Assembly (NCBI RefSeq): GCF_014648275.1
Contig: NZ_BMQU01000021.1
Coordinates: 1-64,000, forward strand
From: Pseudomonas laurentiana
GTDB taxonomy: Bacteria; Pseudomonadota; Gammaproteobacteria; Pseudomonadales; Pseudomonadaceae
DNA: 64,000 nucleotides
Direction of reading: 5' to 3'
Under the pieces are notes generated by a model, which saw nothing but the letters and a program-made list of their open reading frames with translations, ran no database searches and had not been told where the DNA came from. Within the stretch, counting starts at the first letter, position 1; each line of letters starts with the position of its first letter. Shown piece by piece: positions 1 to 64,000 of the stretch. The translations under genes were made by a program, and so were the position numbers.

Positions 1-119
1 CTTGGATTTTTTGAACCTCAAGCAGCGAGGGCCTCAAAAATCGGTGGGTACTTCAGACCTTCCTTAGAGCATTCTTGGAGTGTTTTTATAACCAAGAATC
101 AATCTCGTTCCGAGGGGTG

Positions 120-1049
120 ATGATCTTGTTAAGGAATTTTTCCGCAATACAGTACGAACTCAGCTTCCTGGCCGAGCAGCGACTGATCTCAGCAATAGAA
201 GCGCAGGCCAACCTGACATATTGTAATGGTGAGTCTGTTACTGTCAGAGGGGCCAGCCGCGAGCAACTGATCGGTAGTCCACATAATACTGTCCGTCATC
301 CAGATATGGCCGAAGTACTCTTCGCGCGCATGTGGTCGTACCTGAAACGTGTCAAAAATTGGATAGGAATCGACACTATACGCTGCAGCAGCGGCCACCC
401 TAATTGGGTCAATGCTTATCTCACACCCACCTTTAAACAGGGCAATCTCATCGGCTATAAGTCCGTTCGGATCAAGCCTGCCCGCAACCAGCTTAGCGGT
501 GTCACGGACCTTGATGCATGCCTGCAAAATCACGACAGCAGTTTGCAGATAAAGCAGCGACTAGGGGCCGTCCTTACTTCAATTTTCCTTCCCTTCGTCG
601 TTCTTGCTGTCACTGCCGCAGCGTTGCTATTCGGTGGAGCGGCCCTAGGTGTTGCCGCCATCGCCTTGTTTTTTTTGGCGATACAGATATTGAGTGTTCA
701 CCAGTGGCATCGATCCCTCAACCACTTAGGTTCAGTCTCCACCGACTATGTTGATAGCGAACTGATTGCTCGCCCTTTCTCAGGCGAGCGAGGCCCGGTT
801 GCCCGGTTACAGATGGTGTTAATCAGTGGAGGCGCCAACATTAGAACCGCGCTGAGCTTGATTAGTGACGTTGCCAACCAGACTGCAACACTGGTCATAA
901 ATAGCCAGTCGTTGAGGAGGCAGCCGGAATTGATCCTGAGCAAGCGACGGGATGGGGCCGACATTGCGGTGAGCTCTTCCGCCGTTGGAGATGACCTAAA
1001 GCACACTGTGCAACAAATCAATGCGCAGGTTGTGCGCTTCAAGAGCTAG
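120..1049 (+). CDS. Aer-like PAS receptor lacking the MCP signalling hairpin (decayed paralogue)
   Basis: About 309 residues, read from ATG 120, which follows a cgagggg ribosome site. The protein aligns over its whole length with the intact Aer encoded at 4342: an N-terminal PAS domain (HNTVRHPDM matches HNIVRHPDM there), a hydrophobic segment near residues 155-190, and the HAMP-like stretch around RTALSLISD. After GADIAV the match jumps to the last ~24 residues of the intact protein (SSSAVGDDL versus SSSTGKELE), so about 215 residues holding the coiled coil and CheA/CheW-binding tip are missing in frame. The PAS FAD region is also altered (HPNWVNAY versus DFYWVNAY). It cannot control CheA as an ordinary MCP would. 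It is either a decaying duplicate or a receptor decoy; cheV follows after 52 bases. Confidence 0.7.
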   Translation: MILLRNFSAIQYELSFLAEQRLISAIEAQANLTYCNGESVTVRGASREQLIGSPHNTVRHPDMAEVLFARMWSYLKRVKNWIGIDTIRCSSGHPNWVNAYLTPTFKQGNLIGYKSVRIKPARNQLSGVTDLDACLQNHDSSLQIKQRLGAVLTSIFLPFVVLAVTAAALLFGGAALGVAAIALFFLAIQILSVHQWHRSLNHLGSVSTDYVDSELIARPFSGERGPVARLQMVLISGGANIRTALSLISDVANQTATLVINSQSLRRQPELILSKRRDGADIAVSSSAVGDDLKHTVQQINAQVVRFKS

Positions 1050-1101
1050 TCGCCAGGCGGTCCAGGCCGTAGCGCGTCTTCTTGTAGATTGGGGATATCA
1101 G

Positions 1102-2031
1102 ATGGCAAGCCTTATGGAAACGGTGAACAGCCGCACTCAGTTGGCTGGACAAAACCGTCTTGAACTGCTGCTTTTCCGCTTTAACGAAAGTCAGCTATAT
1201 GGCATCAACGTATTCAAGGTGCGGGAGGTACTCAAATGTCCTCGACTGTCGGCGTTGCCAATGTCGCATCGCGTTGTCTGTGGTGTGGCGAATGTGCGTG
1301 GCGCATCAATTCCGATACTGGACTTGGCGTTGGCCACTGGACTGCCGGGTGTCAAAGACCACAGTACTGCCTTCGTCATCATTACTGAATACAACACCAA
1401 GACCCAAGGGTTCTTGGTCAGCGCGGTAGAGCACATAGTCAACCTCAATTGGGAAAGTATTCATTCGCCACCCAAGGGGAGTGGAATTAACAACTATCTT
1501 ACCGCCGTAACACAGGTTAACGACGAGTTGGTTGAGATTATCGATGTGGAAAAAGTTCTGGCCGAAGTTTCGCCCGTATCCGAACAGATTTCCGAAGGCG
1601 TCATTCCGGCCGCTTTCCATGCGACAGCTGCGAAGTTATGCGTGCTGACGGTTGATGACTCTTCTGTGGCGCGCAAACAAGTTTCTCGATGTCTGGAGGC
1701 GGTGGGCGTGGACGTGATTGCACTCACCGATGGGCGTCAGGCCTTAGATTACTTGCACCGCATGCTCGATGAAGGGAAAAAGCCAGAGCAAGAATTGCTC
1801 ATGATGATTTCTGATATCGAAATGCCAGAGATGGATGGCTATACCCTGACTGCGGAAGTCCGCAATGACCCGCGGATGCACGACCTGCACATAGTGTTGC
1901 ATACGTCTTTATCCGGTGCTTTCAATCAGGCGATGGTGAGAAAAGTTGGTGCCGACGATTTTCTGGCAAAGTTTCGTCCGGATGATCTGGCAAGGCGAGT
2001 AATTGAACGAATGCAACGGCTGGGGGCTTGA
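1102..2031 (+). CDS. cheV: Chemotaxis coupling protein CheV (CheW domain plus receiver)
   Basis: About 309 residues. ATG 1102 is preferred over an upstream in-frame start because the CheW fold begins soon after it and a ttgggga ribosome site precedes it. Residues ~15-165 form the CheW-like domain (LLLFRFNESQLYGINVFKVR start, GVANVRGASIPILDL core). Residues ~178-305 form a receiver with VDDSS at its start, phospho-acceptor Asp in ISDIEMPEMDG, and the conserved Lys in FLAKF. CheV links receptors to CheA and is itself phosphorylated, which is thought to tune adaptation. It lies directly behind the truncated Aer-like gene, so it may once have been co-transcribed with a functional receptor. A paralogue dedicated to one receptor set is also possible. 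Confidence 0.9.
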   Translation: MASLMETVNSRTQLAGQNRLELLLFRFNESQLYGINVFKVREVLKCPRLSALPMSHRVVCGVANVRGASIPILDLALATGLPGVKDHSTAFVIITEYNTKTQGFLVSAVEHIVNLNWESIHSPPKGSGINNYLTAVTQVNDELVEIIDVEKVLAEVSPVSEQISEGVIPAAFHATAAKLCVLTVDDSSVARKQVSRCLEAVGVDVIALTDGRQALDYLHRMLDEGKKPEQELLMMISDIEMPEMDGYTLTAEVRNDPRMHDLHIVLHTSLSGAFNQAMVRKVGADDFLAKFRPDDLARRVIERMQRLGA

Positions 2032-3418
2032 CTGCGTTTTCGGTAGCCCCGAACTGTAACGCAGAAATTAACAGTGAGACTTAAAGTTAAAACACATCGT
2101 TGTCATAACGATTGCGCCCGGGTGATCTAGATCACAGTGCTTCGTAGCGTCTGGAGCGTTTAGGTGTTTTAGATGAAGACGTTATCTTGCTGAATACCCT
2201 AAGCAGTATATAACGTGAGTGCTGGATTCAGCCACATTCGAAGTCTGGGTTGAGACCGACAACGGTTTAGATTTCGGAGCTGATGTGCCGGTTGTCAGCG
2301 TGTTACTGGCCAGCGCTTTCGTGCAGTTGCACACAGCAGAGCACTAGCCTCCAATAAGGTCTGAGTCAGGTTATACCTCTTCGAAACCATACGGGTTTTT
2401 ACTAATCGTTTGCATTTGATCTGGCCTGCGATTGCACGTTGATAAGCACATTCGCTAATCATGAATGACAGTGGGCGGAAGTTTTCGGCTGCCCACCGAG
2501 CGCTTATCAGTGTTTTTATAGCGATGGAAGTAGATGATGGAATCCAAAACGTCAAAATCTTACCCGCTCAGCATGGCAGACAAATCTGTTCTGTATTAAA
2601 AAACGACAAGTGGCTGTTTGCCATCACCGCAGAGTCTTGTACAATTACTCGTGAATGTATAGGGTTTGTGCAGGTTCTGCTGTCAATAACAGGTTTTTAT
2701 CTTACTGTCTTTAATAGCCAGTCCCTCGGGTTCTGTCACGGAGATTTAGCTCGATAAGTAGTATCGTGTCGTGTCCCTCGTATAGTGCTATAGCCTGCTT
2801 GCGTTTGATTCTTGTCTGTTAGGTTTAAGCAATGCCAGTGATTACCAGCAAGACTACTCTCTCCTTATGGGGCGGTATACCTGTGCCAATTATTAGCTCA
2901 AGATTTATGAGGTGAAGGTAACCAGCCGGGGGAGGTGCCGTGTTGTCAATGTAATGGGATAAAAATATTAGGATGTGTTGTGACGAATCCAGGTCGGGGT
3001 ATTTTTTGTCTGGTGAAAAATTAAGATTTTTTTTGTGTGGGTTTTCATAGCCTGGTCGAAATTTTCTACGTCAAGTATTTCTAATGTCAAAGCCCTGGGG
3101 ACATTGTGTCTTTTTGTTGCGCGATACGTGGCGTGAATTCGTTGTTCTTGGATTCAGGTGAGAATCATTTATTCGAAACATCCAAGTCGCACTCAAATAG
3201 ATGAGTTGAGTAGAAAACTGTTGGTCAACTCTATAGTCGCGTCACTTCGTCCATAAATGGATGGTCTCAATCCATGTGTGCGTGTTCCGCTCGCATTCAT
3301 AGCACGCTATCATATTATGAATGGTTTTTCTGTCCATAATAAATATTTTAACGGAATCAAGAAATGTCAAATTGCATGATTTTATATATGAGGGTGGCTG
3401 TACGGAGAATAAGTTTTG
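2032..3418. other. AT-rich intergenic region without a convincing gene
   Basis: Nearly 1.4 kb between cheV and the LysR gene. Short open frames exist (for example a 98-codon frame at 2461-2757), but none has a clear ribosome site or recognisable protein, and base composition is well below the rest of the window. One FNR/CRP-like palindrome lies at 2122-2135. The stretch may be decayed DNA flanking an insertion; nothing else is supportable. Confidence 0.6.
2122..2135. promoter_or_regulatory. FNR/ANR-like palindrome GTGATCTAGATCAC
   Basis: A perfect 14-bp palindrome close to the FNR/ANR consensus TTGAT-N4-ATCAA, with one change per half-site; it is also loosely CRP/Vfr-like. It sits 90 bases after cheV and far from any following start codon, so its target is unclear. 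Confidence 0.25.
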
Positions 3419-4300
3419 ATGCTTAATGATATATCACTATTTGTTCAAATTGTTCGCTCGGGAAGCCTGTCGAGAGCAAGTAAAAAGCTATCCGTGCCAG
3501 CAAATACTTTAAGTCGGAGGTTGATAAATCTTGAGAGGCAGCTTGGGACTTCACTCATACTTCGCTCAACTCAGGCGCTTCGTTGTACCGCCGATGGTGA
3601 ACGTTTGTTTGAGCAGTGCAGTTCCTGTATAGATAATTTAAATTCTACAATTAGTTCGCTTCAGTCTGCTATTGTTGGTGTTGTTGGTAAAGTTAAGGTT
3701 CAAGTGCCTTCGGCTTTTTTTGACTGCTCGATCAATAATTTTTTTTGCACACTACTTACCCTTCATCCTGGGCTTGAAATAGAAGTTGTAGTGTCTGACG
3801 AAGAGCCTGACCTGATTCAGGGTGGCATTGATTTGCTTTTGCATTTTGGAGAACTGAAAAAGGGTAGTTACATTGCTAGAAAGTTATGTAATTCAACACT
3901 TGGAATCTATGCTAGTGCGGAATATTTGTATCGTAATGGAACGCCGGAGTGCCCTGATGATTTGAATGCTCATACCTGTATTCATTATACATCCGAGGAC
4001 TTTGTGGTTATTAGTCGGCGCGACGGCGGCGATCGTCATAGTGTTGCTGTGAACAAGCGGTTTCTAAGTAAATCTATTCCTGCTCTTGTTAATGTCGCGG
4101 AGCAGGGGGTGGGACTTGTGTTTATAAACACAATTTGCACGCTTACTAAAAGTGATTCTTTGGTGAGGGTGTTGCCAGATTATGTGTCGGAAGGAGAGCC
4201 GCTATTTGCAGCCTACTCAAATCGCCATGCATTATCAAATTGCGCGAGAGTTGTGATGGATTATGCGGTTGCCAGGGCTGAAGCATTTGATGATTGTTGA
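3419..4300 (+). CDS. LysR-family transcriptional regulator, AT-rich
   Basis: About 293 residues. The ATG at 3419 is preceded by TTG at 3416 and by cggagaa at 3402-3408, so either could start. The N-terminal winged helix-turn-helix is clear (DISLFVQIVRSGSLSRASKK, then NTLSRRLINLERQLG), and the remainder is the periplasmic-binding-like effector domain (KVKVQVPSAFF onward). It belongs to the subgroup that begins MxLNDxxLFxxIV. Codon use is much more AT-rich than most of the window, which suggests acquisition from another genome. It is transcribed toward aer, 41 bases upstream of the aer start. No divergent gene exists that would be its obvious target, so effector and regulon are unknown. Confidence 0.85.
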   Translation: MLNDISLFVQIVRSGSLSRASKKLSVPANTLSRRLINLERQLGTSLILRSTQALRCTADGERLFEQCSSCIDNLNSTISSLQSAIVGVVGKVKVQVPSAFFDCSINNFFCTLLTLHPGLEIEVVVSDEEPDLIQGGIDLLLHFGELKKGSYIARKLCNSTLGIYASAEYLYRNGTPECPDDLNAHTCIHYTSEDFVVISRRDGGDRHSVAVNKRFLSKSIPALVNVAEQGVGLVFINTICTLTKSDSLVRVLPDYVSEGEPLFAAYSNRHALSNCARVVMDYAVARAEAFDDC

Positions 4301-4341
4301 TCTTTAGTCAGGATTGAATTTAAATTTACTAGGCTACGCTT

Positions 4342-5907
4342 GTGAAAAAAAACCTACCAATTACAAATCGAGAGCTAGTGTATCCGGCTGATCAGCGCCT
4401 TATTTCTGCGACGGATATACATGGAAATTTAACCTACTGCAATGATGAATTTATTGCGGTTAGCGGTTTCAGTCGGGAAGAGTTAATAGGCAGTTCGCAT
4501 AATATTGTTCGTCATCCTGACATGCCGGAAGCGGTGTTTGCGCATATGTGGTCATACCTGAAGTCTGGCAAAAGCTGGATGGGTATTGTTAAAAATCGCT
4601 GCAAGAACGGTGACTTCTACTGGGTCAATGCCTATGTCACTCCGATTTTGGAGAATGGGAAAATAACCGGGCACGAATCAGTACGGGTAAAGCCGGACAG
4701 TGCACAGGTTGAGCGTGCAATACAGCTTTATCAGCGCCTGCAAAATGGTCAGCAGAGTGTCCGCTTAACCGAGCGCTTTCGCACAATAAGCAGTTTTTTT
4801 GGCATGCCGTTACTGGCTACAGGGCTAACGGCTATTGTGTTGTACAGCGGCACTTACTGGGCAAGTCTAGGCAGTGTCACTTTACTGCTGTTTGCGTTGC
4901 AGGCGCTAGCAAGTCGTCACGAACGCAAAGCGCTGGATAGCTTACGTAGTATTGCAGGTGGAAGTTTCGACAGCGAACTGATCGCCCGCACCTATACCGA
5001 TGAGCATGGCGCTATTGCTCAGCTGCATATGATTTTAATCAGCGAGGGTGCGAAGCTCCGTACCGCTCTTAACCGGCTTAGCGATTATGCTCATCAGACC
5101 GCCACTCTTGCGTCCAAAAGCGGCAGCCTAGCCCAGCAGTCAGACAACGCTTTGCAGCACCAACGCGATGAGGCTGACATGGCGGCTACTGCGATGAATG
5201 AGATGGCTGCTTCAATTGGAGAAGTATCAATACACATTCACAACACGGCGCGGGAGGCCAATCAAGTCAATATCCTCAGCCAGACGGGGTCTGAGCAAGC
5301 TCAGAAGACCAGAGAGGTGATCGAGAAGCTTGCGACTACAGTACAAGCGATTAGCCAGTCGGTAGAGAGCTTAGCCTCCGAAACCAAATCAATCCAACAG
5401 GCTGCCGATATGATCCGCGCAATTGCTGAGCAGACCAATCTGCTGGCACTGAATGCCGCCATTGAGGCCGCAAGAGCCGGTGAACAAGGTAGAGGTTTTG
5501 CTGTGGTGGCCGACGAGGTCAGAGCTCTGGCGTCGAAAACCCAAGAATCTACACAGACCATTCAGCAGATAATTGGCTCACTCCAGCAGGTCGCTAGCCA
5601 GGCAGTAAGTATTGCTCATCAGGGCAGTCAAGAGGCGCAGGTAGGTGTCGAACAGGTCATCAATACGCAGCATGCGCTACACGGAATAAGCATAGCGGTC
5701 GATAGCATCCATCAAATGAGTGAGCAGATGGCATCAGCCTCTGAGGAGCAGGCTCATGTTGCTGAAGACATCTCGCGCCAGATTACATCAATCGCGCAAG
5801 TGTCCGACAAAAACGCCGACATCGCCAAACAATCCTCAAGTACCGGCAAAGAGTTAGAAAACACAGCGCATGCCCTTCATGCCTTGGTTGAACGATTCAA
5901 CGGATAG
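4342..5907 (+). CDS. aer: Aer-type aerotaxis/energy-taxis receptor
   Basis: 521 residues from a GTG start. The N-terminal PAS (residues ~10-115) has the Aer signatures [19 protein letters not shown] and [10 protein letters not shown], which form the FAD pocket in E. coli Aer. A hydrophobic segment (~150-190) anchors it in the membrane without a periplasmic domain. A HAMP-like linker follows, then an MCP domain with the canonical tip near residues 361-381 ([19 protein letters not shown]). Aer senses redox state through FAD and passes the signal to CheW/CheA. Nine bases separate it from the PAS-GGDEF-EAL gene, as in P. putida where an Aer and a motility-linked c-di-GMP protein are co-transcribed. 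The gene at 120-1049 is its degenerate copy. Confidence 0.92.
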
Positions 5908-5916
5908 ATTAAATTG

Positions 5917-7671
5917 ATGAAAGTTACCACGACGACAGGCAACCCATCTGGCCAAGTGTTCGCGCTGGGGGAGTTGTCTTCTGCTATATTCGAAGCTGCT
6001 GTAGACGCGATGATCGTCATTGATCAATTCGGCATAATTAATGCCCTGAATCCTGCGGCCGAGAATACGTTTGGCTTCAGTCGTGCTGAGTTAATCGGAT
6101 GTAATGTCGCTGCACTTATGCCGGAGCCAGATGCTAGTAATCACGATGGCTATTTGCTTGCCCACGCCAAAACGGGTGAGCGAAAAATTATTGGTAAAGG
6201 GCGTGAGGTCGTTGGTAAGCGAAAGGATGGTAGCTTATTTCCAATGCACTTGAGTATTGGAGAGCTAAATATTGGTGGGCAACGATTGTATGTTGGGATC
6301 TGTCACGACATAAGTATTCGTAGGCAAATGCTTGAGCAGATCACGTACATGGCAACTCATGATAGTTTGACCGGTTGCGTGAATCGAAATCACCTTCATG
6401 ATAACTTGCAACGGCTGATGCTTGAGTGTGAACATAGCAACTGGCAACTCGTAGTACTTTTTATAGACCTCGATGGCTTCAAGCAAATCAATGATCATTA
6501 TGATCACGATGTAGGTGACCGCCTACTGAGTAGCTTGGCACAGCGACTTCAGGGGACCGTAGGTAAGAACGACCTACTCGCGCGTATGGGAGGTGATGAG
6601 TTTCTCATTGCTTCAAAACAGCCACGTGAACGTAATGCACCACGCAGACTAGCCCAGCGTTTGCTCGACTGTTTGGCAGCGCCTTTTGAAATCAACGGTA
6701 TCGAACTTCGGGTGCGCGCAAGCATTGGCATCAGTCTGCACCCTGGGCCTGGCCAAAATAGCGATCAACTGGTCAATGATGCGGACATCGCCATGTATCA
6801 GGCGAAGGCTGAGGGAGGTAATTGTATACGTTTCTTTCGTCTGGCACTTCGCGACAAGATGGAAGCAATTTTCCGCACTGTCAGTCGGCTGCGAAAAGCA
6901 ATAGAGTTCAATCAGTTTGAACTGCACTATCAACTGCAATTCGAACTGGCTCCACCCTATCGTCCCTCTGGTCTCGAAGCGTTGCTTAGGTGGCATGACG
7001 GTAGTAACGGTTTAATACCGCCGACCCATTTTATTCCATTGGCCGAAGAGTACGGTCTAATGCCGGCTATCAGCCGCCTGGTGCTCGAGCGTGCCTGTGG
7101 TGATAATAAGATATTGATTTCAGAGGGTTTGCTCGATGTGCCGATGGCAGTTAATATTTGTAGTCGTTCATTTCTGCAGAGTGACTTTATCGGTCAGGTA
7201 AGCTCAATGCTTGCGAAGTCAGGGCTGCCAGCCAGTCGTTTGGAAATTGAGATTACCGAAAGCGTGGCTATACACGATATTACTCTCGCCACTCAAACAA
7301 TACTGGCTCTGCACGATATAGGTGTGGAAGTGTCCATGGATGACTTTGGTACTGGTTACTCTTCACCCGGTACATTAAAAAGTCTGCCCGTGGATCGTTT
7401 GAAAATTGATCGCTCATTCATTAGTGAGCTGCCAAATAATGACTTCGATCGAGCCATTGTCCAGGCAATACTTATTGTTGCCAAGAGCGCGGGTATGCAA
7501 GTTGTTGCCGAAGGCATTGAAAATACGGATCAGCTAAATTTTTTGCAGCAAAACGGATGTAGTCATGGCCAAGGCTACTGGTACGCAAAGCCTCTGCCGC
7601 TGGCTAAGCTGAAAGCTTTATTGAGGGATAAAGAAACAGTGTTTGATAGTGAGTCCTCGCCTATTGCCTAG
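5917..7671 (+). CDS. PAS-GGDEF-EAL c-di-GMP turnover protein with FixL-like PAS
   Basis: About 584 residues. ATG 5917 follows TTG 5914. The PAS (~20-130) resembles FixL: His76 in NHDGY and Arg96 in GKGRE are 20 residues apart, as are the heme-ligand His200 and Arg220 of Bradyrhizobium FixL, followed by GKRKDGSLFPMHLSIGE. The GGDEF domain (~165-300) keeps GGDEF and the DLDGFKQIND motif but lacks the Arg of the RxxD inhibitory site (GKND). The EAL domain (~335-575) keeps the metal and catalytic residues: LEALLRW, EITES, DDFGTGYSS, KIDRSF, EGIE and the final QGY. Both synthesis and hydrolysis of c-di-GMP are therefore possible. It follows aer closely and is probably co-transcribed; heme binding is inferred only. 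Confidence 0.9.
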   Translation: MKVTTTTGNPSGQVFALGELSSAIFEAAVDAMIVIDQFGIINALNPAAENTFGFSRAELIGCNVAALMPEPDASNHDGYLLAHAKTGERKIIGKGREVVGKRKDGSLFPMHLSIGELNIGGQRLYVGICHDISIRRQMLEQITYMATHDSLTGCVNRNHLHDNLQRLMLECEHSNWQLVVLFIDLDGFKQINDHYDHDVGDRLLSSLAQRLQGTVGKNDLLARMGGDEFLIASKQPRERNAPRRLAQRLLDCLAAPFEINGIELRVRASIGISLHPGPGQNSDQLVNDADIAMYQAKAEGGNCIRFFRLALRDKMEAIFRTVSRLRKAIEFNQFELHYQLQFELAPPYRPSGLEALLRWHDGSNGLIPPTHFIPLAEEYGLMPAISRLVLERACGDNKILISEGLLDVPMAVNICSRSFLQSDFIGQVSSMLAKSGLPASRLEIEITESVAIHDITLATQTILALHDIGVEVSMDDFGTGYSSPGTLKSLPVDRLKIDRSFISELPNNDFDRAIVQAILIVAKSAGMQVVAEGIENTDQLNFLQQNGCSHGQGYWYAKPLPLAKLKALLRDKETVFDSESSPIA

Positions 7672-7745
7672 GCTTTAAAAAGTTTTTAGTGCCATGCCGA
7701 GTGTTGGCTTTTTTAAACAATCTAAAATTGTTTGTGAGCGGTTAT

Positions 7746-8108
7746 ATGCAGTCATTGAAGGGTATTCGTATCTCTTTTGTTGATCCAGCACGCAAGGTGA
7801 TGGACGTGGCATGTGCACTAAATATTGCTGGATTTTTTAGCGCAAATGACTGCTGGTTTAATCCGCCAGAATGTAATGAGTTCACAGCATGCTGCACCGC
7901 TCGCAGTACGCTATTTTTCATGCCGCTGTCTCAGGCGGTGACACCTAAGATTTGGAGTGTAATTGGTACATGGTTGGCCGCTGATGAAAAACGAAAGTTG
8001 CAAATTACCGTGGGCGAGGAAAAAAGCGAAACTGATTCTTTATCGGGTGTTCTAGAGGTGCTTGAACGAATACTTTTTACTTATAGCTCAATAGGTAGTG
8101 ATGCGTGA
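7746..8108 (+). CDS. Hypothetical cysteine-rich protein, start uncertain
   Basis: About 120 residues from ATG 7746, which follows gagcgg; the frame stays open upstream to GTG 7689, giving 139. I recognise no family. The middle holds an unusual group of five cysteines (ANDCWFNPPECNEFTACC, then TARSTLFF), and the C-terminal third is acidic and probably helical (VGEEKSETDSLSG, VLEVLERIL). Composition is AT-leaning like its neighbours. A short overlapping frame from ATG 7694 (MPSVGFFKQSK) also looks protein-like, so a frameshift near 7780 may have split an older gene. It follows the PAS-GGDEF-EAL gene on the same strand with a 74-base gap. Confidence 0.45.
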   Translation: MQSLKGIRISFVDPARKVMDVACALNIAGFFSANDCWFNPPECNEFTACCTARSTLFFMPLSQAVTPKIWSVIGTWLAADEKRKLQITVGEEKSETDSLSGVLEVLERILFTYSSIGSDA

Positions 8109-8331
8109 AACTGATGTAGCTATTCACCTGTTCCTGCTGAAAATTGGGTTCTCGCTGAGCGACCCGGCCATGATCGTCTGTGCCATAAACGCCTGAACAT
8201 CGTGACGTACTGACGACGTTACGTCGGTAAGTTATGGCTACTGCCCGATTCGTCCGGATCGTCTCTAAAGGTATTAGAGGCTGAAGAAATTTTTCTTATC
8301 GCATTACTAATGCATAGGTGATGGCCACTCA

Positions 8332-9429
8332 TCAACCTGATGAAACTGAGCAGATACCATCATGCATACCGTTATCTTCAGCATCATCTGCTATCAATTG
8401 TTCTATCGCCTTAAAATGACTTTGCATCACCAGCACCAAGCTTGGGTCAAAGTGTCGGCCAGCCTGTTCAAGAATATAGGCTTGTGCACGCTCTGGGCTC
8501 CAGGCGTGTTTATAAGGGCGAGACATGCGCAGAGCATCATAGACGTCGCACAGCGCAACGATGCGTGATGACAACGGAATATCCTTACCGGCCAAGCCGC
8601 GTGGATAGCCACTACCATCCCATTTCTCGTGATGGCAATAAGCAATTTCTGCAGCCATATCGGTCAGCGCCGAAGCTTGGTCTTCATGGAGAATCTCGTA
8701 ACCGATACGTGAATGCTCCATCATCTCGTGACGCTCCTCCAGGCTGAGAGGCCCTTCCTTGAGTAAGATCCGGTCAGGAATGCCGATCTTGCCCAAATCA
8801 TGCATGGGGGCCGCCATACGGATCAGGTCGCACCAGTCCATCGGCATCCCAATGGCATCTGCCAGCAGGGCTGCGGTTTTACCAATACGTAAGATGTGAT
8901 CCCCCGTCTCATTATCGCGGTAACCTGCAGCGCGACTCAGTGCTCGGATCACTGCACAATAGCTGTCTTGCAATTGAAGGGTGCGCTCGTGGACTTTGTC
9001 CTCCAGCACTCGGTTGAGGTTTTGCAGTTTCTCGGTAGCCTGGGACAGGCGTAGGCAGTTGCGTACACGCAGCACTAGCTCTGGCAGGTCCAGTGGCTTG
9101 GTCAAATAGTCGTTGGCGCCTAACTCCAAGCCAAGGCGGCGGCTTTGAGGTTCGCTGAGTGCGGTAAGGATAATTACCGGTGATCGAGATCGATCGCGCT
9201 CACTGAGTTGGCGCAGGATTTCAAATCCATCCGGGGCTGGCATGTCCAGATCAAGCAGCAGAAGGTCCCAGGGTTGCTCCTGCAGCCAGTGCAGACCGCT
9301 GGCGGAATCGACGAAGCTTGTCACATTGGACAGGCCAAAGGCCTTCAAGCTGGACTCAAGCAGGCGCAGGTTGGCAGCGACATCATCAATGATGACGATT
9401 CGGGTGTTCGCAGGAATATCAGTAAACAT
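8332..9429 (-). CDS. Response regulator with HD-GYP c-di-GMP phosphodiesterase domain
   Basis: 365 residues. Residues 1-125 form a CheY-like receiver (IIDD near the N terminus, phospho-acceptor Asp60 in LLLLDLDMPAPDGF, Lys in LTKPLDL). A coiled linker (~128-155, LEDKVHERTLQLQ) leads to an HD-GYP domain with GDHILRIG, the metal-binding HDLGKIGIPD, CHHEKWDGSGYP and an FDP near the end. RpfG-type proteins of this layout hydrolyse c-di-GMP to GMP when phosphorylated. The start overlaps the 3' end of the sensor-kinase gene by 11 bases, so the two should be translated together and form a signalling pair. Confidence 0.93.
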   Translation of the reverse strand: MFTDIPANTRIVIIDDVAANLRLLESSLKAFGLSNVTSFVDSASGLHWLQEQPWDLLLLDLDMPAPDGFEILRQLSERDRSRSPVIILTALSEPQSRRLGLELGANDYLTKPLDLPELVLRVRNCLRLSQATEKLQNLNRVLEDKVHERTLQLQDSYCAVIRALSRAAGYRDNETGDHILRIGKTAALLADAIGMPMDWCDLIRMAAPMHDLGKIGIPDRILLKEGPLSLEERHEMMEHSRIGYEILHEDQASALTDMAAEIAYCHHEKWDGSGYPRGLAGKDIPLSSRIVALCDVYDALRMSRPYKHAWSPERAQAYILEQAGRHFDPSLVLVMQSHFKAIEQLIADDAEDNGMHDGICSVSSG

Positions 9430-12286
9430 CCAAGTTCTCCTGTTGCAGCAGTGCGCTAACCAGCTCTCGCAATTCGTTCAGCTCTAGTGGTTTCCTGAGT
9501 ACCGCCTGGAACTCACAACCCAGCATCATTAATGACCTGGGCGCAGAGCCCAACAGGATGACAAACAACTGATCGCCACCTGGCAAGCGCCGCATTTGCT
9601 GCAGCTTATTGCCAAGCTCGCTGCCCTGGCCGTCACAGTCGACTAGCAATATTGTCGGCACACCAGGGCTACCAGCGTGTGACAAGCACTCATCGAGGGT
9701 CCCGGCTTTCAGCTCTACCATCCCCCCAAGCGCATCTTCAATATGGTGCAGGGTCGCATCGTCGTCACCGACGTAATACAGATGTGGTGTACATACTGAC
9801 GCAGTGCGTGCTGCGTTAGTGTTGGCCATAGGCAAGTCAATCCAGAAGCGGCTACCGACATCCAACTCGCTCTGCAGGCCCATACTACCGCCCATCAGTT
9901 CAGCAAGCTCATGGCATAACGCCAAGCCAATCCCGGTACCCTGAATGGCAGTGTTTTCCTTTCCCAGACGCTGGAAGGGCTCATACAGCGCGTGTTGCAA
10001 CTCAGGGGCAATGCCGTACCCACCGTCCTCCACAAACAACCGAGCCCGATCACCATAGGTCGCCACGCCCATTAGCAGGCGCCCTTCAGGGCGGTTGTAC
10101 TTGATCGCATTGGACAGCAGGTTGAGCAGTACCTGACGCAAACGTCGGGCATCAGCCAGCACACTCAACGAGCCTTGTGCCGGCTGCAGATCCAGGTGCA
10201 GCCCGGCAGCCTCGGCTTGGGAACGTACCATTTCTGCACATTCGCGCATCAGGCCAGTGACCTCAACGGCACGCAGTTGCAGGCGCTGTTTCTCGGCCTG
10301 CAAGCTAGACCAGTCCAACAGGTCGTTGACCAGATGGGTGAGGTGCTCGCTGGCTCCAAGGATTTCGTCCAGTGGCTGCACGTCGGCCTGTTGTTCCTCC
10401 GCCTGCATGCGGAGCAACTGGGCGAAACCATAAATGGCGTTAAGCGGTGTACGCAGTTCATGGCTCATGCTGGAGATGAAGCGCGACTTGGCCTGGCTTG
10501 CGGCCTGCGCCTCGAATGTGCGGCGGCGCAGATCCTCTGTCACCTGTTTGAGGGTGTCGATATCCACGAAAGTGCCTGCTGCGACACGCGGCTCGGCGCC
10601 ATTCTCATCGATCAGACGGCCCCGGCAAAGCAACCAGAGCGATGTACCGTCCGCACGCAACAGGCGCAGTTCCAAGTCGATTCTCGACGTATGCCCCTGA
10701 CGAAGTGCATCCAGTGCCTTGTCCAAGGCCGGGAGATCCTCAGCATGGACGTGATGATGAAGTGTTGCTCGCGTCAGTGCTGAGCCGGCAAGGTTGAAGC
10801 GTTGGCAGAGCTCGCCGTGCAGCAGTAGGCAGTCGTCCTCAAGACGATACTCCCACAGACCTGCGGTTATGCTCTCCACGACTAGATTAAGGTGCTGCTG
10901 GACAGTGTTACGTTGTGCCTCGCTGGAGGCGAGTTGCTTGCCCATGGACATCACATCGTCGGCCATGTCGTCCAACTCTTGAATATCCGACTCGGCGCGT
11001 CGTGGATGCCATACGCCGTGACCGATCTGCTGCAACATCTCGCCAATGTCACCTATGGGACGTCGCAGCCGTTCGCTAAGCGTGCGGGCACGGACCCACA
11101 TGAAGGTGAAGAACCCGAAATAGAAAATCACCAGTCCCACAATCATCAAATAACCGATGTTGCGGTAGTGGCTGGCCAGATTGTTGGTGGCGGCCATGAC
11201 CTCTCTCTTATCGGCAATCGCCAGCAAGCGCCAACCGGCTGGATGTATTTCGCTCCAGGCGATCAAGTGCGGCCGGCCGCTTAGCATCACCTCGGTATTG
11301 CCGCTGCTCTGCCGGGTGAGTTCCCCCACAAGGTCATTGAAATCCGCTCGCTGTGCCAGACTGAAATCGTCAGACCTCAAGTGATCGCCTTGCAGTGCTT
11401 TCAGCGTGTCTTGCGAGGACGATTCGCGCAATGCGAAGTCATGCTCAGCCTCAGGCGGTAGCGCCATGATCTTGAGATCATCGCTGACCAGCATCAGGTA
11501 GCCACCCCATGGCACCTTGAGCTTGCTTATCTCATCAAGGATACCGCCCACCGTAATATCCAGGCCCACAACGCCCTCGAGGAAGTCCCCAGCGTAGACC
11601 GGCTGGATCGCCGACATCATCCAGCCATGTCCCGCTGGATCAAGGTAGACATCGGTCCAGCGTGCAGTCCGCTGCGGATTGTGTGTGGTGTCGGCAAGGT
11701 AGTAAAAGTTGTACCCAGGAATCTGCATATTGTGCGGGTACTGCTCGTCGGCGCGAATCCAGGGATAGATGCGGTTGTAGCTGTCCCAACTATTGAAGTA
11801 GAGGCTAGCCACCAGCGGCTCATGACGCTTGATTTCGCGCATCAACGGATCAAGTTGTGCGAGTCGCCTGACCTTGCTCAGGTCTTGGCGCGAAGGCGGG
11901 GTTACAGACGAGTAGAAGGATGCTGCTCCCCCTTGGTCGCGCGGGCTAAAGAGCGCACCGTCCGATGTGGACGCCAGGCTTTCCATTGCTCCCTGAGCAG
12001 GGGTGCGTAATGCGTTGGCAGTCATTTGAGCAAACAGGCCCGTAATGCCTGCAATATGCCCTAGCTGATCCTGAACAATACGTGCATTTTGCTCGGCGGT
12101 AGCGCTGAGACTGTCGACTGCATTGCGTTCCAGGTACTCGAGCTGGGATTCGCGAACAGCTTGGTTACTGAACAAATAGCAAGCGATCAGTATCGTTTCC
12201 ACCAACACCAGTGGAATCAAAGCGCTTTGCACAAATGCTCGCCAGATCCATTGGCGTAATCCTGTCCTGGAGGGACGTTTACTCAC
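9419..12286 (-). CDS. Membrane hybrid sensor histidine kinase (Cache-HAMP-PAS-HisKA-HATPase-REC)
   Basis: About 955 residues from GTG 12286, chosen because gggagg lies 5 bases upstream; the frame continues for 16 more codons. A first transmembrane helix (near SALIPLVLVETILIACYLF) and a second (GYLMIVGLVIFYFGFFTFMW) flank a large periplasmic sensor resembling double-Cache domains. HAMP follows, then a PAS with its C-terminal repeat, HisKA with the phospho-His in SMSHELRTPLNAIYG, and an ATPase domain with NLLSNAIKYN, DGGYGIAPE and GTGIGLAL. The C-terminal receiver is compact and atypical (VGDDD, candidate Asp in LLVDCDG, Lys in LRKPLEL) and may phosphorelay weakly. Its partner is the overlapping HD-GYP gene. 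The ligand is unknown. Confidence 0.9.
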   Translation of the reverse strand: MSKRPSRTGLRQWIWRAFVQSALIPLVLVETILIACYLFSNQAVRESQLEYLERNAVDSLSATAEQNARIVQDQLGHIAGITGLFAQMTANALRTPAQGAMESLASTSDGALFSPRDQGGAASFYSSVTPPSRQDLSKVRRLAQLDPLMREIKRHEPLVASLYFNSWDSYNRIYPWIRADEQYPHNMQIPGYNFYYLADTTHNPQRTARWTDVYLDPAGHGWMMSAIQPVYAGDFLEGVVGLDITVGGILDEISKLKVPWGGYLMLVSDDLKIMALPPEAEHDFALRESSSQDTLKALQGDHLRSDDFSLAQRADFNDLVGELTRQSSGNTEVMLSGRPHLIAWSEIHPAGWRLLAIADKREVMAATNNLASHYRNIGYLMIVGLVIFYFGFFTFMWVRARTLSERLRRPIGDIGEMLQQIGHGVWHPRRAESDIQELDDMADDVMSMGKQLASSEAQRNTVQQHLNLVVESITAGLWEYRLEDDCLLLHGELCQRFNLAGSALTRATLHHHVHAEDLPALDKALDALRQGHTSRIDLELRLLRADGTSLWLLCRGRLIDENGAEPRVAAGTFVDIDTLKQVTEDLRRRTFEAQAASQAKSRFISSMSHELRTPLNAIYGFAQLLRMQAEEQQADVQPLDEILGASEHLTHLVNDLLDWSSLQAEKQRLQLRAVEVTGLMRECAEMVRSQAEAAGLHLDLQPAQGSLSVLADARRLRQVLLNLLSNAIKYNRPEGRLLMGVATYGDRARLFVEDGGYGIAPELQHALYEPFQRLGKENTAIQGTGIGLALCHELAELMGGSMGLQSELDVGSRFWIDLPMANTNAARTASVCTPHLYYVGDDDATLHHIEDALGGMVELKAGTLDECLSHAGSPGVPTILLVDCDGQGSELGNKLQQMRRLPGGDQLFVILLGSAPRSLMMLGCEFQAVLRKPLELNELRELVSALLQQENLDVY

Positions 12287-12508
12287 TTTGCCTCCCTGCG
12301 CGTAGCGGCAGGTTGATCTTTTATATGATGGCAAATTGCCTTTACTTAATTCTAACGCTTTCTGTGAGCAGTTTCTGCACCGTTAGCGAGGCTTTTTCAC
12401 ATGTGTCTGTAGCATTACTGACAGTAACCCTTATGCGAGAGACTCAGTAATTGAGCGGCGAATGGGGTTTAACCGTTTATAGTGCGAGCACATCACATCG
12501 GAAGGTCA

Positions 12509-13096
12509 ATGGGTTTGAGACCACCAAGCACGTTAACAACGGTCTGGACGTTCCAAACCGAGGTCCAGCTACAGGCATTGCTGCGCGATGGCCTGTTACA
12601 GGGGCACTGGTCATACGTCTACCCCGAGAACGAGGCGGCGTACCGCCTCATGTGCCGCGAAATGGCGGTCCGTGGCTTGTCGTGCGAGGGGCGACCGCCG
12701 GTGTGGGGGTGGCATTCCTGCGGCGGTTATCAGCGAGCACCGGACGCCGAGCTGGCGCGCCAGTTACTGAGCGACCACCAACTGATCGAGACGCCCATGG
12801 TGCTGTTGACGTTCGAGTGCCCAGGCGATCAGGTGCTGAACTCGGACTACAACGCGTGGTGTGATCAGGTGTATTTCCCGCTATTTTCAAATGCAGCGTT
12901 CAACCCATTGCCTGAAGCGGTGCATGGGTTGTTCGAGATCGACTACACGGCGTTGGACGACGCACCGATTCAGACGGTGTCGCCGAGCTTGCGGCGCGAG
13001 TGGCTGGTAGAGGTGCGAAAAGTGCACCTCGACGCTTATCGGGAGGTGTGTATTGCCGAACCTTGGTGGTCGATGTCATCCCGCACCGACACGTAG
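12509..13096 (+). CDS. DUF3841 domain protein
   Basis: About 195 residues from ATG 12509, placed by the ggaagg ribosome site 4 bases upstream. The protein begins with the TVWTFQTEVQLQALLRDG pattern typical of DUF3841, continues through PPVWGWHSCGG, and has the family feature MVLLTFECPGDQVLNSDY. It is rich in Trp, with no signal peptide or membrane segment, so it is probably cytosolic. The biochemical function of DUF3841 is not established. It is a single gene between a divergent sensor-kinase gene and osmC, so context adds nothing. Base composition fits the neighbours. Confidence 0.75.
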   Translation: MGLRPPSTLTTVWTFQTEVQLQALLRDGLLQGHWSYVYPENEAAYRLMCREMAVRGLSCEGRPPVWGWHSCGGYQRAPDAELARQLLSDHQLIETPMVLLTFECPGDQVLNSDYNAWCDQVYFPLFSNAAFNPLPEAVHGLFEIDYTALDDAPIQTVSPSLRREWLVEVRKVHLDAYREVCIAEPWWSMSSRTDT

Positions 13097-13225
13097 CGGT
13101 TTGCAATCGAAAACAGCCATGCTTGTTTTGCGCTGTTTCAGGCTCGGATCGATTGTGATCTGTACATTCTCAAACAGGTCTTCTCATACCTGTTACGGTC
13201 AATCGTTACATTATCGAGGGCAAGG

Positions 13226-13699
13226 ATGAAGACGCATACCTATGAGGCTATGGTCACTTGGACGGGTAACGTGGGTGAAGGCACCTCCAGCTATACCGCC
13301 TACTCACGAGACTTCGTTGTGGATGTGCCAAGCAAACCGGCCCTTCTTGGTTCTGCTGATCCGGCATTTCGAGGTGATCCCAAGCGATGGAATCCCGAGG
13401 ATATGCTGGTCGCATCGTTATCTGCCTGCCATAAGCTTTGGTATTTGCACCTTTGCGCGGTCAACAAGGTGAACGTGCTGGAGTACGTCGATCAGGCCCA
13501 AGGGAACATGGTCGAAGGTGACGCACATCGAAAAGGACATTTCACCGAGATCACGCTACGTCCGCGAGTTAAGGTGAGCGCCGATTCAGACACGGATCTG
13601 GCGATGCGTCTGCATGAGGATGCACACCATGAGTGCTTCATAGCCAATTCGGTAAATTTTCCGGTGAGCTGCGAGGCGGTTATCACTGTGCAGGAGTAG
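13226..13699 (+). CDS. OsmC-family peroxiredoxin
   Basis: 157 residues; ATG 13226 follows cgagggcaagg. The family's two redox cysteines are in place: SLSACHKLWYLHL in the central helix and HHECFIANS near the C terminus. OsmC/Ohr proteins reduce organic hydroperoxides with dithiol donors in the cytosol. The sequence NPEDMLVASLSAC and the ending NFPVSCEAVI fit the general OsmC group better than Ohr. A hairpin at 13737-13757 closes the unit, so it is probably monocistronic. Peroxide or osmotic induction is usual for the family, but no operator is visible here. Confidence 0.9.
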   Translation: MKTHTYEAMVTWTGNVGEGTSSYTAYSRDFVVDVPSKPALLGSADPAFRGDPKRWNPEDMLVASLSACHKLWYLHLCAVNKVNVLEYVDQAQGNMVEGDAHRKGHFTEITLRPRVKVSADSDTDLAMRLHEDAHHECFIANSVNFPVSCEAVITVQE

Positions 13700-13736
13700 A
13701 GCCTAAGGCGTTCTGGAGCATCAGGTAGAAACGAAA

Positions 13737-13757
13737 AGCCCGGCATCAGGCCGGGCT
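13737..13757. terminator. Hairpin terminator between osmC-type gene and amidohydrolase gene
   Basis: AGCCCGGC and GCCGGGCT pair around a 5-base loop. On the minus strand the stem is followed by TTTT, so it best serves leftward transcription; on the plus strand it lies 37 bases after the OsmC stop. Confidence 0.65.
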
Positions 13758-14015
13758 CTCTGTAGATGGGGCCAAATCCCTTTGGCTTGCTTCATTGTGC
13801 TCTGGCCGCGTGACGGGCTGATGACAGGGCGTAAACAACGGCCGGTGCCACCGTCGGCAGTACACGATCTCGGCTGCCGGTGCAGCGAAGTATTCGCGGT
13901 GCACCGGGGCGGCGCTCCGACCTTGGTCTTGGGCGCTGTCGAGGATGTGTTACATGAAACCGTTGGCCCCGCTCGGCTCGTTGTGTGCAAGGGCTGGCGG
14001 AGGCTGATCCTTGAG

Positions 14016-15035
14016 TCAGGCGCTAAAGCCGAACAGGCGTTTGGGGGTTTCCCAAAGGATCTGGTGGCGGTCACTGGCATTCGGGAACATCTCGCCGAAG
14101 GTTGTCAGAACGGTGCCCAGCTCCATGTGTTGATGTGCGCGCAAGAACGGCCAGTCCGTGCCCCACATACAGTTTTCCGCAGTGAACGCCTGCAGCAGCG
14201 CCAGTTGGTAGGGCTGCGCATCGGTATAGGGTGAGCGTTCCTTGGAGTATTGCGACAGCCCGGAGAGTTTGACGAAGGTACGTCCGTTGCTGGCCAGAGA
14301 CAGCAGCGCCTGGAAGGCCGGCTGCTGCAACCCTGCACTGGCATCGGGACGGCCGGAGTGGTCGATCAGCACACGCGGACGGGTGCGCTGCAGCAAGGGT
14401 AGCAGGGCCAGCAACTGATCGTCTTTTACCTGGACCTGGGCATACAGGTCCAGTTCGGCCAAACGCCCCATCAGGGTGTCGACCTTCAAAAAGCGCTCGG
14501 GGCCAAGCAGTGCGGCATTGAGCGCCACTCCGACTACACCCTGTGCCTTGTACTGCGCGAGCGTTTCGCTGGAGACGTCGTTCGGCACCACGACCACGCC
14601 TTTATGGCGGCCCTTGTTGTGAGCCAGCGTGTCCAGTAGACAACTGTTGTCGTAGGCATAGGCAGAGGTCGGTTGCACGATCACTGAGTGACGAATGCCA
14701 TAGGCCTGCATGACTTGCTCGTAGTACGCCGCTGGACCGACTTCAGGCCCCGCCGGTTGGTAGGTCGAGTCAGTGGGGTAGGGGTATTGGACAGGGTCGA
14801 TCACATGATGGTGGCAATCGATCTTGGGTTGCGACAGCAGGCTGAGTAGTTGGGAATCCATGACCATGCCTGGCGATTGATTGATGTCTTCTTTGCCTGC
14901 GTTCTGCCGGCGATTGCCGGAGGCGGCCTGGCTCAAGATTGGCATGCCAAGCGCGGCGCTGGCTGTCAGCAAAACGGAGCTTTTCTGGAGCAGCGAACGG
15001 CGGGAAAAACCGGTGTCATCGAGACGCGTGGTCAT
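14016..15035 (-). CDS. Tat-exported amidohydrolase (PDC-lactonase-like, amidohydrolase_2 family)
   Basis: About 339 residues from ATG 15035, preceded by aaggg. Residues ~10-38 are a twin-arginine signal (FSRRSLLQKS, hydrophobic core, then SQAAS), so the enzyme is exported folded, probably with its metal. The mature part is a TIM-barrel hydrolase with KIDCHHHVID at the first metal-binding strand, LIDHSGRPD in the middle and MWGTDWPF near the end, as in 2-pyrone-4,6-dicarboxylate lactonase and related lactonases. The substrate is unknown. No catabolic neighbours help; the genes on either side are OsmC and a drug/metabolite exporter. An exported member is somewhat unusual because LigI-type enzymes are cytosolic. 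Confidence 0.82.
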   Translation of the reverse strand: MTTRLDDTGFSRRSLLQKSSVLLTASAALGMPILSQAASGNRRQNAGKEDINQSPGMVMDSQLLSLLSQPKIDCHHHVIDPVQYPYPTDSTYQPAGPEVGPAAYYEQVMQAYGIRHSVIVQPTSAYAYDNSCLLDTLAHNKGRHKGVVVVPNDVSSETLAQYKAQGVVGVALNAALLGPERFLKVDTLMGRLAELDLYAQVQVKDDQLLALLPLLQRTRPRVLIDHSGRPDASAGLQQPAFQALLSLASNGRTFVKLSGLSQYSKERSPYTDAQPYQLALLQAFTAENCMWGTDWPFLRAHQHMELGTVLTTFGEMFPNASDRHQILWETPKRLFGFSA

Positions 15036-15187
15036 GTTCAAACCCTTATCTTATTAGTATGTACGGCTACAGAGCGTCAATCACCGCTACCACCGTCAAG
15101 GCAGTCGCGTCGACTTTAAAGCAGGCGCGTCCTGAGCGTCGTCCACGAAATAATTAAGCGGGTATCGGTTTTTTTTATGGGCGCTGG

Positions 15188-15307
15188 CTATATGACCGAG
15201 GTCCATGCACCTTCAGTATCAAGGTTGGCAATGCCCAGGCCTCCGTCGGACGACAGGGTCACCTGGACGATCACAACGCCCCTGACGATATAGACAATGT
15301 TGCTCAT
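15188..15307 (-). CDS. Candidate small membrane protein of 39 residues
   Basis: The sequence starts MSNIVYIVRGVVIVQVTL and has a good gagagg ribosome site 8 bases before the ATG. The hydrophobic start recalls tiny single-helix Pseudomonas membrane proteins, but an Arg and a Gln interrupt the helix and the C-terminal half is polar. It may be a diverged or decaying copy. Confidence 0.3.
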   Translation of the reverse strand: MSNIVYIVRGVVIVQVTLSSDGGLGIANLDTEGAWTSVI

Positions 15308-15354
15308 GACCACGGCCTCTCGACGCTTTGCTTTTCCGGTGTCGACACGAGATC

Positions 15355-16314
15355 TCATGCCGCCTCGTCCGCCATGGTCGATTGTGGTTCAGCCTTCGGT
15401 TTGCCCGGCTTCAACCGCGACACGCCAAACAGCACAAGCGCCAAACCGGCGATTTGGTAGGTGGAGATCGTTTCGTTGAGCAAGGCCCAGGAGGCCAGCA
15501 TCGTCAGCACCGGCCCCAGGTTACCCACGGCTGCCGTTTGTGTGGCGCCCATGCGCTGGATGGCCAGCGCCGCCCAGTAGATCGGCATCACGGTGGAAAA
15601 CACCGCCATCAACCCCGCGTTAGCCCATACCGCCGCGGGCAGATGGGCCAGTTGTGATGTGTCTGCCACCATCAGGTAATGGGCCAAGACCATGATTGAC
15701 GATGCGGCACCCGCCAATCCTGCCAGGCGCATGGAGCTCATGCGCTTGAGCATCATGCCGGTGCCTGAGTAGTAGAGCGCATAGGCTACGGCGCTCGCGA
15801 ATACCCACAGTGAGCCGAGGATCACCTGGTTGCCCAGGCCCGAGACGCTCAGGTCGTGGACGAAGGCGACACCCAGGCCGACGTAGCAGATGCCCATGGC
15901 CGCCAGGGTGCGCAGTGTCGGCCTTTCGCGCAGGGCGATAGCTTGAAAGAGCAGCACCAGTGTCGGGTAGGTGAACAGGATCAGCCGCTCCAGCCCGGCG
16001 CTGATGTATTGCAGGCCGTAGAAGTCGAAAAGGCTCGCCAGGTAGTAACCGAACAGCCCCAGCAGTAGTACGCGCATGACGCTGCCCCAGGTTAGCGGCG
16101 CGCTGGCTTGCTGGCGGCTGAACCACACCAGCCAGAGAAACAGGGGCAATGACAGTCCCATGCGCAAGGCCAGGAGGGTGATCGCATCCACATCGCTGGC
16201 CACGTAGGAGAGTTTGACGAAGATGGCCTTGAAGCTGAACCCCAAGGCCGCCAGTACTGCAAACAAGCTGCCGTTTTGAACATAGCGCTGGAGGAGTGCG
16301 TGCATAGGTTTCAT
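15355..16314 (-). CDS. EamA/DMT-superfamily transporter
   Basis: 319 residues with about ten hydrophobic helices and two EamA repeats (LAALGFSFKAIFVKLSY opening the first, GSLWVFASAVAYALYYSGTG opening the second). A basic, proline-rich tail follows the last helix. Drug/metabolite transporters of this type usually export amino acids, metabolites or toxic compounds; the substrate here cannot be read from sequence. The gene is divergent from a LysR gene, with about 105 bases between the starts. That arrangement is typical of a LysR regulator controlling its neighbour. Either of the first two methionines could be used; neither has a strong ribosome site. Confidence 0.88.
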   Translation of the reverse strand: MKPMHALLQRYVQNGSLFAVLAALGFSFKAIFVKLSYVASDVDAITLLALRMGLSLPLFLWLVWFSRQQASAPLTWGSVMRVLLLGLFGYYLASLFDFYGLQYISAGLERLILFTYPTLVLLFQAIALRERPTLRTLAAMGICYVGLGVAFVHDLSVSGLGNQVILGSLWVFASAVAYALYYSGTGMMLKRMSSMRLAGLAGAASSIMVLAHYLMVADTSQLAHLPAAVWANAGLMAVFSTVMPIYWAALAIQRMGATQTAAVGNLGPVLTMLASWALLNETISTYQIAGLALVLFGVSRLKPGKPKAEPQSTMADEAA

Positions 16315-16420
16315 AGGGGGGTACGCAATAGGATGTGCAAGGCGTTATTCTGAACAGAATGGTCACTCGCTAGATATCGCTTTTTAGTGAAGGTGCCGTT
16401 CTGAAATGGAGAAGCCTCCC

Positions 16421-17305
16421 ATGCACTTCGATCTGCAGGACCTGCGCCTGCTTGCCGCCGTCGCCGCCACCGGAAGCCTGAGCAAGGCCGCAGCAACCTT
16501 TCCGGTGGCGGTGTCCGCCGCCAGCACCCGGCTGCGTTTGTTTGAGGAACGCAGCGGCCTGACCCTGTTTACCCGCAAGTCCGACGGTATGCAGCTTACG
16601 CCTGGGGGGCACCTGGTCTTGGAGGCTGCTCGCAGTGTGCTCGCAGAAGCCCAGAAGCTACAGGAGACCTTGAAAGACCTGGTCGGGCAACGACGCATTA
16701 CCCTGCATTTGGCGGTCTCCACCGTGACCAACAACACCCTGTTGCCAGCAGTGCTTGGGCCGTTTCTTTCCAACTACCCCGAGGTCGATCTGCAATTGGT
16801 GGAACATCGGAGTGTTGATGTCCTGAGGGTGGTTCGGGCCGGGGAGTGCGAGATTGGCGTGTATGACGGCAGCCTCATCAATGAGGGGGTTGTGTCCTTA
16901 CCGTTCAGCACCGAACGCCTGGTGTTGTTGATGTCCGCCGATCACCCTTTGGCCGCGCGTGAACAGTTGCACTTGCGCGACGCACTGGATTACGCCTTTG
17001 TCTGCCTTCCTGCAGAGCGGGCGATGCAGCGTTTCATTGAAGAGCTGGCCCTGAACCTTGGCATGCCACTCAAGATTCGAGTGCGGGCGCCCAGCTTCGA
17101 GGCGATCGCGCAACTCGTAGCCCAGCGGGCCGGCATTGCCATGCTGCCCGAGACTGCAGCCCATCGGGCAGCGCAGGAGCTGTCCGTTCGTTGGGTGCCA
17201 CTGGAAGAGAAGTGGGCGACGCTGGAAATGCGATTGTGCTTTCGCGGGTGGGATGCGCTCAGTTCTCATGGACGGCAGTTGGTGAGCTATTTGTCGGGGC
17301 AGTGA
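16421..17305 (+). CDS. LysR-family regulator, probably of the divergent EamA gene
   Basis: About 294 residues from ATG 16421, chosen because ggag lies 10 bases upstream; a further in-frame ATG at 16406 exists. The N-terminal helix-turn-helix is clear (DLRLLAAVAATGSLSKAA, then STRLRLFEERSGLTLF), followed by an effector domain starting ITLHLAVSTVTNN. Divergent placement relative to the exporter suggests that it controls that gene and itself. The inducer is unknown. Confidence 0.87.
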   Translation: MHFDLQDLRLLAAVAATGSLSKAAATFPVAVSAASTRLRLFEERSGLTLFTRKSDGMQLTPGGHLVLEAARSVLAEAQKLQETLKDLVGQRRITLHLAVSTVTNNTLLPAVLGPFLSNYPEVDLQLVEHRSVDVLRVVRAGECEIGVYDGSLINEGVVSLPFSTERLVLLMSADHPLAAREQLHLRDALDYAFVCLPAERAMQRFIEELALNLGMPLKIRVRAPSFEAIAQLVAQRAGIAMLPETAAHRAAQELSVRWVPLEEKWATLEMRLCFRGWDALSSHGRQLVSYLSGQ

Positions 17306-17324
17306 GCGTTGCCCTGAGCTCCGG

Positions 17325-19004
17325 CTACCCATTACCTTCCGGTGTGGCGCGCCGTGCTTGATACTGCTCAATCGCCGCATTGACATTGAAAAACATGCGT
17401 TCGGGTCCCAGTTTTTGGTCGAGCCCGGCACGTCGAACCATATCCAGTACGCCGGGGTTCAGGCCCGTCAGCCACAGGCTGGTGCCAGCTTCGCTCAGGT
17501 TTTTCTCGCCTTCAATCAGTGCCTGCAGGGCCGAGTATTCGATATCAGGCACTGCACTCATGTCCCACACAATGACACGTGGCTGATGCTGCACTTCCAG
17601 TGCAGTCATTTGTTCTTTTACGTAGTCCGTGTTGAAGAAAAACAGGCGTCCCTCTGGCCGCACGATCAGCAGCCCTTCGAATGTCTCGTCATCAGCGTGC
17701 TCTTCCGAGAGGGGGCGCAGTATGTCGGTGCCGCGCTTGCGGCCAAGGATATACAGGTGTGGACGTGCGGTTTGGTAGGCCAGGCCGACCAAGGAAACGA
17801 CAATGGCGACGGTAATCCCTTGTAGCGTGCCAAACAGCAGTACGCCGACCGTGGCTACCAGTGCCCAATGGAATTCCATGGGCCGTACTTTGCGAATCGC
17901 CAGGAATTCTTGCGGCTGGATCAGCCCGATTGAGTAGTAGATGACGATAGCGGCGAGGGTCGCATGAGGGAGGAACCCGAGCAGCCCGGAGAGCAGCAGC
18001 ATTGTGGCCAATGCCACGGCGGCAGTGACAATGGAGACGTTTTGAGACTGTCCGCCGGTGGCACGGACAACAGCCGTTTGCGAGGTACCACCACCGGAGG
18101 GCATTGCACCGAGCAGGGCGCCACCGAGGTTGCCGAGCCCGGTGGCGACCAGCTCACGGTTGGCATTGATGGGGGGATCGCCGGGTCGGACAAACGCACG
18201 ACCTGCGGCAATCGTTTCGGTAAAGCTCATCAGTGCGATCCCGAGCGCGCCAGGCACCATCTGCTCGACCAAGGTCAGGTCGGGCAGGGTGAGGGAGGGT
18301 AAGCCTTGTGGAATCACACCGACCGTCGAGGCGCCAAGTGCCTGCAGGCCGAAGTACCATGAGGCTGCGATGCTACCGCCAACCACTACCAGCGGCGCAG
18401 GCGAATGTGCCCATAGGCGTTCCATTACGATGAGTATCAGGAGTGTCGCTGCTGCTACCGCGAGGGTGATCAGGGAGCTCTCCGGCAGGTGACGAACGAT
18501 GTTGAGGATATCGATAAAAAAACCGTGTTTGGTGATGTGAATGCCCAATAGTTTGGGGACCTGGTCCAGCACGATCACCAGGCCGACACCTGCTTTGAAG
18601 CCGCTCAGTACCGGGGAGGAGATAAAGTTCGCGAGAAATCCCAAGCGCATCAATCGCGCCAGGAGCAGCATTGCGCCAACCAGGGCGGTTAGCGTTGCGG
18701 TTGCGGTGATCAGTTTGCCCGGGTCGCCGTCAGGTACGGCCAAGCCGATCTGCGTACCGGCCAGGATCGCCAGTGTGGCGGAGGAGCTGACACTGAGGAC
18801 ACGCGATGTGCCCAGAAACGCGTAGATCAGCATTGGCACGAAGGCGGTATAGAGGCCGACGGCAACAGGCAGGCCCGCAACCGTCGCGTAGGCCATTGCT
18901 TTGGGGAGTACGACGGCAGCCGCAGTGAGGCCCGATACCAGGTCAAGTCGAAGTGACGCGGTGTTGCCGTGAGCTGCTTTCGAAGCCTTGATGTGTGGTT
19001 TCAC
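17325..19004 (-). CDS. SulP-family anion transporter with STAS domain
   Basis: About 559 residues from GTG 19004, chosen because gggagagg lies 5 bases upstream; the open frame runs another 108 codons but that part is not membrane-like. The N-terminal ~400 residues form the SulP membrane domain (VVLPKAMAYATVAGLPVAVG, then MPSGGGTSQTAVV). The C-terminal STAS domain has the usual motif DMSAVPDIEYSAL. SulP proteins move sulfate, bicarbonate or other anions; fumarate and other dicarboxylates are also known substrates. No carbonic anhydrase or sulfur gene is nearby to choose among them. The gene is convergent with the LysR gene upstream, with only 19 bases between the stops. Confidence 0.9.
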   Translation of the reverse strand: MKPHIKASKAAHGNTASLRLDLVSGLTAAAVVLPKAMAYATVAGLPVAVGLYTAFVPMLIYAFLGTSRVLSVSSSATLAILAGTQIGLAVPDGDPGKLITATATLTALVGAMLLLARLMRLGFLANFISSPVLSGFKAGVGLVIVLDQVPKLLGIHITKHGFFIDILNIVRHLPESSLITLAVAAATLLILIVMERLWAHSPAPLVVVGGSIAASWYFGLQALGASTVGVIPQGLPSLTLPDLTLVEQMVPGALGIALMSFTETIAAGRAFVRPGDPPINANRELVATGLGNLGGALLGAMPSGGGTSQTAVVRATGGQSQNVSIVTAAVALATMLLLSGLLGFLPHATLAAIVIYYSIGLIQPQEFLAIRKVRPMEFHWALVATVGVLLFGTLQGITVAIVVSLVGLAYQTARPHLYILGRKRGTDILRPLSEEHADDETFEGLLIVRPEGRLFFFNTDYVKEQMTALEVQHQPRVIVWDMSAVPDIEYSALQALIEGEKNLSEAGTSLWLTGLNPGVLDMVRRAGLDQKLGPERMFFNVNAAIEQYQARRATPEGNG

Positions 19005-19346
19005 ACTGCCTCTCCCGGTTGGTTCAGCTGCTTGGAACGCCGAAGGACGCCATGTCCAGTCACATGTCAGCGGTCCTTCGCGTTCGGCAGTGGAACTGAG
19101 GCCTGACGCAAGCCAAGTCAAGCCGATGGCCAAGGCAGGCGCCTTGTCTGAACCAATGATAGATGGGAAAAAGCTAATGATCTTGCTGTGTGGGCTGGGG
19201 AGCCAGGGTAAAAATAGCCAAGCGTCCCGCGGGTGAAGATGAAACCGAGACGACTTGGTTGCCCCTGGCAAGTCGCCTCTGGTCTCGAATCGGCCATGGC
19301 ACCCTAAAGGCGCAACAAGCCACTGCAAATGACGTAATGCCTGGTC
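19005..19346. other. Upstream region of the SulP gene
   Basis: 342 bases between two minus-strand genes. It should hold the SulP promoter, but I see no clear operator, hairpin or small gene. The open frame that extends into it from the SulP gene lacks transporter-like sequence. Confidence 0.5.
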
Positions 19347-19733
19347 TTATGTCTTGGAGCAGGCTTGCGCCGCATCAAGCAACCTGCCTCTGTCATACCA
19401 TGCATCTCGCTGGTAGGCAGAGTAGGTGTTGTGGCCGTTAGCGCTGGAAAGTTCGACTAGCCCTTCTGTTGTGGTGGGGTCTGTGCTGCCGAAAAACAGA
19501 TCGGTTTTGCCATTATTTTCTACAGTAAATGTTGGAACGCCATTCTTGACCTCATTTCTTATGCAATCCATGTAGGCGTTATTGTCCTTGAAAGTAATGC
19601 CATCAACCGTATCGTGACCCACTCTTATATCAGGGTTGTGCGCGCATCCAGAGACGATGAATAGAGCGCATGCCAACAAGAATTTACTGCTTTTGATGGG
19701 CCTTGGAAGCTTGCCAGGTATCATGTTTTTCAT
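19347..19733 (-). CDS. Putative lipoprotein
   Basis: 128 residues. After a basic N terminus, a hydrophobic stretch ends in the lipobox LFIVSGC, so the mature protein would begin at that Cys and be anchored in the envelope. The mature part contains two further cysteines (YMDCIRNE and AAQACSKT), which could form a disulfide in the periplasm. No family recognised. It is a single gene between SulP and the DUF1993 unit. Confidence 0.7.
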   Translation of the reverse strand: MKNMIPGKLPRPIKSSKFLLACALFIVSGCAHNPDIRVGHDTVDGITFKDNNAYMDCIRNEVKNGVPTFTVENNGKTDLFFGSTDPTTTEGLVELSSANGHNTYSAYQRDAWYDRGRLLDAAQACSKT

Positions 19734-19899
19734 GACTGTGACTCCAAGCTCAAACCGCGGGGCACCTCAAAGTATAGTCAGCCCCTCGGCCGACGGCCCC
19801 CGCATCAGCTATCGTGAGTGAACAGGCGCCAAACAGGATGGCGTACGTATTGGCACGGGTCGGATGCCTGTTAGATCACGTTCTCTCAGGAGCACTCGT

Positions 19900-20406
19900 A
19901 TGTCTGTCTCCATGTACCAAGCCTCTGTCCCTGTATTCGTTCGCGGGCTGCATAACCTGGCGGCTATTTTGCACAAGGCCGCCGCCCACGCTCATGCGAA
20001 GGACATCATGCCGGAGTTCTTCCTCAACGCCCGGCTTGCTCCTGACATGTTTGCGCTGGTGCGTCAGATGCAGATAGTGTCCGACACTGCCAAGGGCTGT
20101 GCTGCTCGCCTGGCAGGGGTAGAGGTGCCGAGTTTTGCCGACACTGAAAGCAGTTTCCCTGAGTTGCAGGCACGTATTGCCAGAACCGTGACCTTCCTGC
20201 AAAGCATTACAGCGCAACAACTGGACGGCAGTGAGGCGCGTCCGATCACCCTCAACGTACATGACAGGGAAATCCACTTCACCGGCCAGGATTATCTGCT
20301 TGGGTTTGCCATCCCCAATTTCTATTTTCACCTGACGACTGCCTACGGCATCCTGCGCCACAATGGGGTGGAACTTGGCAAGGCGGACTACCTGGGCAAC
20401 CCCTGA
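19900..20406 (+). CDS. DUF1993 family protein
   Basis: About 168 residues from ATG 19900, placed by aggag 9 bases upstream. The sequence has the DUF1993 pattern: MSVSMYQASVPVFVRGL at the start, ARLAPDMFALVRQ in the middle, and the C-terminal IPNFYFHLTTAYGILRHNG. These are small helical proteins of the DinB-like four-helix type with no proven function. The stop overlaps the patatin gene's ATG (TGATG), so the two are translationally coupled. Confidence 0.85.
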   Translation: MSVSMYQASVPVFVRGLHNLAAILHKAAAHAHAKDIMPEFFLNARLAPDMFALVRQMQIVSDTAKGCAARLAGVEVPSFADTESSFPELQARIARTVTFLQSITAQQLDGSEARPITLNVHDREIHFTGQDYLLGFAIPNFYFHLTTAYGILRHNGVELGKADYLGNP

Positions 20407-21329
20407 TGATCGTGCCTGGCGAGGCGCCTGCGCCCCGGGGTAACGGCATGAATCAGCCGCGCACCGAAAAGACCGCGTTCGTGCTGGCCGGCGGCGGCAG
20501 CCTGGGTGCGGTCCAGGTTGGTATGCTCAAGGCGCTGAACCATGCGCGCATTACCCCGGACTTCATTGTCGGTGTCTCGGTCGGCGCGATTAATGCGGCG
20601 TATTACGCAGCGGCTCCCGATGAAGCCGGAATTGCACGGTTGGAGCGAATCTGGCTTGAGCTGCGCCGCAGGGATATCTTCCCTTTTACCACCTTGAGTA
20701 CATTGCTTTGTCTGTTCGGCAGGCGCGACTTTCTGGCGTTGCCCGGCCAATTGCGCGCACTTGTTACGCTGAAGCTCCCGTATCGGAATCTGGAAGACGC
20801 AGTGCTGCCGTGCCATGTGATTGCCACCGATGCACTCGACGGCAAGGAGGTCATACTGTCCTCTGGCGAAGCTGTATCGGCGCTGCTGGCCAGCGCCGCT
20901 ATCCCAGCGGTGTTTCCGACAGTGCTTATCGAGGGCCGCCCGTTGATGGATGGTGGCATCGCCAGTTATACGCCAATTTCCGCAGCGGTTGCCTTGGGGG
21001 CTACACGAGTGGTAATCCTGCCGACCGGCACGCCCTGCGCGCTGCATGAGCCGCCACGTGGCGCCCTCGCCATTGCCCTACATGCCATCAACCTATTGGC
21101 GATGCGCCAGTTGCTGGCCGACGTCGACCGTTTCTCTGGCCGCTGCGAACTGATCGTGGTGCCGCCATTGTGCCCGCTGGCCATCAATACCTACGACTTC
21201 TCACACACCGCCGAGCTTATCTACCGGGCAGAGAAAGCGGCCAGCCATTGGCTGCAGGACGGCTTGCAAGGGCTGCAGGGCAAGGATCCCCATACGCTCC
21301 TGGAGCCTCATAGCCATCGCAAGGGGTAA
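20406..21329 (+). CDS. Patatin-like phospholipase
   Basis: 307 residues from ATG 20406; a later ATG at 20448 is also possible. The catalytic dyad is complete: oxyanion loop GGGSLGA, nucleophile in GVSVGAINA (GxSxG), and Asp in the DGG of LMDGGIASY. There is no signal peptide, so it is either cytosolic or exported by another route. Patatin enzymes hydrolyse acyl chains from phospholipids or other lipids. Coupling to the DUF1993 gene by a TGATG overlap suggests a joint role. It is convergent with the EAL gene downstream. Confidence 0.9.
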   Translation: MIVPGEAPAPRGNGMNQPRTEKTAFVLAGGGSLGAVQVGMLKALNHARITPDFIVGVSVGAINAAYYAAAPDEAGIARLERIWLELRRRDIFPFTTLSTLLCLFGRRDFLALPGQLRALVTLKLPYRNLEDAVLPCHVIATDALDGKEVILSSGEAVSALLASAAIPAVFPTVLIEGRPLMDGGIASYTPISAAVALGATRVVILPTGTPCALHEPPRGALAIALHAINLLAMRQLLADVDRFSGRCELIVVPPLCPLAINTYDFSHTAELIYRAEKAASHWLQDGLQGLQGKDPHTLLEPHSHRKG

Positions 21330-21381
21330 TGGCGGGTACTCCCCAGGGCTTCGTGGTTGTGCACCAACCCTGTGTTTAGCG

Positions 21382-22152
21382 TTACAAAACGCTGTGGTCA
21401 GGCCAGTTCACGTTCGGCAATGTTTCAAATTCCGGTCTTGCAAACAGATAGCCTTGATAAAGGTTGATGCCCAGTGCCAGCAGTTGTTGAAGCTCGGCAG
21501 TGGTCTCTACCCCTTCTGCGATCACGTTAATATTCAACGCCTGGCATACGCCCAGGATGCCTTTGACAATCGCTTGCCTTACAGGGTCTGTGCAGATGCG
21601 CCGTACAAGGCTCATGTCGAGTTTTATGATATCCGGCTGAAACTCCGCCAACAGGTTTAGCCCGGAGTAACCCGCGCCAAAATCATCGATCGCGGTCTTG
21701 AAGCCTTGCAACTTGTATTCTCGAATAATGCTTTTCAGGTGTTCCTTGTCCACCAATTCCTCATTTTCGGTGATTTCGAAAATCAACCGCTCCGTGGGAA
21801 AGCCAAAGCGTCGTGCTGCATTAAGCGTGGCGCGAATGCAGGTTTCCGCTTTGTATACGGCGTTAGGCAAGAAATTGATGCTGACAAAACAGGGCATCTG
21901 TAACTTGGCGGCCAGCTCAACCGCTTTTACTCGACAGGCCTGGTCAAAGGCATAACGGTTTTCTTCGTTGACGTTGCCAAGAATAGTGGCTGCACCGCTG
22001 CCATCGAGACCGCGCACCAAGGCTTCATAAGCGAACACACTGTGGTTGCGGATATCGATGATAGGTTGGAAGGCCATGCTGAAATCGAAATCCAGTTTCT
22101 TGCCATCTTTACAGGCTTGGCAAGGGACCTTCGCAGGTGTTTCTTCAATCAT
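21382..22152 (-). CDS. Stand-alone EAL-domain c-di-GMP phosphodiesterase
   Basis: 256 residues, nearly all EAL domain. The catalytic set is intact: YEALVRG, SINF, EITEN, IDDFGAGYSG, KLD, EGVE and YQGYLFARP. It resembles the EAL part of BLUF-EAL proteins more than the tandem GGDEF-EAL type, but there is no BLUF domain. The N terminus carries a CQAC pair just before the domain, which might bind metal or respond to redox. Hydrolysis of c-di-GMP to pGpG is expected. The soluble PAS-PAS-MCP gene lies upstream on the same strand, 246 bases away. Confidence 0.88.
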   Translation of the reverse strand: MIEETPAKVPCQACKDGKKLDFDFSMAFQPIIDIRNHSVFAYEALVRGLDGSGAATILGNVNEENRYAFDQACRVKAVELAAKLQMPCFVSINFLPNAVYKAETCIRATLNAARRFGFPTERLIFEITENEELVDKEHLKSIIREYKLQGFKTAIDDFGAGYSGLNLLAEFQPDIIKLDMSLVRRICTDPVRQAIVKGILGVCQALNINVIAEGVETTAELQQLLALGINLYQGYLFARPEFETLPNVNWPDHSVL

Positions 22153-22170
22153 TTAGGACCTGGCCTTTAG

Positions 22171-22359
22171 TGCTCATGGGCTTTTAGCGGGCTCCTTAGA
22201 TTTTTAACCCGCCAATGTACAGTATTCATAACCACGCTAGGCACAGGATCCTTCTTCTACCTATCGGTCGCAGACAATGAGGGGGCATTACCGTATGGTT
22301 GGGCGATTGCTGGTTCCATCCCGGCGCTGATGTTCGCATGGTGGGCCCCTGAAAACTGA
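22171..22359 (+). pseudogene. Possible gene remnant with a membrane-like C terminus
   Basis: A 62-codon open stretch without ATG, GTG or TTG start. Its translation contains FITTLGTGSFFYLS and ends GWAIAGSIPALMFAWWAPEN, which looks like a real hydrophobic helix rather than noise. I do not recognise the parent. It could be the 3' end of a lost membrane-protein gene, or chance. Confidence 0.25.
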
Positions 22360-22398
22360 CCTACGACAAATCGTAACAGGCTTTTGGGTCAGTGCGGA

Positions 22399-23712
22399 TT
22401 ACTGTAGTTCATTGGCAAAGCGTCCAACAGCGCCAACAACCTGCTTGGCACCATCCTGAATTTCCACAATCACAGCACCGGCCTGGTTGGCCAATGCGAG
22501 CCCTTGCTCTGCCTGTTCCCGACTGCTGAACATTTCTTGAACCGCTTCGCTGGCGAGCGCCTGGTTCTGTTGCACGACACTCACGATTTCTTCAGTTGCC
22601 GCACTGGTGCGGCCAGCAAGCTGACGGACCTCATCAGCAACCACGGCGAAGCCGCGACCCTGCTCACCTGCTCGTGCGGCCTCAATGGCTGCGTTGAGCG
22701 CCAGCAAGTTGGTCTGTGATGCAATGCCGCCAATGGTCTGCACGATGGAACTGATTAACAGCGACTGCTTGTCGAGTGCTTCAATGCGATGGGTGGCCGA
22801 TTGCATCTGCTCGGCGATCTTTTGCATGGTTTGTACGGTCTCTTGGACGACTGCAGCACCCCGTTTTGCGCTGACGTCCGTTTGCAGTGAAACGTCATAG
22901 GCGACCGCTGCTGCGTCTCTCACCTCGGTTTCCCGTGCGACCTGATCGGTGACGACACTGGCGAACTTCACCACCCTGCACAGATGACCTTCCGTATCGT
23001 AGACAGGGTTGTATGTCGCTTCCAGCCAGACCGCACGGCCGCGGCTGTCGATCCGTTTAAAGCGGTCAGCTACGTATTCTCCATTGTTGAGTGTCTTCCA
23101 GAACGCCAAGTATTGAGGTGATGCAGCTTCCTCGGCACTACAGAACATACGGTGATGTTTGCCTTTGATCTGTTCGAGTGAGTAGCCCATGGCCTTGAGG
23201 AACTGCTGGTTAGCAGTGACAACGGTGCCATCCAGTTTGAACTGGATCACCGCAGTGGAGCGGATAAGCGCATCAATGAAGGACTCGTTTTCTTTGGTCT
23301 GTTCAATCGTCCGGCTGACTTCACTGCCGTAGCCCTGAATGTGGGAGAGCTCGCCGTTTTCGCCGCGAATGGGAAACCAATGCAATTTCAACCAGGCAAG
23401 GCTGCCATCTGCACGTAGATAGCGGTAGTCGTCGCTGATAGGTTCGAACTTTTCCACGGCAGACCTGAACGCGTGAAAGCAGGGCAGTTTGCTGACGTAA
23501 GGCGGCACAATTTCGGACAGTGGGCGGCCTTTTAGATGCTCGTCTCTATACCCCAGCGTTTGCGCGAAATGTGGGTTGAAATCGCAGATACGAGTTTGCG
23601 CATCGAGCCGTATCGATAGCATGCCGCGATTCATCTGCTCAACTAGCTGGCGCAGCGCGTAGAGCTCTGCACTCTGGTCTTGGAGCGTTTTTTTCAGGCG
23701 GCTGTTGAACAT
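22399..23712 (-). CDS. Soluble PAS-PAS methyl-accepting protein (BdlA-like layout)
   Basis: About 437 residues from ATG 23712, chosen because ggag lies 7 bases upstream inside a longer frame. A short coiled coil ([15 protein letters not shown]) leads to two PAS domains, each with its C-terminal repeat (residues ~30-150 and ~155-275). An MCP signalling domain follows with the standard tip [20 protein letters not shown]. No transmembrane segment is present, so it is cytosolic. This matches the layout of P. aeruginosa BdlA, which links redox or nutrient cues to biofilm dispersion and c-di-GMP. An EAL gene lies downstream on the same strand. Orthology to BdlA is not proven. The PAS cofactor is unknown. 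Confidence 0.88.
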
Positions 23713-23781
23713 AAATGACTCCATGGGTGTTTGTAGGCAGGTAACAGCCCTGATCTGTCATCAATAACGCTATGTAAAATC

Positions 23782-23805
23782 TATACAAGAAGTTAAAATT
23801 GTACA
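23782..23805. promoter_or_regulatory. LitR/CarH-type operator upstream of photolyase
   Basis: TATACA, 12 bases, then TGTACA. This exactly fits the T(G/A)TACA-N12-TGTA(C/T)A motif I recall for the class II LitR (PplR) light regulators of P. putida. It lies ~155 bases before the photolyase start and ~70 before the divergent MCP start, so it could serve either. Confidence 0.6.
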
Positions 23806-23960
23806 GGTTTTTAGAGGCTGAGGCGGTGTGCAGTGCGTCACGAGCACTTAGCCGGGGCCGACCAAACGTGTGATCTTGAGGCAGGAAGCATGCTGAATGG
23901 GTGGATGCACCTGGTAGACGCAAAAAACGCGCGTAATCGCGTTTCATCGGGCGCTGCGTT

Positions 23961-25499
23961 ATGAATGGGACTCGACGGCTGTGCCTGGTCCTGGGCGACC
24001 AACTGTCCTTTGATCTACCCTCACTGCAAGGGCTGGATAGCGAGCGCGATACGGTGTTGCTGGCCGAGGTGATGGAGGAGGCCCGCCATGTGCCTCATCA
24101 TCCGCAAAAAATCGTGCTGGTTTTCAGCGCCATGCGCCATTTTGCCGAGGCGCTGCGCCAGCGTGGTATCCGTGTGCAGTATGTCACCCTGGATGATCCG
24201 GATAATACAGGCTCGCTGCCAGGCGAGTTGCAGCGCTGGCAGGCAATATTGCAGCCGGAAGAGCTGCACCTGACCGAGTGTGGCGACTGGCGTCTGGAGC
24301 ATTCGCTCAGGTGTTGCGGCCTGCCTGTTCACTGGCATGTTGATACCCGTTTTCTTTGCACCCGTGCCGAATTTTCGGCGTGGGCCAAAGGCAAAAAGCA
24401 GCTGCGCATGGAGTTTTTCTATCGCGAGATGCGCCGCAAGAGCGGGCTGCTTATCAACGGTGATGGCAGCCCGGTCGGAGGGGCCTGGAACTTTGATGCA
24501 GACAACCGCAAGGCGCTGCCCAAGCACCAACGGGCGCCTTTGCCAGCACGCTTTACCGTGGATGCAACGACCCGTGAGGTGATTGCGCTGGTGGCCGAGC
24601 ACTTCACTGACCACTACGGTTCGCTGGAGGCTTTCGATTATCCGGTGACGCATGCCGATGCGCAGGTATTGTGGGACTACTTTCTGGATTTCGGGCTGGC
24701 AGCCTTTGGTGATTATCAAGATGCCATGGCCAGTGACGAGCCGTTCCTGTTTCATGCCCGTATCAGCGCTGCGCTGAACATCGGCCTGCTGGACCTGCGC
24801 CAGGTGTGCTCGGATGTAGAGGCTGCCTACTGGTCGGGCAGGATCCCGTTGAATGCCGCCGAAGGGTTTATCCGTCAACTGATTGGTTGGCGTGAGTATG
24901 TGCGTGGTATCTACTGGCTGCAGATGCCGGCGTATGCCAGCCGTGATTTTTTCGGTAATAGCAGGCCGCTTCCGGCATTTTACTGGACGGGCGATACGCG
25001 AATGAACTGCATGCGCCAGGTCATCGGCCAGACCCTGGAGCATGCCTATGCCCACCATATTCAGCGGCTGATGGTGACCGGTAACTTCGCCCTGTTGGCG
25101 GGCATTGTGCCGAGCCAGGTGTGCGACTGGTATTTGTCCATCTATATGGACGCCTTCGACTGGGTCGAGCTACCCAATACCTTGGGCATGGTCATGCATG
25201 CCGATGGGGGCTATCTGGGCTCGAAACCCTACTGTGCCAGCGGACAGTACATCAAGCGCATGTCGGACTACTGCAGTGGCTGTGCGTACAACGTCAGTGA
25301 GAGTACAACGGACAATGCCTGCCCCTTCAACGCGCTTTATTGGCACTTTCTGATGCGTCACCGTGAGCTGCTGCAGCGCAATCAACGCCTTGCCATGGTG
25401 TACAAGAACCTTGCACGTATGCCCGAGGATAAGCAGCAGGCGCTTTGGCAGCGTGGCGAGGCGCTACTGACCATGCTGGATGCCGGTAAGGCGTTGTGA
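23961..25499 (+). CDS. FeS-type cryptochrome/(6-4) photolyase (FeS-BCP group)
   Basis: 512 residues. The N-terminal Rossmann-like part starts [12 protein letters not shown], typical of the photolyase-related FeS-BCP group, and a helical FAD-binding half follows ([17 protein letters not shown]). In the last quarter four cysteines are conserved (KPYCASG, DYCSGC with two, NACPFN), matching the [4Fe-4S] ligands of Agrobacterium PhrB. Such enzymes repair (6-4) photoproducts with light and use a lumazine-type antenna. A LitR-like operator upstream suggests light induction. The stop overlaps the start of the DUF2256 gene by 4 bases, and folE lies just beyond on the other strand. Confidence 0.93.
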
Positions 25500-25642
25500 A
25501 AAAGTCTGATCTTCCGGCCAAAACCTGCGTGGTCTGCGGGCTACCGTTTGTTTGGCGAAAAAAGTGGGCGCGCTGCTGGGACGACGTGCGCTACTGCTCA
25601 GAGCGTTGTCGGCGGCATAGGCGCAGCTCGGTAGAGCGGTAG
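25496..25642 (+). CDS. DUF2256 zinc-ribbon-like small protein
   Basis: 48 residues from a GTG inside the photolyase stop (GTGA overlap). The sequence has [14 protein letters not shown] followed by RYCSERC, the double-CxxC/CxxxC pattern of DUF2256, and a very basic tail. It is probably a small metal-binding protein. DUF2256 genes are often found beside photolyase genes, which matches this placement, but their function is unknown. Confidence 0.88.
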
Positions 25643-25694
25643 GGGTGGTGCAGGTGACGTCAACGCAACGCCGTCTCTTGCACCGGTCCTGGCA

Positions 25695-26255
25695 TCAACT
25701 GTGCCGCCCGATCAGTTGCAGGAACTCGTGGCGCGTAGTGCATGACTCGCGAAAGGCTCCCAGCATCACGGACGAAGTCATGACCGAATTTTGCTTCTCC
25801 ACGCCGCGCATCATCATGCACATATGCTTGGCCTCGATGACCACGGCCACGCCTGCGGCATCGGTGACGCGCTGGATGGCGTCGGCAATTTGCCTTGTGA
25901 GGTTTTCCTGTATCTGTAGGCGACGGGCGAACATATCGACCACACGGGCAACCTTCGACAGCCCTAGTACTCGCCCGGTAGGGATGTAGGCCACATGTGC
26001 CTTGCCGATGAAGGGCAGCATATGGTGCTCGCACAATGAGTACAGTTCGATGTCGCGTACGACGACCATCTCATCGTTGTCCGACTCGAACAGGGCACCA
26101 TTAACCACTTCCTCCAGGCTCATGGTGTAGCCATTGCACAGGTATTGCATTGCTTTGGCGGCGCGCTTGGGGGTGTCCAGCAACCCTTCACGCTCAGGAT
26201 TCTCGCCGACGCCGGCGAGAATTTCACGGTAATGCTCGGCTAATGACGGGTTCAT
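25695..26255 (-). CDS. folE: GTP cyclohydrolase I
   Basis: 186 residues, full length for bacterial FolE. Zinc and active-site motifs are present: [10 protein letters not shown] (Cys and His ligands), [15 protein letters not shown] and KHMCMMMRG (second Cys). The enzyme converts GTP to dihydroneopterin triphosphate, the first step to folate and pterins. The start overlaps the DCC gene stop by 4 bases (ATGA), so both are one unit read from the promoter at 26.73 kb. Pseudomonads usually carry more than one folE. This copy sits in the photolyase cluster and probably belongs to the light response, perhaps to supply a pterin or folate-type antenna. Confidence 0.95.
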
Positions 26256-26737
26256 TGTGACTCCTTGCAGCCATGTGTTGTTTGAAGGGTATGCGGGTTG
26301 CCAGGCGCTGGTGCCGACTCCGGCACCGGCACCGTACAGTGGTTGTCACGACAGCGACGGCTGCCATCGGGATGCGGCAGCCATGCCAAATGGGGACGCA
26401 AGCGGCAGAACAGGCGATAGCCGATGGCAAGCAATGGCCGGAGGGGGCGCCATGTCAGTGGGGCGGCCCAGATACCCAGACCTGCCGCTCTCCAGCTCCA
26501 CAAGGTGGCGTCCAGGCCCGTAACCCAATGGCCGTTGGCAAAGCGCGCATGCAGTACTGATTGCATGCGCTCAAGGGTGAAACCTAATGCATGGGCATCG
26601 AAATCGTCGCTACTGATGTCAACCAGTAGCAGTCGGGCGTCTGTGGCGCGTCGGCGCAGGAGCTTGATTTCCCGAGCGCAGAGCGGGCAGTCACCGTCGA
26701 AGTAAAGCGTCAGGGGCCATTGCTCTATCTTGTACAT
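26252..26737 (-). CDS. DCC-family thiol-disulfide oxidoreductase (DUF393)
   Basis: 161 residues. The N terminus carries the family motif YFDGDCPLC with a CxxC pair on a thioredoxin-like strand, followed by [17 protein letters not shown]. Further cysteines lie near the C terminus ([17 protein letters not shown]). The protein is probably cytosolic or weakly membrane-associated ([21 protein letters not shown]). Its partner is unknown. It is the first gene of the folE unit and begins inside a group of TGTACA/TGTATA repeats. Confidence 0.85.
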
Positions 26738-26766
26738 GACTAAGTGTCTTGTATAGGTTTTGTATA
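26731..26766 (-). promoter_or_regulatory. Light-regulator-like repeats at the DCC-folE promoter
   Basis: Three six-base elements: TGTACA at 26731, TGTATA at 26750 and TGTATA at 26761. The last two are spaced 11 bases apart, as in CarH operators. The first pair is spaced N13, one base off the N12 rule. TGTACA overlaps the DCC start codon. Confidence 0.45.
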
Positions 26767-26840
26767 AGATAGGTCGAAAAAAGCCGAGTTACAATGGCTT
26801 TGTTTTTTACTGCCCCTGTCAGTCGCCATTGCCCGTAATG

Positions 26841-26871
26841 AAAAATGCCCGAAGCAGTCCTTCGGGCATTT
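26841..26871 (-). terminator. Rho-independent terminator of the VOC gene
   Basis: A 12-bp stem (AAATGCCCGAAG / CTTCGGGCATTT) with a 5-base loop, followed on the minus strand by a T-run. It begins 15 bases after the VOC stop. Confidence 0.85.
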
Positions 26872-26885
26872 GACGCGGCAATTGA

Positions 26886-27269
26886 TCAGGCTGGTTTGAA
26901 GCAGTAGACGGCCAGTTTGTTGCCGTCCAGATCACGTACATACGCGGCGTAGGCGTTTGGTGCCCAACTGCGTGGGCCTGGGGCGCCTTCGTCTTGACCG
27001 CCAGATGCCAGGGCCGCCGCATGGAAGGCGTCGATCGCTGCGCGACTAGGTGCTTCAAAGCTGATGGTGACACCATTGCCGACGGTGGCAGGCTTGCCGT
27101 TGGCCGGTTTCAGAACGAAAAAGGCCGGGGCGTTTTCGCCCCAGATCGAGCCGTTTTCGCCCAGGTCTGCGATGCGCTTGAGGCCAAGTGTACCGAGCGC
27201 CTTGTCATAGAAGCCACGGGCTTTGTTCAGGTCGTTGGTGCCAACAGTGACGTGTGTGAAGATGCTCAT
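26886..27269 (-). CDS. VOC (glyoxalase/bleomycin-resistance fold) family protein
   Basis: About 127 residues from ATG 27269, preceded by agagaac; the frame continues 17 codons upstream. Paired beta-alpha-beta motifs are visible: FTHVTVGTNDLNKARGFYD at the start with the first metal His, and AAYVRDLDGNKLAVYC at the end. Glyoxalase-fold proteins include dioxygenases, isomerases and drug-binding proteins, and this short form (similar to YaeR/lactoylglutathione-lyase-like proteins) gives no substrate. Its own terminator follows. Confidence 0.88.
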   Translation of the reverse strand: MSIFTHVTVGTNDLNKARGFYDKALGTLGLKRIADLGENGSIWGENAPAFFVLKPANGKPATVGNGVTISFEAPSRAAIDAFHAAALASGGQDEGAPGPRSWAPNAYAAYVRDLDGNKLAVYCFKPA

Positions 27270-27444
27270 CGTTGAGTTCTCTTGGGTGTGTACGATAGGG
27301 CCAGGGGAGCGTCTCCCCAAGGAGTTGTCACCAAGCCCGTCGGCTCAGTGACCGAAGCCAATCATGCCCGGGTGAGGGTGCCGATGCACCCGAAAGCGTA
27401 GTTCACACTGTCCTCTGCCACCTACACAGTGGCAGCAGTCGGTG

Positions 27445-28584
27445 TTACTGGCGCAAATCCACGGTCAATGCGCTGGTTGGGCGCGTGCAGCAGAGCAGGA
27501 TGTTGCCATTGATCGGTGCATCCAGCGGCTCTTCGAAGTACTCGACCGTGCCCTCCCTGAGGCTGACCTGGCAGCTGTTGCACACGCCGGCCCGGCAGTT
27601 GAACGAGGGCGTCAGGCCGGCCTGCTCGGCGAGCTCAAGTAGCGAGTGACAGTCCTGCTGCCAGTCTATGCGGGTACCGGACGGCAGGAAGTGTACGGTC
27701 AATGCATCGTCTGTCGTTGCGGGGGGGCTGCTGATCGACGGCGTCGCGAGTGCAGGAGGACGAGAGGCAGGGCGCTCCTGGTCGTCCTCAAGAACCGTTG
27801 CCGGGCCGAAAAGTTCATAGTGAATACGCTGGCGGTCGATTCCCAGATCGCGCAGCAGGCGCCAGTTCGCCTGCATGAACGGCTGTGGGCCACACAGGTA
27901 GACCTCGTAGTCGTCCAATGGCAGCAGTGCCTGCAGGGTGTCCCGGTTGATCAAGCCCTGGCTGTGATAGGCCTGTCCGGCCTGATCGTCGGCACTCGGG
28001 CTGCGGTAGCAGACGTGCACGTTGATCCCGGGGCGTCGTGTGGCCAACTGGCGTACTTCGTCACGAAATGCGTGTACGGCACCGTTCTCGCAGGCATGGA
28101 TAAAGTGCACCGTACGGGTCGAATGGCGGCTGAGCTGGTGGAGCATGCTCAGCATGGGCGTCAGGCCCACGCCACCGCTTAGCAGTACCACGGGCCGTTC
28201 GCTTTGCTCGTCAAGGACGAACTCGCCGGCGGGCCCCGCGACGTCGAGCAGATCGCCGACCTGCACGTGGTCATGCAGGTAGTTGGAGCCTTGCCCCGGC
28301 GGCAGTTGTGGCTGGTCTGCGGGGGCAGGTTCACGCTTGACTGAAATGCGCAGGTGCGAAAGGTCGTTGCAGTCGCCTGAGAGGCTGTAGTTGCGCAGCA
28401 GGTGCGTGCCGTTTTTCAGGGGCAGGCGAATCACCAGGAACTGTCCCGGCACGAAGGGCGGGCACGCGCCGTGATCTGCCGCCAGCACGAACGAGGTAAT
28501 GACTGCACTTTCCTGTTTCTTTTCGATCACCCGCAAGGCCCTGAAGCCTTTGGTGCTGAGTGCCGTCTTCGGTTGGGTGCTCAT
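27445..28584 (-). CDS. Ferredoxin reductase component of a Rieske oxygenase (FNR plus 2Fe-2S)
   Basis: About 379 residues from ATG 28584, just 1 base after the oxygenase stop and with ggagg upstream. The N-terminal two-thirds is a ferredoxin-NADP reductase fold with FAD motif RNYSLSG, NAD site SGGVGLTPM and the ending LCGPQPFM. A Pro/Ala-rich linker (~270-300) leads to a plant-type [2Fe-2S] domain with CRAGVCNSC and a distal CC. This is the class IA-like reductase that feeds electrons to VanA-type oxygenases, but the FNR half reads more like flavohemoglobin reductase than VanB. It works with the gene immediately upstream. Confidence 0.9.
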   Translation of the reverse strand: MSTQPKTALSTKGFRALRVIEKKQESAVITSFVLAADHGACPPFVPGQFLVIRLPLKNGTHLLRNYSLSGDCNDLSHLRISVKREPAPADQPQLPPGQGSNYLHDHVQVGDLLDVAGPAGEFVLDEQSERPVVLLSGGVGLTPMLSMLHQLSRHSTRTVHFIHACENGAVHAFRDEVRQLATRRPGINVHVCYRSPSADDQAGQAYHSQGLINRDTLQALLPLDDYEVYLCGPQPFMQANWRLLRDLGIDRQRIHYELFGPATVLEDDQERPASRPPALATPSISSPPATTDDALTVHFLPSGTRIDWQQDCHSLLELAEQAGLTPSFNCRAGVCNSCQVSLREGTVEYFEEPLDAPINGNILLCCTRPTSALTVDLRQ

Positions 28585-28585
28585 C

Positions 28586-29659
28586 TCACGCCTCCGTCTT
28601 GTCGTGCTCGGTCTGCGGCTGGATGCGGGCAATCAGATCGCCACGTTGTTCGTTGGCAATCAACTGCTCCAGGTTGCGGCGAAAGCGCAGCGGGCCAGCG
28701 TCGGAGGCCAGGTCGATGCTGGGGCTGCGCTTGTTGGCCATGCCCTGATGGACGGCGCTGAGCACGACACGGTCTTCAGCGAAGGCATGGCGTACGTCTT
28801 CATCGAACTGGCGGGAGACCTCCTGGTTCTCAGGGTCGAAATTGCGCACCTGGAACCAGTAGTAACGGGTGTTCTCCTCGTCGATGGGGGTCATGAAGTT
28901 GTAGGAGTTCATCAGGAACACCTGCTCGTGCAGTTCGCCCTCATCGCCACCCGTGCCAGCCGGAGTGAAGATGGCCTTGATAATGGCTTGAGCAGGGTAT
29001 TGCACCTCGTAGTGTTGCTTACGGTCGCAATTGCCGCTGAACGTGACGAACTTGGCGTAGAAGGGCGCTACCTCCACATCACGCATCCAGCGCGAAACGA
29101 TCACGCCAGTGTCGGTTACCCGGGTTTGCAGGGGCTCTTGGGCGCAGGCTGCGTTGCCAAAGGAAGACGGGTGCACCCAGGCAACATGAGAGGGGTCGAG
29201 CAGGTTGTCGGTCACGTACAGGTAGTGACACGGCACAACCATGCTGTCGCCACGGTTGAGTCCCCATGCCGGATTACCCCATTCCGGGACTTCGCAGATC
29301 TTCGATTCGTCGGCCAGTTCAGCATCGCCCATCCAGATCCAGATTAGGCCGTAGCGTACGGCGAGTGGGTAGCTGCGAACCTTGGCGCCCTGCGGGATGT
29401 GCTTGCTGCCGGGGGCACGGATGCAGCTGCCAGAGCAGTCGAAGGTCAGGCCATGGTAACCACACTCGATCGCATCGCCCTGGCGACGCCCCATGGACAA
29501 CGGCAACTTGCGGTGCGGGCAGGCATCTTCAAGGGCCACCGGGGTGCCGTCGGTCTTGCGGTAAAGCAGCACGGGCTCACTGAGCAGGGTGACGGGGTAC
29601 AGTGCTTCACCCAACTCGGCTTCACTGGCGGCTACATACCACGCGTTGCGCAAAAACAT
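28586..29659 (-). CDS. Rieske non-heme iron oxygenase, VanA/demethylase-like
   Basis: About 357 residues from ATG 29659, which follows ggagag. The Rieske centre is CPHRKLPLSMG plus CGYHGLTFD, and the mononuclear iron site is DNLLDPSHVAWVH. Size and layout match vanillate O-demethylase-like, single-subunit oxygenases that demethylate or hydroxylate aromatic or small amine substrates. The reductase follows at once, so the pair is a complete two-component oxygenase. Substrate is unknown. A DUF2817 hydrolase and an amino-acid ABC transporter lie upstream on the same strand, which hints at an amino-acid-like or amidated substrate, though a terminator-like hairpin separates them. Confidence 0.9.
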   Translation of the reverse strand: MFLRNAWYVAASEAELGEALYPVTLLSEPVLLYRKTDGTPVALEDACPHRKLPLSMGRRQGDAIECGYHGLTFDCSGSCIRAPGSKHIPQGAKVRSYPLAVRYGLIWIWMGDAELADESKICEVPEWGNPAWGLNRGDSMVVPCHYLYVTDNLLDPSHVAWVHPSSFGNAACAQEPLQTRVTDTGVIVSRWMRDVEVAPFYAKFVTFSGNCDRKQHYEVQYPAQAIIKAIFTPAGTGGDEGELHEQVFLMNSYNFMTPIDEENTRYYWFQVRNFDPENQEVSRQFDEDVRHAFAEDRVVLSAVHQGMANKRSPSIDLASDAGPLRFRRNLEQLIANEQRGDLIARIQPQTEHDKTEA

Positions 29660-29809
29660 GGGGTCTCTCCTTATTGTTCTGGTGTTCACCCTGTGCAGCA
29701 GGGCGAGGCGTACGGCGAAGCCAGAATACGAGGCACGAATAAGGTCAGAATAGATGCTTAAAACTGTTTATTGATTTAGAAAAACTAAATCGTTTTTGGC
29801 GGGCAAACC

Positions 29810-29837
29810 AAAGCGACGCTACGTTGAGCGTCGCTTT
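29810..29837 (-). terminator. Hairpin downstream of the DUF2817 gene
   Basis: AAAGCGACGCT and AGCGTCGCTTT pair over 11 bp with a 6-base loop, 24 bases past the DUF2817 stop. The following minus-strand bases are only weakly T-rich (GGTTTG), so read-through into the Rieske gene is possible. Confidence 0.6.
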
Positions 29838-29861
29838 GCACGAGGGTGTCATGGGGCGTAG

Positions 29862-30983
29862 TTAATGACCGGTATCGGGGCGCAAGTGGGGTAATGCACT
29901 CAGGGCCCGCTCCCAGATATGCCGGGTGCGCAGCCAGACGACGTCCTGCCAGTCAGGGTCTGCCGGGTAGAACTGCTCGACCAGTTCCCGTTTGATGTGT
30001 GCAGCGATCTTGTCGTCCAGGTCGCCATGCAGGTGCAGCCACTGGTCGTTGCGCAACACGGTGTGAACCTGCTCGCCCGGGTAGGTGCCGCATTCAATGA
30101 CGAATGGCATCAGGTGCACGTGGGGCAGGGCGTTGAGGATCGCTTGTGAGGTGTAGCCGGTAGCCGTTGCTGCTACGCCGGTGTCACTGTGGCTACCGGC
30201 CCCGGTCATCAACGTGTACAGCCACGGGCCATAGATGGCCTGGGCATCGCGCAGTGCCGGGTAGGCAGACTGGGCAATGGTCATCAGCATCGGGTGCCCG
30301 TAGTCCCCGGCTCCGGTGTGCAGGTCAAAGCACATGGCTACGTCGCTGTGAGCCAGATGGGTGTGCAAGATCGTATGCAGGGTGGTGTTCGACCAGGCCG
30401 GTGACTGGCCGCCATAGAAAAGGCCATCGGGATGACGGTACTGGCCGGCCTCGACAATCGACATCACGGCTGACCAACCCTCGGCGCGAATTCGCTGGTT
30501 GAGCAGCGCGTCGGCTTGCTCCCGTTGCGGTCCGTGCAAGTGAGCGCAGGTGTAGACGGGGTGCAACGCTTCATAGGGTTGGTTGTCTGGCAGTGCTTGA
30601 GAGAAGTCCAGGTGGTTACGATTAAGGTCGATGTTGTCTTCGTTGACCCGGCGCATCCAGGCGGTGCCCCAGGGATTGATCAAGTGGATCATCAATACCG
30701 CGACATCAGCAGGCAGTGGCGTGTTGCCGAGGGTTTGCAGCCATTTGATCTGGCAGTCGGAGCCATAGAACCCTTCCACGCCATGAGTGCCGCTGAGCGC
30801 AACCAGCACCCGTTTGGCCTGGGGATCACCGAGCAGGGCAACGTCGGTGCTCAGCGGCTCGCCAAAGGGGCCGCGCAAGGGGTGTCGGTACTCGCTCAGG
30901 CGTGCGCCGGCAGCGTTGGCCGCCGCCAGAAACTGTTCACGTTGGTGGGCAAAGCTGGGAAGTGTGGGGAAACCTGCGTGCAT
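29862..30983 (-). CDS. DUF2817 (M14 carboxypeptidase-like) hydrolase
   Basis: About 373 residues from ATG 30983. The family motifs are intact: SGTHGVEGFYGS (His-x2-Glu metal pair), NEDNIDLNRN and the third ligand in CFDLHTGAGDYG. A late Glu (FVIECGTYPG) fits the catalytic position. Proteins of this group resemble zinc carboxypeptidases or aminoacylases that deacylate small compounds. No signal peptide is present, so it acts in the cytosol. It lies 73 bases after the ABC ATPase gene and could process what that importer brings in. Confidence 0.85.
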   Translation of the reverse strand: MHAGFPTLPSFAHQREQFLAAANAAGARLSEYRHPLRGPFGEPLSTDVALLGDPQAKRVLVALSGTHGVEGFYGSDCQIKWLQTLGNTPLPADVAVLMIHLINPWGTAWMRRVNEDNIDLNRNHLDFSQALPDNQPYEALHPVYTCAHLHGPQREQADALLNQRIRAEGWSAVMSIVEAGQYRHPDGLFYGGQSPAWSNTTLHTILHTHLAHSDVAMCFDLHTGAGDYGHPMLMTIAQSAYPALRDAQAIYGPWLYTLMTGAGSHSDTGVAATATGYTSQAILNALPHVHLMPFVIECGTYPGEQVHTVLRNDQWLHLHGDLDDKIAAHIKRELVEQFYPADPDWQDVVWLRTRHIWERALSALPHLRPDTGH

Positions 30984-31056
30984 GGTGGCCTCGCATCGAT
31001 AAGCCGGCACCGGGCGTTCAGACGCAGCCCGGTGGCCAGCAGGGGAGTGTGCCGAC

Positions 31057-31824
31057 TTACTTCAAGCGCCCGGAAAGGAACTGCGTCAGGCGTTCGCTTT
31101 TCGGATGGTTCAAGACTTCGCCAGGCGGGCCTTCTTCTTCAACACGGCCTTGGTGCAGGAACATGACGTGATTGGAGACGTTGCGGGCAAAGCCCATCTC
31201 ATGGGTAACCACGACCATGGTACGGCCTTCCTCGGCCAGCGCTTGCATCACTTTCAGCACTTCGCCTACCAGTTCCGGGTCCAGGGCTGATGTCGGCTCG
31301 TCGAACAGCATCACCTCCGGCTCCATTGCCAGTGCCCGGGCGATGGCCACACGTTGTTGCTGCCCTCCAGAGAGGTGTGAGGGGTATTTGCTCGCCACAC
31401 TCGCATCCAGCCCGACCTTGTTCAGGTACTGGCGTGCCCGTTGCTCGGCGTCCTTGCGTTTCACGCCGAGGACGTGGACCGGCGCTTCGATGATGTTCTC
31501 CAGTACCGTCATGTGTTGCCACAGGTTGAAATGCTGGAACACCATCGACAGTTTGGTGCGGATCTTTTGCAACTGGCGAGGATCGGCAATCTGCATGGCC
31601 CCGTTGATATCCAGCTTGGTGCGGATCTCTTCGTTGTTTACGGCAATACGCCCGCTGCACGGTTGCTCAAGGAAGTTGATGCAGCGCAGAAAGGTGCTTT
31701 TGCCTGATCCGCTCGAGCCAATGATGCTGATGACATCGCCGGCTTTGGCGCTGAGCGATACCCCTTTGAGGACTTCATGGGCGCCGTATTTTTTATGCAG
31801 TTCATCTACGTTCAGCTTGTACAT
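31057..31824 (-). CDS. Polar amino-acid ABC transporter ATPase (HisP-like)
   Basis: About 255 residues from ATG 31824; the open frame extends 29 codons into the upstream permease gene, but the ATPase begins here ([14 protein letters not shown]). Walker A is GSSGSGKST, the ABC signature is [14 protein letters not shown], and Walker B is [12 protein letters not shown] with the H-loop in VVTHEMGF. It powers uptake through the two permeases and the binding protein of the same unit. Confidence 0.95.
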
Positions 31825-31850
31825 GTTCGATGCTCTCTTATTACGGCGGG

Positions 31851-32564
31851 TCAATGAGTCTGTGGCTTCAAGAAGGCTAGCCAGCGCATTTCGCAGCGTC
31901 GGAACAGCCACACCAGGGCAAACACCATCAGGGCATACAGCACGGCAGCGATGCCGAACGCCTCGAACGAGGAGTAGGTTTCCGAGTTCACGTCGCGGGC
32001 AATCTTGAGCAGGTCGGGCACGGTGGCGGTGAATGCCAGTGTGGTGGAGTGCAGCATCAGGATCACTTCATTGCTGTAGTACGGCAGTGCGCGTCGCAGG
32101 GCCGAAGGCAGGATGATGCGGCGGTACAGGGTGAACGGCGACATGCCATAGGCCCGTCCGGCTTCGATCTCCCCATACGGTGTCGCCCGGATGGCGCCGG
32201 CGAAAATTTCCGTGGTGTAGGCGCAGGTATTGAGGGCAAAGGCCAGCAAGGTGCAATTGATCCCCTCGCGGAAGAAAGCATCCAGTACAGGTTGTTCGCG
32301 GACCATTTGCAGGCTGTAGATACCCGAGTAAAGAATCAGCAACTGGATATACAGCGGTGTTCCTCGAAACACATAGGTGTAGAACCAGACCGGCCCGCGT
32401 ATGAGTGGGTTTCTCGACACCCGCGCCACTGACAGGGGCACCGCAAGCAGGCCGCCGATGGCGATGGCAACCACCAGCAACCACAGGGTCATGGCGACGC
32501 CAGAGAGTTGATAGCCATCGAACCAGAGGTAGGCCTTCCAGTAGTCCTTCATGATCTCGGTCAT
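31851..32564 (-). CDS. Polar amino-acid ABC transporter permease (HisM-like)
   Basis: About 237 residues from ATG 32564. It has several transmembrane helices and the permease EAA-type loop [18 protein letters not shown], plus the family phrase [14 protein letters not shown]. The start overlaps the HisQ-like gene by 4 bases (ATGA), so the two permeases are translated together as a heterodimer. Confidence 0.94.
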
Positions 32565-33250
32565 AGTGCTGCTCCCTTGACGCCGACGTTGTAGCGGCGT
32601 TCCAGCCACAGCAGCAGGCCGTTCGAGACGGTGGTAATGGCAAGATAGATCAGTGCACCGATGATGCTGAAGAAGAACAGTTGCATTGAGTTTTTACCGG
32701 CATCCTGCGTCACTTTGACGATATCGATCAGGCCGATGATCGACACCAGCGCGGTGGCCTTGATCAGCACCTGCCAGTTGTTGCCGATGCCCGGCAGTGC
32801 AAACCGCATCATTTGTGGAAACAACACCCGGATAAAGATCTGCCGACGGCTCATGCCATAGGCAACGGCGGCCTCCAGTTGACCGGCAGGTACGGATTGG
32901 AACGCACCGCGAAAGGTCTCGGTGAAGTAGGCGCCATAGATGAAGCCCAGGGTGATGACGCCAGCGAGGAAGGGGTTGATGTCGACCTGCTCGACCTGCA
33001 TCCATTCAGTGAAGTTGTTCAGCCAGATTTGCAGGCTGTAGAACAACAGCAACATGATCACCAGGTCAGGGACACTGCGGATCAAAGTGGTGTAGCCGGT
33101 TGCCAGGTTACGTAACAGCCGCTGTTTGGACAGCTTTGCCGAGGCACCGGCCAGGCCGATCGTCACGGCGACCAGCATCGAGAGCAACGCCAGTTGGATG
33201 GTCGCAAGGGTACCGTCGAGAATGAGCGAACCATAGCCCTGTAAAAGCAT
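32561..33250 (-). CDS. Polar amino-acid ABC transporter permease (HisQ-like)
   Basis: About 229 residues from ATG 33250. The N-terminal helix is followed by the coupling loop QLEAAVAYGMSRRQIFIR and the typical GIGNNWQVLIKATALVS stretch. It pairs with the HisM-like subunit. The order binding protein, HisQ, HisM, HisP is that of lysine/arginine/ornithine or histidine importers. Confidence 0.94.
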   Translation of the reverse strand: MLLQGYGSLILDGTLATIQLALLSMLVAVTIGLAGASAKLSKQRLLRNLATGYTTLIRSVPDLVIMLLLFYSLQIWLNNFTEWMQVEQVDINPFLAGVITLGFIYGAYFTETFRGAFQSVPAGQLEAAVAYGMSRRQIFIRVLFPQMMRFALPGIGNNWQVLIKATALVSIIGLIDIVKVTQDAGKNSMQLFFFSIIGALIYLAITTVSNGLLLWLERRYNVGVKGAAL

Positions 33251-33383
33251 GTTCTGTCTCTCCGTAGGCAATGGGAGGCCGTGGGCCGTCCATTGCGAGG
33301 CTTGAGTGTTCGGGGAGGGGCTGTGTTGGCTACAGCGCGCTCAAGCGCTGAACATCAGGTGATCGAGCGCGCTGCAGTCGTCT

Positions 33384-34154
33384 TCAGTTGTAGATGTCGA
33401 AGGTGAAATACTTCTTCTGGATGTCGTCGTAGGTGCCGTTCTTGTGCATTTCCGCCAGTGCACCGTTGATCGCCTCAATCAACTCATGGTCGTCCTTGCG
33501 CAGGCCAATCGCGATCCCTTCGCCCAGCAGTTCGTCGTGCTTGACGGCATCGCCGGCGAACGCAAAGCCGGTGTTCCTCGGTGTTTGCAGAAAGCCGATG
33601 TCGGCCACCGCCGCATCGGTCAGGCTGGCATCGATCCGCCCGCTGACCAGGTCTGGGTAGAGCACGTCCTGGTTCTGGTACGAAACCATGATCACGCCGT
33701 GCGGTGCCCACATGGCCTTGACGAAGGCTTCCTGGGTGGTGCCTTGTGCAACCCCGACACGTTTGCCCTTGAGCGATTCGACTGTCGGCAGCAAGCCGCT
33801 GTCTTTCTTCGCGATCAGGCGATTGGGCGAGTTGTAGAGGCGGTCGGAGAACGCGACATTCTGTTTGCGTTTCTCGTTGACCGTCATGGCCGACAGCACG
33901 CCGTCGAACTTCTTCGCCCGGAGTGCAGGGATGATGCTGTCGAATGCCGTTTCGACCCAGACACACTTGGCCTTGAGTTGAGCGCAAATGGCATTGCCCA
34001 GGTCGATGTCGAAGCCAACCAGCTCGCCGTCAGCGTTTTTCGATTCAAAGGGCGCAAACGTCGGGTCTACGCCAAAGCGAATAACGCTCAGGTCCTTGGC
34101 GAGGACGCCGGTGGAAGCCAGTGCAAGGACAGTGGCAAGGACAAATCTTCTCAT
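33384..34154 (-). CDS. Periplasmic amino-acid-binding protein (HisJ/ArgT-like)
   Basis: 256 residues with a cleavable signal (basic MRR, hydrophobic core, cut after VLAK or nearby). The mature protein has the family phrases RFGVDPTFAPFESKNADGEL, GFDIDLGNAIC and GTTQEAFVK. A Cys pair (CAQLKAKC) matches the disulfide of LAO/His-binding proteins. It captures a basic or polar amino acid for the importer. The ligand is not certain: arginine, ornithine, octopine-like compounds or histidine are all possible. About 130 bases separate it from the permeases. Confidence 0.93.
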   Translation of the reverse strand: MRRFVLATVLALASTGVLAKDLSVIRFGVDPTFAPFESKNADGELVGFDIDLGNAICAQLKAKCVWVETAFDSIIPALRAKKFDGVLSAMTVNEKRKQNVAFSDRLYNSPNRLIAKKDSGLLPTVESLKGKRVGVAQGTTQEAFVKAMWAPHGVIMVSYQNQDVLYPDLVSGRIDASLTDAAVADIGFLQTPRNTGFAFAGDAVKHDELLGEGIAIGLRKDDHELIEAINGALAEMHKNGTYDDIQKKYFTFDIYN

Positions 34155-34215
34155 TGTTGTTTTCCTTTGTCTGTTACAGGGGATGCGGAGGATGCGGGAC
34201 TAGGGCACAGGCACA

Positions 34216-34467
34216 TCATGATATGAATGTACTTGTATATACATGATAAGCAATATGCAGGCCAAACTGTGCCAGCGCAGGTGCGCGGCTCTGCTCCAAG
34301 GGTCTTGAGGGGGGGAGGGTAATTCGAGGGCTGGGTAGGTGCGTGGTTTCGTTACGCATTGTTACGTCAGGGTTTTTTGTGTTCCCGCCGGTACACGCTG
34401 AGTCCCGCGGGGCATCCCATCGGTTCCGTGAATAATGCGTGACACGCTGGGTAGTACGCATAGACAT
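34216..34467 (-). CDS. Candidate small protein with a strong ribosome site
   Basis: 83 codons starting MSMRTTQRVTHYSRNRW. The start is backed by aaggag 7 bases upstream, stronger than most in the window, and it lies just upstream of the binding-protein gene on the same strand. The sequence is basic and Pro/Thr-rich, without a family or helix I recognise. It could be a leader or a translated remnant; composition alone does not prove it is a gene. Confidence 0.3.
   Translation of the reverse strand: MSMRTTQRVTHYSRNRWDAPRDSACTGGNTKNPDVTMRNETTHLPSPRITLPPSRPLEQSRAPALAQFGLHIAYHVYTSTFIS
34232..34245. promoter_or_regulatory. HutC-like palindrome at the amino-acid transporter promoter
   Basis: CTTGTATATACATG with perfect core TGTATATACA, fitting the TGTA-N2-TACA form bound by HutC-type GntR regulators. 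It lies ~80 bases before the binding-protein start. Confidence 0.4.
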
Positions 34468-34622
34468 GGTGCTCTCCTTGTTTGTGCTTTTTTGACAGGG
34501 GACGGGGAGGCAGTGCCAAGACCAGCATACGAGCGTATGAAATTGCGAAAAGATGCTAAAAGCTGTTGCTTTGTATAGCTGAGCTAAAGTATCAAGCGGC
34601 CAGTGCCCTCCAGGAGAGACTG

Positions 34623-35564
34623 ATGAACAGCTTGCCTTCTTTGCGTGCCTTGCAGGTGTTTGAAGCGGTCGGGCGCTATGGGGGCATTATCGAGGCCGCC
34701 CGGCGTCTGGGCATTTCTGCCGGCGCAGTCAGTCAGCAAATGAAACTGCTGGAAGATAGCCTGGGTTTGAGCCTGACGTTCAAGGTGGGCAAACGCATTC
34801 GGCTGACTGCAGCGGGGCAGCGTTACCATGAGAGCTGTGCAGCGGCGTTCGAAAGCCTGCGTATTGCCCAGGTAGAGGTCGAACGCTCGAAAAATGCCAG
34901 CAACCTGCGTATCAGCGCCTTGCCGTCGCTGCTTTCCGAATGGCTGGCACCGCTCATTTACGCATGGCAGAGCGATCATCCAGGGCTCAATCTGTTTCTT
35001 GACGGCAGCCATGCCGAGCCTTCGCCCGATGGCTACGAAGTCGACTTCCGGCTTACCTACGGCGATCTTGAATCGACCGAAAATGCCATTGAGTTGTTTC
35101 GGGATTGTGTGGTTCCGGTGTGCAGCCCGGGCCTGCTTCGAGATGACCAGCCACTGCAGACGCCTGCCGACTTGTTGGCCTACCCGTTGTTGTCGATTGA
35201 CTGGTTACCGAAGTTCGCTTCGCCGCCGTCATGGCGCGACTGGTTTACGGCTCAAGCGGTCGATTGCTCGCCGTTGCGTGATGGCTACCGTGTCTATTCA
35301 TTGTCATCGATGGCGATTCAGGCCGCGTTGTCGGCGCAGGGCGTGGTACTGGCGCAATGTTCGATGATTGCCGGTGCGTTGGCGGACGGGCGCTTGATCA
35401 TGCCCTTTGCACACGCGTTGCCGATGCCCTCATCGTATTTGCTGGTGGGTGCCAAGGGCGCGTTTGACAATGCCCACTGCCGTGACTTCCATCGTTGGCT
35501 GGTAGCGCGAGGACGGGAGCAGATGCTCATTAATCAGCAGTTGCTGGCCGGTTCCGTTCCATAA
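34623..35564 (+). CDS. LysR-family regulator, GcvA-like
   Basis: About 313 residues from ATG 34623, preceded by ccaggagag. The helix-turn-helix (LRALQVFEAVGRYGGIIEAA, then AGAVSQQMKLLEDSLG) is of the GcvA type. The effector domain contains the GcvA-like ending in which hydrophobic residues surround VVLAQCSMI. It is divergent from the amino-acid ABC importer and may regulate it, the DUF2817 gene or the Rieske pair. Effector unknown. Confidence 0.88.
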   Translation: MNSLPSLRALQVFEAVGRYGGIIEAARRLGISAGAVSQQMKLLEDSLGLSLTFKVGKRIRLTAAGQRYHESCAAAFESLRIAQVEVERSKNASNLRISALPSLLSEWLAPLIYAWQSDHPGLNLFLDGSHAEPSPDGYEVDFRLTYGDLESTENAIELFRDCVVPVCSPGLLRDDQPLQTPADLLAYPLLSIDWLPKFASPPSWRDWFTAQAVDCSPLRDGYRVYSLSSMAIQAALSAQGVVLAQCSMIAGALADGRLIMPFAHALPMPSSYLLVGAKGAFDNAHCRDFHRWLVARGREQMLINQQLLAGSVP

Positions 35565-35590
35565 GCTGAGGGGGCGTTGCTTCGGCGTTT

Positions 35591-35839
35591 CTATGCCTTG
35601 AAACACGTATCAAGCCAATGATCCAGCTCACTGGCGGTGTAGTGCGTCCACTCGGTGATTTGCTCCAATCGCATCGCGACACGGAGTCTGCTCTCATCGG
35701 TCAGGGCGTAGCCGCGAGTTCGCAGGAACTGGTCGACATAGTCCTCGATGTTGAGTATTTCATTATCAGCATCCAGCACCCCCTGCATTTTTTCGAAGTG
35801 CTGCCGCATTGCGCCACTGTCCCAACTCAATCCGCTCAC
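35591..35839 (-). CDS. Conserved-looking small hypothetical protein
   Basis: 82 residues from a GTG start, or a shorter form from ATG 35809. The sequence is acidic and helical (ILNIEDYVDQFLRTRGY, then LRVAMRLEQITEWTHY, WLDTCFKA) with a single Cys. No family recognised, and the ribosome site is unclear. It is convergent with the LysR gene, 26 bases from its stop. Confidence 0.5.
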   Translation of the reverse strand: MSGLSWDSGAMRQHFEKMQGVLDADNEILNIEDYVDQFLRTRGYALTDESRLRVAMRLEQITEWTHYTASELDHWLDTCFKA

Positions 35840-36157
35840 CCTGCTCAGTATGGAGGTATTTGGTCATCTCTCCCTTACAGTGTAGGCGAGTGTCAAAATT
35901 ATGGCAAAAAAATAGAGTTATTGCTCATTATGATGGGTTGTTGACGCTGATCAGTTTTGTGAACACCTGTGGTCGATATCTTGTACGTTTATGCCCGGAT
36001 ATTTGCGATCAAGCACCGCTCGCCAGCCGGCTTGTAAGGGCTATGAGATGCAGGGTTGAGTGTGAGGGTATCGCTTGGGGTGTTGCGAGGGACGCGGTGG
36101 TTGTATCCGACCGGATGGGAGCCTGGCCTGGACAAAACCACCGCGTTACGCCAGCCG
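35840..36157. other. Gap upstream of the small hypothetical gene
   Basis: About 320 bases between two minus-strand genes. It must hold the promoter of the 82-residue gene and the 3' end of the porin unit. No hairpin, operator or coding stretch is convincing. Confidence 0.45.
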
Positions 36158-37489
36158 TTACAGAATCGAGATCGGGTAGTCGATGATCAGGCGCATCTCG
36201 TTGTTGTCGCGCTCGGCCTGGTCGGCGTTGGCATAGTGGAACGACTGGCGCAGACGGAACGACAGGTCTTTGACCGGCCCGCTCTGGATGGTGTACTTGG
36301 CTTCTACGTCGGTTTCATGGTGCTTGCCGTTGTCACCGTAGCCATAGGTGCGGTAAGGGCTGTCTGCCGCCATGTGCGAGCCGTCGATGTTGTCGCCGCT
36401 GATGTAACGGGCCATGAAGCCCAGGCCGGGTACGCCAAGGGAGTCCATTTTCAGGTCGTAACGTACTTGCCAAGAGCGCTCGCCAGGGCCGTTGAAGTCC
36501 GAATACTGGACCGAGTTGGCGAGGAAGATCGAGTCGCCACCGGCACCACCGCCGTTATCACCAAACCCGACATAGTCAAACGGGGTATCGCCATCGACTT
36601 TCTGAAAGGCCAGGGTGACGGTATGGGCGGTCAGGAACGTGTAGGCCGCCGAGGCCGACCAGGTGGTGTTGTTGATCGAGCCGGCCTTGGCACTGCCTTC
36701 ATCCAGTGTGCGGTAGAGGCTGAAGTCCAGCGCGAGGGACTGGCTGTTGGAGATCGGCAGCTGATAGTTCACGTCACCATAGTACTGGCGCCATATGTCC
36801 TTGAACTGCGAGGCGTACAGCATCAGGCCGAGGTTGTCGTTGAGTGCATAGCGTCCGCCGATGTAGTCGACGTCGCTGGTCTCGACGTTGGCATAGGTTG
36901 CCCAGAGTCCGCCGCTGGAGCTGGTAGTGGCATTGGAGGTACCGGCATAGAAATGCCCGGCCTCCAGGTCAAGGTCCTTGACCTCGCTGCTCATCAGCGA
37001 GAAGCCGGTGGCGGTCTGTGGCAACAGTCGGGTACCGCCGGCCGCGAACACGGGGGCGGTAGGTTGCATCTGGCCAAACTTGAGCTCGGTCTTGGACACG
37101 CGCATCTTGAGTGCGCCACCGGCGCGGCCGAATTCGTCTTCAGGACTACCGTTGCGGTTCACCGGCAGGTTGCCGGTTCCGGTCTGGCCTGAACTGCCAT
37201 CAAGCTTGATCCCCCAGTAGCCGAAGGCATCGACACCAAAACCGACGGTGCCCTGGGTGTAACCGGAGTTGAAGTTGGCCATGAACCCCTGGGTCCAGTC
37301 GCGGCGCGTGTCACCGCCGTTCTTGCCATCACGATCGAAGTACATGTTGCGGAGCAGCAACTTGAGGCTGCTGTCTTCGACAATGCCCTTGGCATCGGCC
37401 TGGTCGCTAACGAAGGGTGCTGCGTTGGCCAGTGGTACCAGTCCACTGGACACGGCCAACAGCAGTACGCCATTTTTCAGGTGATTCAT
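36158..37489 (-). CDS. OprD-family outer-membrane porin
   Basis: About 443 residues from ATG 37489. A signal peptide (MNHLKNGVLLLAVSSGLVPL, cut after NAA) is followed by an acidic N terminus and the OprD-family pattern of alternating beta-strands (LLLRNMYFDRDG, RDWTQGFMANFNSGYTQG, VDAFGYWGIKLDGSSG). The C-terminal strand ends in NEMRLIIDYPISIL. OprD/OccD porins pass amino acids, aromatic acids and other small carboxylates. An amino-acid ABC importer lies 2 kb away, but there is no direct link. Confidence 0.93.
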   Translation of the reverse strand: MNHLKNGVLLLAVSSGLVPLANAAPFVSDQADAKGIVEDSSLKLLLRNMYFDRDGKNGGDTRRDWTQGFMANFNSGYTQGTVGFGVDAFGYWGIKLDGSSGQTGTGNLPVNRNGSPEDEFGRAGGALKMRVSKTELKFGQMQPTAPVFAAGGTRLLPQTATGFSLMSSEVKDLDLEAGHFYAGTSNATTSSSGGLWATYANVETSDVDYIGGRYALNDNLGLMLYASQFKDIWRQYYGDVNYQLPISNSQSLALDFSLYRTLDEGSAKAGSINNTTWSASAAYTFLTAHTVTLAFQKVDGDTPFDYVGFGDNGGGAGGDSIFLANSVQYSDFNGPGERSWQVRYDLKMDSLGVPGLGFMARYISGDNIDGSHMAADSPYRTYGYGDNGKHHETDVEAKYTIQSGPVKDLSFRLRQSFHYANADQAERDNNEMRLIIDYPISIL

Positions 37490-37955
37490 CTTACGGTCGC
37501 CCCTCTGCACAAAATGTCTGACAGACACTCGGTTTGAGATTGTTATGAATGGTCTTGTGGAAATGGCAGACAAGTACGCCGCGCTTGGCCTTGGAAGGCG
37601 CGTTGGCGTTGATACATTGTTCTTCTTTGTGTCCGTGTGCACGGATCTTCCGGCATCTTGCCGAAAATGAACGTTTTTTGAATACCGAGGTTTTGTAAAA
37701 GACTTTTCCCTATCGAGTAACAGTCCGTCATGGCGACGATACTTTTGGGGTATGGCGCCAGACCCACCTAATATTGGACTGCCACCACGTACAGCCTCTA
37801 TCGTGGGATAAAGAACAATAAGAGCGCCCTATGACTCCGATACCTTTTTCCCGATGGACGCTTAACGGGTTCCGACCTGTGCTATCGGTAACGCCATCCG
37901 CCTGTTTCACACCCTGTACTGCCCACTCAAACCGTTGGACATGGAGTTGCGAGCG
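37490..37955. other. Divergent promoter region between porin and MCP genes
   Basis: About 470 bases. On the porin side it starts with an A/T-rich leader; on the MCP side there is a ggag 9 bases before ATG 37956. I see no operator with symmetry worth naming, and no small gene with a good ribosome site. Confidence 0.4.
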
Positions 37956-38834
37956 ATGAGGCGTGGGTTTCTCGCGGGTATCCTGCAACTGGCAGGTGTG
38001 TTGATTGCAGCGGCATTACTGGTCTTAGAAGTGCATCAGGTTGCTCTTGCCGGTGTGGCACTGCTGTGTTTTGTCAGCGCCGGGCTGCTCTATCACGTTC
38101 GCCTGGTGACGGTGATAGAGGTACCGGTTGAGCCCCTGTTGGCCTATGCGCCGGAGGTTGTGCCTGAACCCACACCCGCTGCGTCGATCCCCGAGGTAAT
38201 GCCTCCCGTGCGGGACGACGGCACGCTGCAGAAAACGCTGAAGCAACTTGATGACGCCATCATCCAGACCGAGGCGGACATGCAGTTCGCCGACCAGTTG
38301 GCGCGAGCTGCCGGCGCGCATGTGCGCTCAAGTGCGCAGAGCATCCAGGCGTCTTCGCATATCCTCTGCGAACTTGATACGTCCATGACCACCATTGCCC
38401 GCACCTTCAATGAACTCGGTGCCCAGTCTGTACGCATCGGCGCTCTGGTCGGCAGCATTCAAGATATTGCCCGGCAAACCAATCTGCTGGCCCTGAACGC
38501 GGCCATCGAGGCCGCACGTGCCGGTGAGCAAGGTCGCGGTTTTGCGGTGGTTGCCGATGAGGTCCGGAACCTGTCTCGTCGTGTCGCAGACTCCAGTGCC
38601 CAGATTCAAACCATTGCGGGAGAACTCCAGCAATCGGCGGGTGACGCCCGAGCCGGGATCGAGGGGCTGGGTGCTTCAACGCGTTCGGGCATGGAGCAAG
38701 CCAGCGTCGCGTTGCGCGCCATGGACGAGATACGCGGCGCCGCAGAGCAGCGAATGCAGATCGTCGAGCGGGTCATGGTTGGCCTGAGCGGCCAGCGGCA
38801 GCTGTCAGGGGCAGCCCAAGGCTTGATCGAGTAA
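37956..38834 (+). CDS. Short MCP with a membrane hairpin and no sensory domain
   Basis: About 292 residues from ATG 37956 (ggag upstream; earlier starts at 37935 and 37941 are possible). Two helices separated by only a few residues ([20 protein letters not shown] and [18 protein letters not shown]) lead straight into a Pro-rich linker and an MCP domain with the tip [20 protein letters not shown]. No HAMP, PAS or periplasmic domain exists. It could sense membrane state, act as a coupling scaffold or associate with another sensor. It is transcribed away from the porin gene. Confidence 0.85.
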
Positions 38835-38915
38835 CCCGGCCTCGCCGTCATGCTGACGCCATGAGCTAGTCTGTTTCTAGGTGTTACGGCATAGCGCCGG
38901 TCCGAGGAGACAGCC

Positions 38916-39209
38916 ATGAAGCGAGTACTGTTGAGCCTTGCCCTGTTCGCGATGGTCGGGTTCGCGAAAGCTGAAATTCCAATGGTGAATGCGACTTGCC
39001 CAGGGGGTATCGATGTGCATGCCGATGAAGGCGGGCCGATCTACATCAATGGTGAAGAGGGCAAACTGAAGACACTGAATGAAAACCAGTATGAAGCCAC
39101 TGGTGGAGGAATAACCATCTCGTTGAGCATCGACCGCGACGGCACACCTTCGGTGTCGTACAGCAGCAAGGACGGTGCGAATGGGGTCTGCGAGATGACA
39201 GAGGATTGA
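38916..39209 (+). CDS. Small secreted protein
   Basis: 97 residues; ATG 38916 follows gaggagaca. The first ~20 residues (MKRVLLSLALFAMVGFAKA) are a clear Sec signal. The mature part is acidic and beta-rich with two cysteines (NATCPGGID and NGVCEMTED) able to form one disulfide. No family recognised. It follows the short MCP gene on the same strand with 81 bases between them. Confidence 0.7.
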   Translation: MKRVLLSLALFAMVGFAKAEIPMVNATCPGGIDVHADEGGPIYINGEEGKLKTLNENQYEATGGGITISLSIDRDGTPSVSYSSKDGANGVCEMTED

Positions 39210-39259
39210 AGTACCTGGGCTGACCTTGACGGGAAGACCAGGGCACACGAGGTGGTCGA

Positions 39260-39279
39260 CCGGGCACTGCTGTGCCCGG
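39260..39279. terminator. Hairpin in the convergent gap after the small secreted gene
   Basis: CCGGGCAC and GTGCCCGG pair with a TGCT loop. It has no T-run on either side, so it may be a weak terminator or just a stable stem. Confidence 0.4.
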
Positions 39280-39341
39280 AGATCACCCCGTGCTCAAGAG
39301 GTCACTTGATGTCGCCTACGTAGCACCGGTGGCGCCGAGGG

Positions 39342-40967
39342 CTACGTATCGAACCTCGAAACCACTGTGTTCAGTTCTGCCGCCAGGCGCGACAGTTCGT
39401 TGCTCGCGGCGTTGGTTTGCGAAGCCCCCGCCGCCGACTGCATCGACAGGTTGCGAATGTTCAACAGGTTGCTGTCGACCTCCCGGGCCACCTGCGATTG
39501 TTCCTGTGCGGCGCTGGCGATCACCAGATTGCGTTCGTTGATTTCGCTGATGGCCGTGTAGATGGATTCCAGCACTTCGCCGCAGGCTTGGGTGATGGAC
39601 AGGTTGGCCTGGGCTTTCTCGGTGCTTGAGCGCATTGACTGTACGGCGGTCTCAGTGCCGCTTTGCACGTTACTGATCATCTGCTCGATTTCACGTGTCG
39701 ACGCTTGGGTGCGATAGGCCAGGGTACGGACCTCATCGGCGACCACTGCAAAGCCTCGTCCGGCTTCACCCGCCCGCGCAGCCTCGATAGCGGCGTTGAG
39801 CGCCAGCAGGTTGGTTTGTTCGGAGATGCTGCGAATCACGTCCAGCACCTTGCCAATCTCGAGGATCTGGCCCGCGAGCTTCTGGATGTGCCCGGCGCTT
39901 TGCTTGATGTCATCGGCCATGGCCTGGGTGCCTTCGATCGTGCCTCTGACCTGCTGCCGGCTTTGGGCGGAGAGGGTATTGGAGTGAGTGGCGGCCTCGG
40001 ACGTCGATACCGCGTTGTGGGCGACTTCTTCCACGGCGGTCGTCATTTCGGTCACGGCGGTAGCGGCTTGTTCCAGTTCGTGGTCCTGCTGTTGCAACCC
40101 CCGGTTGGTTTCCTCAGTGACGGCATTGAGTTGGGTCGCAGCGGCGGCGAGTTGTGCTGCCGAGGTGCTGATCTGGATGATGGTATGGCGCTGGCTGTCC
40201 TGCATGCGCTGCAATTCGCTGAACAACACGCCGATTTCGTTCTGGCTGTCGACCCTGATGGGTTCGCGCAGGTTGCCATTGGCAATGCGTTTGAAATGCC
40301 GGCCTGCTAGCTCCAGTGGGCTCAGGACGCGGCTTGCGATAAACACCCAACAAAGTACTGCGAGCAGCACCGTCAAGGCCACCAGCAACCCGGCGGTGAT
40401 CTGCGCTTGCTTGAGTTTTACGCCGGCCTCGGCCATCAGCGCCTCACTGCGGCTGTTGAGTGACTGCATCATGCTTGTGCGCTGTTCCTGCAGCTTGCCC
40501 ATGGCCGTTGAAGCGTCTGCGTTGACGCGGAAGTAGCCTGCCAGGTCATTTGCGCGGGCTGCGGCGCGCTGCCCCTCGATGGCCTTGCCGTACTCGCTGA
40601 AGGACGCTTCGAGTTGCAGGCCCAAGGCCTTGTCCGCTGGCGTCAGCAGGGTGGACGAATAGTTGTCGATTTTTTCCAGGGCGGAACGCCAGATATCCTC
40701 CGAGCGGATGAGCCGTGCTTTTGCAGCGTCCTTCTGCCCGCCGATGTCTTCAATGAACGCTGAGGACACGTTGGCGCTCGCACGGATGGCCAGCAGCAAG
40801 GCGTTGTTGAGCCTGTCGGCCTGCAGGGCAGTACTGTGCAGCTCCCTGATATGGGCGTCGCTTCGTTCGGCTGCACGCCACGCGTCGACAGTAGAGAACA
40901 GCAGCGCCAGGACAAACAGCAGCAGTACGCAGCACATCCCGGTACGGATTTTAAGATGACGAAACAT
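39342..40967 (-). CDS. Methyl-accepting chemotaxis protein with 4-helix-bundle sensor
   Basis: About 541 residues from ATG 40967 (ggagcga upstream). Helix one ([18 protein letters not shown]) and helix two ([18 protein letters not shown]) enclose a ~150-residue helical periplasmic domain of the TarH/4HB type ([19 protein letters not shown]). HAMP follows ([20 protein letters not shown]), then a long coiled coil and the tip [20 protein letters not shown]. The ligand is unknown. It is divergent from the 721-residue MCP with about 470 bases between the starts, and convergent with the small secreted protein gene. Confidence 0.92.
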
Positions 40968-41435
40968 GACGATCGCTCCAAAGATCGAAGGAATTTCAGC
41001 GGATTCTTCGGCCATCCCGGGCGGGATGAGGCGCGTCTGGATTGTTGTTATCAGAGTGATCCGCTGCTTCTTTATCTCTGAACGGGTTGTTGATCTTGAG
41101 CGTGTAAAACGGGATTTGTGCGATTATCGAACACTGATGGCGTCAATCCACAGCCCGCAGGATTTCGTATGCCCCGTGAACGAGCGTTGAGCCCTGTGCG
41201 CACCGTTTTGATGCGTACGGGTTCCCTTGACGCTGCATGTTGAATGCCGGGTGAAGGCTATTGGCTATTATTTTTTTCGGAAAAATACGCTGTAAATTCC
41301 GTGCTTTTTGGAGGATCTACACGGATAGATGACTTAAATCGACAGTTTCTTTTAGGTTGGATCGTTAGCACGCTTTCAACATGGCGTGGTAATTGCTTTC
41401 TAGTTCGGCGCCCAATGTCGTAGCTGGAGAAGAGA
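40968..41435. other. Divergent region between two MCP genes
   Basis: About 470 bases carrying the promoters of both receptors. I looked for flagellar sigma-28 boxes and found no match good enough to claim. No gene or hairpin is supportable. Confidence 0.4.
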
Positions 41436-43601
41436 ATGTCGCTATCAAGCAATTCCATGCAGTTATCCTCCGCCGAAAAACGCTGGTTGCCTTGGTTTGG
41501 CAAGACCGGAAAACTGGCCATGAACTGGTCGTGCCGTCTCAATCGATCGGCTTACCCGGTGATTGAGCAGACATTCGAAGCGATCGCCGAAACCCGTGTG
41601 AAGCTGCTGCAGAACTGGGCGCGGGAGCAGTGGGAACACCTGGCCGAACTGGCTGCTACCTTGAGCCGCGATGGAACCCAACCTGGCCCGGGTCCATTGC
41701 AGGAGAAGCTGGCCCAGGCCGAAGACTTTTCCGAACTTTTTGTCGTTGACCCCCAGGGCGTCGTCATCGCCTCGACCTGGAATGGTCATGCCGGAAGGTC
41801 GCCGTGCAATGCCAAGGCCCTTGCTGCCGGGTTGCAGGCAGCGTTCCTGCACGGCCCTTACAGTGATCCATTGACGTTGCAGATTGGCCCTTCATCGTCG
41901 CGTTTTCATGACGAAGTCACGCTGATGTTCTATCAACCCCTGAAGGTCGACGGCAAAGTGCTCGGCTGCCTCTGTGGTCGGGTGCCGAACGATGTGCTGG
42001 GTGATTTGATCCAGCGTGAGGCCGGGCACATTTTTGCCGAGTCCGGGGACAACTACCTGTTCATGGTGCAGTCACGCTTCGATCCGGCAGTACAGCCCGG
42101 GGTCGCCTTGTCGCGCTCGCGTTTCGAAGACGGCACTTTTACCCACGGCGAGAACCTCAAGAGCGGCGTACATACGCCCTGGAAAACTGTCCAGGTACAG
42201 CGTCACACCGAACTGGAACTGCGCTTCACCGACCCTTCGACCCAGGAGCTGCATCCCGGTGTGCGCGAAACCATCCGCACGGGCGCCAATTTGTTTGTGA
42301 CCTATCCCGGCTACTCCGACTACCGGCATATTCCGGTGGTGGGCAAGGGCGTCACCTTCCAGTTGCCCGGCTCACCGGACCGTTGGGGCATGATGTGCGA
42401 GGCTGACCTGGAAGAGGTCTATCGCCGCCGTTCGCTGAGCTATGGCCTTATGAAGCCTTACCTGGCGACCATGGCCGGCCTGTTTGGCTGCAACTATCTG
42501 GTTCAACACTACAGTGGCCTTGCCCAAGGGGTGATTGATCTCTGCGAGATGTCGAGCATGCTCGTTGCGGCGTTGCTGTTCCGCTCCCTGGGGCCCAGAC
42601 GCCTGGCCGCACGCCTCACTGAAATGACCGGGGTGATCAGAACCATCGCCGAGGGCGAAGGCAACCTGCGCCAGCGCCTCGACACGTCGCGCATGGCCAA
42701 TGACGAGACGGGTGACATGGGGCGCTGGATCAACAGTTTCATCGACCATCTGGATGCCGTCGTGGGGCAGGTGATCAAGGCCAGTCACAGTGTTGGCAAA
42801 ACCAATCAGCTGATGCTCGGGCGTAGCCAGGCGGCCAGCCTCACGTCTGAAGAAGTTGCCCAGGCGGTACACAGCATGATGATTATCGTCGAAGACCAGT
42901 TGGGCGAGATTCAGCAGGCCTCGGCCAGTGCCGAGCAGATGAAACAGGCCATGGATGAAGTGGTCACCCGTGCCCGCGAGCAATTTTTGGAGGTCCAGGC
43001 GGGCACTCAATCGATTCGTAATGTCGTCGAGCGCTCGTCCTCCAGCGTCCAGTTGCTCGACAGCCGCATGGGCGAGATTGGCACCATCACCGGGCTGATC
43101 AGCGATATCACCAACCAGACCAACCTGCTGGCGCTGAACGCCGCGATCGAGGCGGCGCGCGCCGGCGAGCATGGTCGCGGATTTGCCGTGGTCGCTGATG
43201 AAGTCCGTACCTTGGCGTCGCGCACGTCGAAGGCCGCTGACGATATCCGGCTGATGGTCGAAGGTCTTCAACGTGAAACGCAGCAGGCGGTGGGTTTTAT
43301 GGAAGACGGGGTCAAGGATGTCGACAACAGCCTGCGTCTGGCTGAAGAGGCTTCTTCGGAAAACGTACAACTGCACCAGGCCGTGGAAAACATGTTCGCC
43401 ATCATTCAGCAGTTGAATCAACGCAGCCTGGACTATGGCAAGACCATCAAGCAGGTCGATCAGTCGTCTGCCGAAATGCGCCAGACCGTCACCGTGCTGC
43501 AGACCAGCGCGGAAACCGTCAGGCTCGATGCCAACAAACTGCAGAAGCTGGTCGGGCTGTTTGAGGTGAGCAGCAACGCCCGACAACGGGATGCAGCCTA
43601 G
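41436..43601 (+). CDS. Large methyl-accepting protein with an N-terminal sensor preceding its hydrophobic segments
   Basis: 721 residues; start after tggagaagag. Residues 1-335 form a sensor region with Cache-like features ([46 protein letters not shown]) but no N-terminal signal or first transmembrane helix. Two modest hydrophobic stretches follow (~341-357 and ~372-385), then a HAMP-like segment (~386-450) and an MCP domain with the tip [20 protein letters not shown]. If those stretches make a hairpin, the sensor would face the cytosol. If not, the N terminus may be exported by an unusual route. Its 3' end overlaps the convergent IclR gene by 4 bases. Confidence 0.88.
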
Positions 43602-44410
43602 AGCGTGCTGGTTGAACTGATACCTTGTGGGGTGTTTGCCTTGTGATAGCCGAGCTCTTCGCTGATCTGCGTCGCGCAGTGCATCAGTAGTTCGGTAAAG
43701 CGTGCCTGCGTGCCGTCCGGGTCCATGATCGCATCGGGGCCGGACAGGTTGATCGCTGCGCTAATACGTCCGGTGTGATCGCGTATGCCGGTGGCGATGG
43801 CCGTCGAGTAATCCGAGCGGTGCACGACCCATTGCCGCTCGCGGTCGACGGCTGCGAGCTGTTCCAGCTCCGGTAGGGTGCGCGGCGCAGGCGCTGGGTA
43901 GTCATCAAGACGGACATGCTGGTACAGCAGGCGCAGTTGCGCGGTGCCCAGGTCGCTTAACAGTACGCGACCCATGGCGGTGCAATGGCAGGCGATGCGT
44001 GTGCCAATCGGGATGTTCACTGACAGTCGCTGGGCGGCAAAGGCACGGTAGAGGTACAGGCTGTCAGTCCCTTCCCGGATGCTCAAATGACATGACAGGG
44101 ACGTGCTGTCACGCAGTGCATTGAGGTGCGGCATGGCGATTTCGACGATGTCGCGGCTGGCCAGGTAGCTGAAGCCCGTGGAGATGACCTGAGCGCCCAG
44201 TTCGTATTGGTTGTTGTGTTTCTTCAGGTAGCCCATGTCGGTGAGGGTGTAGAGGATGCGGTAGATGGCCGAATTGCTCACGCCAAGCTGCTCAGCAATT
44301 TCGTTGATGCCCAAGGCGCGGGTTTGAGCGTCAAACAACCCAAGCACGCTGAGCCCACGTTGCAGCGCCGGTACGCTGTAGTCGGTTTCCTTTTCAATGC
44401 TCGACATCAT
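43598..44410 (-). CDS. IclR-family transcriptional regulator
   Basis: About 270 residues from ATG 44410 (or the next codon). The N-terminal winged helix ([20 protein letters not shown]) and the C-terminal effector domain ([31 protein letters not shown]) are standard for IclR. It lies 88 bases downstream of mgdD on the same strand, so it may be the last gene of the methylamine-catabolic unit or a separate regulator of it. It is convergent with the large MCP gene. Effector unknown. Confidence 0.88.
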
Positions 44411-44498
44411 CGGCTCCAGTCGTGGTGCGCGGCAGGGTTGCCCGAGCAGGCCTGGTGGCACTCGGGCGTTGTTCCTCGTTCCAGCCTGTTTGCAGGGT

Positions 44499-45092
44499 TT
44501 AGTGCCTCAAGGCTTCAGGCTCCAGCAGGGCACCATTGAACTCACTCATGGCGTCCAGTACGGCAGCTTTGAAGTAGGCCAGCGAGGCGCGATCGCACAG
44601 CAGTTGGAAACGCGGCAGGTCGATTGGGCCCAGGTTGATCACGATGACGTTGATTCGCGCCGCCGAGGTTTGTGCCACTGCACCGACCGGGAAGGCCTCG
44701 GGGCGCAGGTCGACCCCGCAAAGCTTGGCCATGACCTCGCTGATGCAGGCGCCGCTCAGTTGCAGCCAGGCGTGGCTGTCCTGACGTGGGAGCAGGTAAT
44801 TGGCGTTGTGGTCCAGCTCCCAACTGACTTCTTCATCGGCAATGCGTTGCCCTTGATCGGCCAGGCCACCGAGCAGCAGGTACTCGGTCTGGGACAGGCG
44901 TGCGACCTGGCTACCGTCGGCCTGGAGCACGGCGCGGTTGGGCGCTTCGGGCAGCTCGAAACCGCGTACGCGCAGGTAGTCGGCGCTGTGCGTGCCACGA
45001 AAGCCGATGCGGGGCAGTGCGGTCAGGTCAATCAAGGCGCACTGCTGCAGGGCGCCGACATCGAGTAGAGGCTGTGCGTGCAGGTTAGACAT
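44499..45092 (-). CDS. mgdD: N-methylglutamate dehydrogenase small subunit D (SoxG-like)
   Basis: 197 residues, homologous to the gamma subunit of heterotetrameric sarcosine oxidase (LPRIGFRGTHSADYLR, QTEYLLLGG, SCHAWLQLSG-like region at SHAWLQLSGACISE). It belongs to the GcvT-like fold and packs against the alpha subunit. It starts 3 bases after the mgdC stop. In the pathway context it is best read as MgdD rather than true SoxG; sequence alone cannot separate the two. Confidence 0.82.
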   Translation of the reverse strand: MSNLHAQPLLDVGALQQCALIDLTALPRIGFRGTHSADYLRVRGFELPEAPNRAVLQADGSQVARLSQTEYLLLGGLADQGQRIADEEVSWELDHNANYLLPRQDSHAWLQLSGACISEVMAKLCGVDLRPEAFPVGAVAQTSAARINVIVINLGPIDLPRFQLLCDRASLAYFKAAVLDAMSEFNGALLEPEALRH

Positions 45093-45095
45093 GTC

Positions 45096-47999
45096 TCAGA
45101 GCTCCTGGCGCTGGTTGTCGGGGTCGAAGAACGGCAATTGCACCACGGTGGCCTGAACCACCAGGCCGCCGTCGACGCGGATTGGAATCTGTTGCCCTGG
45201 GGTACTTTGCTCGGGCGCGGCATAGGCCAGGCCGATGATCTGCCCCAGGGTCTGCGAGTGTTCGCAGGAGGTGACGTTGCCGCTGATGTCGGGGCCGTTC
45301 AGTACCAAGTGGCCTTCCAGCGGTTTAGGGCTGCCTGTGGGCAAGGTGAAGCCGACCAGTTTGCGTTTCGCCGGTTGCGCTTGAAGGATGTCCAGCGAGC
45401 GGCGGCCCACGAAGAATGGCTTGCTCCGGTTGATCGCCCAACCCATGTCGATCTCGTCGGGATGGGTCATGCCGTCGGTGTCCTGGCTGATGATCACATG
45501 GCCTTTCTCCAGCCGCAGCAGGCGTTGCGCTTCCACGCCGAAGGGACGGATATCGTAGGCCTTGCCAGCATTCATCAGGGCTTGCCAGAGGGTTGCGCCA
45601 TGGCGCGACGGCACATGGATTTCGTAGCCCAGCTCACCGACGAAGCCGACCCGTAACACGCGGGCCTTGATGCCAGCGACCGTGCCCTGGCGCACGCCCA
45701 GGTAAGGGAAGCCTGCGCTGGACAGGTCAATGTCCGTGCAGAGCGTTTGCAACACCTTGCGCGCGTCCGGCCCGGCCAGGTTCACGGCCGACAGGGCCGC
45801 GGTGACGTTGGCGATATCGACGTTCAGGCGCCATTGGGCGTTCCATTTGAGCATCTGCTGGTAGATGCGATCGACGCCGCTGGTGGTGGCGGTGACGTAG
45901 AAGTGCTGCTCGGCAAAGCGTGCGCAGACACCATCGTCAATCACCACCCCTTGCTCATTGGTCATCAGCGCATAGCGTGAACGGCCTACCGGTTGCTTGA
46001 GGAAGGCAAAGGTGTACAGACGGTTGAGCAACTCGCCGGCGTCCGGTCCGCGCACATCCAGCCCACCGAGCGTGGACACATCGATCAGGCCGACTTTGGT
46101 GCGTACGTGCAGTGCCTCTTGCTGCATGCAGCGTTCGCGTTCACTGGCCTTGCCGTAGTAGGCCGGGCGTTGCCAGATGCCGGCCGGCATCATCTTCGCG
46201 CCGGCGGCCAGGTGCTGCGCGTGCATCGGTGTTTGCCTGAAGGGGTCGAACGCCCGCCCGGCGACGTGGGCCAGTTTCTCTGCCTCGAAGGGTGGGCGGG
46301 CAGTGGTTATCCCGGTTTCACTGACGCTGCGTTGCGTCGACGCCGCGACCAGACGAGCCGTGGGCAACGCCGAGTGACGGCCCTGGGACGGGCCCATGCC
46401 GACGGTGGAGTAACGTTTGACCAACTGGATATCGCGGTAGCCGATCCGGGTCGCATTGATGATGTCGTTGACCTGCAGGTCTTCGTCGAAGTCGACGAAG
46501 TCCTTGCCCTTGGGATGGGGGAAGATAGGCCAAGGAAAGTTGACCCGCGCTTCGGCCTTGAACGACTGCTGCGTCGGGCAGGGTAATGCCAGCGCGGTCA
46601 GGGCCGTGGCAGCAGCATTGGTGGCATCGGCCAGGACGTTGTCCAGGGTATGCCGACCATTGGCGGAACCCGCTACGCCGAGGTTGTTTGGCAGGCCGCT
46701 CAGGGTGAATTCTGCCGCTGCATCGTTGTAGGCCAGCTTGCCGCCAGCCTGGCAGAGCAATTGATACACCGGCATGTAGCCGCCGGACATGCACAGCAGG
46801 TCACAGGCCAGGGTTACGCCGTGGCCGGCCACTTGGCCCTGGCCGGTGATGCTGCGCAGTTCGACGCCCGTGATGTGGCGCATGCCTTTGTCATGCAGGG
46901 CTTCGTAGACAGTCGTCGCAAGGTGGCAACGGATGCTGCGTTTTTCCAAGGCGACGAGCAGATCGCGATTGCTCGGGCCGCTTCGCAGGTCCACCAGTGC
47001 CACAACGTCAACGCCTTGCTCATACAAGTCGAGCGCAGCCAGGTAGCCATCGTCATTGCCGGTGAGCACCACGGCGCGTTTGCCAGGCTTTACGGCATAC
47101 AGCTTCATCAGGCGCTGGGCTGCACTGGTCAGCATCACCCCAGGCAGGTCGTTGTTGCGGAAGATGACGGGCTGGTCGAATGAGCCACTGCAGATCAGGC
47201 ACTGGCTGGCGCGTACCTTGTACAGACGCTTGCCCTGAATCACGGGCAGGTAGTTGTCGGCGAACCAGCCGTTGCAGGTGGCCTGGGTAAGGATGTGGAT
47301 GTTGGCATGCGCTTGGACCGCCTCGATCAACTGGTTGCGCAGGGTGTTGGCGCGTCGGTTGTCGATGTCGAAACGGGCATAGTTCAGCGAGCCACCGAGA
47401 ATCGACTGTTGCTCGACCAGCAACACCTTGGCACCGGCATCGGCAGCGGTCAGTGCGGCTTGCAGGCCGGCCGGGCCTGCACCGATCACCGCAAGGTCGG
47501 CAAACAGGTAGGCCTTGTCGTAGTACTCCGGCTTGAAGTCGAGGTCGAGTACGCCAAGGCCGGCCTTTTTGCGAATGATCGGTTCCCAGAATTTCCAGAT
47601 GCCCTTGGGCTTGTAGAACGAACGGTAATAGAACCCCACCGGCATGAACTTGGAAAACTTGCCCAGGTAGGCGTCCTTGTCGTTTTCCAGCGAGCCGTTG
47701 AAGTTCTGCCCGCTGGCCTCGAGGCCTTGTGTCAACAGTTGGCAGTCGGCCAGGACATTGGGCTCATGGGGTAACTGGATCAGGCTGTTGGCATCTTGCC
47801 CGGCCATGCTCAGCGGGCCGCGTGGGCGGTGGTACTTGAACGAGCGTGACAGTAGAAAGCGGCCATTGGCGAGCAGGGCGCTGGCGATGCTGTCACCCTG
47901 CAGGCCCTGATAGGCGGTGCCATCAAAGCTGAAGGTCAGCGGCTGATTACGATCGATCAGCAGGCCCATGGGGGCCGGAAGGCGATTGGGGAGGCTCAT
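45096..47999 (-). CDS. mgdC: N-methylglutamate dehydrogenase large subunit C (SoxA-like)
   Basis: 967 residues. The N-terminal ferredoxin-like part (FDGTAYQGLQGDSIASALL, then SFKYHRPRGPLSMAGQDAN) is followed by a NAD/FAD Rossmann domain with VIGAGPAGLQAA, a middle segment, and a C-terminal aminomethyltransferase (GcvT-like) domain that binds tetrahydrofolate (DVSTLGGLDVRGPDAGELL, YEIHVPSRHGATLW). It therefore oxidises an N-methyl amino acid with the beta subunit and captures the carbon as methylene-THF. The gene overlaps mgdB by 4 bases. Its setting beside gmaS, mgsABC, folD and purU supports N-methylglutamate as substrate, though sarcosine is the alternative. Confidence 0.88.
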   Translation of the reverse strand: MSLPNRLPAPMGLLIDRNQPLTFSFDGTAYQGLQGDSIASALLANGRFLLSRSFKYHRPRGPLSMAGQDANSLIQLPHEPNVLADCQLLTQGLEASGQNFNGSLENDKDAYLGKFSKFMPVGFYYRSFYKPKGIWKFWEPIIRKKAGLGVLDLDFKPEYYDKAYLFADLAVIGAGPAGLQAALTAADAGAKVLLVEQQSILGGSLNYARFDIDNRRANTLRNQLIEAVQAHANIHILTQATCNGWFADNYLPVIQGKRLYKVRASQCLICSGSFDQPVIFRNNDLPGVMLTSAAQRLMKLYAVKPGKRAVVLTGNDDGYLAALDLYEQGVDVVALVDLRSGPSNRDLLVALEKRSIRCHLATTVYEALHDKGMRHITGVELRSITGQGQVAGHGVTLACDLLCMSGGYMPVYQLLCQAGGKLAYNDAAAEFTLSGLPNNLGVAGSANGRHTLDNVLADATNAAATALTALALPCPTQQSFKAEARVNFPWPIFPHPKGKDFVDFDEDLQVNDIINATRIGYRDIQLVKRYSTVGMGPSQGRHSALPTARLVAASTQRSVSETGITTARPPFEAEKLAHVAGRAFDPFRQTPMHAQHLAAGAKMMPAGIWQRPAYYGKASERERCMQQEALHVRTKVGLIDVSTLGGLDVRGPDAGELLNRLYTFAFLKQPVGRSRYALMTNEQGVVIDDGVCARFAEQHFYVTATTSGVDRIYQQMLKWNAQWRLNVDIANVTAALSAVNLAGPDARKVLQTLCTDIDLSSAGFPYLGVRQGTVAGIKARVLRVGFVGELGYEIHVPSRHGATLWQALMNAGKAYDIRPFGVEAQRLLRLEKGHVIISQDTDGMTHPDEIDMGWAINRSKPFFVGRRSLDILQAQPAKRKLVGFTLPTGSPKPLEGHLVLNGPDISGNVTSCEHSQTLGQIIGLAYAAPEQSTPGQQIPIRVDGGLVVQATVVQLPFFDPDNQRQEL

Positions 48000-48301
48000 C
48001 CTGCGATCTCCTGCGGTTGCGCGGCAGTGAACTCAACCCGCGTGCTGAACAGTTCCCGAGGGTCGAAGGTGCGGATAATGTCGTCAGTCACGGTGTGGCG
48101 TTCAGCCAGAAACCAGTAGCTGGAGGGGGTGTGCATCCACCATTCGCGAACCACGCCGAGGGTGTCCTCGCTGTTGAAGACATAGGCCGCCCATTCACTG
48201 TCGCTGCAGGTATCCGGGTTCGGCATTGGCTTGAACTCGCCACCGTAGGTGAACTCGCTGATGTTGCGAGGCCCATTGAGCGGGCAAATCATGACTTTCA
48301 T
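47996..48301 (-). CDS. mgdB: N-methylglutamate dehydrogenase small subunit B (SoxD-like) with altered zinc site
   Basis: About 101 residues from ATG 48301. It is the delta subunit of the sarcosine-oxidase-type complex (CPLNGPRNISEFTYGGE, EWWMHTPSSYWFL). In Stenotrophomonas/Corynebacterium-type enzymes zinc is held by Cys6, Cys9, His59 and Cys63; here Cys6 and the His (57) remain, but position 9 is Asn and the fourth site (61) is Ser. The zinc is therefore probably lost. It begins 13 bases after the mgdA stop and overlaps mgdC by 4. Confidence 0.82.
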   Translation of the reverse strand: MKVMICPLNGPRNISEFTYGGEFKPMPNPDTCSDSEWAAYVFNSEDTLGVVREWWMHTPSSYWFLAERHTVTDDIIRTFDPRELFSTRVEFTAAQPQEIAG

Positions 48302-48314
48302 CTCACGCTCTCCG

Positions 48315-49556
48315 TTAGTGGCTGGCCGCCGTAGCGCCCATTTCGTTGACTTGGGCAAAGGTCGAGAAACGCTCCAGGCCGAAGGGTTTGATCAGGTCCG
48401 GCACCTTGCCGCCACTGGCCACCAGCTCGGCCATGGTCTTGCCGCAGATGGGTGTGGACTTGAAGCCCCAGGTGCCCCAGCCGGCGTCCAGGTAATAGTT
48501 CTTCACGGGTGACAGTCCCATGATCGGGCTGTAGTCCGGGGTCATGTCGGTGATCCCGGCCCATTGGCGCATCAGTTTGGCGTTGGCCAGAAACGGGAAC
48601 ATTTCGATCGCGTGGGCCAGCAGGCTTTCCTTGAGGTCGAGGGTCGAGCGGGTGTTGAACAGGGGATACGGGTCCGAGCCACCACCAAACACCACTTCGC
48701 CACGGCCAGTCTGCTGCACGTAACAGTGCAGCGCCGAGGAGCTCACCAACGGGTCAAGAAAGGGCTTGAACGGTTGAGTGACCATCGCTTGCAGGGGAAA
48801 GGTCTGGATAGGGGAGCGAATGCCGGCCTTTTTCATCATCTGCGAGCTCATGCCCGCGACGGCCTGCACGACGCAGCCACAGCGCACCGTGCCACGGTTG
48901 GTTTTCACCGCGCTGATTGTGCCGTTTTCGATGACCAGTTCCTGAACCTCGGTCAACTGATGGATTTCTACCCCCCGTTTGGCTGCCTGCTTGGCGTAGC
49001 CCCACGCCACCGCGTCGTGACGCGCCGTGGCACCGTCGAGATGCCAGAGACCTGCCAGTACCGGCAGATGACCCGGGTCCAGGTTCAAGGTCGGCACCAG
49101 TTCGCGGATCTGCTGGCGATCGATCATTTCGGTTCGCCCGCCGAAGTGTTTGTTCACCTCGGCACGCTGGCGGAATGCACGCACGGTAGCGTCGGTGTGG
49201 GCCAGGGTCAGTTGGCCGCGTTCCGAATACATGATGTTGAAGTCAAATTCGTTAGACAGACCCTGGAACATTTTGACCGACTCGGCGTAGAACTTGACGC
49301 CCTCGCTGGTCAGGTAGTTGGAGCGAATCACTGCGGTGTTGCGAGCAGTGTTGCCACCGCCCAGGTATGACTTTTCCAGTACGGCAATGTTGTTGATGCC
49401 GTGGTAGCGGGAAAGGTAATACGCCGTTGCCAGTCCATGACCACCGCCGCCGATGATGACCACGTCGTAGGCGGGCTTGAGCTCTTTTGGCGCGGGCAAG
49501 TCCACGTCCACCGGGTATTCCGAACTCAGCCCGTATTTCAGTAGGTTGAAAGGCAT
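48315..49556 (-). CDS. mgdA: N-methylglutamate dehydrogenase beta subunit A (SoxB-like flavoprotein)
   Basis: 413 residues. The FAD site near the N terminus is [19 protein letters not shown], and the covalent-FMN His of sarcosine oxidase is preserved as His180 in ARHDAVAWG. The C-terminal ADP-binding end ([13 protein letters not shown]) is standard for the family. This subunit oxidises the N-methyl group and passes electrons onward. Its start overlaps folD by 19 bases, so translation is coupled to the C1 enzymes. The pathway assignment to methylamine rests on the neighbours gmaS and mgsABC. Confidence 0.88.
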
Positions 49557-50437
49557 ACGGCCTCCGATTGACTGCTCAGGGCTTGCTGCCGGGCAGCGGC
49601 CACCGTGTTTTTCATCAGGAAGGCGATGGTCATTGGCCCCACACCGCCAGGTACCGGCGTGATCGCTGCAACCTTGGGCAGGGCACTGTCGAAATCGACA
49701 TCGCCGACCAGCCGGCTACGACCGTTGTCGTCAATACGGTTGATACCGACATCAATGACCACGGCACCCTCCTTGAGCCACGAACCATCGATCAGCCGTG
49801 GTCGCCCGACGGCGGCGATGACAATGTCGGCGAGCTGGCACAAGGCTTTGGCGTCGGCACTGCGCGAGTGAACCACGGTCACCGAGCAATGGGCCTTGAG
49901 CAGCAAGGCGGCCATGGGCTTGCCGACGATGTTCGAACGGCCGATGACCACGGCGTGTTTACCGCTCAGGTCGCCAAGGGTCTGTTCAAGCAGGTACAGG
50001 CAGCCGCTGGGGGTACAGGGCGTCAGTACGTCGCGGCCCTGGCTCAGGCCGCCGACGTTTTCGCTGTGAAAACCGTCGACATCCTTGCTCGGCGCAATGG
50101 CTTGCAGGGCACGGGTTTCCTCGATGTGTGGCGGCAATGGCAGTTGCAGGAGCAGGCCATGTACGTGCGGGTCGTCGTTGAGCGTGCCGATCAATGCCAA
50201 CAGCTCGGTTTCGCGGGTGGTGGCGGGCAGTCGGTACTCCAGCGAGCGGATACCGGCTTCCTCTGCCCGCAGAATTTTGTTGCGTACATAAACGTGGCTG
50301 GCCGGATCGTCACCTACCAGGATCACCGCCAGTGCCGGTTCGATACCGTCGGCTTTCAGCGTTCGGACATCCTCGCGTACCTGTTGCAGCACCTGTGCGG
50401 CAGCAACCTTGCCATCAATCAGTTTCAGCGGGCTCAT
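49538..50437 (-). CDS. folD: Methylene-THF dehydrogenase/cyclohydrolase
   Basis: 299 residues, full length. Motifs include [14 protein letters not shown] (substrate Tyr-Lys pair), [11 protein letters not shown], the NADP segment [14 protein letters not shown] and [12 protein letters not shown]. FolD converts methylene-THF to formyl-THF. As part of this unit it handles the C1 produced by the Mgd complex. It overlaps purU by 4 bases and mgdA by 19. This is probably a catabolic copy in addition to the housekeeping one. Confidence 0.95.
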
Positions 50438-51300
50438 CGGAAGATCACCGTTCTGTCGTGGTTAAGGAAAACGCGGTGTTCCAGGTGGTATTTCACCGCC
50501 TTGGAGAGGGCGACGGTTTCGGTGTCCCGTCCGGTGGCGACCAGATCGTCCGGCTGGTAGACATGGTCGACCCGCTGTACCTCCTGCTCGATGATCGGCC
50601 CTTCATCCAGGTCGCTGGTGACGTAGTGGGCGGTTGCACCGATCAGCTTTACCCCGCGTTGGTAGGCCTGGTGGTAAGGCTTGGCACCTTTGAATCCGGG
50701 CAGGAAAGAGTGGTGGATGTTGATCGCCCGGCCTGACAGTTGCCGGCACAGGTCGTCTGAGAGGACTTGCATGTAGCGGGCGAGTACCACCAGATCGGTG
50801 CAGGTTTCATCAATGATCTTCATCAGTTCGGCTTCCTGCTGCGCCTTGGTGTCCTTGGTCACAGGCAGGTAGATGAAGCGAATCCCTTCTCGTTCGGCCA
50901 TGGGCCGCAGGTCCAGATGGTTCGAGACGATGGCCGTGATGGTCATGTCCATCTCGCCTTTGTGGTAGCGGTAGAGCAAGTCGGTCAGGCAATGGTCGAA
51001 CTTGCTGACCATCAGCAGCACGCGCATCGGCTCACGGGTATCGAAGAGCTCCCAGTGCATGTCGAAGCCGTCGGCGACGGCCTGGAACGCGTGCTTGAGC
51101 TGGTCAATATCGCCGTCGTGACCGTCGTTGAAACGAAACACCGCACGCATGAAGAATTTACCGCTGAACTCATCGTCAAACTGCGCCATTTCTCCGATGT
51201 AGCAGCCGTTTTCCGCGAGGTAGGAGGTCACGGCGGCGACGATGCCTGATGTCGCCGGGCAGCTGATCTTGAGAATGAACGGGTTCTTTTCGTGTTGCAT
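50434..51300 (-). CDS. purU: Formyltetrahydrofolate deformylase
   Basis: 288 residues: an N-terminal ACT domain ([20 protein letters not shown]) and a formyltransferase-fold catalytic domain with SNHLDL, the conserved [14 protein letters not shown] and DEGPIIEQ. PurU hydrolyses 10-formyl-THF to formate and THF, thereby regenerating THF for the Mgd complex. It is the first gene of the leftward unit purU-folD-mgdABCD and has an XRE-type operator about 93 bases before its start. Confidence 0.94.
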
Positions 51301-51690
51301 GGCTGGTCCTCGGAAAGATGGCGGCAGGTCATCGCAGAGCGGAAAAGTTCATCAATGAAATCGTTTTTTGCGGGCCAATAAAAATCACCCTTGGGAATAA
51401 AATATTCCTGTGGTTGCTTTTATAGGTGAAGGAAGGCCGTAGCGTCCAGTGATTTTTGGAAACTTTTTTTACTTACAGGAATTTTTAGGCGGCCGGCCGA
51501 GACCCGGTGCAGAGCGTGGAGTCATTGCGTAGTGGGTCGCCGTAAAAGGCGGCGCCGGCCGGTGGTGCCGCCGCAGCGAATGGATAGGTTCACGAGGCGA
51601 GAGCCGCACGTCACGAGCGTGTATCGCCTCTGAAGGGCCTTCCTTGTTCTCACCCTCACGGCGCAGGAGAGGGTTTTACTTGAATGCGGA
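51301..51690. other. Promoter region of the purU-mgd unit
   Basis: 390 bases between the XRE-cupin stop and the purU start. It holds the palindrome at 51393-51409, plus a T/A-rich stretch before it. The DNA nearer the XRE gene (51500-51690) shows nothing clear. Confidence 0.5.
51393..51409. promoter_or_regulatory. Operator GGGAAT-N5-ATTCCT before purU
   Basis: A 17-bp palindrome sharing the form GGGAAW-N5-WTTCCY with two sites between the XRE gene and gmaS, hence a likely XRE-cupin binding site. It lies ~93 bases upstream of the purU ATG. Confidence 0.6.
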
Positions 51691-52290
51691 TTACTCGTTC
51701 TGGTTGCCGTAGTTCATGATCGACAGGAGGCGAATCGGCACCTGCACCAGTTGCTCCGGCCCGTGGGGAACCTCCCCGTCGAAGGTCAGGCTGTCACCCG
51801 CTTCCATGCGGTACAGCTGATTGCCATGCCGGTAGATCAGTTCACCTTCAAGCAGATGGAGAAACTCGGTGCCGGGGTGGGAGAAGGTCGGGAACTCTTC
51901 GCTGGCGTCATCCATGCTCACCATGTAGGCCTCGAAGTTCTTCTTTGGCCCACGGGTATGGTTGAGCAGGTGATAGGTGTGACCTTTCTCGGTTCCCCGC
52001 CTGACCACTTCAAGGCCTTCGCCAGCCTTGACCAGCAGGGCGCTGCTGCCTTGTTGATCGTACTGGCTGAACAGTTTCGACATGGGCATGCCCAGCACGT
52101 CGCAAAGACGGCTGAGGGTGTCGAGGCTGGTGGATACCTGGGCGTTTTCGATCTTGCTCAGCATGCCTTGGCTGATACCGGCGATACGGGCGACGTCGGC
52201 CAGTTTCAGTTCCTGGGCCTGGCGCTGACGTTTGATCTGCATGCCCAAGTACTGCTCGAGCTTCAGTCGGGGTTGCGTTTCATCGGTCAT
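51691..52290 (-). CDS. XRE-family regulator with cupin domain, methylamine pathway
   Basis: About 199 residues from ATG 52290 (six codons inside a longer frame). The N-terminal helix-turn-helix is typical (LKLADVARIAGISQGMLSKIE, DTLSRLCDVLGMPMS), and the C-terminal half is a small cupin (FPTFSHPGTEFLHLLEGEL, GDSLTFDGEVPHGPEQL) that should bind a small ligand. This PuuR-like layout controls amine catabolism in other bacteria. It sits between the two methylamine units and should read its own operators. The inducer might be gamma-glutamylmethylamide or N-methylglutamate, but this is inference. Confidence 0.88.
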   Translation of the reverse strand: MTDETQPRLKLEQYLGMQIKRQRQAQELKLADVARIAGISQGMLSKIENAQVSTSLDTLSRLCDVLGMPMSKLFSQYDQQGSSALLVKAGEGLEVVRRGTEKGHTYHLLNHTRGPKKNFEAYMVSMDDASEEFPTFSHPGTEFLHLLEGELIYRHGNQLYRMEAGDSLTFDGEVPHGPEQLVQVPIRLLSIMNYGNQNE

Positions 52291-52394
52291 CGTAATCACA
52301 GCCTGCACTATTTCTTTTCAATAATTTTATATTCGCACCAGGAATGTGCGATGTACATCCCTGTCGAGCACGTCCACCCTCGATTATTCGCGGT

Positions 52395-52411
52395 GGGAAA
52401 GCAAGTTTCCC
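52395..52411. promoter_or_regulatory. Operator GGGAAA-N5-TTTCCC before the XRE gene
   Basis: A perfect 17-bp palindrome about 105 bases before the XRE-cupin start, probably for autoregulation. Confidence 0.6.
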
Positions 52412-52466
52412 ATATAGACAGCAGCAACGCTCCCCTTCGCGCACTCAGGTCAGGGGTATCCAAGAG

Positions 52467-52483
52467 TTGGCAAGCTGATTGCA
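52467..52483 (+). promoter_or_regulatory. Sigma-54-type promoter of gmaS
   Basis: TTGGCAAG-N4-TTGCA, which differs from the consensus TTGGCACG-N4-TTGCW at one position. GG and GC are spaced 12 bases apart as required. The expected start is near 52494, 95 bases before the gmaS ATG. No activator site is proven. Confidence 0.55.
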
Positions 52484-52517
52484 TTCCTATTGGGAAAGTA
52501 ACTTTCCTGATTGGAAT
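52483..52517. promoter_or_regulatory. Nested 35-bp palindrome at the gmaS transcription start
   Basis: The 17-bp core GGGAAAGTAACTTTCCT (52492-52508) is centred in a wider palindrome bounded by ATTCC and GGAAT. It overlaps the predicted sigma-54 start, so a bound regulator should block transcription. Confidence 0.6.
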
Positions 52518-52588
52518 AATGTGGTTGTCAGGGAAGTCAGGCGTTTCAACCTTCCACAACGCTTTGCCTTTCACGAGGAGTGAGATCC

Positions 52589-53923
52589 ATGTTGCCACCA
52601 GATACCCAGCATTTGATCGAGAAGCATGGGATCAAGTACGTGCTGGCTCAGTTCGTTGATATTCACGGTTCGGCGAAGACCAAGTCAGTGCCGGTTTCTG
52701 GCCTGAAAATGGTTGCCGAAGAAGGTGCGGGCTTTGCGGGATTCGCCATCTGCGGCATGGGCATGGAGCCGCATGGCCCCGACTTCATGGCCCGGGGCGA
52801 TCTGTCGACGCTGACGCCGGTTCCGTGGCAGCCAGGCTATGGCCGTATCGTGTGCATCGGTCATGTCGATGGCAAGCCCCATCCCTATGACAGCCGTTAT
52901 GTCTTGCAGCAGCAAATCAAACGCCTGAGCGATAAGGGCTGGACGCTCAACACCGGGCTGGAGCCGGAGTTCAACCTGATGCGCCGCGATGAGCAGGGCC
53001 GCCTGCAACTGGTGGACAGCAGCGATACCCTGGACAAACCCTGCTACGACTATAAGGGCTTGTCGCGTTCACGGGTATTTCTTGAGCGCCTGACCGAAGC
53101 CTTGCAACCGGTGGGTTTTGACATCTACCAGATTGACCATGAAGACGCCAACGGTCAGTTCGAGATCAATTACACCTACAGCGATGCAATGGAGTCCGCG
53201 GATCGCTTCACCTTCTTCCGTATGGCAGCGGGTGAAATTGCCAACGACCTGGGCATGATTTGCTCGTTCATGCCCAAGCCCGACCCGAAACGGGCCGGCA
53301 ACGGGATGCACTTTCACCTGTCGATTGCCAGCGCTGAAAACAAGAACCTGTTCCACGATGCCAGTGACCCGAGCGGCATGGGCCTGTCGAAACTGGCTTA
53401 CCACTTTGCCGCCGGCCTGCTGGCGCATGGCCCGGCGCTGTGCGCCTTTGCAGCACCCACGGTCAACTCCTACAAGCGCCTGGTGGTCGGTCAATCGCTG
53501 TCTGGCGCAACCTGGGCTCCGGCGTTTATCGCCTTTGGCGCCAACAACCGTTCTGCGATGGTTCGTGTGCCGTACGGCCGCCTGGAGTTTCGTTTGCCCG
53601 ATGCGGGTTGCAACCCTTACCTGGTGAGCGCGGCAATCATCGCCGCAGGCCTGGACGGCATCGACCGCAGGCTCGAAATCGACAAGGTCTGCAACGAGAA
53701 CCTCTACAAGCTCAGCCTTGAAGAGATCGCCGCACGCGGCATCAAGACCTTGCCGCAATCACTCAAGGAAGCCTGTGATGCCCTGGAGGCCGACCCCCTG
53801 TTCGCTGAGGTCATGGGGCCGGAGATTGTGGGCGAATTCATCCGCCTCAAGCGCATGGAGTGGGTGGAATACAGCCGCCATGTGAGCGACTGGGAGATCC
53901 AGCGCTACACCGAGTTTTTCTGA
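52589..53923 (+). CDS. gmaS: Gamma-glutamylmethylamide synthetase (GlnT/GMAS)
   Basis: 444 residues from ATG 52589, with gaggag upstream. It is a glutamine-synthetase homologue of the GlnT type ([24 protein letters not shown] with metal Glu, [21 protein letters not shown], the late [11 protein letters not shown]). Its reaction is expected to be glutamate plus methylamine plus ATP to gamma-glutamylmethylamide. The tyrosine adenylylation site of ordinary GlnA is not expected. It begins the rightward unit gmaS-mgsABC, so the methylamine assignment is stronger here than in a lone glnT. Annotation as glnT or glnIII would be equivalent. Confidence 0.9.
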
Positions 53924-53990
53924 TTCGTTAATCAACCGTTCCTGACGCCCGGTGAGTGGGGAGGGCGTCTTCTGCCCTGGAGTTTCTAAT

Positions 53991-54896
53991 ATGTGTGGAA
54001 TCGTGGGTCTTTACCTGAAAAACCCCAAGCTTGAATCCCAGTTGGGCAAGCTGTTTGAACCCATGCTCGAGGCTATGACGGATCGTGGTCCGGACAGTGC
54101 CGGATTTGCCATCTACGGTGATGAAGTGGCAGAGGGTTGGGTCAAGCTGACCTTGCAGGCAACCACCGAGGGGTATGACTTCAAGGCGTTGGTTGCCGCC
54201 GTCGAGGCCCGTCTGGGTTGCGCGCTGGACTGGTTTCAGAACGCCAGTGCCATTGTCCTCAAAGTGCAGGCCGACGAAGCAGCGGTTCGGGCCGTGTTGG
54301 CCGAGCTGGCGCCCAGTGTGCGCATCATGAGCGCCGGGCAGAGCATCGAGATTCTCAAAGGCATGGGTTTGCCCAAAGAGATCTCTGAGCGTTTCGGCCT
54401 GGCCAGCATGAAAGGCAGTCACATCATCGGTCACACCCGCATGGCCACTGAAAGCGCGGTGACCATGGAAGGTAGCCATCCGTTTTCCACCGGTGCCGAC
54501 CTGTGCCTGGTGCATAACGGCTCGCTTTCCAACCACTCGCGCCTGCGCCAGAACCTGCGCCGCGAAGGGATCACCTTTGAAACCGAGAACGACACCGAAG
54601 TGGCCGCCGGTTACCTGACCTGGCGCCTGCAGCAGGGCGACACGCTCAAGCAAGCGCTGGACAAGTCGCTGGAAGACCTCGATGGCTTCTTCACCTTTGC
54701 AATTGGCACGCGCAACGGCTTTGCCGTGATCCGCGACCCGATTGCCTGCAAGCCGGCGATCCTTGCCGAGACCGACGATTACGTTGCCATGGCCTCGGAG
54801 TATCAGGCGTTGTCCAGCCTGCCAGGTATCGAGAATGCCAAGGTCTGGGAACCGGTCCCGGCCACCATGTACATCTGGGAACGCGAGTCGGCTTAA
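53991..54896 (+). CDS. mgsA: N-methylglutamate synthase subunit A (GlxB-like, Ntn amidotransferase)
   Basis: About 301 residues from ATG 53991, giving Cys2 as the N-terminal nucleophile (MCGIVGLYLKNPK). The class II amidotransferase features follow: TDRGPDSAGFA, GHTRMATES, LVHNGSLSNHSRLR and ENDTEVAAGYL. It should release methylamine from gamma-glutamylmethylamide and pass it by channel to the synthase subunit, as the glutaminase domain does with ammonia in glutamate synthase. It follows gmaS after 67 bases. Confidence 0.88.
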   Translation: MCGIVGLYLKNPKLESQLGKLFEPMLEAMTDRGPDSAGFAIYGDEVAEGWVKLTLQATTEGYDFKALVAAVEARLGCALDWFQNASAIVLKVQADEAAVRAVLAELAPSVRIMSAGQSIEILKGMGLPKEISERFGLASMKGSHIIGHTRMATESAVTMEGSHPFSTGADLCLVHNGSLSNHSRLRQNLRREGITFETENDTEVAAGYLTWRLQQGDTLKQALDKSLEDLDGFFTFAIGTRNGFAVIRDPIACKPAILAETDDYVAMASEYQALSSLPGIENAKVWEPVPATMYIWERESA

Positions 54897-54907
54897 GGAG
54901 CACGCAC

Positions 54908-55591
54908 ATGAAAACCATCGATTTGTCCAACGCCTCCGTGCGTGATCTGAACCAGGCCCTGCACGACCAGGCCAAGCATGTGGACGACCGTGAATGGGTC
55001 GTGACTCACCCTGACGGTGCACACAACCTGGCGGTCGGGGTCAACCAGGAGGTCTCCATCGATATTCAGGGCCACGCCGGTTACTACTGCGCAGGCATGA
55101 ACCAGAAAGCCTCGGTCACCGTGCACGGCAACGTTGGTGTCGGCTGTGCCGAGAACATGATGTCGGGGTATGTGCGGGTCAAGGGCAGCGCCTCGCAAGC
55201 GGCAGGCGCCACGGCACATGGCGGCCTGCTGGTGATCGAGGGGGATGCGGGCGCACGCTGCGGCATTTCCATGAAAGGCATCGACATCGTGGTCGGCGGC
55301 AGTATCGGTCACATGAGCTGCTTCATGGGGCAGGCCGGTCGTCTGGTGGTGTGTGGCGATGCCGGCGATGCGCTGGGCGACTCGCTGTACGAAACCCGCA
55401 TCTATGTCAAAGGCAAGGTCGAGTCGCTGGGTTCGGACTGCATTGCCAAGGAAATGCGTGCCGAGCACCTGGAAGAGCTGCAGCAATTGCTTGATCGCGC
55501 CGGCTTCAACGAAAAGGCCGCTGACTTCAAGCGTTATGGCTCAGCCCGCCAGCTGTACAACTTCAAAGTCGATAACGCTTCCGCGTACTGA
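54908..55591 (+). CDS. mgsB: N-methylglutamate synthase subunit B (GlxC-like, GXGXG)
   Basis: 227 residues, matching the C-terminal GXGXG beta-helix of glutamate synthase: GHAGYYCAGMNQKA, GNVGVGCAENMMSGY, HGGLLVIEGDAGARCGISMKG, GQAGRLVVCGDAGD. This domain is structural and helps the ammonia/methylamine tunnel in GltB. Separate as a subunit here, as in GlxBCD sets. It starts 11 bases after mgsA and ends 15 before mgsC. Confidence 0.88.
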   Translation: MKTIDLSNASVRDLNQALHDQAKHVDDREWVVTHPDGAHNLAVGVNQEVSIDIQGHAGYYCAGMNQKASVTVHGNVGVGCAENMMSGYVRVKGSASQAAGATAHGGLLVIEGDAGARCGISMKGIDIVVGGSIGHMSCFMGQAGRLVVCGDAGDALGDSLYETRIYVKGKVESLGSDCIAKEMRAEHLEELQQLLDRAGFNEKAADFKRYGSARQLYNFKVDNASAY

Positions 55592-55606
55592 TCCAGGAGA
55601 ACCACC

Positions 55607-56929
55607 ATGAGCGAAAAGACCCCTCCGGTGCTGCGCGAGTCCGCCACCTTCGACCGTCTGGCCATTCAGGAAATCCAGCGTGCTGCCGAAACCGGCATCT
55701 ACGACATCCGCGGCGGTGGCACCAAGCGCAAGCTGCCGCATTTTGACGACCTGCTGCTACTCGGTGCCAGCGTTTCGCGTTATCCGCTGGAAGGCTACCG
55801 CGAGAAATGCGGCACTGATGTTGTGCTCGGCAACCGCTTTGCCAAGAAGCCGATTCACCTGAAAATTCCCGTGACCATTGCCGGGATGAGCTTCGGCGCC
55901 TTGTCGGCCAACGCCAAGGAGGCGCTGGGCCGTGGCGCGACCATCGCCGGAACCAGCACCACCACAGGCGATGGCGGCATGACCCCGGAAGAGCGCGGCC
56001 AGTCGCAGCACCTCGTGTATCAGTACCTGCCATCGCGCTATGGCATGAACCCGGACGATCTGCGCAAGGCTGATGCCATCGAGATCGTTTTGGGGCAGGG
56101 CGCCAAGCCGGGTGGTGGCGGTATGTTGCTGGGCATGAAGGTGACCGAGCGGGTCGCGGGTATGCGCACCTTGCCGATTGGTGTCGATCAGCGCAGTGCC
56201 TGCCGCCACCCGGACTGGACCGGGCCGGACGACCTGGCGATCAAGATTGCCGAGATCCGTGAAATCACCGACTGGGAAAAGCCCATCTACGTGAAGATCG
56301 GTGCCAGCCGCCCGTATTACGACGTCAAGCTGGCGGTCAAGGCCGGGGCTGACGTGATTGTCCTCGACGGTATGCAGGGCGGCACGGCGGCGACCCAGGA
56401 GGTGTTCATCGAGCATGTAGGCATTCCGATCCTGCCAGCCATCCCGCAAGCGGTACAGGCTTTGCAAGAGATGGGCATGCACCGCAAGGTGCAGTTGATT
56501 GTCTCTGGGGGTATCCGCAACGGCGCCGATGTCGCCAAGGCCATGGCGTTGGGTGCGGATGCTGTTGCAATCGGCACTGCGGCACTGATTGCGCTGGGGG
56601 ACAACCACCCGCGCCTGGATGAGGAACTGAAGAAAATCGGCTCGGCCGCTGGCTTCTACGACGACTGGCAAAATGGTCGAGACCCTGCGGGCATCACGAC
56701 CCAGGACCCGGAGCTGTCCAAGCGCCTGGATCCGGTCGAAGGTGGGCGCCGTCTGGCCAACTACCTGCGGGTGTTGGTGCTTGAGGCGCAAACCATGGCG
56801 CGCGCCTGCGGCAAGTCGCACCTGCACAACCTCGACCCTGAGGACCTGGTGGCCTTGACGGTGGAAGCGGCTGCAATGGCACGGGTGCCGCTGGCTGGCA
56901 CCCATTGGATACCTGGCCAGCAGTACTGA
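55607..56929 (+). CDS. mgsC: N-methylglutamate synthase subunit C (GlxD-like, FMN synthase)
   Basis: 440 residues, matching the FMN-binding synthase domain of GltB. Motifs include VTIAGMSFGALSANAKEA, TSTTTGDGGMTPEERG, ILGQGAKPGGGGMLLGM-like VLGQGAKPGGGGMLL and the phosphate-binding IVSGGIRNGADVAKAMALGA. It combines 2-oxoglutarate with the released methylamine to make N-methylglutamate. The [3Fe-4S] cysteine cluster of GltB is not evident, so electron supply may differ. Confidence 0.88.
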   Translation: MSEKTPPVLRESATFDRLAIQEIQRAAETGIYDIRGGGTKRKLPHFDDLLLLGASVSRYPLEGYREKCGTDVVLGNRFAKKPIHLKIPVTIAGMSFGALSANAKEALGRGATIAGTSTTTGDGGMTPEERGQSQHLVYQYLPSRYGMNPDDLRKADAIEIVLGQGAKPGGGGMLLGMKVTERVAGMRTLPIGVDQRSACRHPDWTGPDDLAIKIAEIREITDWEKPIYVKIGASRPYYDVKLAVKAGADVIVLDGMQGGTAATQEVFIEHVGIPILPAIPQAVQALQEMGMHRKVQLIVSGGIRNGADVAKAMALGADAVAIGTAALIALGDNHPRLDEELKKIGSAAGFYDDWQNGRDPAGITTQDPELSKRLDPVEGGRRLANYLRVLVLEAQTMARACGKSHLHNLDPEDLVALTVEAAAMARVPLAGTHWIPGQQY

Positions 56930-56943
56930 GCCAGCGCTGTAAA

Positions 56944-56973
56944 CACGACACCCCTCCCAGTAGGGGTGTCGTG
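56944..56973 (+). terminator. Stem-loop between mgsC and amt
   Basis: CACGACACCCCT and AGGGGTGTCGTG pair over 12 bp with a 6-base loop. No T-run follows, so it is probably a processing or partial-termination stem that lowers amt expression relative to mgs. Confidence 0.5.
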
Positions 56974-57058
56974 CCGACCTAGAGGCTTATAAAAGCCCGT
57001 TCATCGATGTCCTTTTACGTGCTGCCAGCAAACCCTTTTTTTTGCAGGAGCTTCGAAA

Positions 57059-58384
57059 ATGGTCAAGCGCTTTTCTGGCAATCTCCTCCTGAGCCTGGTT
57101 GCATTGGCTGCGGTTGTACCGCTGGCCCAGGCGGCCGATGCCCCGACACTCAACACCGGCAGTACCGCCTGGATGATCAGTGCCGCGGTGCTGGTACTGT
57201 TCATGTGTCTGCCGGGCCTGGCGCTGTTCTACGGTGGCCTGGTGCGGGCCAAGAACATGCTTTCGCTGTTTACCCAGTGTTTCGGTATCGCCGGTCTGGT
57301 GGGCGTGCTGTGGGTGATCTATGGCTACAGCATGGTGGTCGATACCACCGGGATGGTTGAAGGGGAGGTGACCTTCAACAGTTTTGTCGGTGGCCTGAGC
57401 CGCGCAATGTTGGCAGGCATGACGCCTGACAGCCTGGTCGGCGACATTCCCGAGGGTGTCTACGTCACCTTCCAGATGACGTTCGCCATCATTACCCCGG
57501 CGTTGATCGCGGGTGCTTTCGCCGAGCGCATGAAGTTTTCGGCGGCGCTGTTGTTCATGGCCTTGTGGTTCACCCTGGTATACGCACCGGTGGCGCATAT
57601 GGTCTGGGGTGGGGCCGGAGCGTTGATGCACAACTGGGGTGTGCTGGATTACGCAGGCGGAACAGCGGTGCACATCAATGCCGGGGTGGCAGCGCTCGCC
57701 GCATGCCTGATGCTCGGCAAGCGCAAGGGCTATGCCAATACGCCGATGCCAGCCCATAACCTGAGCCTGACCATGGTCGGTGCGGCCATGCTCTGGGTGG
57801 GTTGGTTCGGCTTCAATATCGGTTCGGGCGGTGGCCTTGCCGGCGTCTCCGGGATTGTGATGCTTAACACCCAACTGGCTGCATGCGCCGGCATCCTCGG
57901 CTGGATGTTCACCGAATGGTTCAAGGTCGGTAAACCCAGTGCGTTGGGCCTGGCCAGCGGTGCCTTGGCCGGCTTGGTCGGTATTACCCCGGCGTGTGCC
58001 TACGTGGGAGTTGGCGGTGCCTTGGCCATTGGCGTGTTGTGCGGCGTGCTCTGTTACTTGAGCGTCACCGTGCTGAAACGGCGTCTGGGTTATGACGACA
58101 GCCTCGACGTATTTGGTCTGCATGGTATCGGCGGCATCATTGGCGCGCTGCTGACCGGTGTGTTTTGCGTACCGTCCATGGGTGGGTTGGTTGAGGGCGT
58201 GAGCATGGGCGCGCAGGTATGGGCGCAGGTTCAGGGTGTTTTGATGACCACGGTGTATTGCTTTGTGGTCAGCTGGCTCATTCTGAAAGCGGTGAGTGCG
58301 TTGACGGGCTTGCGTGCCGATGAATCGGTGGAGGAGATGGGACTCGACCTCGCCGAGCACAACGAGCGGGCATACAACCATTGA
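57059..58384 (+). CDS. amt: Ammonium (methylammonium) transporter, Amt family
   Basis: 441 residues with a signal peptide (LLLSLVALAAVVPLAQA) and 11 helices. The twin-His pore pair is present (GGTAVHINAG and FGLHGIGG), as are the entry features NWGVLDYAGG and GFNIGSGGG. Amt channels take up ammonium and also methylammonium, which fits the pathway. It follows mgsC after a hairpin and shares its strand. No GlnK gene is present, unlike the usual amtB unit, which supports a dedicated methylamine role. Confidence 0.93.
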   Translation: MVKRFSGNLLLSLVALAAVVPLAQAADAPTLNTGSTAWMISAAVLVLFMCLPGLALFYGGLVRAKNMLSLFTQCFGIAGLVGVLWVIYGYSMVVDTTGMVEGEVTFNSFVGGLSRAMLAGMTPDSLVGDIPEGVYVTFQMTFAIITPALIAGAFAERMKFSAALLFMALWFTLVYAPVAHMVWGGAGALMHNWGVLDYAGGTAVHINAGVAALAACLMLGKRKGYANTPMPAHNLSLTMVGAAMLWVGWFGFNIGSGGGLAGVSGIVMLNTQLAACAGILGWMFTEWFKVGKPSALGLASGALAGLVGITPACAYVGVGGALAIGVLCGVLCYLSVTVLKRRLGYDDSLDVFGLHGIGGIIGALLTGVFCVPSMGGLVEGVSMGAQVWAQVQGVLMTTVYCFVVSWLILKAVSALTGLRADESVEEMGLDLAEHNERAYNH

Positions 58385-58403
58385 GTTGCTGCAATTGAGT
58401 GAA

Positions 58404-58433
58404 AAAAACGCCGGGGCATGCCCCGGCGTTTTT
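58404..58433. terminator. Bidirectional terminator between amt and the LLM gene
   Basis: A 14-bp stem (AAAAACGCCGGGGC pairs with GCCCCGGCGTTTTT) with A- and T-runs on both sides, so it ends transcription of amt and of the convergent LLM gene. Confidence 0.92.
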
Positions 58434-58454
58434 GTGTCGACGCCTGCGGTTCGC

Positions 58455-59498
58455 TTAGCTGAAAGCGGGGACCACGTGCTTGATGAATAGCTCCAGGGAC
58501 TTCTTCTTCTCGGCATGCGGCAGGCTGTTGTCGCACCAGAAGCTGAACTCATCCACGCCCAGTTCCTGGTAGTAGCGAATGCGCGCAATGATCTCTTCCG
58601 GGGTGCCGATCATGGTGTTCTTGCGGATGTTTTCCAGCTCGAACTCCGGACGCTCAGCGAACTTTTCTTCCGGGCTTGGCTCAAGGAAACCGTTGGCCGG
58701 GGTCTGCTTGTTGCCGAACCAGGCATCGAAGGTGCGGTAGAAGCGCGAAATGGCCTGTGCACCGACTTTCCAGCCCTCAGGGTCGTCGACGGCGTGTACA
58801 TGGGTGTGGCGCAGAACCATCAGTTGCGGACGCGGTACATCGGGGTTGTTGTTCAAGGCGGTCTGGAACTTGTTCTTGAGGTCCAGGACTTCTTCATCGC
58901 CCTTCATCAGTGGTGTAACCATCACATTGCAACCGTTGGCGACTGCAAAGTTGTGGGAATCCGGATCGCGGGCAGCAATCCACATGGGCGGCATGGGTTT
59001 CTGTACAGGTTTTGGCACGCTGGTGGAGGTCGGGAATTTCCAGATATCGCCATCGTGGGCGTAGTCACCCTGCCACAGGGCGCGCACAACCGGGACCATC
59101 TCACGCAGCGCCTGGCCACCAGAGGAGGCCGGCATGCCACCAGCCATGCGGTCGAATTCAAACTGGTAGGCACCCCGGGCCAGGCCGACTTCCATCCGCC
59201 CGTTACTGATCACATCCAGCAGCGCGCATTCACCTGCGACCCGCAACGGGTGCCAGAACGGCGCAATGATGGTGCCTGCACCGAGGTGGATGGTGGTGGT
59301 CTTGGCCGCGAGGTAAGCCAGCAGCGGCATCGGGCTTGGCGAGATGGTGTATTCCATGGCGTGGTGTTCACCAATCCAGACGGTGCTGAAACCGCCGGTT
59401 TCGGCCATGAGGGTCAGCTCGGTCAGGTCTTCGAACAACTGGCGATGGCTGACGCTTTCGTCCCAACGCTCCATGTGTACGAACAACGAAAATTTCAT
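58455..59498 (-). CDS. LLM-class flavin-dependent monooxygenase
   Basis: 347 residues; ATG 59498 follows gaggtaagc. It has the bacterial-luciferase fold (MKFSLFVHMERWDESV, VWIGEHH, LGAGTIIAPFWHPLRVA, and AARDPDSHNFA). It uses reduced FMN supplied by a reductase, and the flavin reductase gene lies next on the same strand. Substrates of such two-component enzymes include heterocycles, amines and sulfonates; nothing here fixes it. An operator-like palindrome lies ~140 bases upstream, shared with the flavin reductase and the NCS1 permease genes. Confidence 0.88.
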   Translation of the reverse strand: MKFSLFVHMERWDESVSHRQLFEDLTELTLMAETGGFSTVWIGEHHAMEYTISPSPMPLLAYLAAKTTTIHLGAGTIIAPFWHPLRVAGECALLDVISNGRMEVGLARGAYQFEFDRMAGGMPASSGGQALREMVPVVRALWQGDYAHDGDIWKFPTSTSVPKPVQKPMPPMWIAARDPDSHNFAVANGCNVMVTPLMKGDEEVLDLKNKFQTALNNNPDVPRPQLMVLRHTHVHAVDDPEGWKVGAQAISRFYRTFDAWFGNKQTPANGFLEPSPEEKFAERPEFELENIRKNTMIGTPEEIIARIRYYQELGVDEFSFWCDNSLPHAEKKKSLELFIKHVVPAFS

Positions 59499-59634
59499 GA
59501 CGCTTACCTCGGATCTTTTGTTGTGGGCCCGTCGACTGCAGGCCTGATATCAGGAAAGAGCGCTGTGCGCTGCCGGGTGGTGTCTGGCCGTTACTACCGG
59601 GTATCGAGTGGAACATGACGGCCCGGTCACTGAA

Positions 59635-59654
59635 TTATTGGTATACCATAATAC
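59635..59654. promoter_or_regulatory. Shared operator upstream of the LLM gene
   Basis: TTATTGGTATACCATAATAC with perfect core TGGTATACCA. Related sites precede the flavin reductase and the permease genes, so one unknown regulator probably reads all three. Confidence 0.6.
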
Positions 59655-59691
59655 GGGATATCTGCAAGCGATTTGTCTACTGCGCCCCGGC

Positions 59692-60177
59692 TCACGCCAG
59701 TACTGGCAACGCGCCCATCTTTCCATTGCAGTACACCAGCGGCCCGTTGTCGCGCTGCGGCACAATCAGGTTCTTCACTGCGCCAACCATGATGGCGTGA
59801 TCGCCGCCTTCATACTCGCGCCACAGTTCACACTCGATGATGGCCGTAGCGTTACTCAACAGTGGGTTGCCCAGTTCGCTGAGGGTCCATTCGATCCCTT
59901 GTGCCTTGTCTTTGCCCTTGCGGGCGAAGGCATAGGCTTCTTTTTGCTGGACGCCGGACAGCACATGGATGGCAAAGCGTTTGTTCTTGATCAGGACCGG
60001 GTAGGAGTCGGAACTGTAGTTGGGGCAGAACAGCACCAGGGCCGGATCCATCGACAGCGAACTGAAAGCGCTGGCGGTCAGGCCGACGACCTGGCCATCG
60101 TCGTCGAGGGTGGTGATGACGGTCACCCCGGACGGGAATGAACCCATGACTTGTTTGTAGAGGGTGGCATCGATCAT
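59692..60177 (-). CDS. Flavin reductase of the DIM6/NTAB (HpaC/RutF) family
   Basis: 161 residues; ATG 60177 follows gaggac. Motifs: MGSFPSGVTVITT, GLTASAFSSLSMDPALVLFC and HAIMVGAVKNL. It reduces FMN or FAD with NAD(P)H for a partner monooxygenase, here almost certainly the LLM protein downstream. An operator copy sits ~51 bases before the start. Confidence 0.9.
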   Translation of the reverse strand: MIDATLYKQVMGSFPSGVTVITTLDDDGQVVGLTASAFSSLSMDPALVLFCPNYSSDSYPVLIKNKRFAIHVLSGVQQKEAYAFARKGKDKAQGIEWTLSELGNPLLSNATAIIECELWREYEGGDHAIMVGAVKNLIVPQRDNGPLVYCNGKMGALPVLA

Positions 60178-60227
60178 TGGACTGTCCTCGAAGCAGCAGG
60201 AAGGTTTGGGTCAGGCTTCAGGTATGA

Positions 60228-60244
60228 TGGTATACCATAATATG
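60228..60244. promoter_or_regulatory. Shared operator before the flavin reductase
   Basis: TGGTATACCATAATATG, with the same TGGTATACCA core and TAATA extension as 59635-59654. Confidence 0.65.
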
Positions 60245-60400
60245 ATCTTTGCAATGCCTTTTGCGCACCGCGCGACGAGTGTCGCAAAGGCGCTTCATGC
60301 CCCGTCTTTTCTGGGGTTCTGGCCAATTAGAGCGGACGTTCCATGGCGAGAGGGCGGATCAGTTGGTCGGCTAAAGACCGGTTCAGTCTTGTGAAAAAGT

Positions 60401-60419
60401 TGGAATACCATAATATGGT
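60401..60419. promoter_or_regulatory. Shared operator before the NCS1 permease
   Basis: TGGAATACCATAATATGGT. The core has one change (TGGAATACCA), but the downstream part forms a second palindrome ACCATAATATGGT. Confidence 0.6.
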
Positions 60420-60493
60420 GTTCATCTTGGGCGGCTCGCAGAGCGGCCCCGGTTTGGCTTTATACAAAGATAAGAACAGACAAACTCGAGTTG

Positions 60494-61906
60494 ATGAACA
60501 TGTCCCAGATGTCCAAACAAGACCCGTTGATCGAGAACCATACGGTCGACTACGTACCGCTCGCGGAGCGCCACGGGAAGGCACGCGATCTTTTCACCCT
60601 GTGGTTCAGCACCAACATTGCACCGCTACCCATCGTGACCGGTGCGATGGTGGTTCAGGTATTCCATCTCAACCTGTTCTGGGGGGTGATGGCGATTATC
60701 CTCGGGCACCTGCTCGGCGGCATTGTGATTGCCCTGGCGTCGGCGCAAGGGCCGTGCATGGGTATTCCGCAGATGGTCCAGAGCCGCGGTCAGTTCGGCC
60801 GCTACGGTGCGTTGCTGATCGTGTTTTTCACGGCAATCATCTACATCGGCTTTTTCATCTCCAACATCGTCCTGGCCGGAAAATCCATTACCGGTATTGC
60901 GCCCTCGGTGCCGGTACCGGCGAGTATTCTGATCGGCGCGTTGAGCGCTACGGCAATCGGCGTGATCGGCTACCGTTTTATCCATACCTTGAACCGCATC
61001 GGCACCTGGGTCATGGGCAGTGCGTTGTTGGCGGGCTTCGTCTATATCTTTGCCCACGATGTGCCCGCTGACTTCTTCAGCCGTGGTGGTTTCAACCTGT
61101 CTGGCTGGTTGGCCACGGTGTCGCTGGGGATCATCTGGCAGATCAGTTTTTCGCCTTACACGTCGGATTACTCGCGCTACCTGCCCGCCGATATCGGCAT
61201 TGCCCGACCGTTCCTGGCCACCTACCTGGGCGCGACACTGGGTACCATCCTGTCGTTCACCTTCGGTGTTGTCGCCGTGTTGGCCACGCCCGACGGTACT
61301 GAAGCCATGGCGGCTGTAAAGCAGGCCACGGGCGGGTTGGGGCCGATCTTGATGGTGCTGTTCCTGCTCAACATCATCAGTCACAACGCCCTGAATCTGT
61401 ACGGTGCGGTGCTGTCGATCATTACCTCGATCCAGACCTTCGCCAGTCAATGGACCCCTAGCATCAGGGTGCGGGTGGTGTTGTCGACGCTGACCCTGGC
61501 GGGGTGCTGCGTGGTTGCGCTGGGTGCTTCGGCGGACTTCATTTCGCAATTTATCGGCCTGGTTCTGGCGCTGCTGCTGGTCCTGGTACCGTGGGCGTCG
61601 ATCAACCTGATCGATTTCTACCTGATCAAGCGCGGTCGGTACGACATCACCTCGATTTTCAGCGCCGACGGCGGCGTGTATGGGCGCTTTAACCTGCATG
61701 CGATTGTTGCGTACGGTATCGGCACCCTCGTGCAACTGCCGTTTGCCAATACCTCGCTGTATGTCGGGCCCTATGCCAATCTGGTGGAAGGCGCTGACTT
61801 GTCCTGGCTGGTCGGGCTGGCAGTGACCTGCCCGCTGTACTATTGCCTGGCTACCCGTGGTCAGCCAGTAGCACGTGGTGCAGTCAAACTGGGCTTTACC
61901 GACTGA
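60494..61906 (+). CDS. NCS1-family nucleobase/cytosine permease
   Basis: About 470 residues with 12 helices from ATG 60494 (TTG 60491 precedes it). Family features are NIAPLPIVTGAMVVQVF, QGPCMGIPQMVQSRGQFG and SFSPYTSDYSRYLPAD. NCS1 carriers import cytosine, purines, hydantoins, allantoin, nicotinamide riboside-like or thiamine-like heterocycles. It is divergent from the LLM/reductase pair and shares their operator motif, so it probably brings in the substrate of that monooxygenase. Confidence 0.92.
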   Translation: MNMSQMSKQDPLIENHTVDYVPLAERHGKARDLFTLWFSTNIAPLPIVTGAMVVQVFHLNLFWGVMAIILGHLLGGIVIALASAQGPCMGIPQMVQSRGQFGRYGALLIVFFTAIIYIGFFISNIVLAGKSITGIAPSVPVPASILIGALSATAIGVIGYRFIHTLNRIGTWVMGSALLAGFVYIFAHDVPADFFSRGGFNLSGWLATVSLGIIWQISFSPYTSDYSRYLPADIGIARPFLATYLGATLGTILSFTFGVVAVLATPDGTEAMAAVKQATGGLGPILMVLFLLNIISHNALNLYGAVLSIITSIQTFASQWTPSIRVRVVLSTLTLAGCCVVALGASADFISQFIGLVLALLLVLVPWASINLIDFYLIKRGRYDITSIFSADGGVYGRFNLHAIVAYGIGTLVQLPFANTSLYVGPYANLVEGADLSWLVGLAVTCPLYYCLATRGQPVARGAVKLGFTD

Positions 61907-62475
61907 TCAAGGGTAGTACGGTCAATCGCCGTCGCTGCGCGCAGCAGGGTCCAGGCCCGGGCGCTCGGCGACGGCGTATTGCGTTTCAAGCATCAGCATC
62001 AGCATCGGTGCGTCGATCACGAACCGATAACGCCCCTCGAATGACTACCGCTTACTGACCTGGCGTGCAGTGGCCTGGTTGCCTGCACTTCGCTGCCGCT
62101 CGGGCATCACCTTTCATATCCCCCAATTCCCATCGCTCTCAATCGATACAGGCGGATCGGTTCCGAAACACCTGGCACTCAGTCAGGCACGGTATTGATT
62201 CGCCGTATCAGCGCAGTGTTACGTCTGCACGTTGAACGACTGTGCTGTTGGCAATGCCTGGGCACGGCACGGCAAGCGGGCGGGTTGGCTCAGGTGTTAT
62301 CGCCCTCGATGTTCAGCCGCGTATGGCTGAGCGGGCGGGCACGCGCTGAGTCACTTGAGGATTAGCGAAGGCGGGAAGCGTTGCGGTTTATGTAGCGTAG
62401 AGAAGGGGGCGATGCTGGCCGACCGGTGCTGTCGGTAGGGGCGTTCCCGTGCAGGGCACGGGAACGAGGAGGGGG
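61907..62475. other. Non-coding stretch between permease and PotA-like genes
   Basis: About 570 bases between convergent genes. Short GC-rich frames exist but none is protein-like. It holds a hairpin at 62442-62466 and otherwise shows nothing I can name. Confidence 0.5.
62442..62466 (-). terminator. Stem-loop after the PotA-like gene
   Basis: CGTTCCCGTGC and GCACGGGAACG pair over 11 bp with a 3-base loop, 9 bases after the stop. No T-run follows on the minus strand. Confidence 0.45.
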
Positions 62476-63630
62476 TTAATGCGCGCCAGCGGCCTTGTTC
62501 AGATCGCTTTCAGACCATTGGGTATACACGCAGGCATCACTGGTTGCCCAGCGTACCCGTACCGAGTCGCCAGCGGTGAGAGGCATGCCCGTCGCCGACA
62601 GGGCCTTGACGGTCATCGCTGTGCCGCCAGGTGTAACCACGCTGCAGGTTTGGCTTTCACCGAGGAAGAGCATTTCACTGACCTTGGCCGAGACTTCGTT
62701 CCAGCCCGCAGCGAGGGGTTCCCGCTGGGCCTGCTCAACACTCAGGGCCAGGGCTTTCTCCGGCCGGATCATCAACAGCACGTCCTGATCGAGTTGCAGG
62801 CCACCGGTCAGTCGGATCGACAGTGGCTGGCCTTCAAAGCTGGCCACCGCATTACCCTGGGCCTTGAGCTTGAGGAAGTTGGAATTGCCAAGGAACGAGG
62901 CGACAAAGGCATTCGGCGGGTTCTGATAGAGGTCGTAACCGCTGCCCAGCCCGACGATCTTGCCGTGACTGAAAATCGCAATGCGCTGAGACAGGCGCAT
63001 GGCTTCTTCCTGGTCGTGGGTGACGTACACGATGGTAATGCCCAGGCGACGGTGCAGTTGACGCAGTTCGTCCTGCAGGTCTTCACGCAGCTTCTTGTCC
63101 AACGCTCCGAGCGGTTCATCCATCAGCAGGATGCGGGGTTCATAGACCAAGGCACGGGCAATGGCCACGCGCTGCTGCTGGCCGCCAGAGAGTTGGGACG
63201 GGCGCCGATGGGCAAACTTATCCAGTTGTACCAGCTTGAGCATGGCATCGACACGCTTGTCTCGCTCACTGGCCGCCAGTTTGCGGATGGCCAAGGGGAA
63301 GCCGATGTTGTCGCGTACCGAAAGGTGCGGGAACAGTGAGTAGCGCTGGAACACCATGCCGATGTCGCGCTTGTGCGGTGGTACGTTGACCAACGATTGA
63401 CCATTGACCAGGATCTCGCCGCTGCTGGGTGTTTCAAACCCGGCGAGCATCGACAGCGTCGTGCTTTTTCCTGAGCCGCTGGAGCCGAGGAACGTGAGGA
63501 ACTCACCGTCCTGGATGTCCAGCGAAATGTTGTCCACGGCGGCAAAGTCGCCGTAGTGCTTGTTCAGGTTGCGCAGGCTGACCAGGGGCTTGTCGCGCTG
63601 CTGTGCAGGATCTTTGATGACGGCACTCAT
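62476..63630 (-). CDS. PotA-like ABC transporter ATPase with TOBE domain
   Basis: 384 residues. Walker [10 protein letters not shown], signature [14 protein letters not shown], Walker [13 protein letters not shown] and H-loop VTHDQEEAM are all intact. A TOBE regulatory domain fills the last ~100 residues ([11 protein letters not shown], then [13 protein letters not shown]). It belongs to the spermidine/putrescine (PotABCD) group, which also serves GABA, thiamine-like or other amines. The permease gene follows upstream on the same strand, and binding-protein genes are beyond the window. Confidence 0.93.
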
Positions 63631-63647
63631 GTCGTACTCCTAGGCGC

Positions 63648-64000
63648 TCAGGCGCTGATTTCATTGCGCCGGCGCAGTGCGGCGGCGATCACCATGACCA
63701 GTAGTGACAGACCGATCAGCAGCGTCGATGCGACGGCGATCACAGGTGTCAGGTCCTGACGCAGGGTGGTCCACATTTTCACGGGCAGGGTTTGCAGGGT
63801 CGGGCTGGCCATCATCACACTGAGCACCACTTCGTCCCAGGAAACGAGGAAGGCGAACAGCGCGCCGGCAACCATGCCTGGGCGGATCGCCGGGAAGGTC
63901 ACCTTGACCACCGCCTGCAGGCGCGAAGCGCCGCAGATCACCGCAGCGTCTTCGATAGACTGATCGAACAGCTTCAATGAGTTGATGATCGAGATGATGG
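63648..64000 (-). CDS. PotC-like ABC transporter permease, cut by the window edge
   Basis: The C-terminal ~117 residues of a permease. The coding frame runs off the right edge (upstream residues read IISIINSLKLFDQS). The EAA-type loop EDAAVICGASRLQAVVKVTF and the helices that follow (GMVAGALFAFLVSWDEVVLS, VASTLLIGLSLLVMVIAAAL) match PotC. It ends 17 bases before the PotA-like ATPase gene. Confidence 0.9.
   Translation of the reverse strand, partial: IISIINSLKLFDQSIEDAAVICGASRLQAVVKVTFPAIRPGMVAGALFAFLVSWDEVVLSVMMASPTLQTLPVKMWTTLRQDLTPVIAVASTLLIGLSLLVMVIAAALRRRNEISA

Follow-up and report, generated by a model that had tools for sequence, protein, structure and literature searches.

A candidate XRE-cupin repressor and a tandem operator at the predicted sigma-54 promoter of gmaS in Pseudomonas laurentiana

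Methylamine is a common nitrogen compound. The window analyzed here (the whole stretch of 64,000 nucleotides from contig NZ_BMQU01000021.1 of Pseudomonas laurentiana) carries an N-methylglutamate pathway cluster, gmaS, mgsABC, and mgdABCD, in which mgdD is assigned by position only (Table 1). The mgdD/soxG-like gene had no Pfam or NCBIfam match; the available part of one account describes mgdD as very divergent (PMC5023235). The gene names GmaS, PurU, and XRE-cupin, proposed in an earlier note on this DNA, were borne out by profile scores. The closest solved chain to GmaS was 9qur, "Glutamate--methylamine ligase" (669 bits), and the putative regulator scored over the cut-offs of both PF01381 and PF07883, consistent with an XRE helix-turn-helix and a cupin.

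Table 1. Genes and predicted regulatory features of the cluster, in window coordinates
Feature	Position	Strand	Basis or remark
IclR-type protein	43598-44461		
mgdD/soxG-like, last gene of N-methylglutamate dehydrogenase operon	44499..45092	-	position and synteny in relatives
mgdC/soxA-like	45096..47999	-	SO_alpha_A3, GCV_T; TIGR01372 867 bits, below soxA cut-off 1164
mgdB/soxD-like	47996..48358	-	PF04267
mgdA/soxB-like	48315..49556	-	TIGR01373 454 bits, below soxB cut-off 529
folD	49538..50437	-	NF010790 over cut-off
purU	50434..51300	-	TIGR00655 over cut-off
O3, purU operator	51384..51409	-	perfect inner palindrome (51393-51409); weak right outer half, GTGAT (51384-51388)
Predicted sigma-70-like purU promoter, TGGACG-N18-TATAAA	51419..51448	-	pattern
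O4, degenerate ATTCC-N5-GTAAA-N5-TTTCC upstream of purU -35	51458..51482	-	pattern
XRE-cupin regulator gene	51691..52290	-	ATG at 52290; GTG at 52308 also possible
O0, WTTC-N7-GAAW (52331-52345) overlapping NtrC-like GCAC-N7-GTGC (52335-52349)	52331..52349	.	pattern match
O1, operator at XRE promoter	52386..52411	.	unit 52386-52400 and half-site 52406-52410
TATATG, predicted -10 of XRE gene	52411..52416	-	inference; abuts O1
Sigma-54 -24/-12 element of gmaS, TTGGCAAG-N4-TTGCA	52467..52483	+	pattern and conservation
O2 unit D1, ATTCC-N5-GGAAA	52483..52497	.	base 52483 common with -12 element
O2 unit D2, TTTCC-N5-GGAAT	52503..52517	.	20 bp from D1
gmaS	52589..53923	+	TIGR03105 663 bits, cut-off 470
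mgsA	53952..54896	+	GATase domain; synteny
mgsB	54908..55591	+	GXGXG
mgsC	55607..56929	+	Glu_synthase PF01645
amt	57059..58384	+	TIGR00836 over cut-off

Three 17-bp palindromes of the form GGGAAW-N5-WTTCCY had been described, and all three lay exactly where they had been placed (51393-51409, 52395-52411, and 52492-52508). In a scan of the 5.21-Mb genome, exact matches occurred at three places only, clustered within 1.1 kb, and one of these matched on both strands. As a control, the pattern read backwards also had three matches. The genome count is unremarkable; the clustering is remarkable, with a chance of about 2 in 10 million by our arithmetic for three exact sites in 1.1 kb under uniform placement. 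The variant AGGAAW-N5-WTTCCT had no exact match in the genome, and its backwards pattern had four. When up to two mismatches were allowed, the window contained 24 matches to the palindrome, no enrichment over the 19.9 expected (standard deviation, 5.8), and 26 of 100 shuffles reached this number. Hence, only exact matches count.

Upstream of gmaS, the GG and GC of TTGGCAAG-N4-TTGCA are 12 bp apart, which places the predicted start near 52494, inside the nested palindrome running from ATTCC to GGAAT (52483-52517, 35 bp). The earlier note's claim that this palindrome covers the predicted sigma-54 start held, since both elements are where it had put them and the promoter element is conserved in relatives. 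A loose sigma-54 pattern is too common to serve as evidence by itself (44 matches in the genome versus 22 for the backwards pattern), and it is therefore conservation that supports the element. TGGC[AC]-N6-TTGC, with GG and GC 12 bp apart, was present in 30 of the first 30 genus loci and in the full set of 37; it was absent at one further locus, L097, which is damaged and was left out of the set. Each of the four O2 half-sites had at least 4 of its 5 bases matching in 37/37 loci, and the inner O2 site began 25 bp (33 loci) or 26 bp (4 loci) past TGGC. The gmaS site appears to consist of two WTTC-N7-GAAW units in tandem, 20 bp apart, with the 17-bp palindrome largely their seam.

In class-level relatives, a convergent GGAA operator scored 9 or 10 in 8 of 15 loci scanned, mostly as single 9s (the named loci are L031, L032, L035, L036, L038, L042, and L059, with a full 10 only in L032). 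This result led us to the divergent unit. A spacing scan of 51 distant XRE-cupin loci, among which relatives were not thinned, found WTTC-N7-GAAW in 16 loci, versus 0.8 expected from a block shuffle of single bases; the next best spacing gave 7, and convergent spacings of 5 (5 loci) and 14 (7 loci) were also above the 0.7 expected. TTC-N7-GAA was not found upstream of the XRE gene in 30 of the 51 loci, in some of which that gene follows another. The deeper operator unit thus appears to be WTTC-N7-GAAW. It is unlikely that the dimer site is instead the convergent GGAAW-N5-WTTCC, the unit of the earlier note, with the outer half-sites as extra contacts. The convergent pair does score at least 9 of 10 in 34/37 O1, 37/37 O2, and 35/36 O3 sites; 6 of the 36 O3 sites have no divergent unit scoring at least 9, and O3 in this window fits GGGAAW-N5-WTTCCY better than WTTC-N7-GAAW. 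However, the divergent unit dominates the distant loci (16 versus 5 for convergent N5), O2 keeps its outer halves in 37/37 loci, and the available part of the account of DbuR, a footprinted XRE-cupin, gives the palindrome ATTC-N10-GAAT, also divergent but with wider spacing (PMC12724383). As an operator, then, the 17-bp palindrome survives in part: it seems mostly to be the junction of two WTTC-N7-GAAW units and is the better fit at the purU site here.

Comparison supported a single type of operator, placed ahead of gmaS, purU, and the XRE gene. Where purU adjoins the XRE gene, the best site before purU scored 9 or 10 of 10 in 25/25 loci; with no purU beside the XRE gene, the best score within 600 bp was at most 8 in 13/13 loci. 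Detached purU-mgd operons elsewhere in the genome kept a site of 9 or 10 before purU in 7 of 11 cases, and the other four had 8-of-10 sites (two), a variant one base shorter (one), or none (one). The purU promoter looks sigma-70-like, so that only one of the pathway's two halves has sigma-54 under it here. Comparison therefore favors a single operator for both halves, as had been suggested, but not a sigma-54 promoter under both. O4 and the sigma-70-like promoter had been overlooked previously.

At the XRE promoter, the left half of the O1 unit (ATTCG) is imperfect. GCAC-N7-GTGC, which has the GC-N11-GC spacing of an NtrC site reported for P. stutzeri (PMC8443478, available in part), was present upstream in 36/37 genus loci, the exception being L096, and also before glnK in this genome. 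Its overlap with a WTTC-N7-GAAW unit at O0 was absent from the earlier account. The O0-O1 distance was 54 to 56 bp in 25 loci, 44 to 45 bp in 9, 24 bp in 1, and 107 bp in 1 (n = 36); the bearing of these classes on looping is suggestive only. The O1-O2 spacing is not helically phased, and hence we claim no looping there.

Among 149 genus genomes, XRE-cupin and GmaS each occurred in 37, and these were the same 37. The fifth base of the half-site was C in 214, T in 71, G in 45, and A in 38 cases with Q47 proteins and A in 18, C in 5, T in 5, and G in 2 with R47 proteins. The half-site base thus varies with residue 47 of the XRE recognition helix, which supports XRE-cupin as the binder; the covariation also tracks phylogeny, which counts against it. 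Predicted sites lie in the regulator's own promoter and in those of its neighbors, the arrangement of a local repressor. Together with the operators of detached purU-mgd operons, these comparisons agree with the earlier naming of XRE-cupin as the likely binder, and the common operator is very probably bound by this neighboring repressor.

The explanation that we judge likely, taken whole, is that XRE-cupin represses the N-methylglutamate route of methylamine use via WTTC-N7-GAAW, with tandem dimers on the gmaS sigma-54 promoter. Comparison established the sites, their spacing, positions, and conservation, the co-occurrence, and the protein-DNA covariation; what is predicted comprises binding and repression, the inducer, the use of NtrC and sigma-54, and the start sites. 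Each XRE-cupin dimer would read one WTTC-N7-GAAW. At gmaS-mgsABC-amt, two dimers would sit side by side, 20 bp or two helical turns apart, spanning the -12 element to about +24, and would keep sigma-54 RNA polymerase out or hold it locked until the dimers are released by a pathway metabolite. NtrC at the upstream GCAC-N7-GTGC would then switch the promoter on, but only when nitrogen is limiting. At purU-folD-mgdABCD, XRE-cupin would cover the start of the sigma-70-like promoter and a weaker upstream site, and by covering the start of its own gene it would repress itself. With two copies of the operator in fixed register on a nitrogen starvation promoter, gmaS would be expected to be expressed only in the presence of methylamine and under a shortage of nitrogen. 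The partly available account of an ntrC mutant of P. stutzeri A1501, a strain that may or may not carry gmaS, reports better rather than worse methylamine use (PMC8443478), which counts against this explanation.

We think it quite improbable that XRE-cupin is an activator, or has a dual role, rather than a simple repressor. In the accounts available in part, an AraC-type activator, TmaR, runs the same pathway in Roseobacter (PMC13390433), and the pathway genes of Methyloversatilis, like a putative regulator, increase on methylamine (PMC5023235). However, the operator sites lie at or downstream of the predicted starts, contrary to an activator, and the seven P. aeruginosa XRE-cupins tested were inhibitors (PMC7901475). 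It is less probable still that the operators are bound by some other regulator, such as the IclR-type protein or one encoded elsewhere, with XRE-cupin as a passenger. Some purU-mgd operons remote from the XRE gene do have operators in front, but in an unsystematic look at other regulators the XRE gene was the only one found beside the operators in 37/37 intact genus loci, it also lies beside them in those distant clades where mgs or mgd genes are neighbors, and the half-site base follows its recognition helix. That the palindromes are RNA hairpins at transcript 5′ ends, acting on stability or translation, is hardly credible: all three are near predicted starts, but among 35 distinct gmaS sites 6 have a complementary central pair (columns 6/10) versus 14.6 expected for standard pairs (7 observed), the half-site letters at gmaS are invariant and do not covary, identical half-sites reappear around other centers in distant loci, and the left outer half, being upstream of the predicted start, would be untranscribed.

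The combined sigma-54 and tandem operator module was found in 36 of 37 XRE-positive genus genomes and in none of 112 XRE-negative ones, and its backwards pattern gave zero; because the pattern had been built from loci examined beforehand, it is the zeros that are informative. In 52 of 80 named loci the module had an offset of 15 or 16, whereas offsets of 5 to 14 and 17 to 30 gave 0 to 3 loci. It recurred at the same offset in Acinetobacter and Oceanospirillales, where it also precedes amt-like, purU-mgd, and demethylase-like genes. A search for viral relatives found none. We suggest tentatively that the repressor may gate the sigma-54 promoter twice, by tandem dimers at the -12 element and start and by O0 on the NtrC enhancer, and that the module is portable and reused before unrelated C1-nitrogen genes (gmaS, purU-mgd, amt, and demethylase-like). 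If so, a nitrogen-AND-substrate logic would have been copied as one piece of DNA.

A repressor on a sigma-54 start had been called an unusual logic, but the hut system of Pseudomonas, in which HutC acts with NtrC/CbrB at hutU, is a precedent in kind (PMC8871633, available in part). Like hut, the proposed system has a substrate-specific local repressor, NtrC, and sigma-54 with overlapping binding sequences. Unlike hut, whose HutC is GntR-type, its candidate repressor is an XRE-cupin, and its operator has a base in common with the -12 element in a register fixed across orders. The available parts of two accounts describe P. aeruginosa XRE-cupins as local repressors that bind core-promoter palindromes near their own genes (PMC7901475) and, for PauR, PsdR, ErfA, and others and for DbuR, an XRE helix-turn-helix with a cupin, a gene adjoining its targets, palindromic core-promoter sites, and suspected autoregulation, all as here; those parts mention no sigma-54 (RpoN), glutamine synthetase, or methyl- target (PMC7901475, PMC12724383). 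The WTTC-N7-GAAW operator, the tandem arrangement, and the sigma-54 promoter set the present system apart. TmaR of Ruegeria pomeroyi likewise controls the gmaS-mgs and mgd operons but is an activator of the AraC family (PMC13390433, available in part). In the open-licence PubMed Central papers that our searches reached, we saw no description of a regulator of the gmaS pathway in Pseudomonas or its gammaproteobacterial relatives. This analysis specifies an operator, a regulator, and a promoter that lend themselves to testing, with a predicted regulon extending to amt-like and demethylase-like genes, and the merged module offers a clean system for how a repressor silences a polymerase able to wait in a closed complex. 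E. coli PuuR has the same domain layout as XRE-cupin, and its family, NF007408, was the best NCBIfam match; at 62.5 bits this is far below the cut-off of 211, and PuuR belongs to a different pathway, so we did not assign XRE-cupin as PuuR.

The N-methylglutamate cluster is complete in the window of this Pseudomonas, with gmaS-mgsABC-amt to the right of the XRE-cupin regulator gene (XRE) and purU-folD-mgdABCD to its left. The mgd operon has two chemoreceptor (MCP) genes and one for an IclR-type regulator as neighbours. The earlier note had placed three GGGAAW-N5-WTTCCY palindromes before purU, XRE and gmaS, and their coordinates were borne out. The exact motif has no further site in the 5.21-Mb genome, where AGGAAW-N5-WTTCCT has zero matches. 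Because the motif with mismatches allowed is not enriched within the window, and the pattern read backwards likewise has 3 matches genome-wide, the signal is the clustering.

Positions of the features discussed
Feature	Sequence	Position
MCP genes	window	39342-43601
IclR-type regulator gene	window	43598-44461
Palindrome before purU	window	51393
XRE	window	51691-52290
Overlapping NtrC-like and repressor-type sites (O0)	window	52331-52349
Palindrome before XRE	window	52395
Palindrome before gmaS	window	52492
Second module	G000 (this genome) contig 3 (L236, L237)	40520-40570
Off-gmaS four-half-site match	L154 (G085 contig 69)	2665-2697
Modules in Nitrincola, Acinetobacter indicus and Neptunomonas	L199; L195; L198	reverse complement 728; 4857; reverse complement 1194

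Among 149 sampled genus genomes, XRE (E <= 1e-20) and GmaS (E <= 1e-120) were each found in 37, and the two sets of genomes are identical. These yielded 38 loci (two from one genome), of which one, L097, was left out of the site counts as damaged (XRE split, GmaS truncated, no sigma-54 match). The other 37 all have TGGCA-N6-TTGC and then ATTCC-N5-GGAAA-N5-TTTCC-N5-GGAAT; the inner part begins 25 bp after TGGC in 33 loci and 26 bp after it in 4, and no half-site at gmaS has more than one mismatch in its 5 bases. The four-half-site pattern matched 33 of the 149 genomes, all within the 37, with one match off gmaS. That element precedes a urea/amide-type ABC transporter gene, beside a second UrtA-like receptor gene. 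The sigma-54 element plus tandem sites (the module) matched 36 of the 149 genomes, that is, 36/37 with XRE and 0/112 without, missing the damaged G080; read backwards, it had 0 matches in the 149. Since both patterns were designed on loci already seen, the absences are the informative part. G065 carries two gmaS-XRE clusters (L091, L096), with the module in both.

Distant relatives mostly lack the convergent palindrome. Spacings were scanned in the region preceding XRE at 51 loci of <62% identity, with block shuffles as the control. WTTC-N7-GAAW occurred in 16 loci versus 0.8 in shuffles, other divergent spacings in 0 to 3, and convergent spacings of 5 and 14 in 5 and 7 loci, respectively, versus 0.7. 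Divergent N7 and convergent N5 both stood out in 15 intermediate loci (14 and 11), and each was present in all 36 near loci. Most simply, these counts point to WTTC-N7-GAAW as the unit for one dimer, of which gmaS has two, 20 bp apart. On this reading, the palindrome that the earlier note took as the unit would be the junction of two such units. At the XRE promoter operator (O1), the left unit is kept in 36/37 loci; at the purU operator (O3), one or other unit is kept in 30/36. Because O3 keeps the convergent pair in 35/36, and has it alone intact in this window, we grade WTTC-N7-GAAW as the unit no higher than likely.

A role of the palindromes as RNA elements rather than protein sites is opposed by 35 distinct gmaS sites, in which half-site letters are invariant and the single variable central pair is complementary more rarely than expected, and by the left outer half lying upstream of the predicted gmaS start. 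As to the protein, the fifth half-site base was C in 214, T in 71, G in 45 and A in 38 cases when the recognition helix has Q before GM, and A in 18, C in 5, T in 5 and G in 2 when it has R, counts that are non-independent, as the sequences are related. This covariation suggests that the XRE protein is what recognizes that base. Published P. aeruginosa XRE-cupins are local inhibitors with palindromic sites in core promoters (PMC7901475), and the 44-bp DbuR footprint includes ATTC-N10-GAAT (PMC12724383).

An NtrC-like GCAC-N7-GTGC lies upstream in 36/37 genus loci and also precedes glnK in this genome; it agrees with the GC-N11-GC spacing reported for P. stutzeri NtrC sites (PMC8443478). WTTC-N7-GAAW overlaps it in 31/36, with a 4-bp offset in the window, and therefore repressor and activator may compete there. 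From this overlap to O1 the distance is 54-56 or 44-45 bp in 34/36, a difference among species of roughly one helical turn. Two relatives from other families (L098, L099) have GCAC-N7-GTGC without the overlap. Counting against a role for NtrC, the P. stutzeri ntrC mutant of PMC8443478 used methylamine better than the wild type. The hut system likewise combines NtrC and sigma-54 with a local repressor (PMC8871633). We concluded that the operator/promoter arrangement is real, strongly conserved and functionally interpretable; no description of it was found in the open-licence literature searched, and it is a variant of a logic already known in kind from hut.

Where purU is beside or near XRE, an upstream site scores 9 or 10 of 10 in 25/25 loci; where none was seen beside XRE, the best score within 600 bp is <=8 in 13/13, including L084 and L094, where the absence of purU may reflect no more than the end of the contig. 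When the 13 genomes of the latter group were queried, mgdA was found elsewhere in each, in two of them without a true separation (the G051 cluster spans the record start, and a contig break probably intervenes in G048). In the remaining 11 detached operons, purU is preceded by a 9-10 site in 7, an 8/10 site in 2, a one-base-shorter variant in 1 and no site in 1. In 35/36, TATAAA precedes the inner purU half-site by 14-17 nt (L149, which has none, is outside the 36) and has a TGGAC-like -35 ahead of it, a combination that looks like a sigma-70 promoter. An additional, degenerate half-site cluster (O4) lies ~46-48 nt before TATAAA in 30/36, with its left half perfect in 32/36 and the remainder weak (unit >=9 in 18/36); distances for L148 and L152 are approximate because the purU start is misplaced in both.

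Outside the genus, we permitted <=3 of 16 mismatches. Among the best 80 of 584 named relatives, some of them the same strains as our sampled genomes, the module occurred at offset 15 or 16 in 52: 36/36 Pseudomonas-type loci, 16/17 in Acinetobacter, Halochromatium and Oceanospirillales, and 0/27 in betaproteobacteria, cyanobacteria and others. At offsets of 5-14 and 17-30 it turned up in 0-3 loci. The module was also found in 2/22 class-level loci, and Mgs or Mgd homologues lie beside or near XRE in 16 of these 22 stretches. In Nitrincola the module precedes purU-mgd and also an amt-like gene; in Halochromatium it precedes purU-mgd, in A. indicus, more weakly, an amt-like gene, and in Neptunomonas a GcvT/TMAO-demethylase-like gene. 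The amt-like and GcvT-like genes fall below curated family cut-offs. This genome has a second module, the sole non-gmaS match among 38 for the sigma-54 plus tandem pattern in the 149 genomes. It precedes an amt-glnK operon, with one mismatch in its first WTTC-N7-GAAW unit; the Amt is 46% identical to that of the window, and a purU copy (85%) lies nearby.
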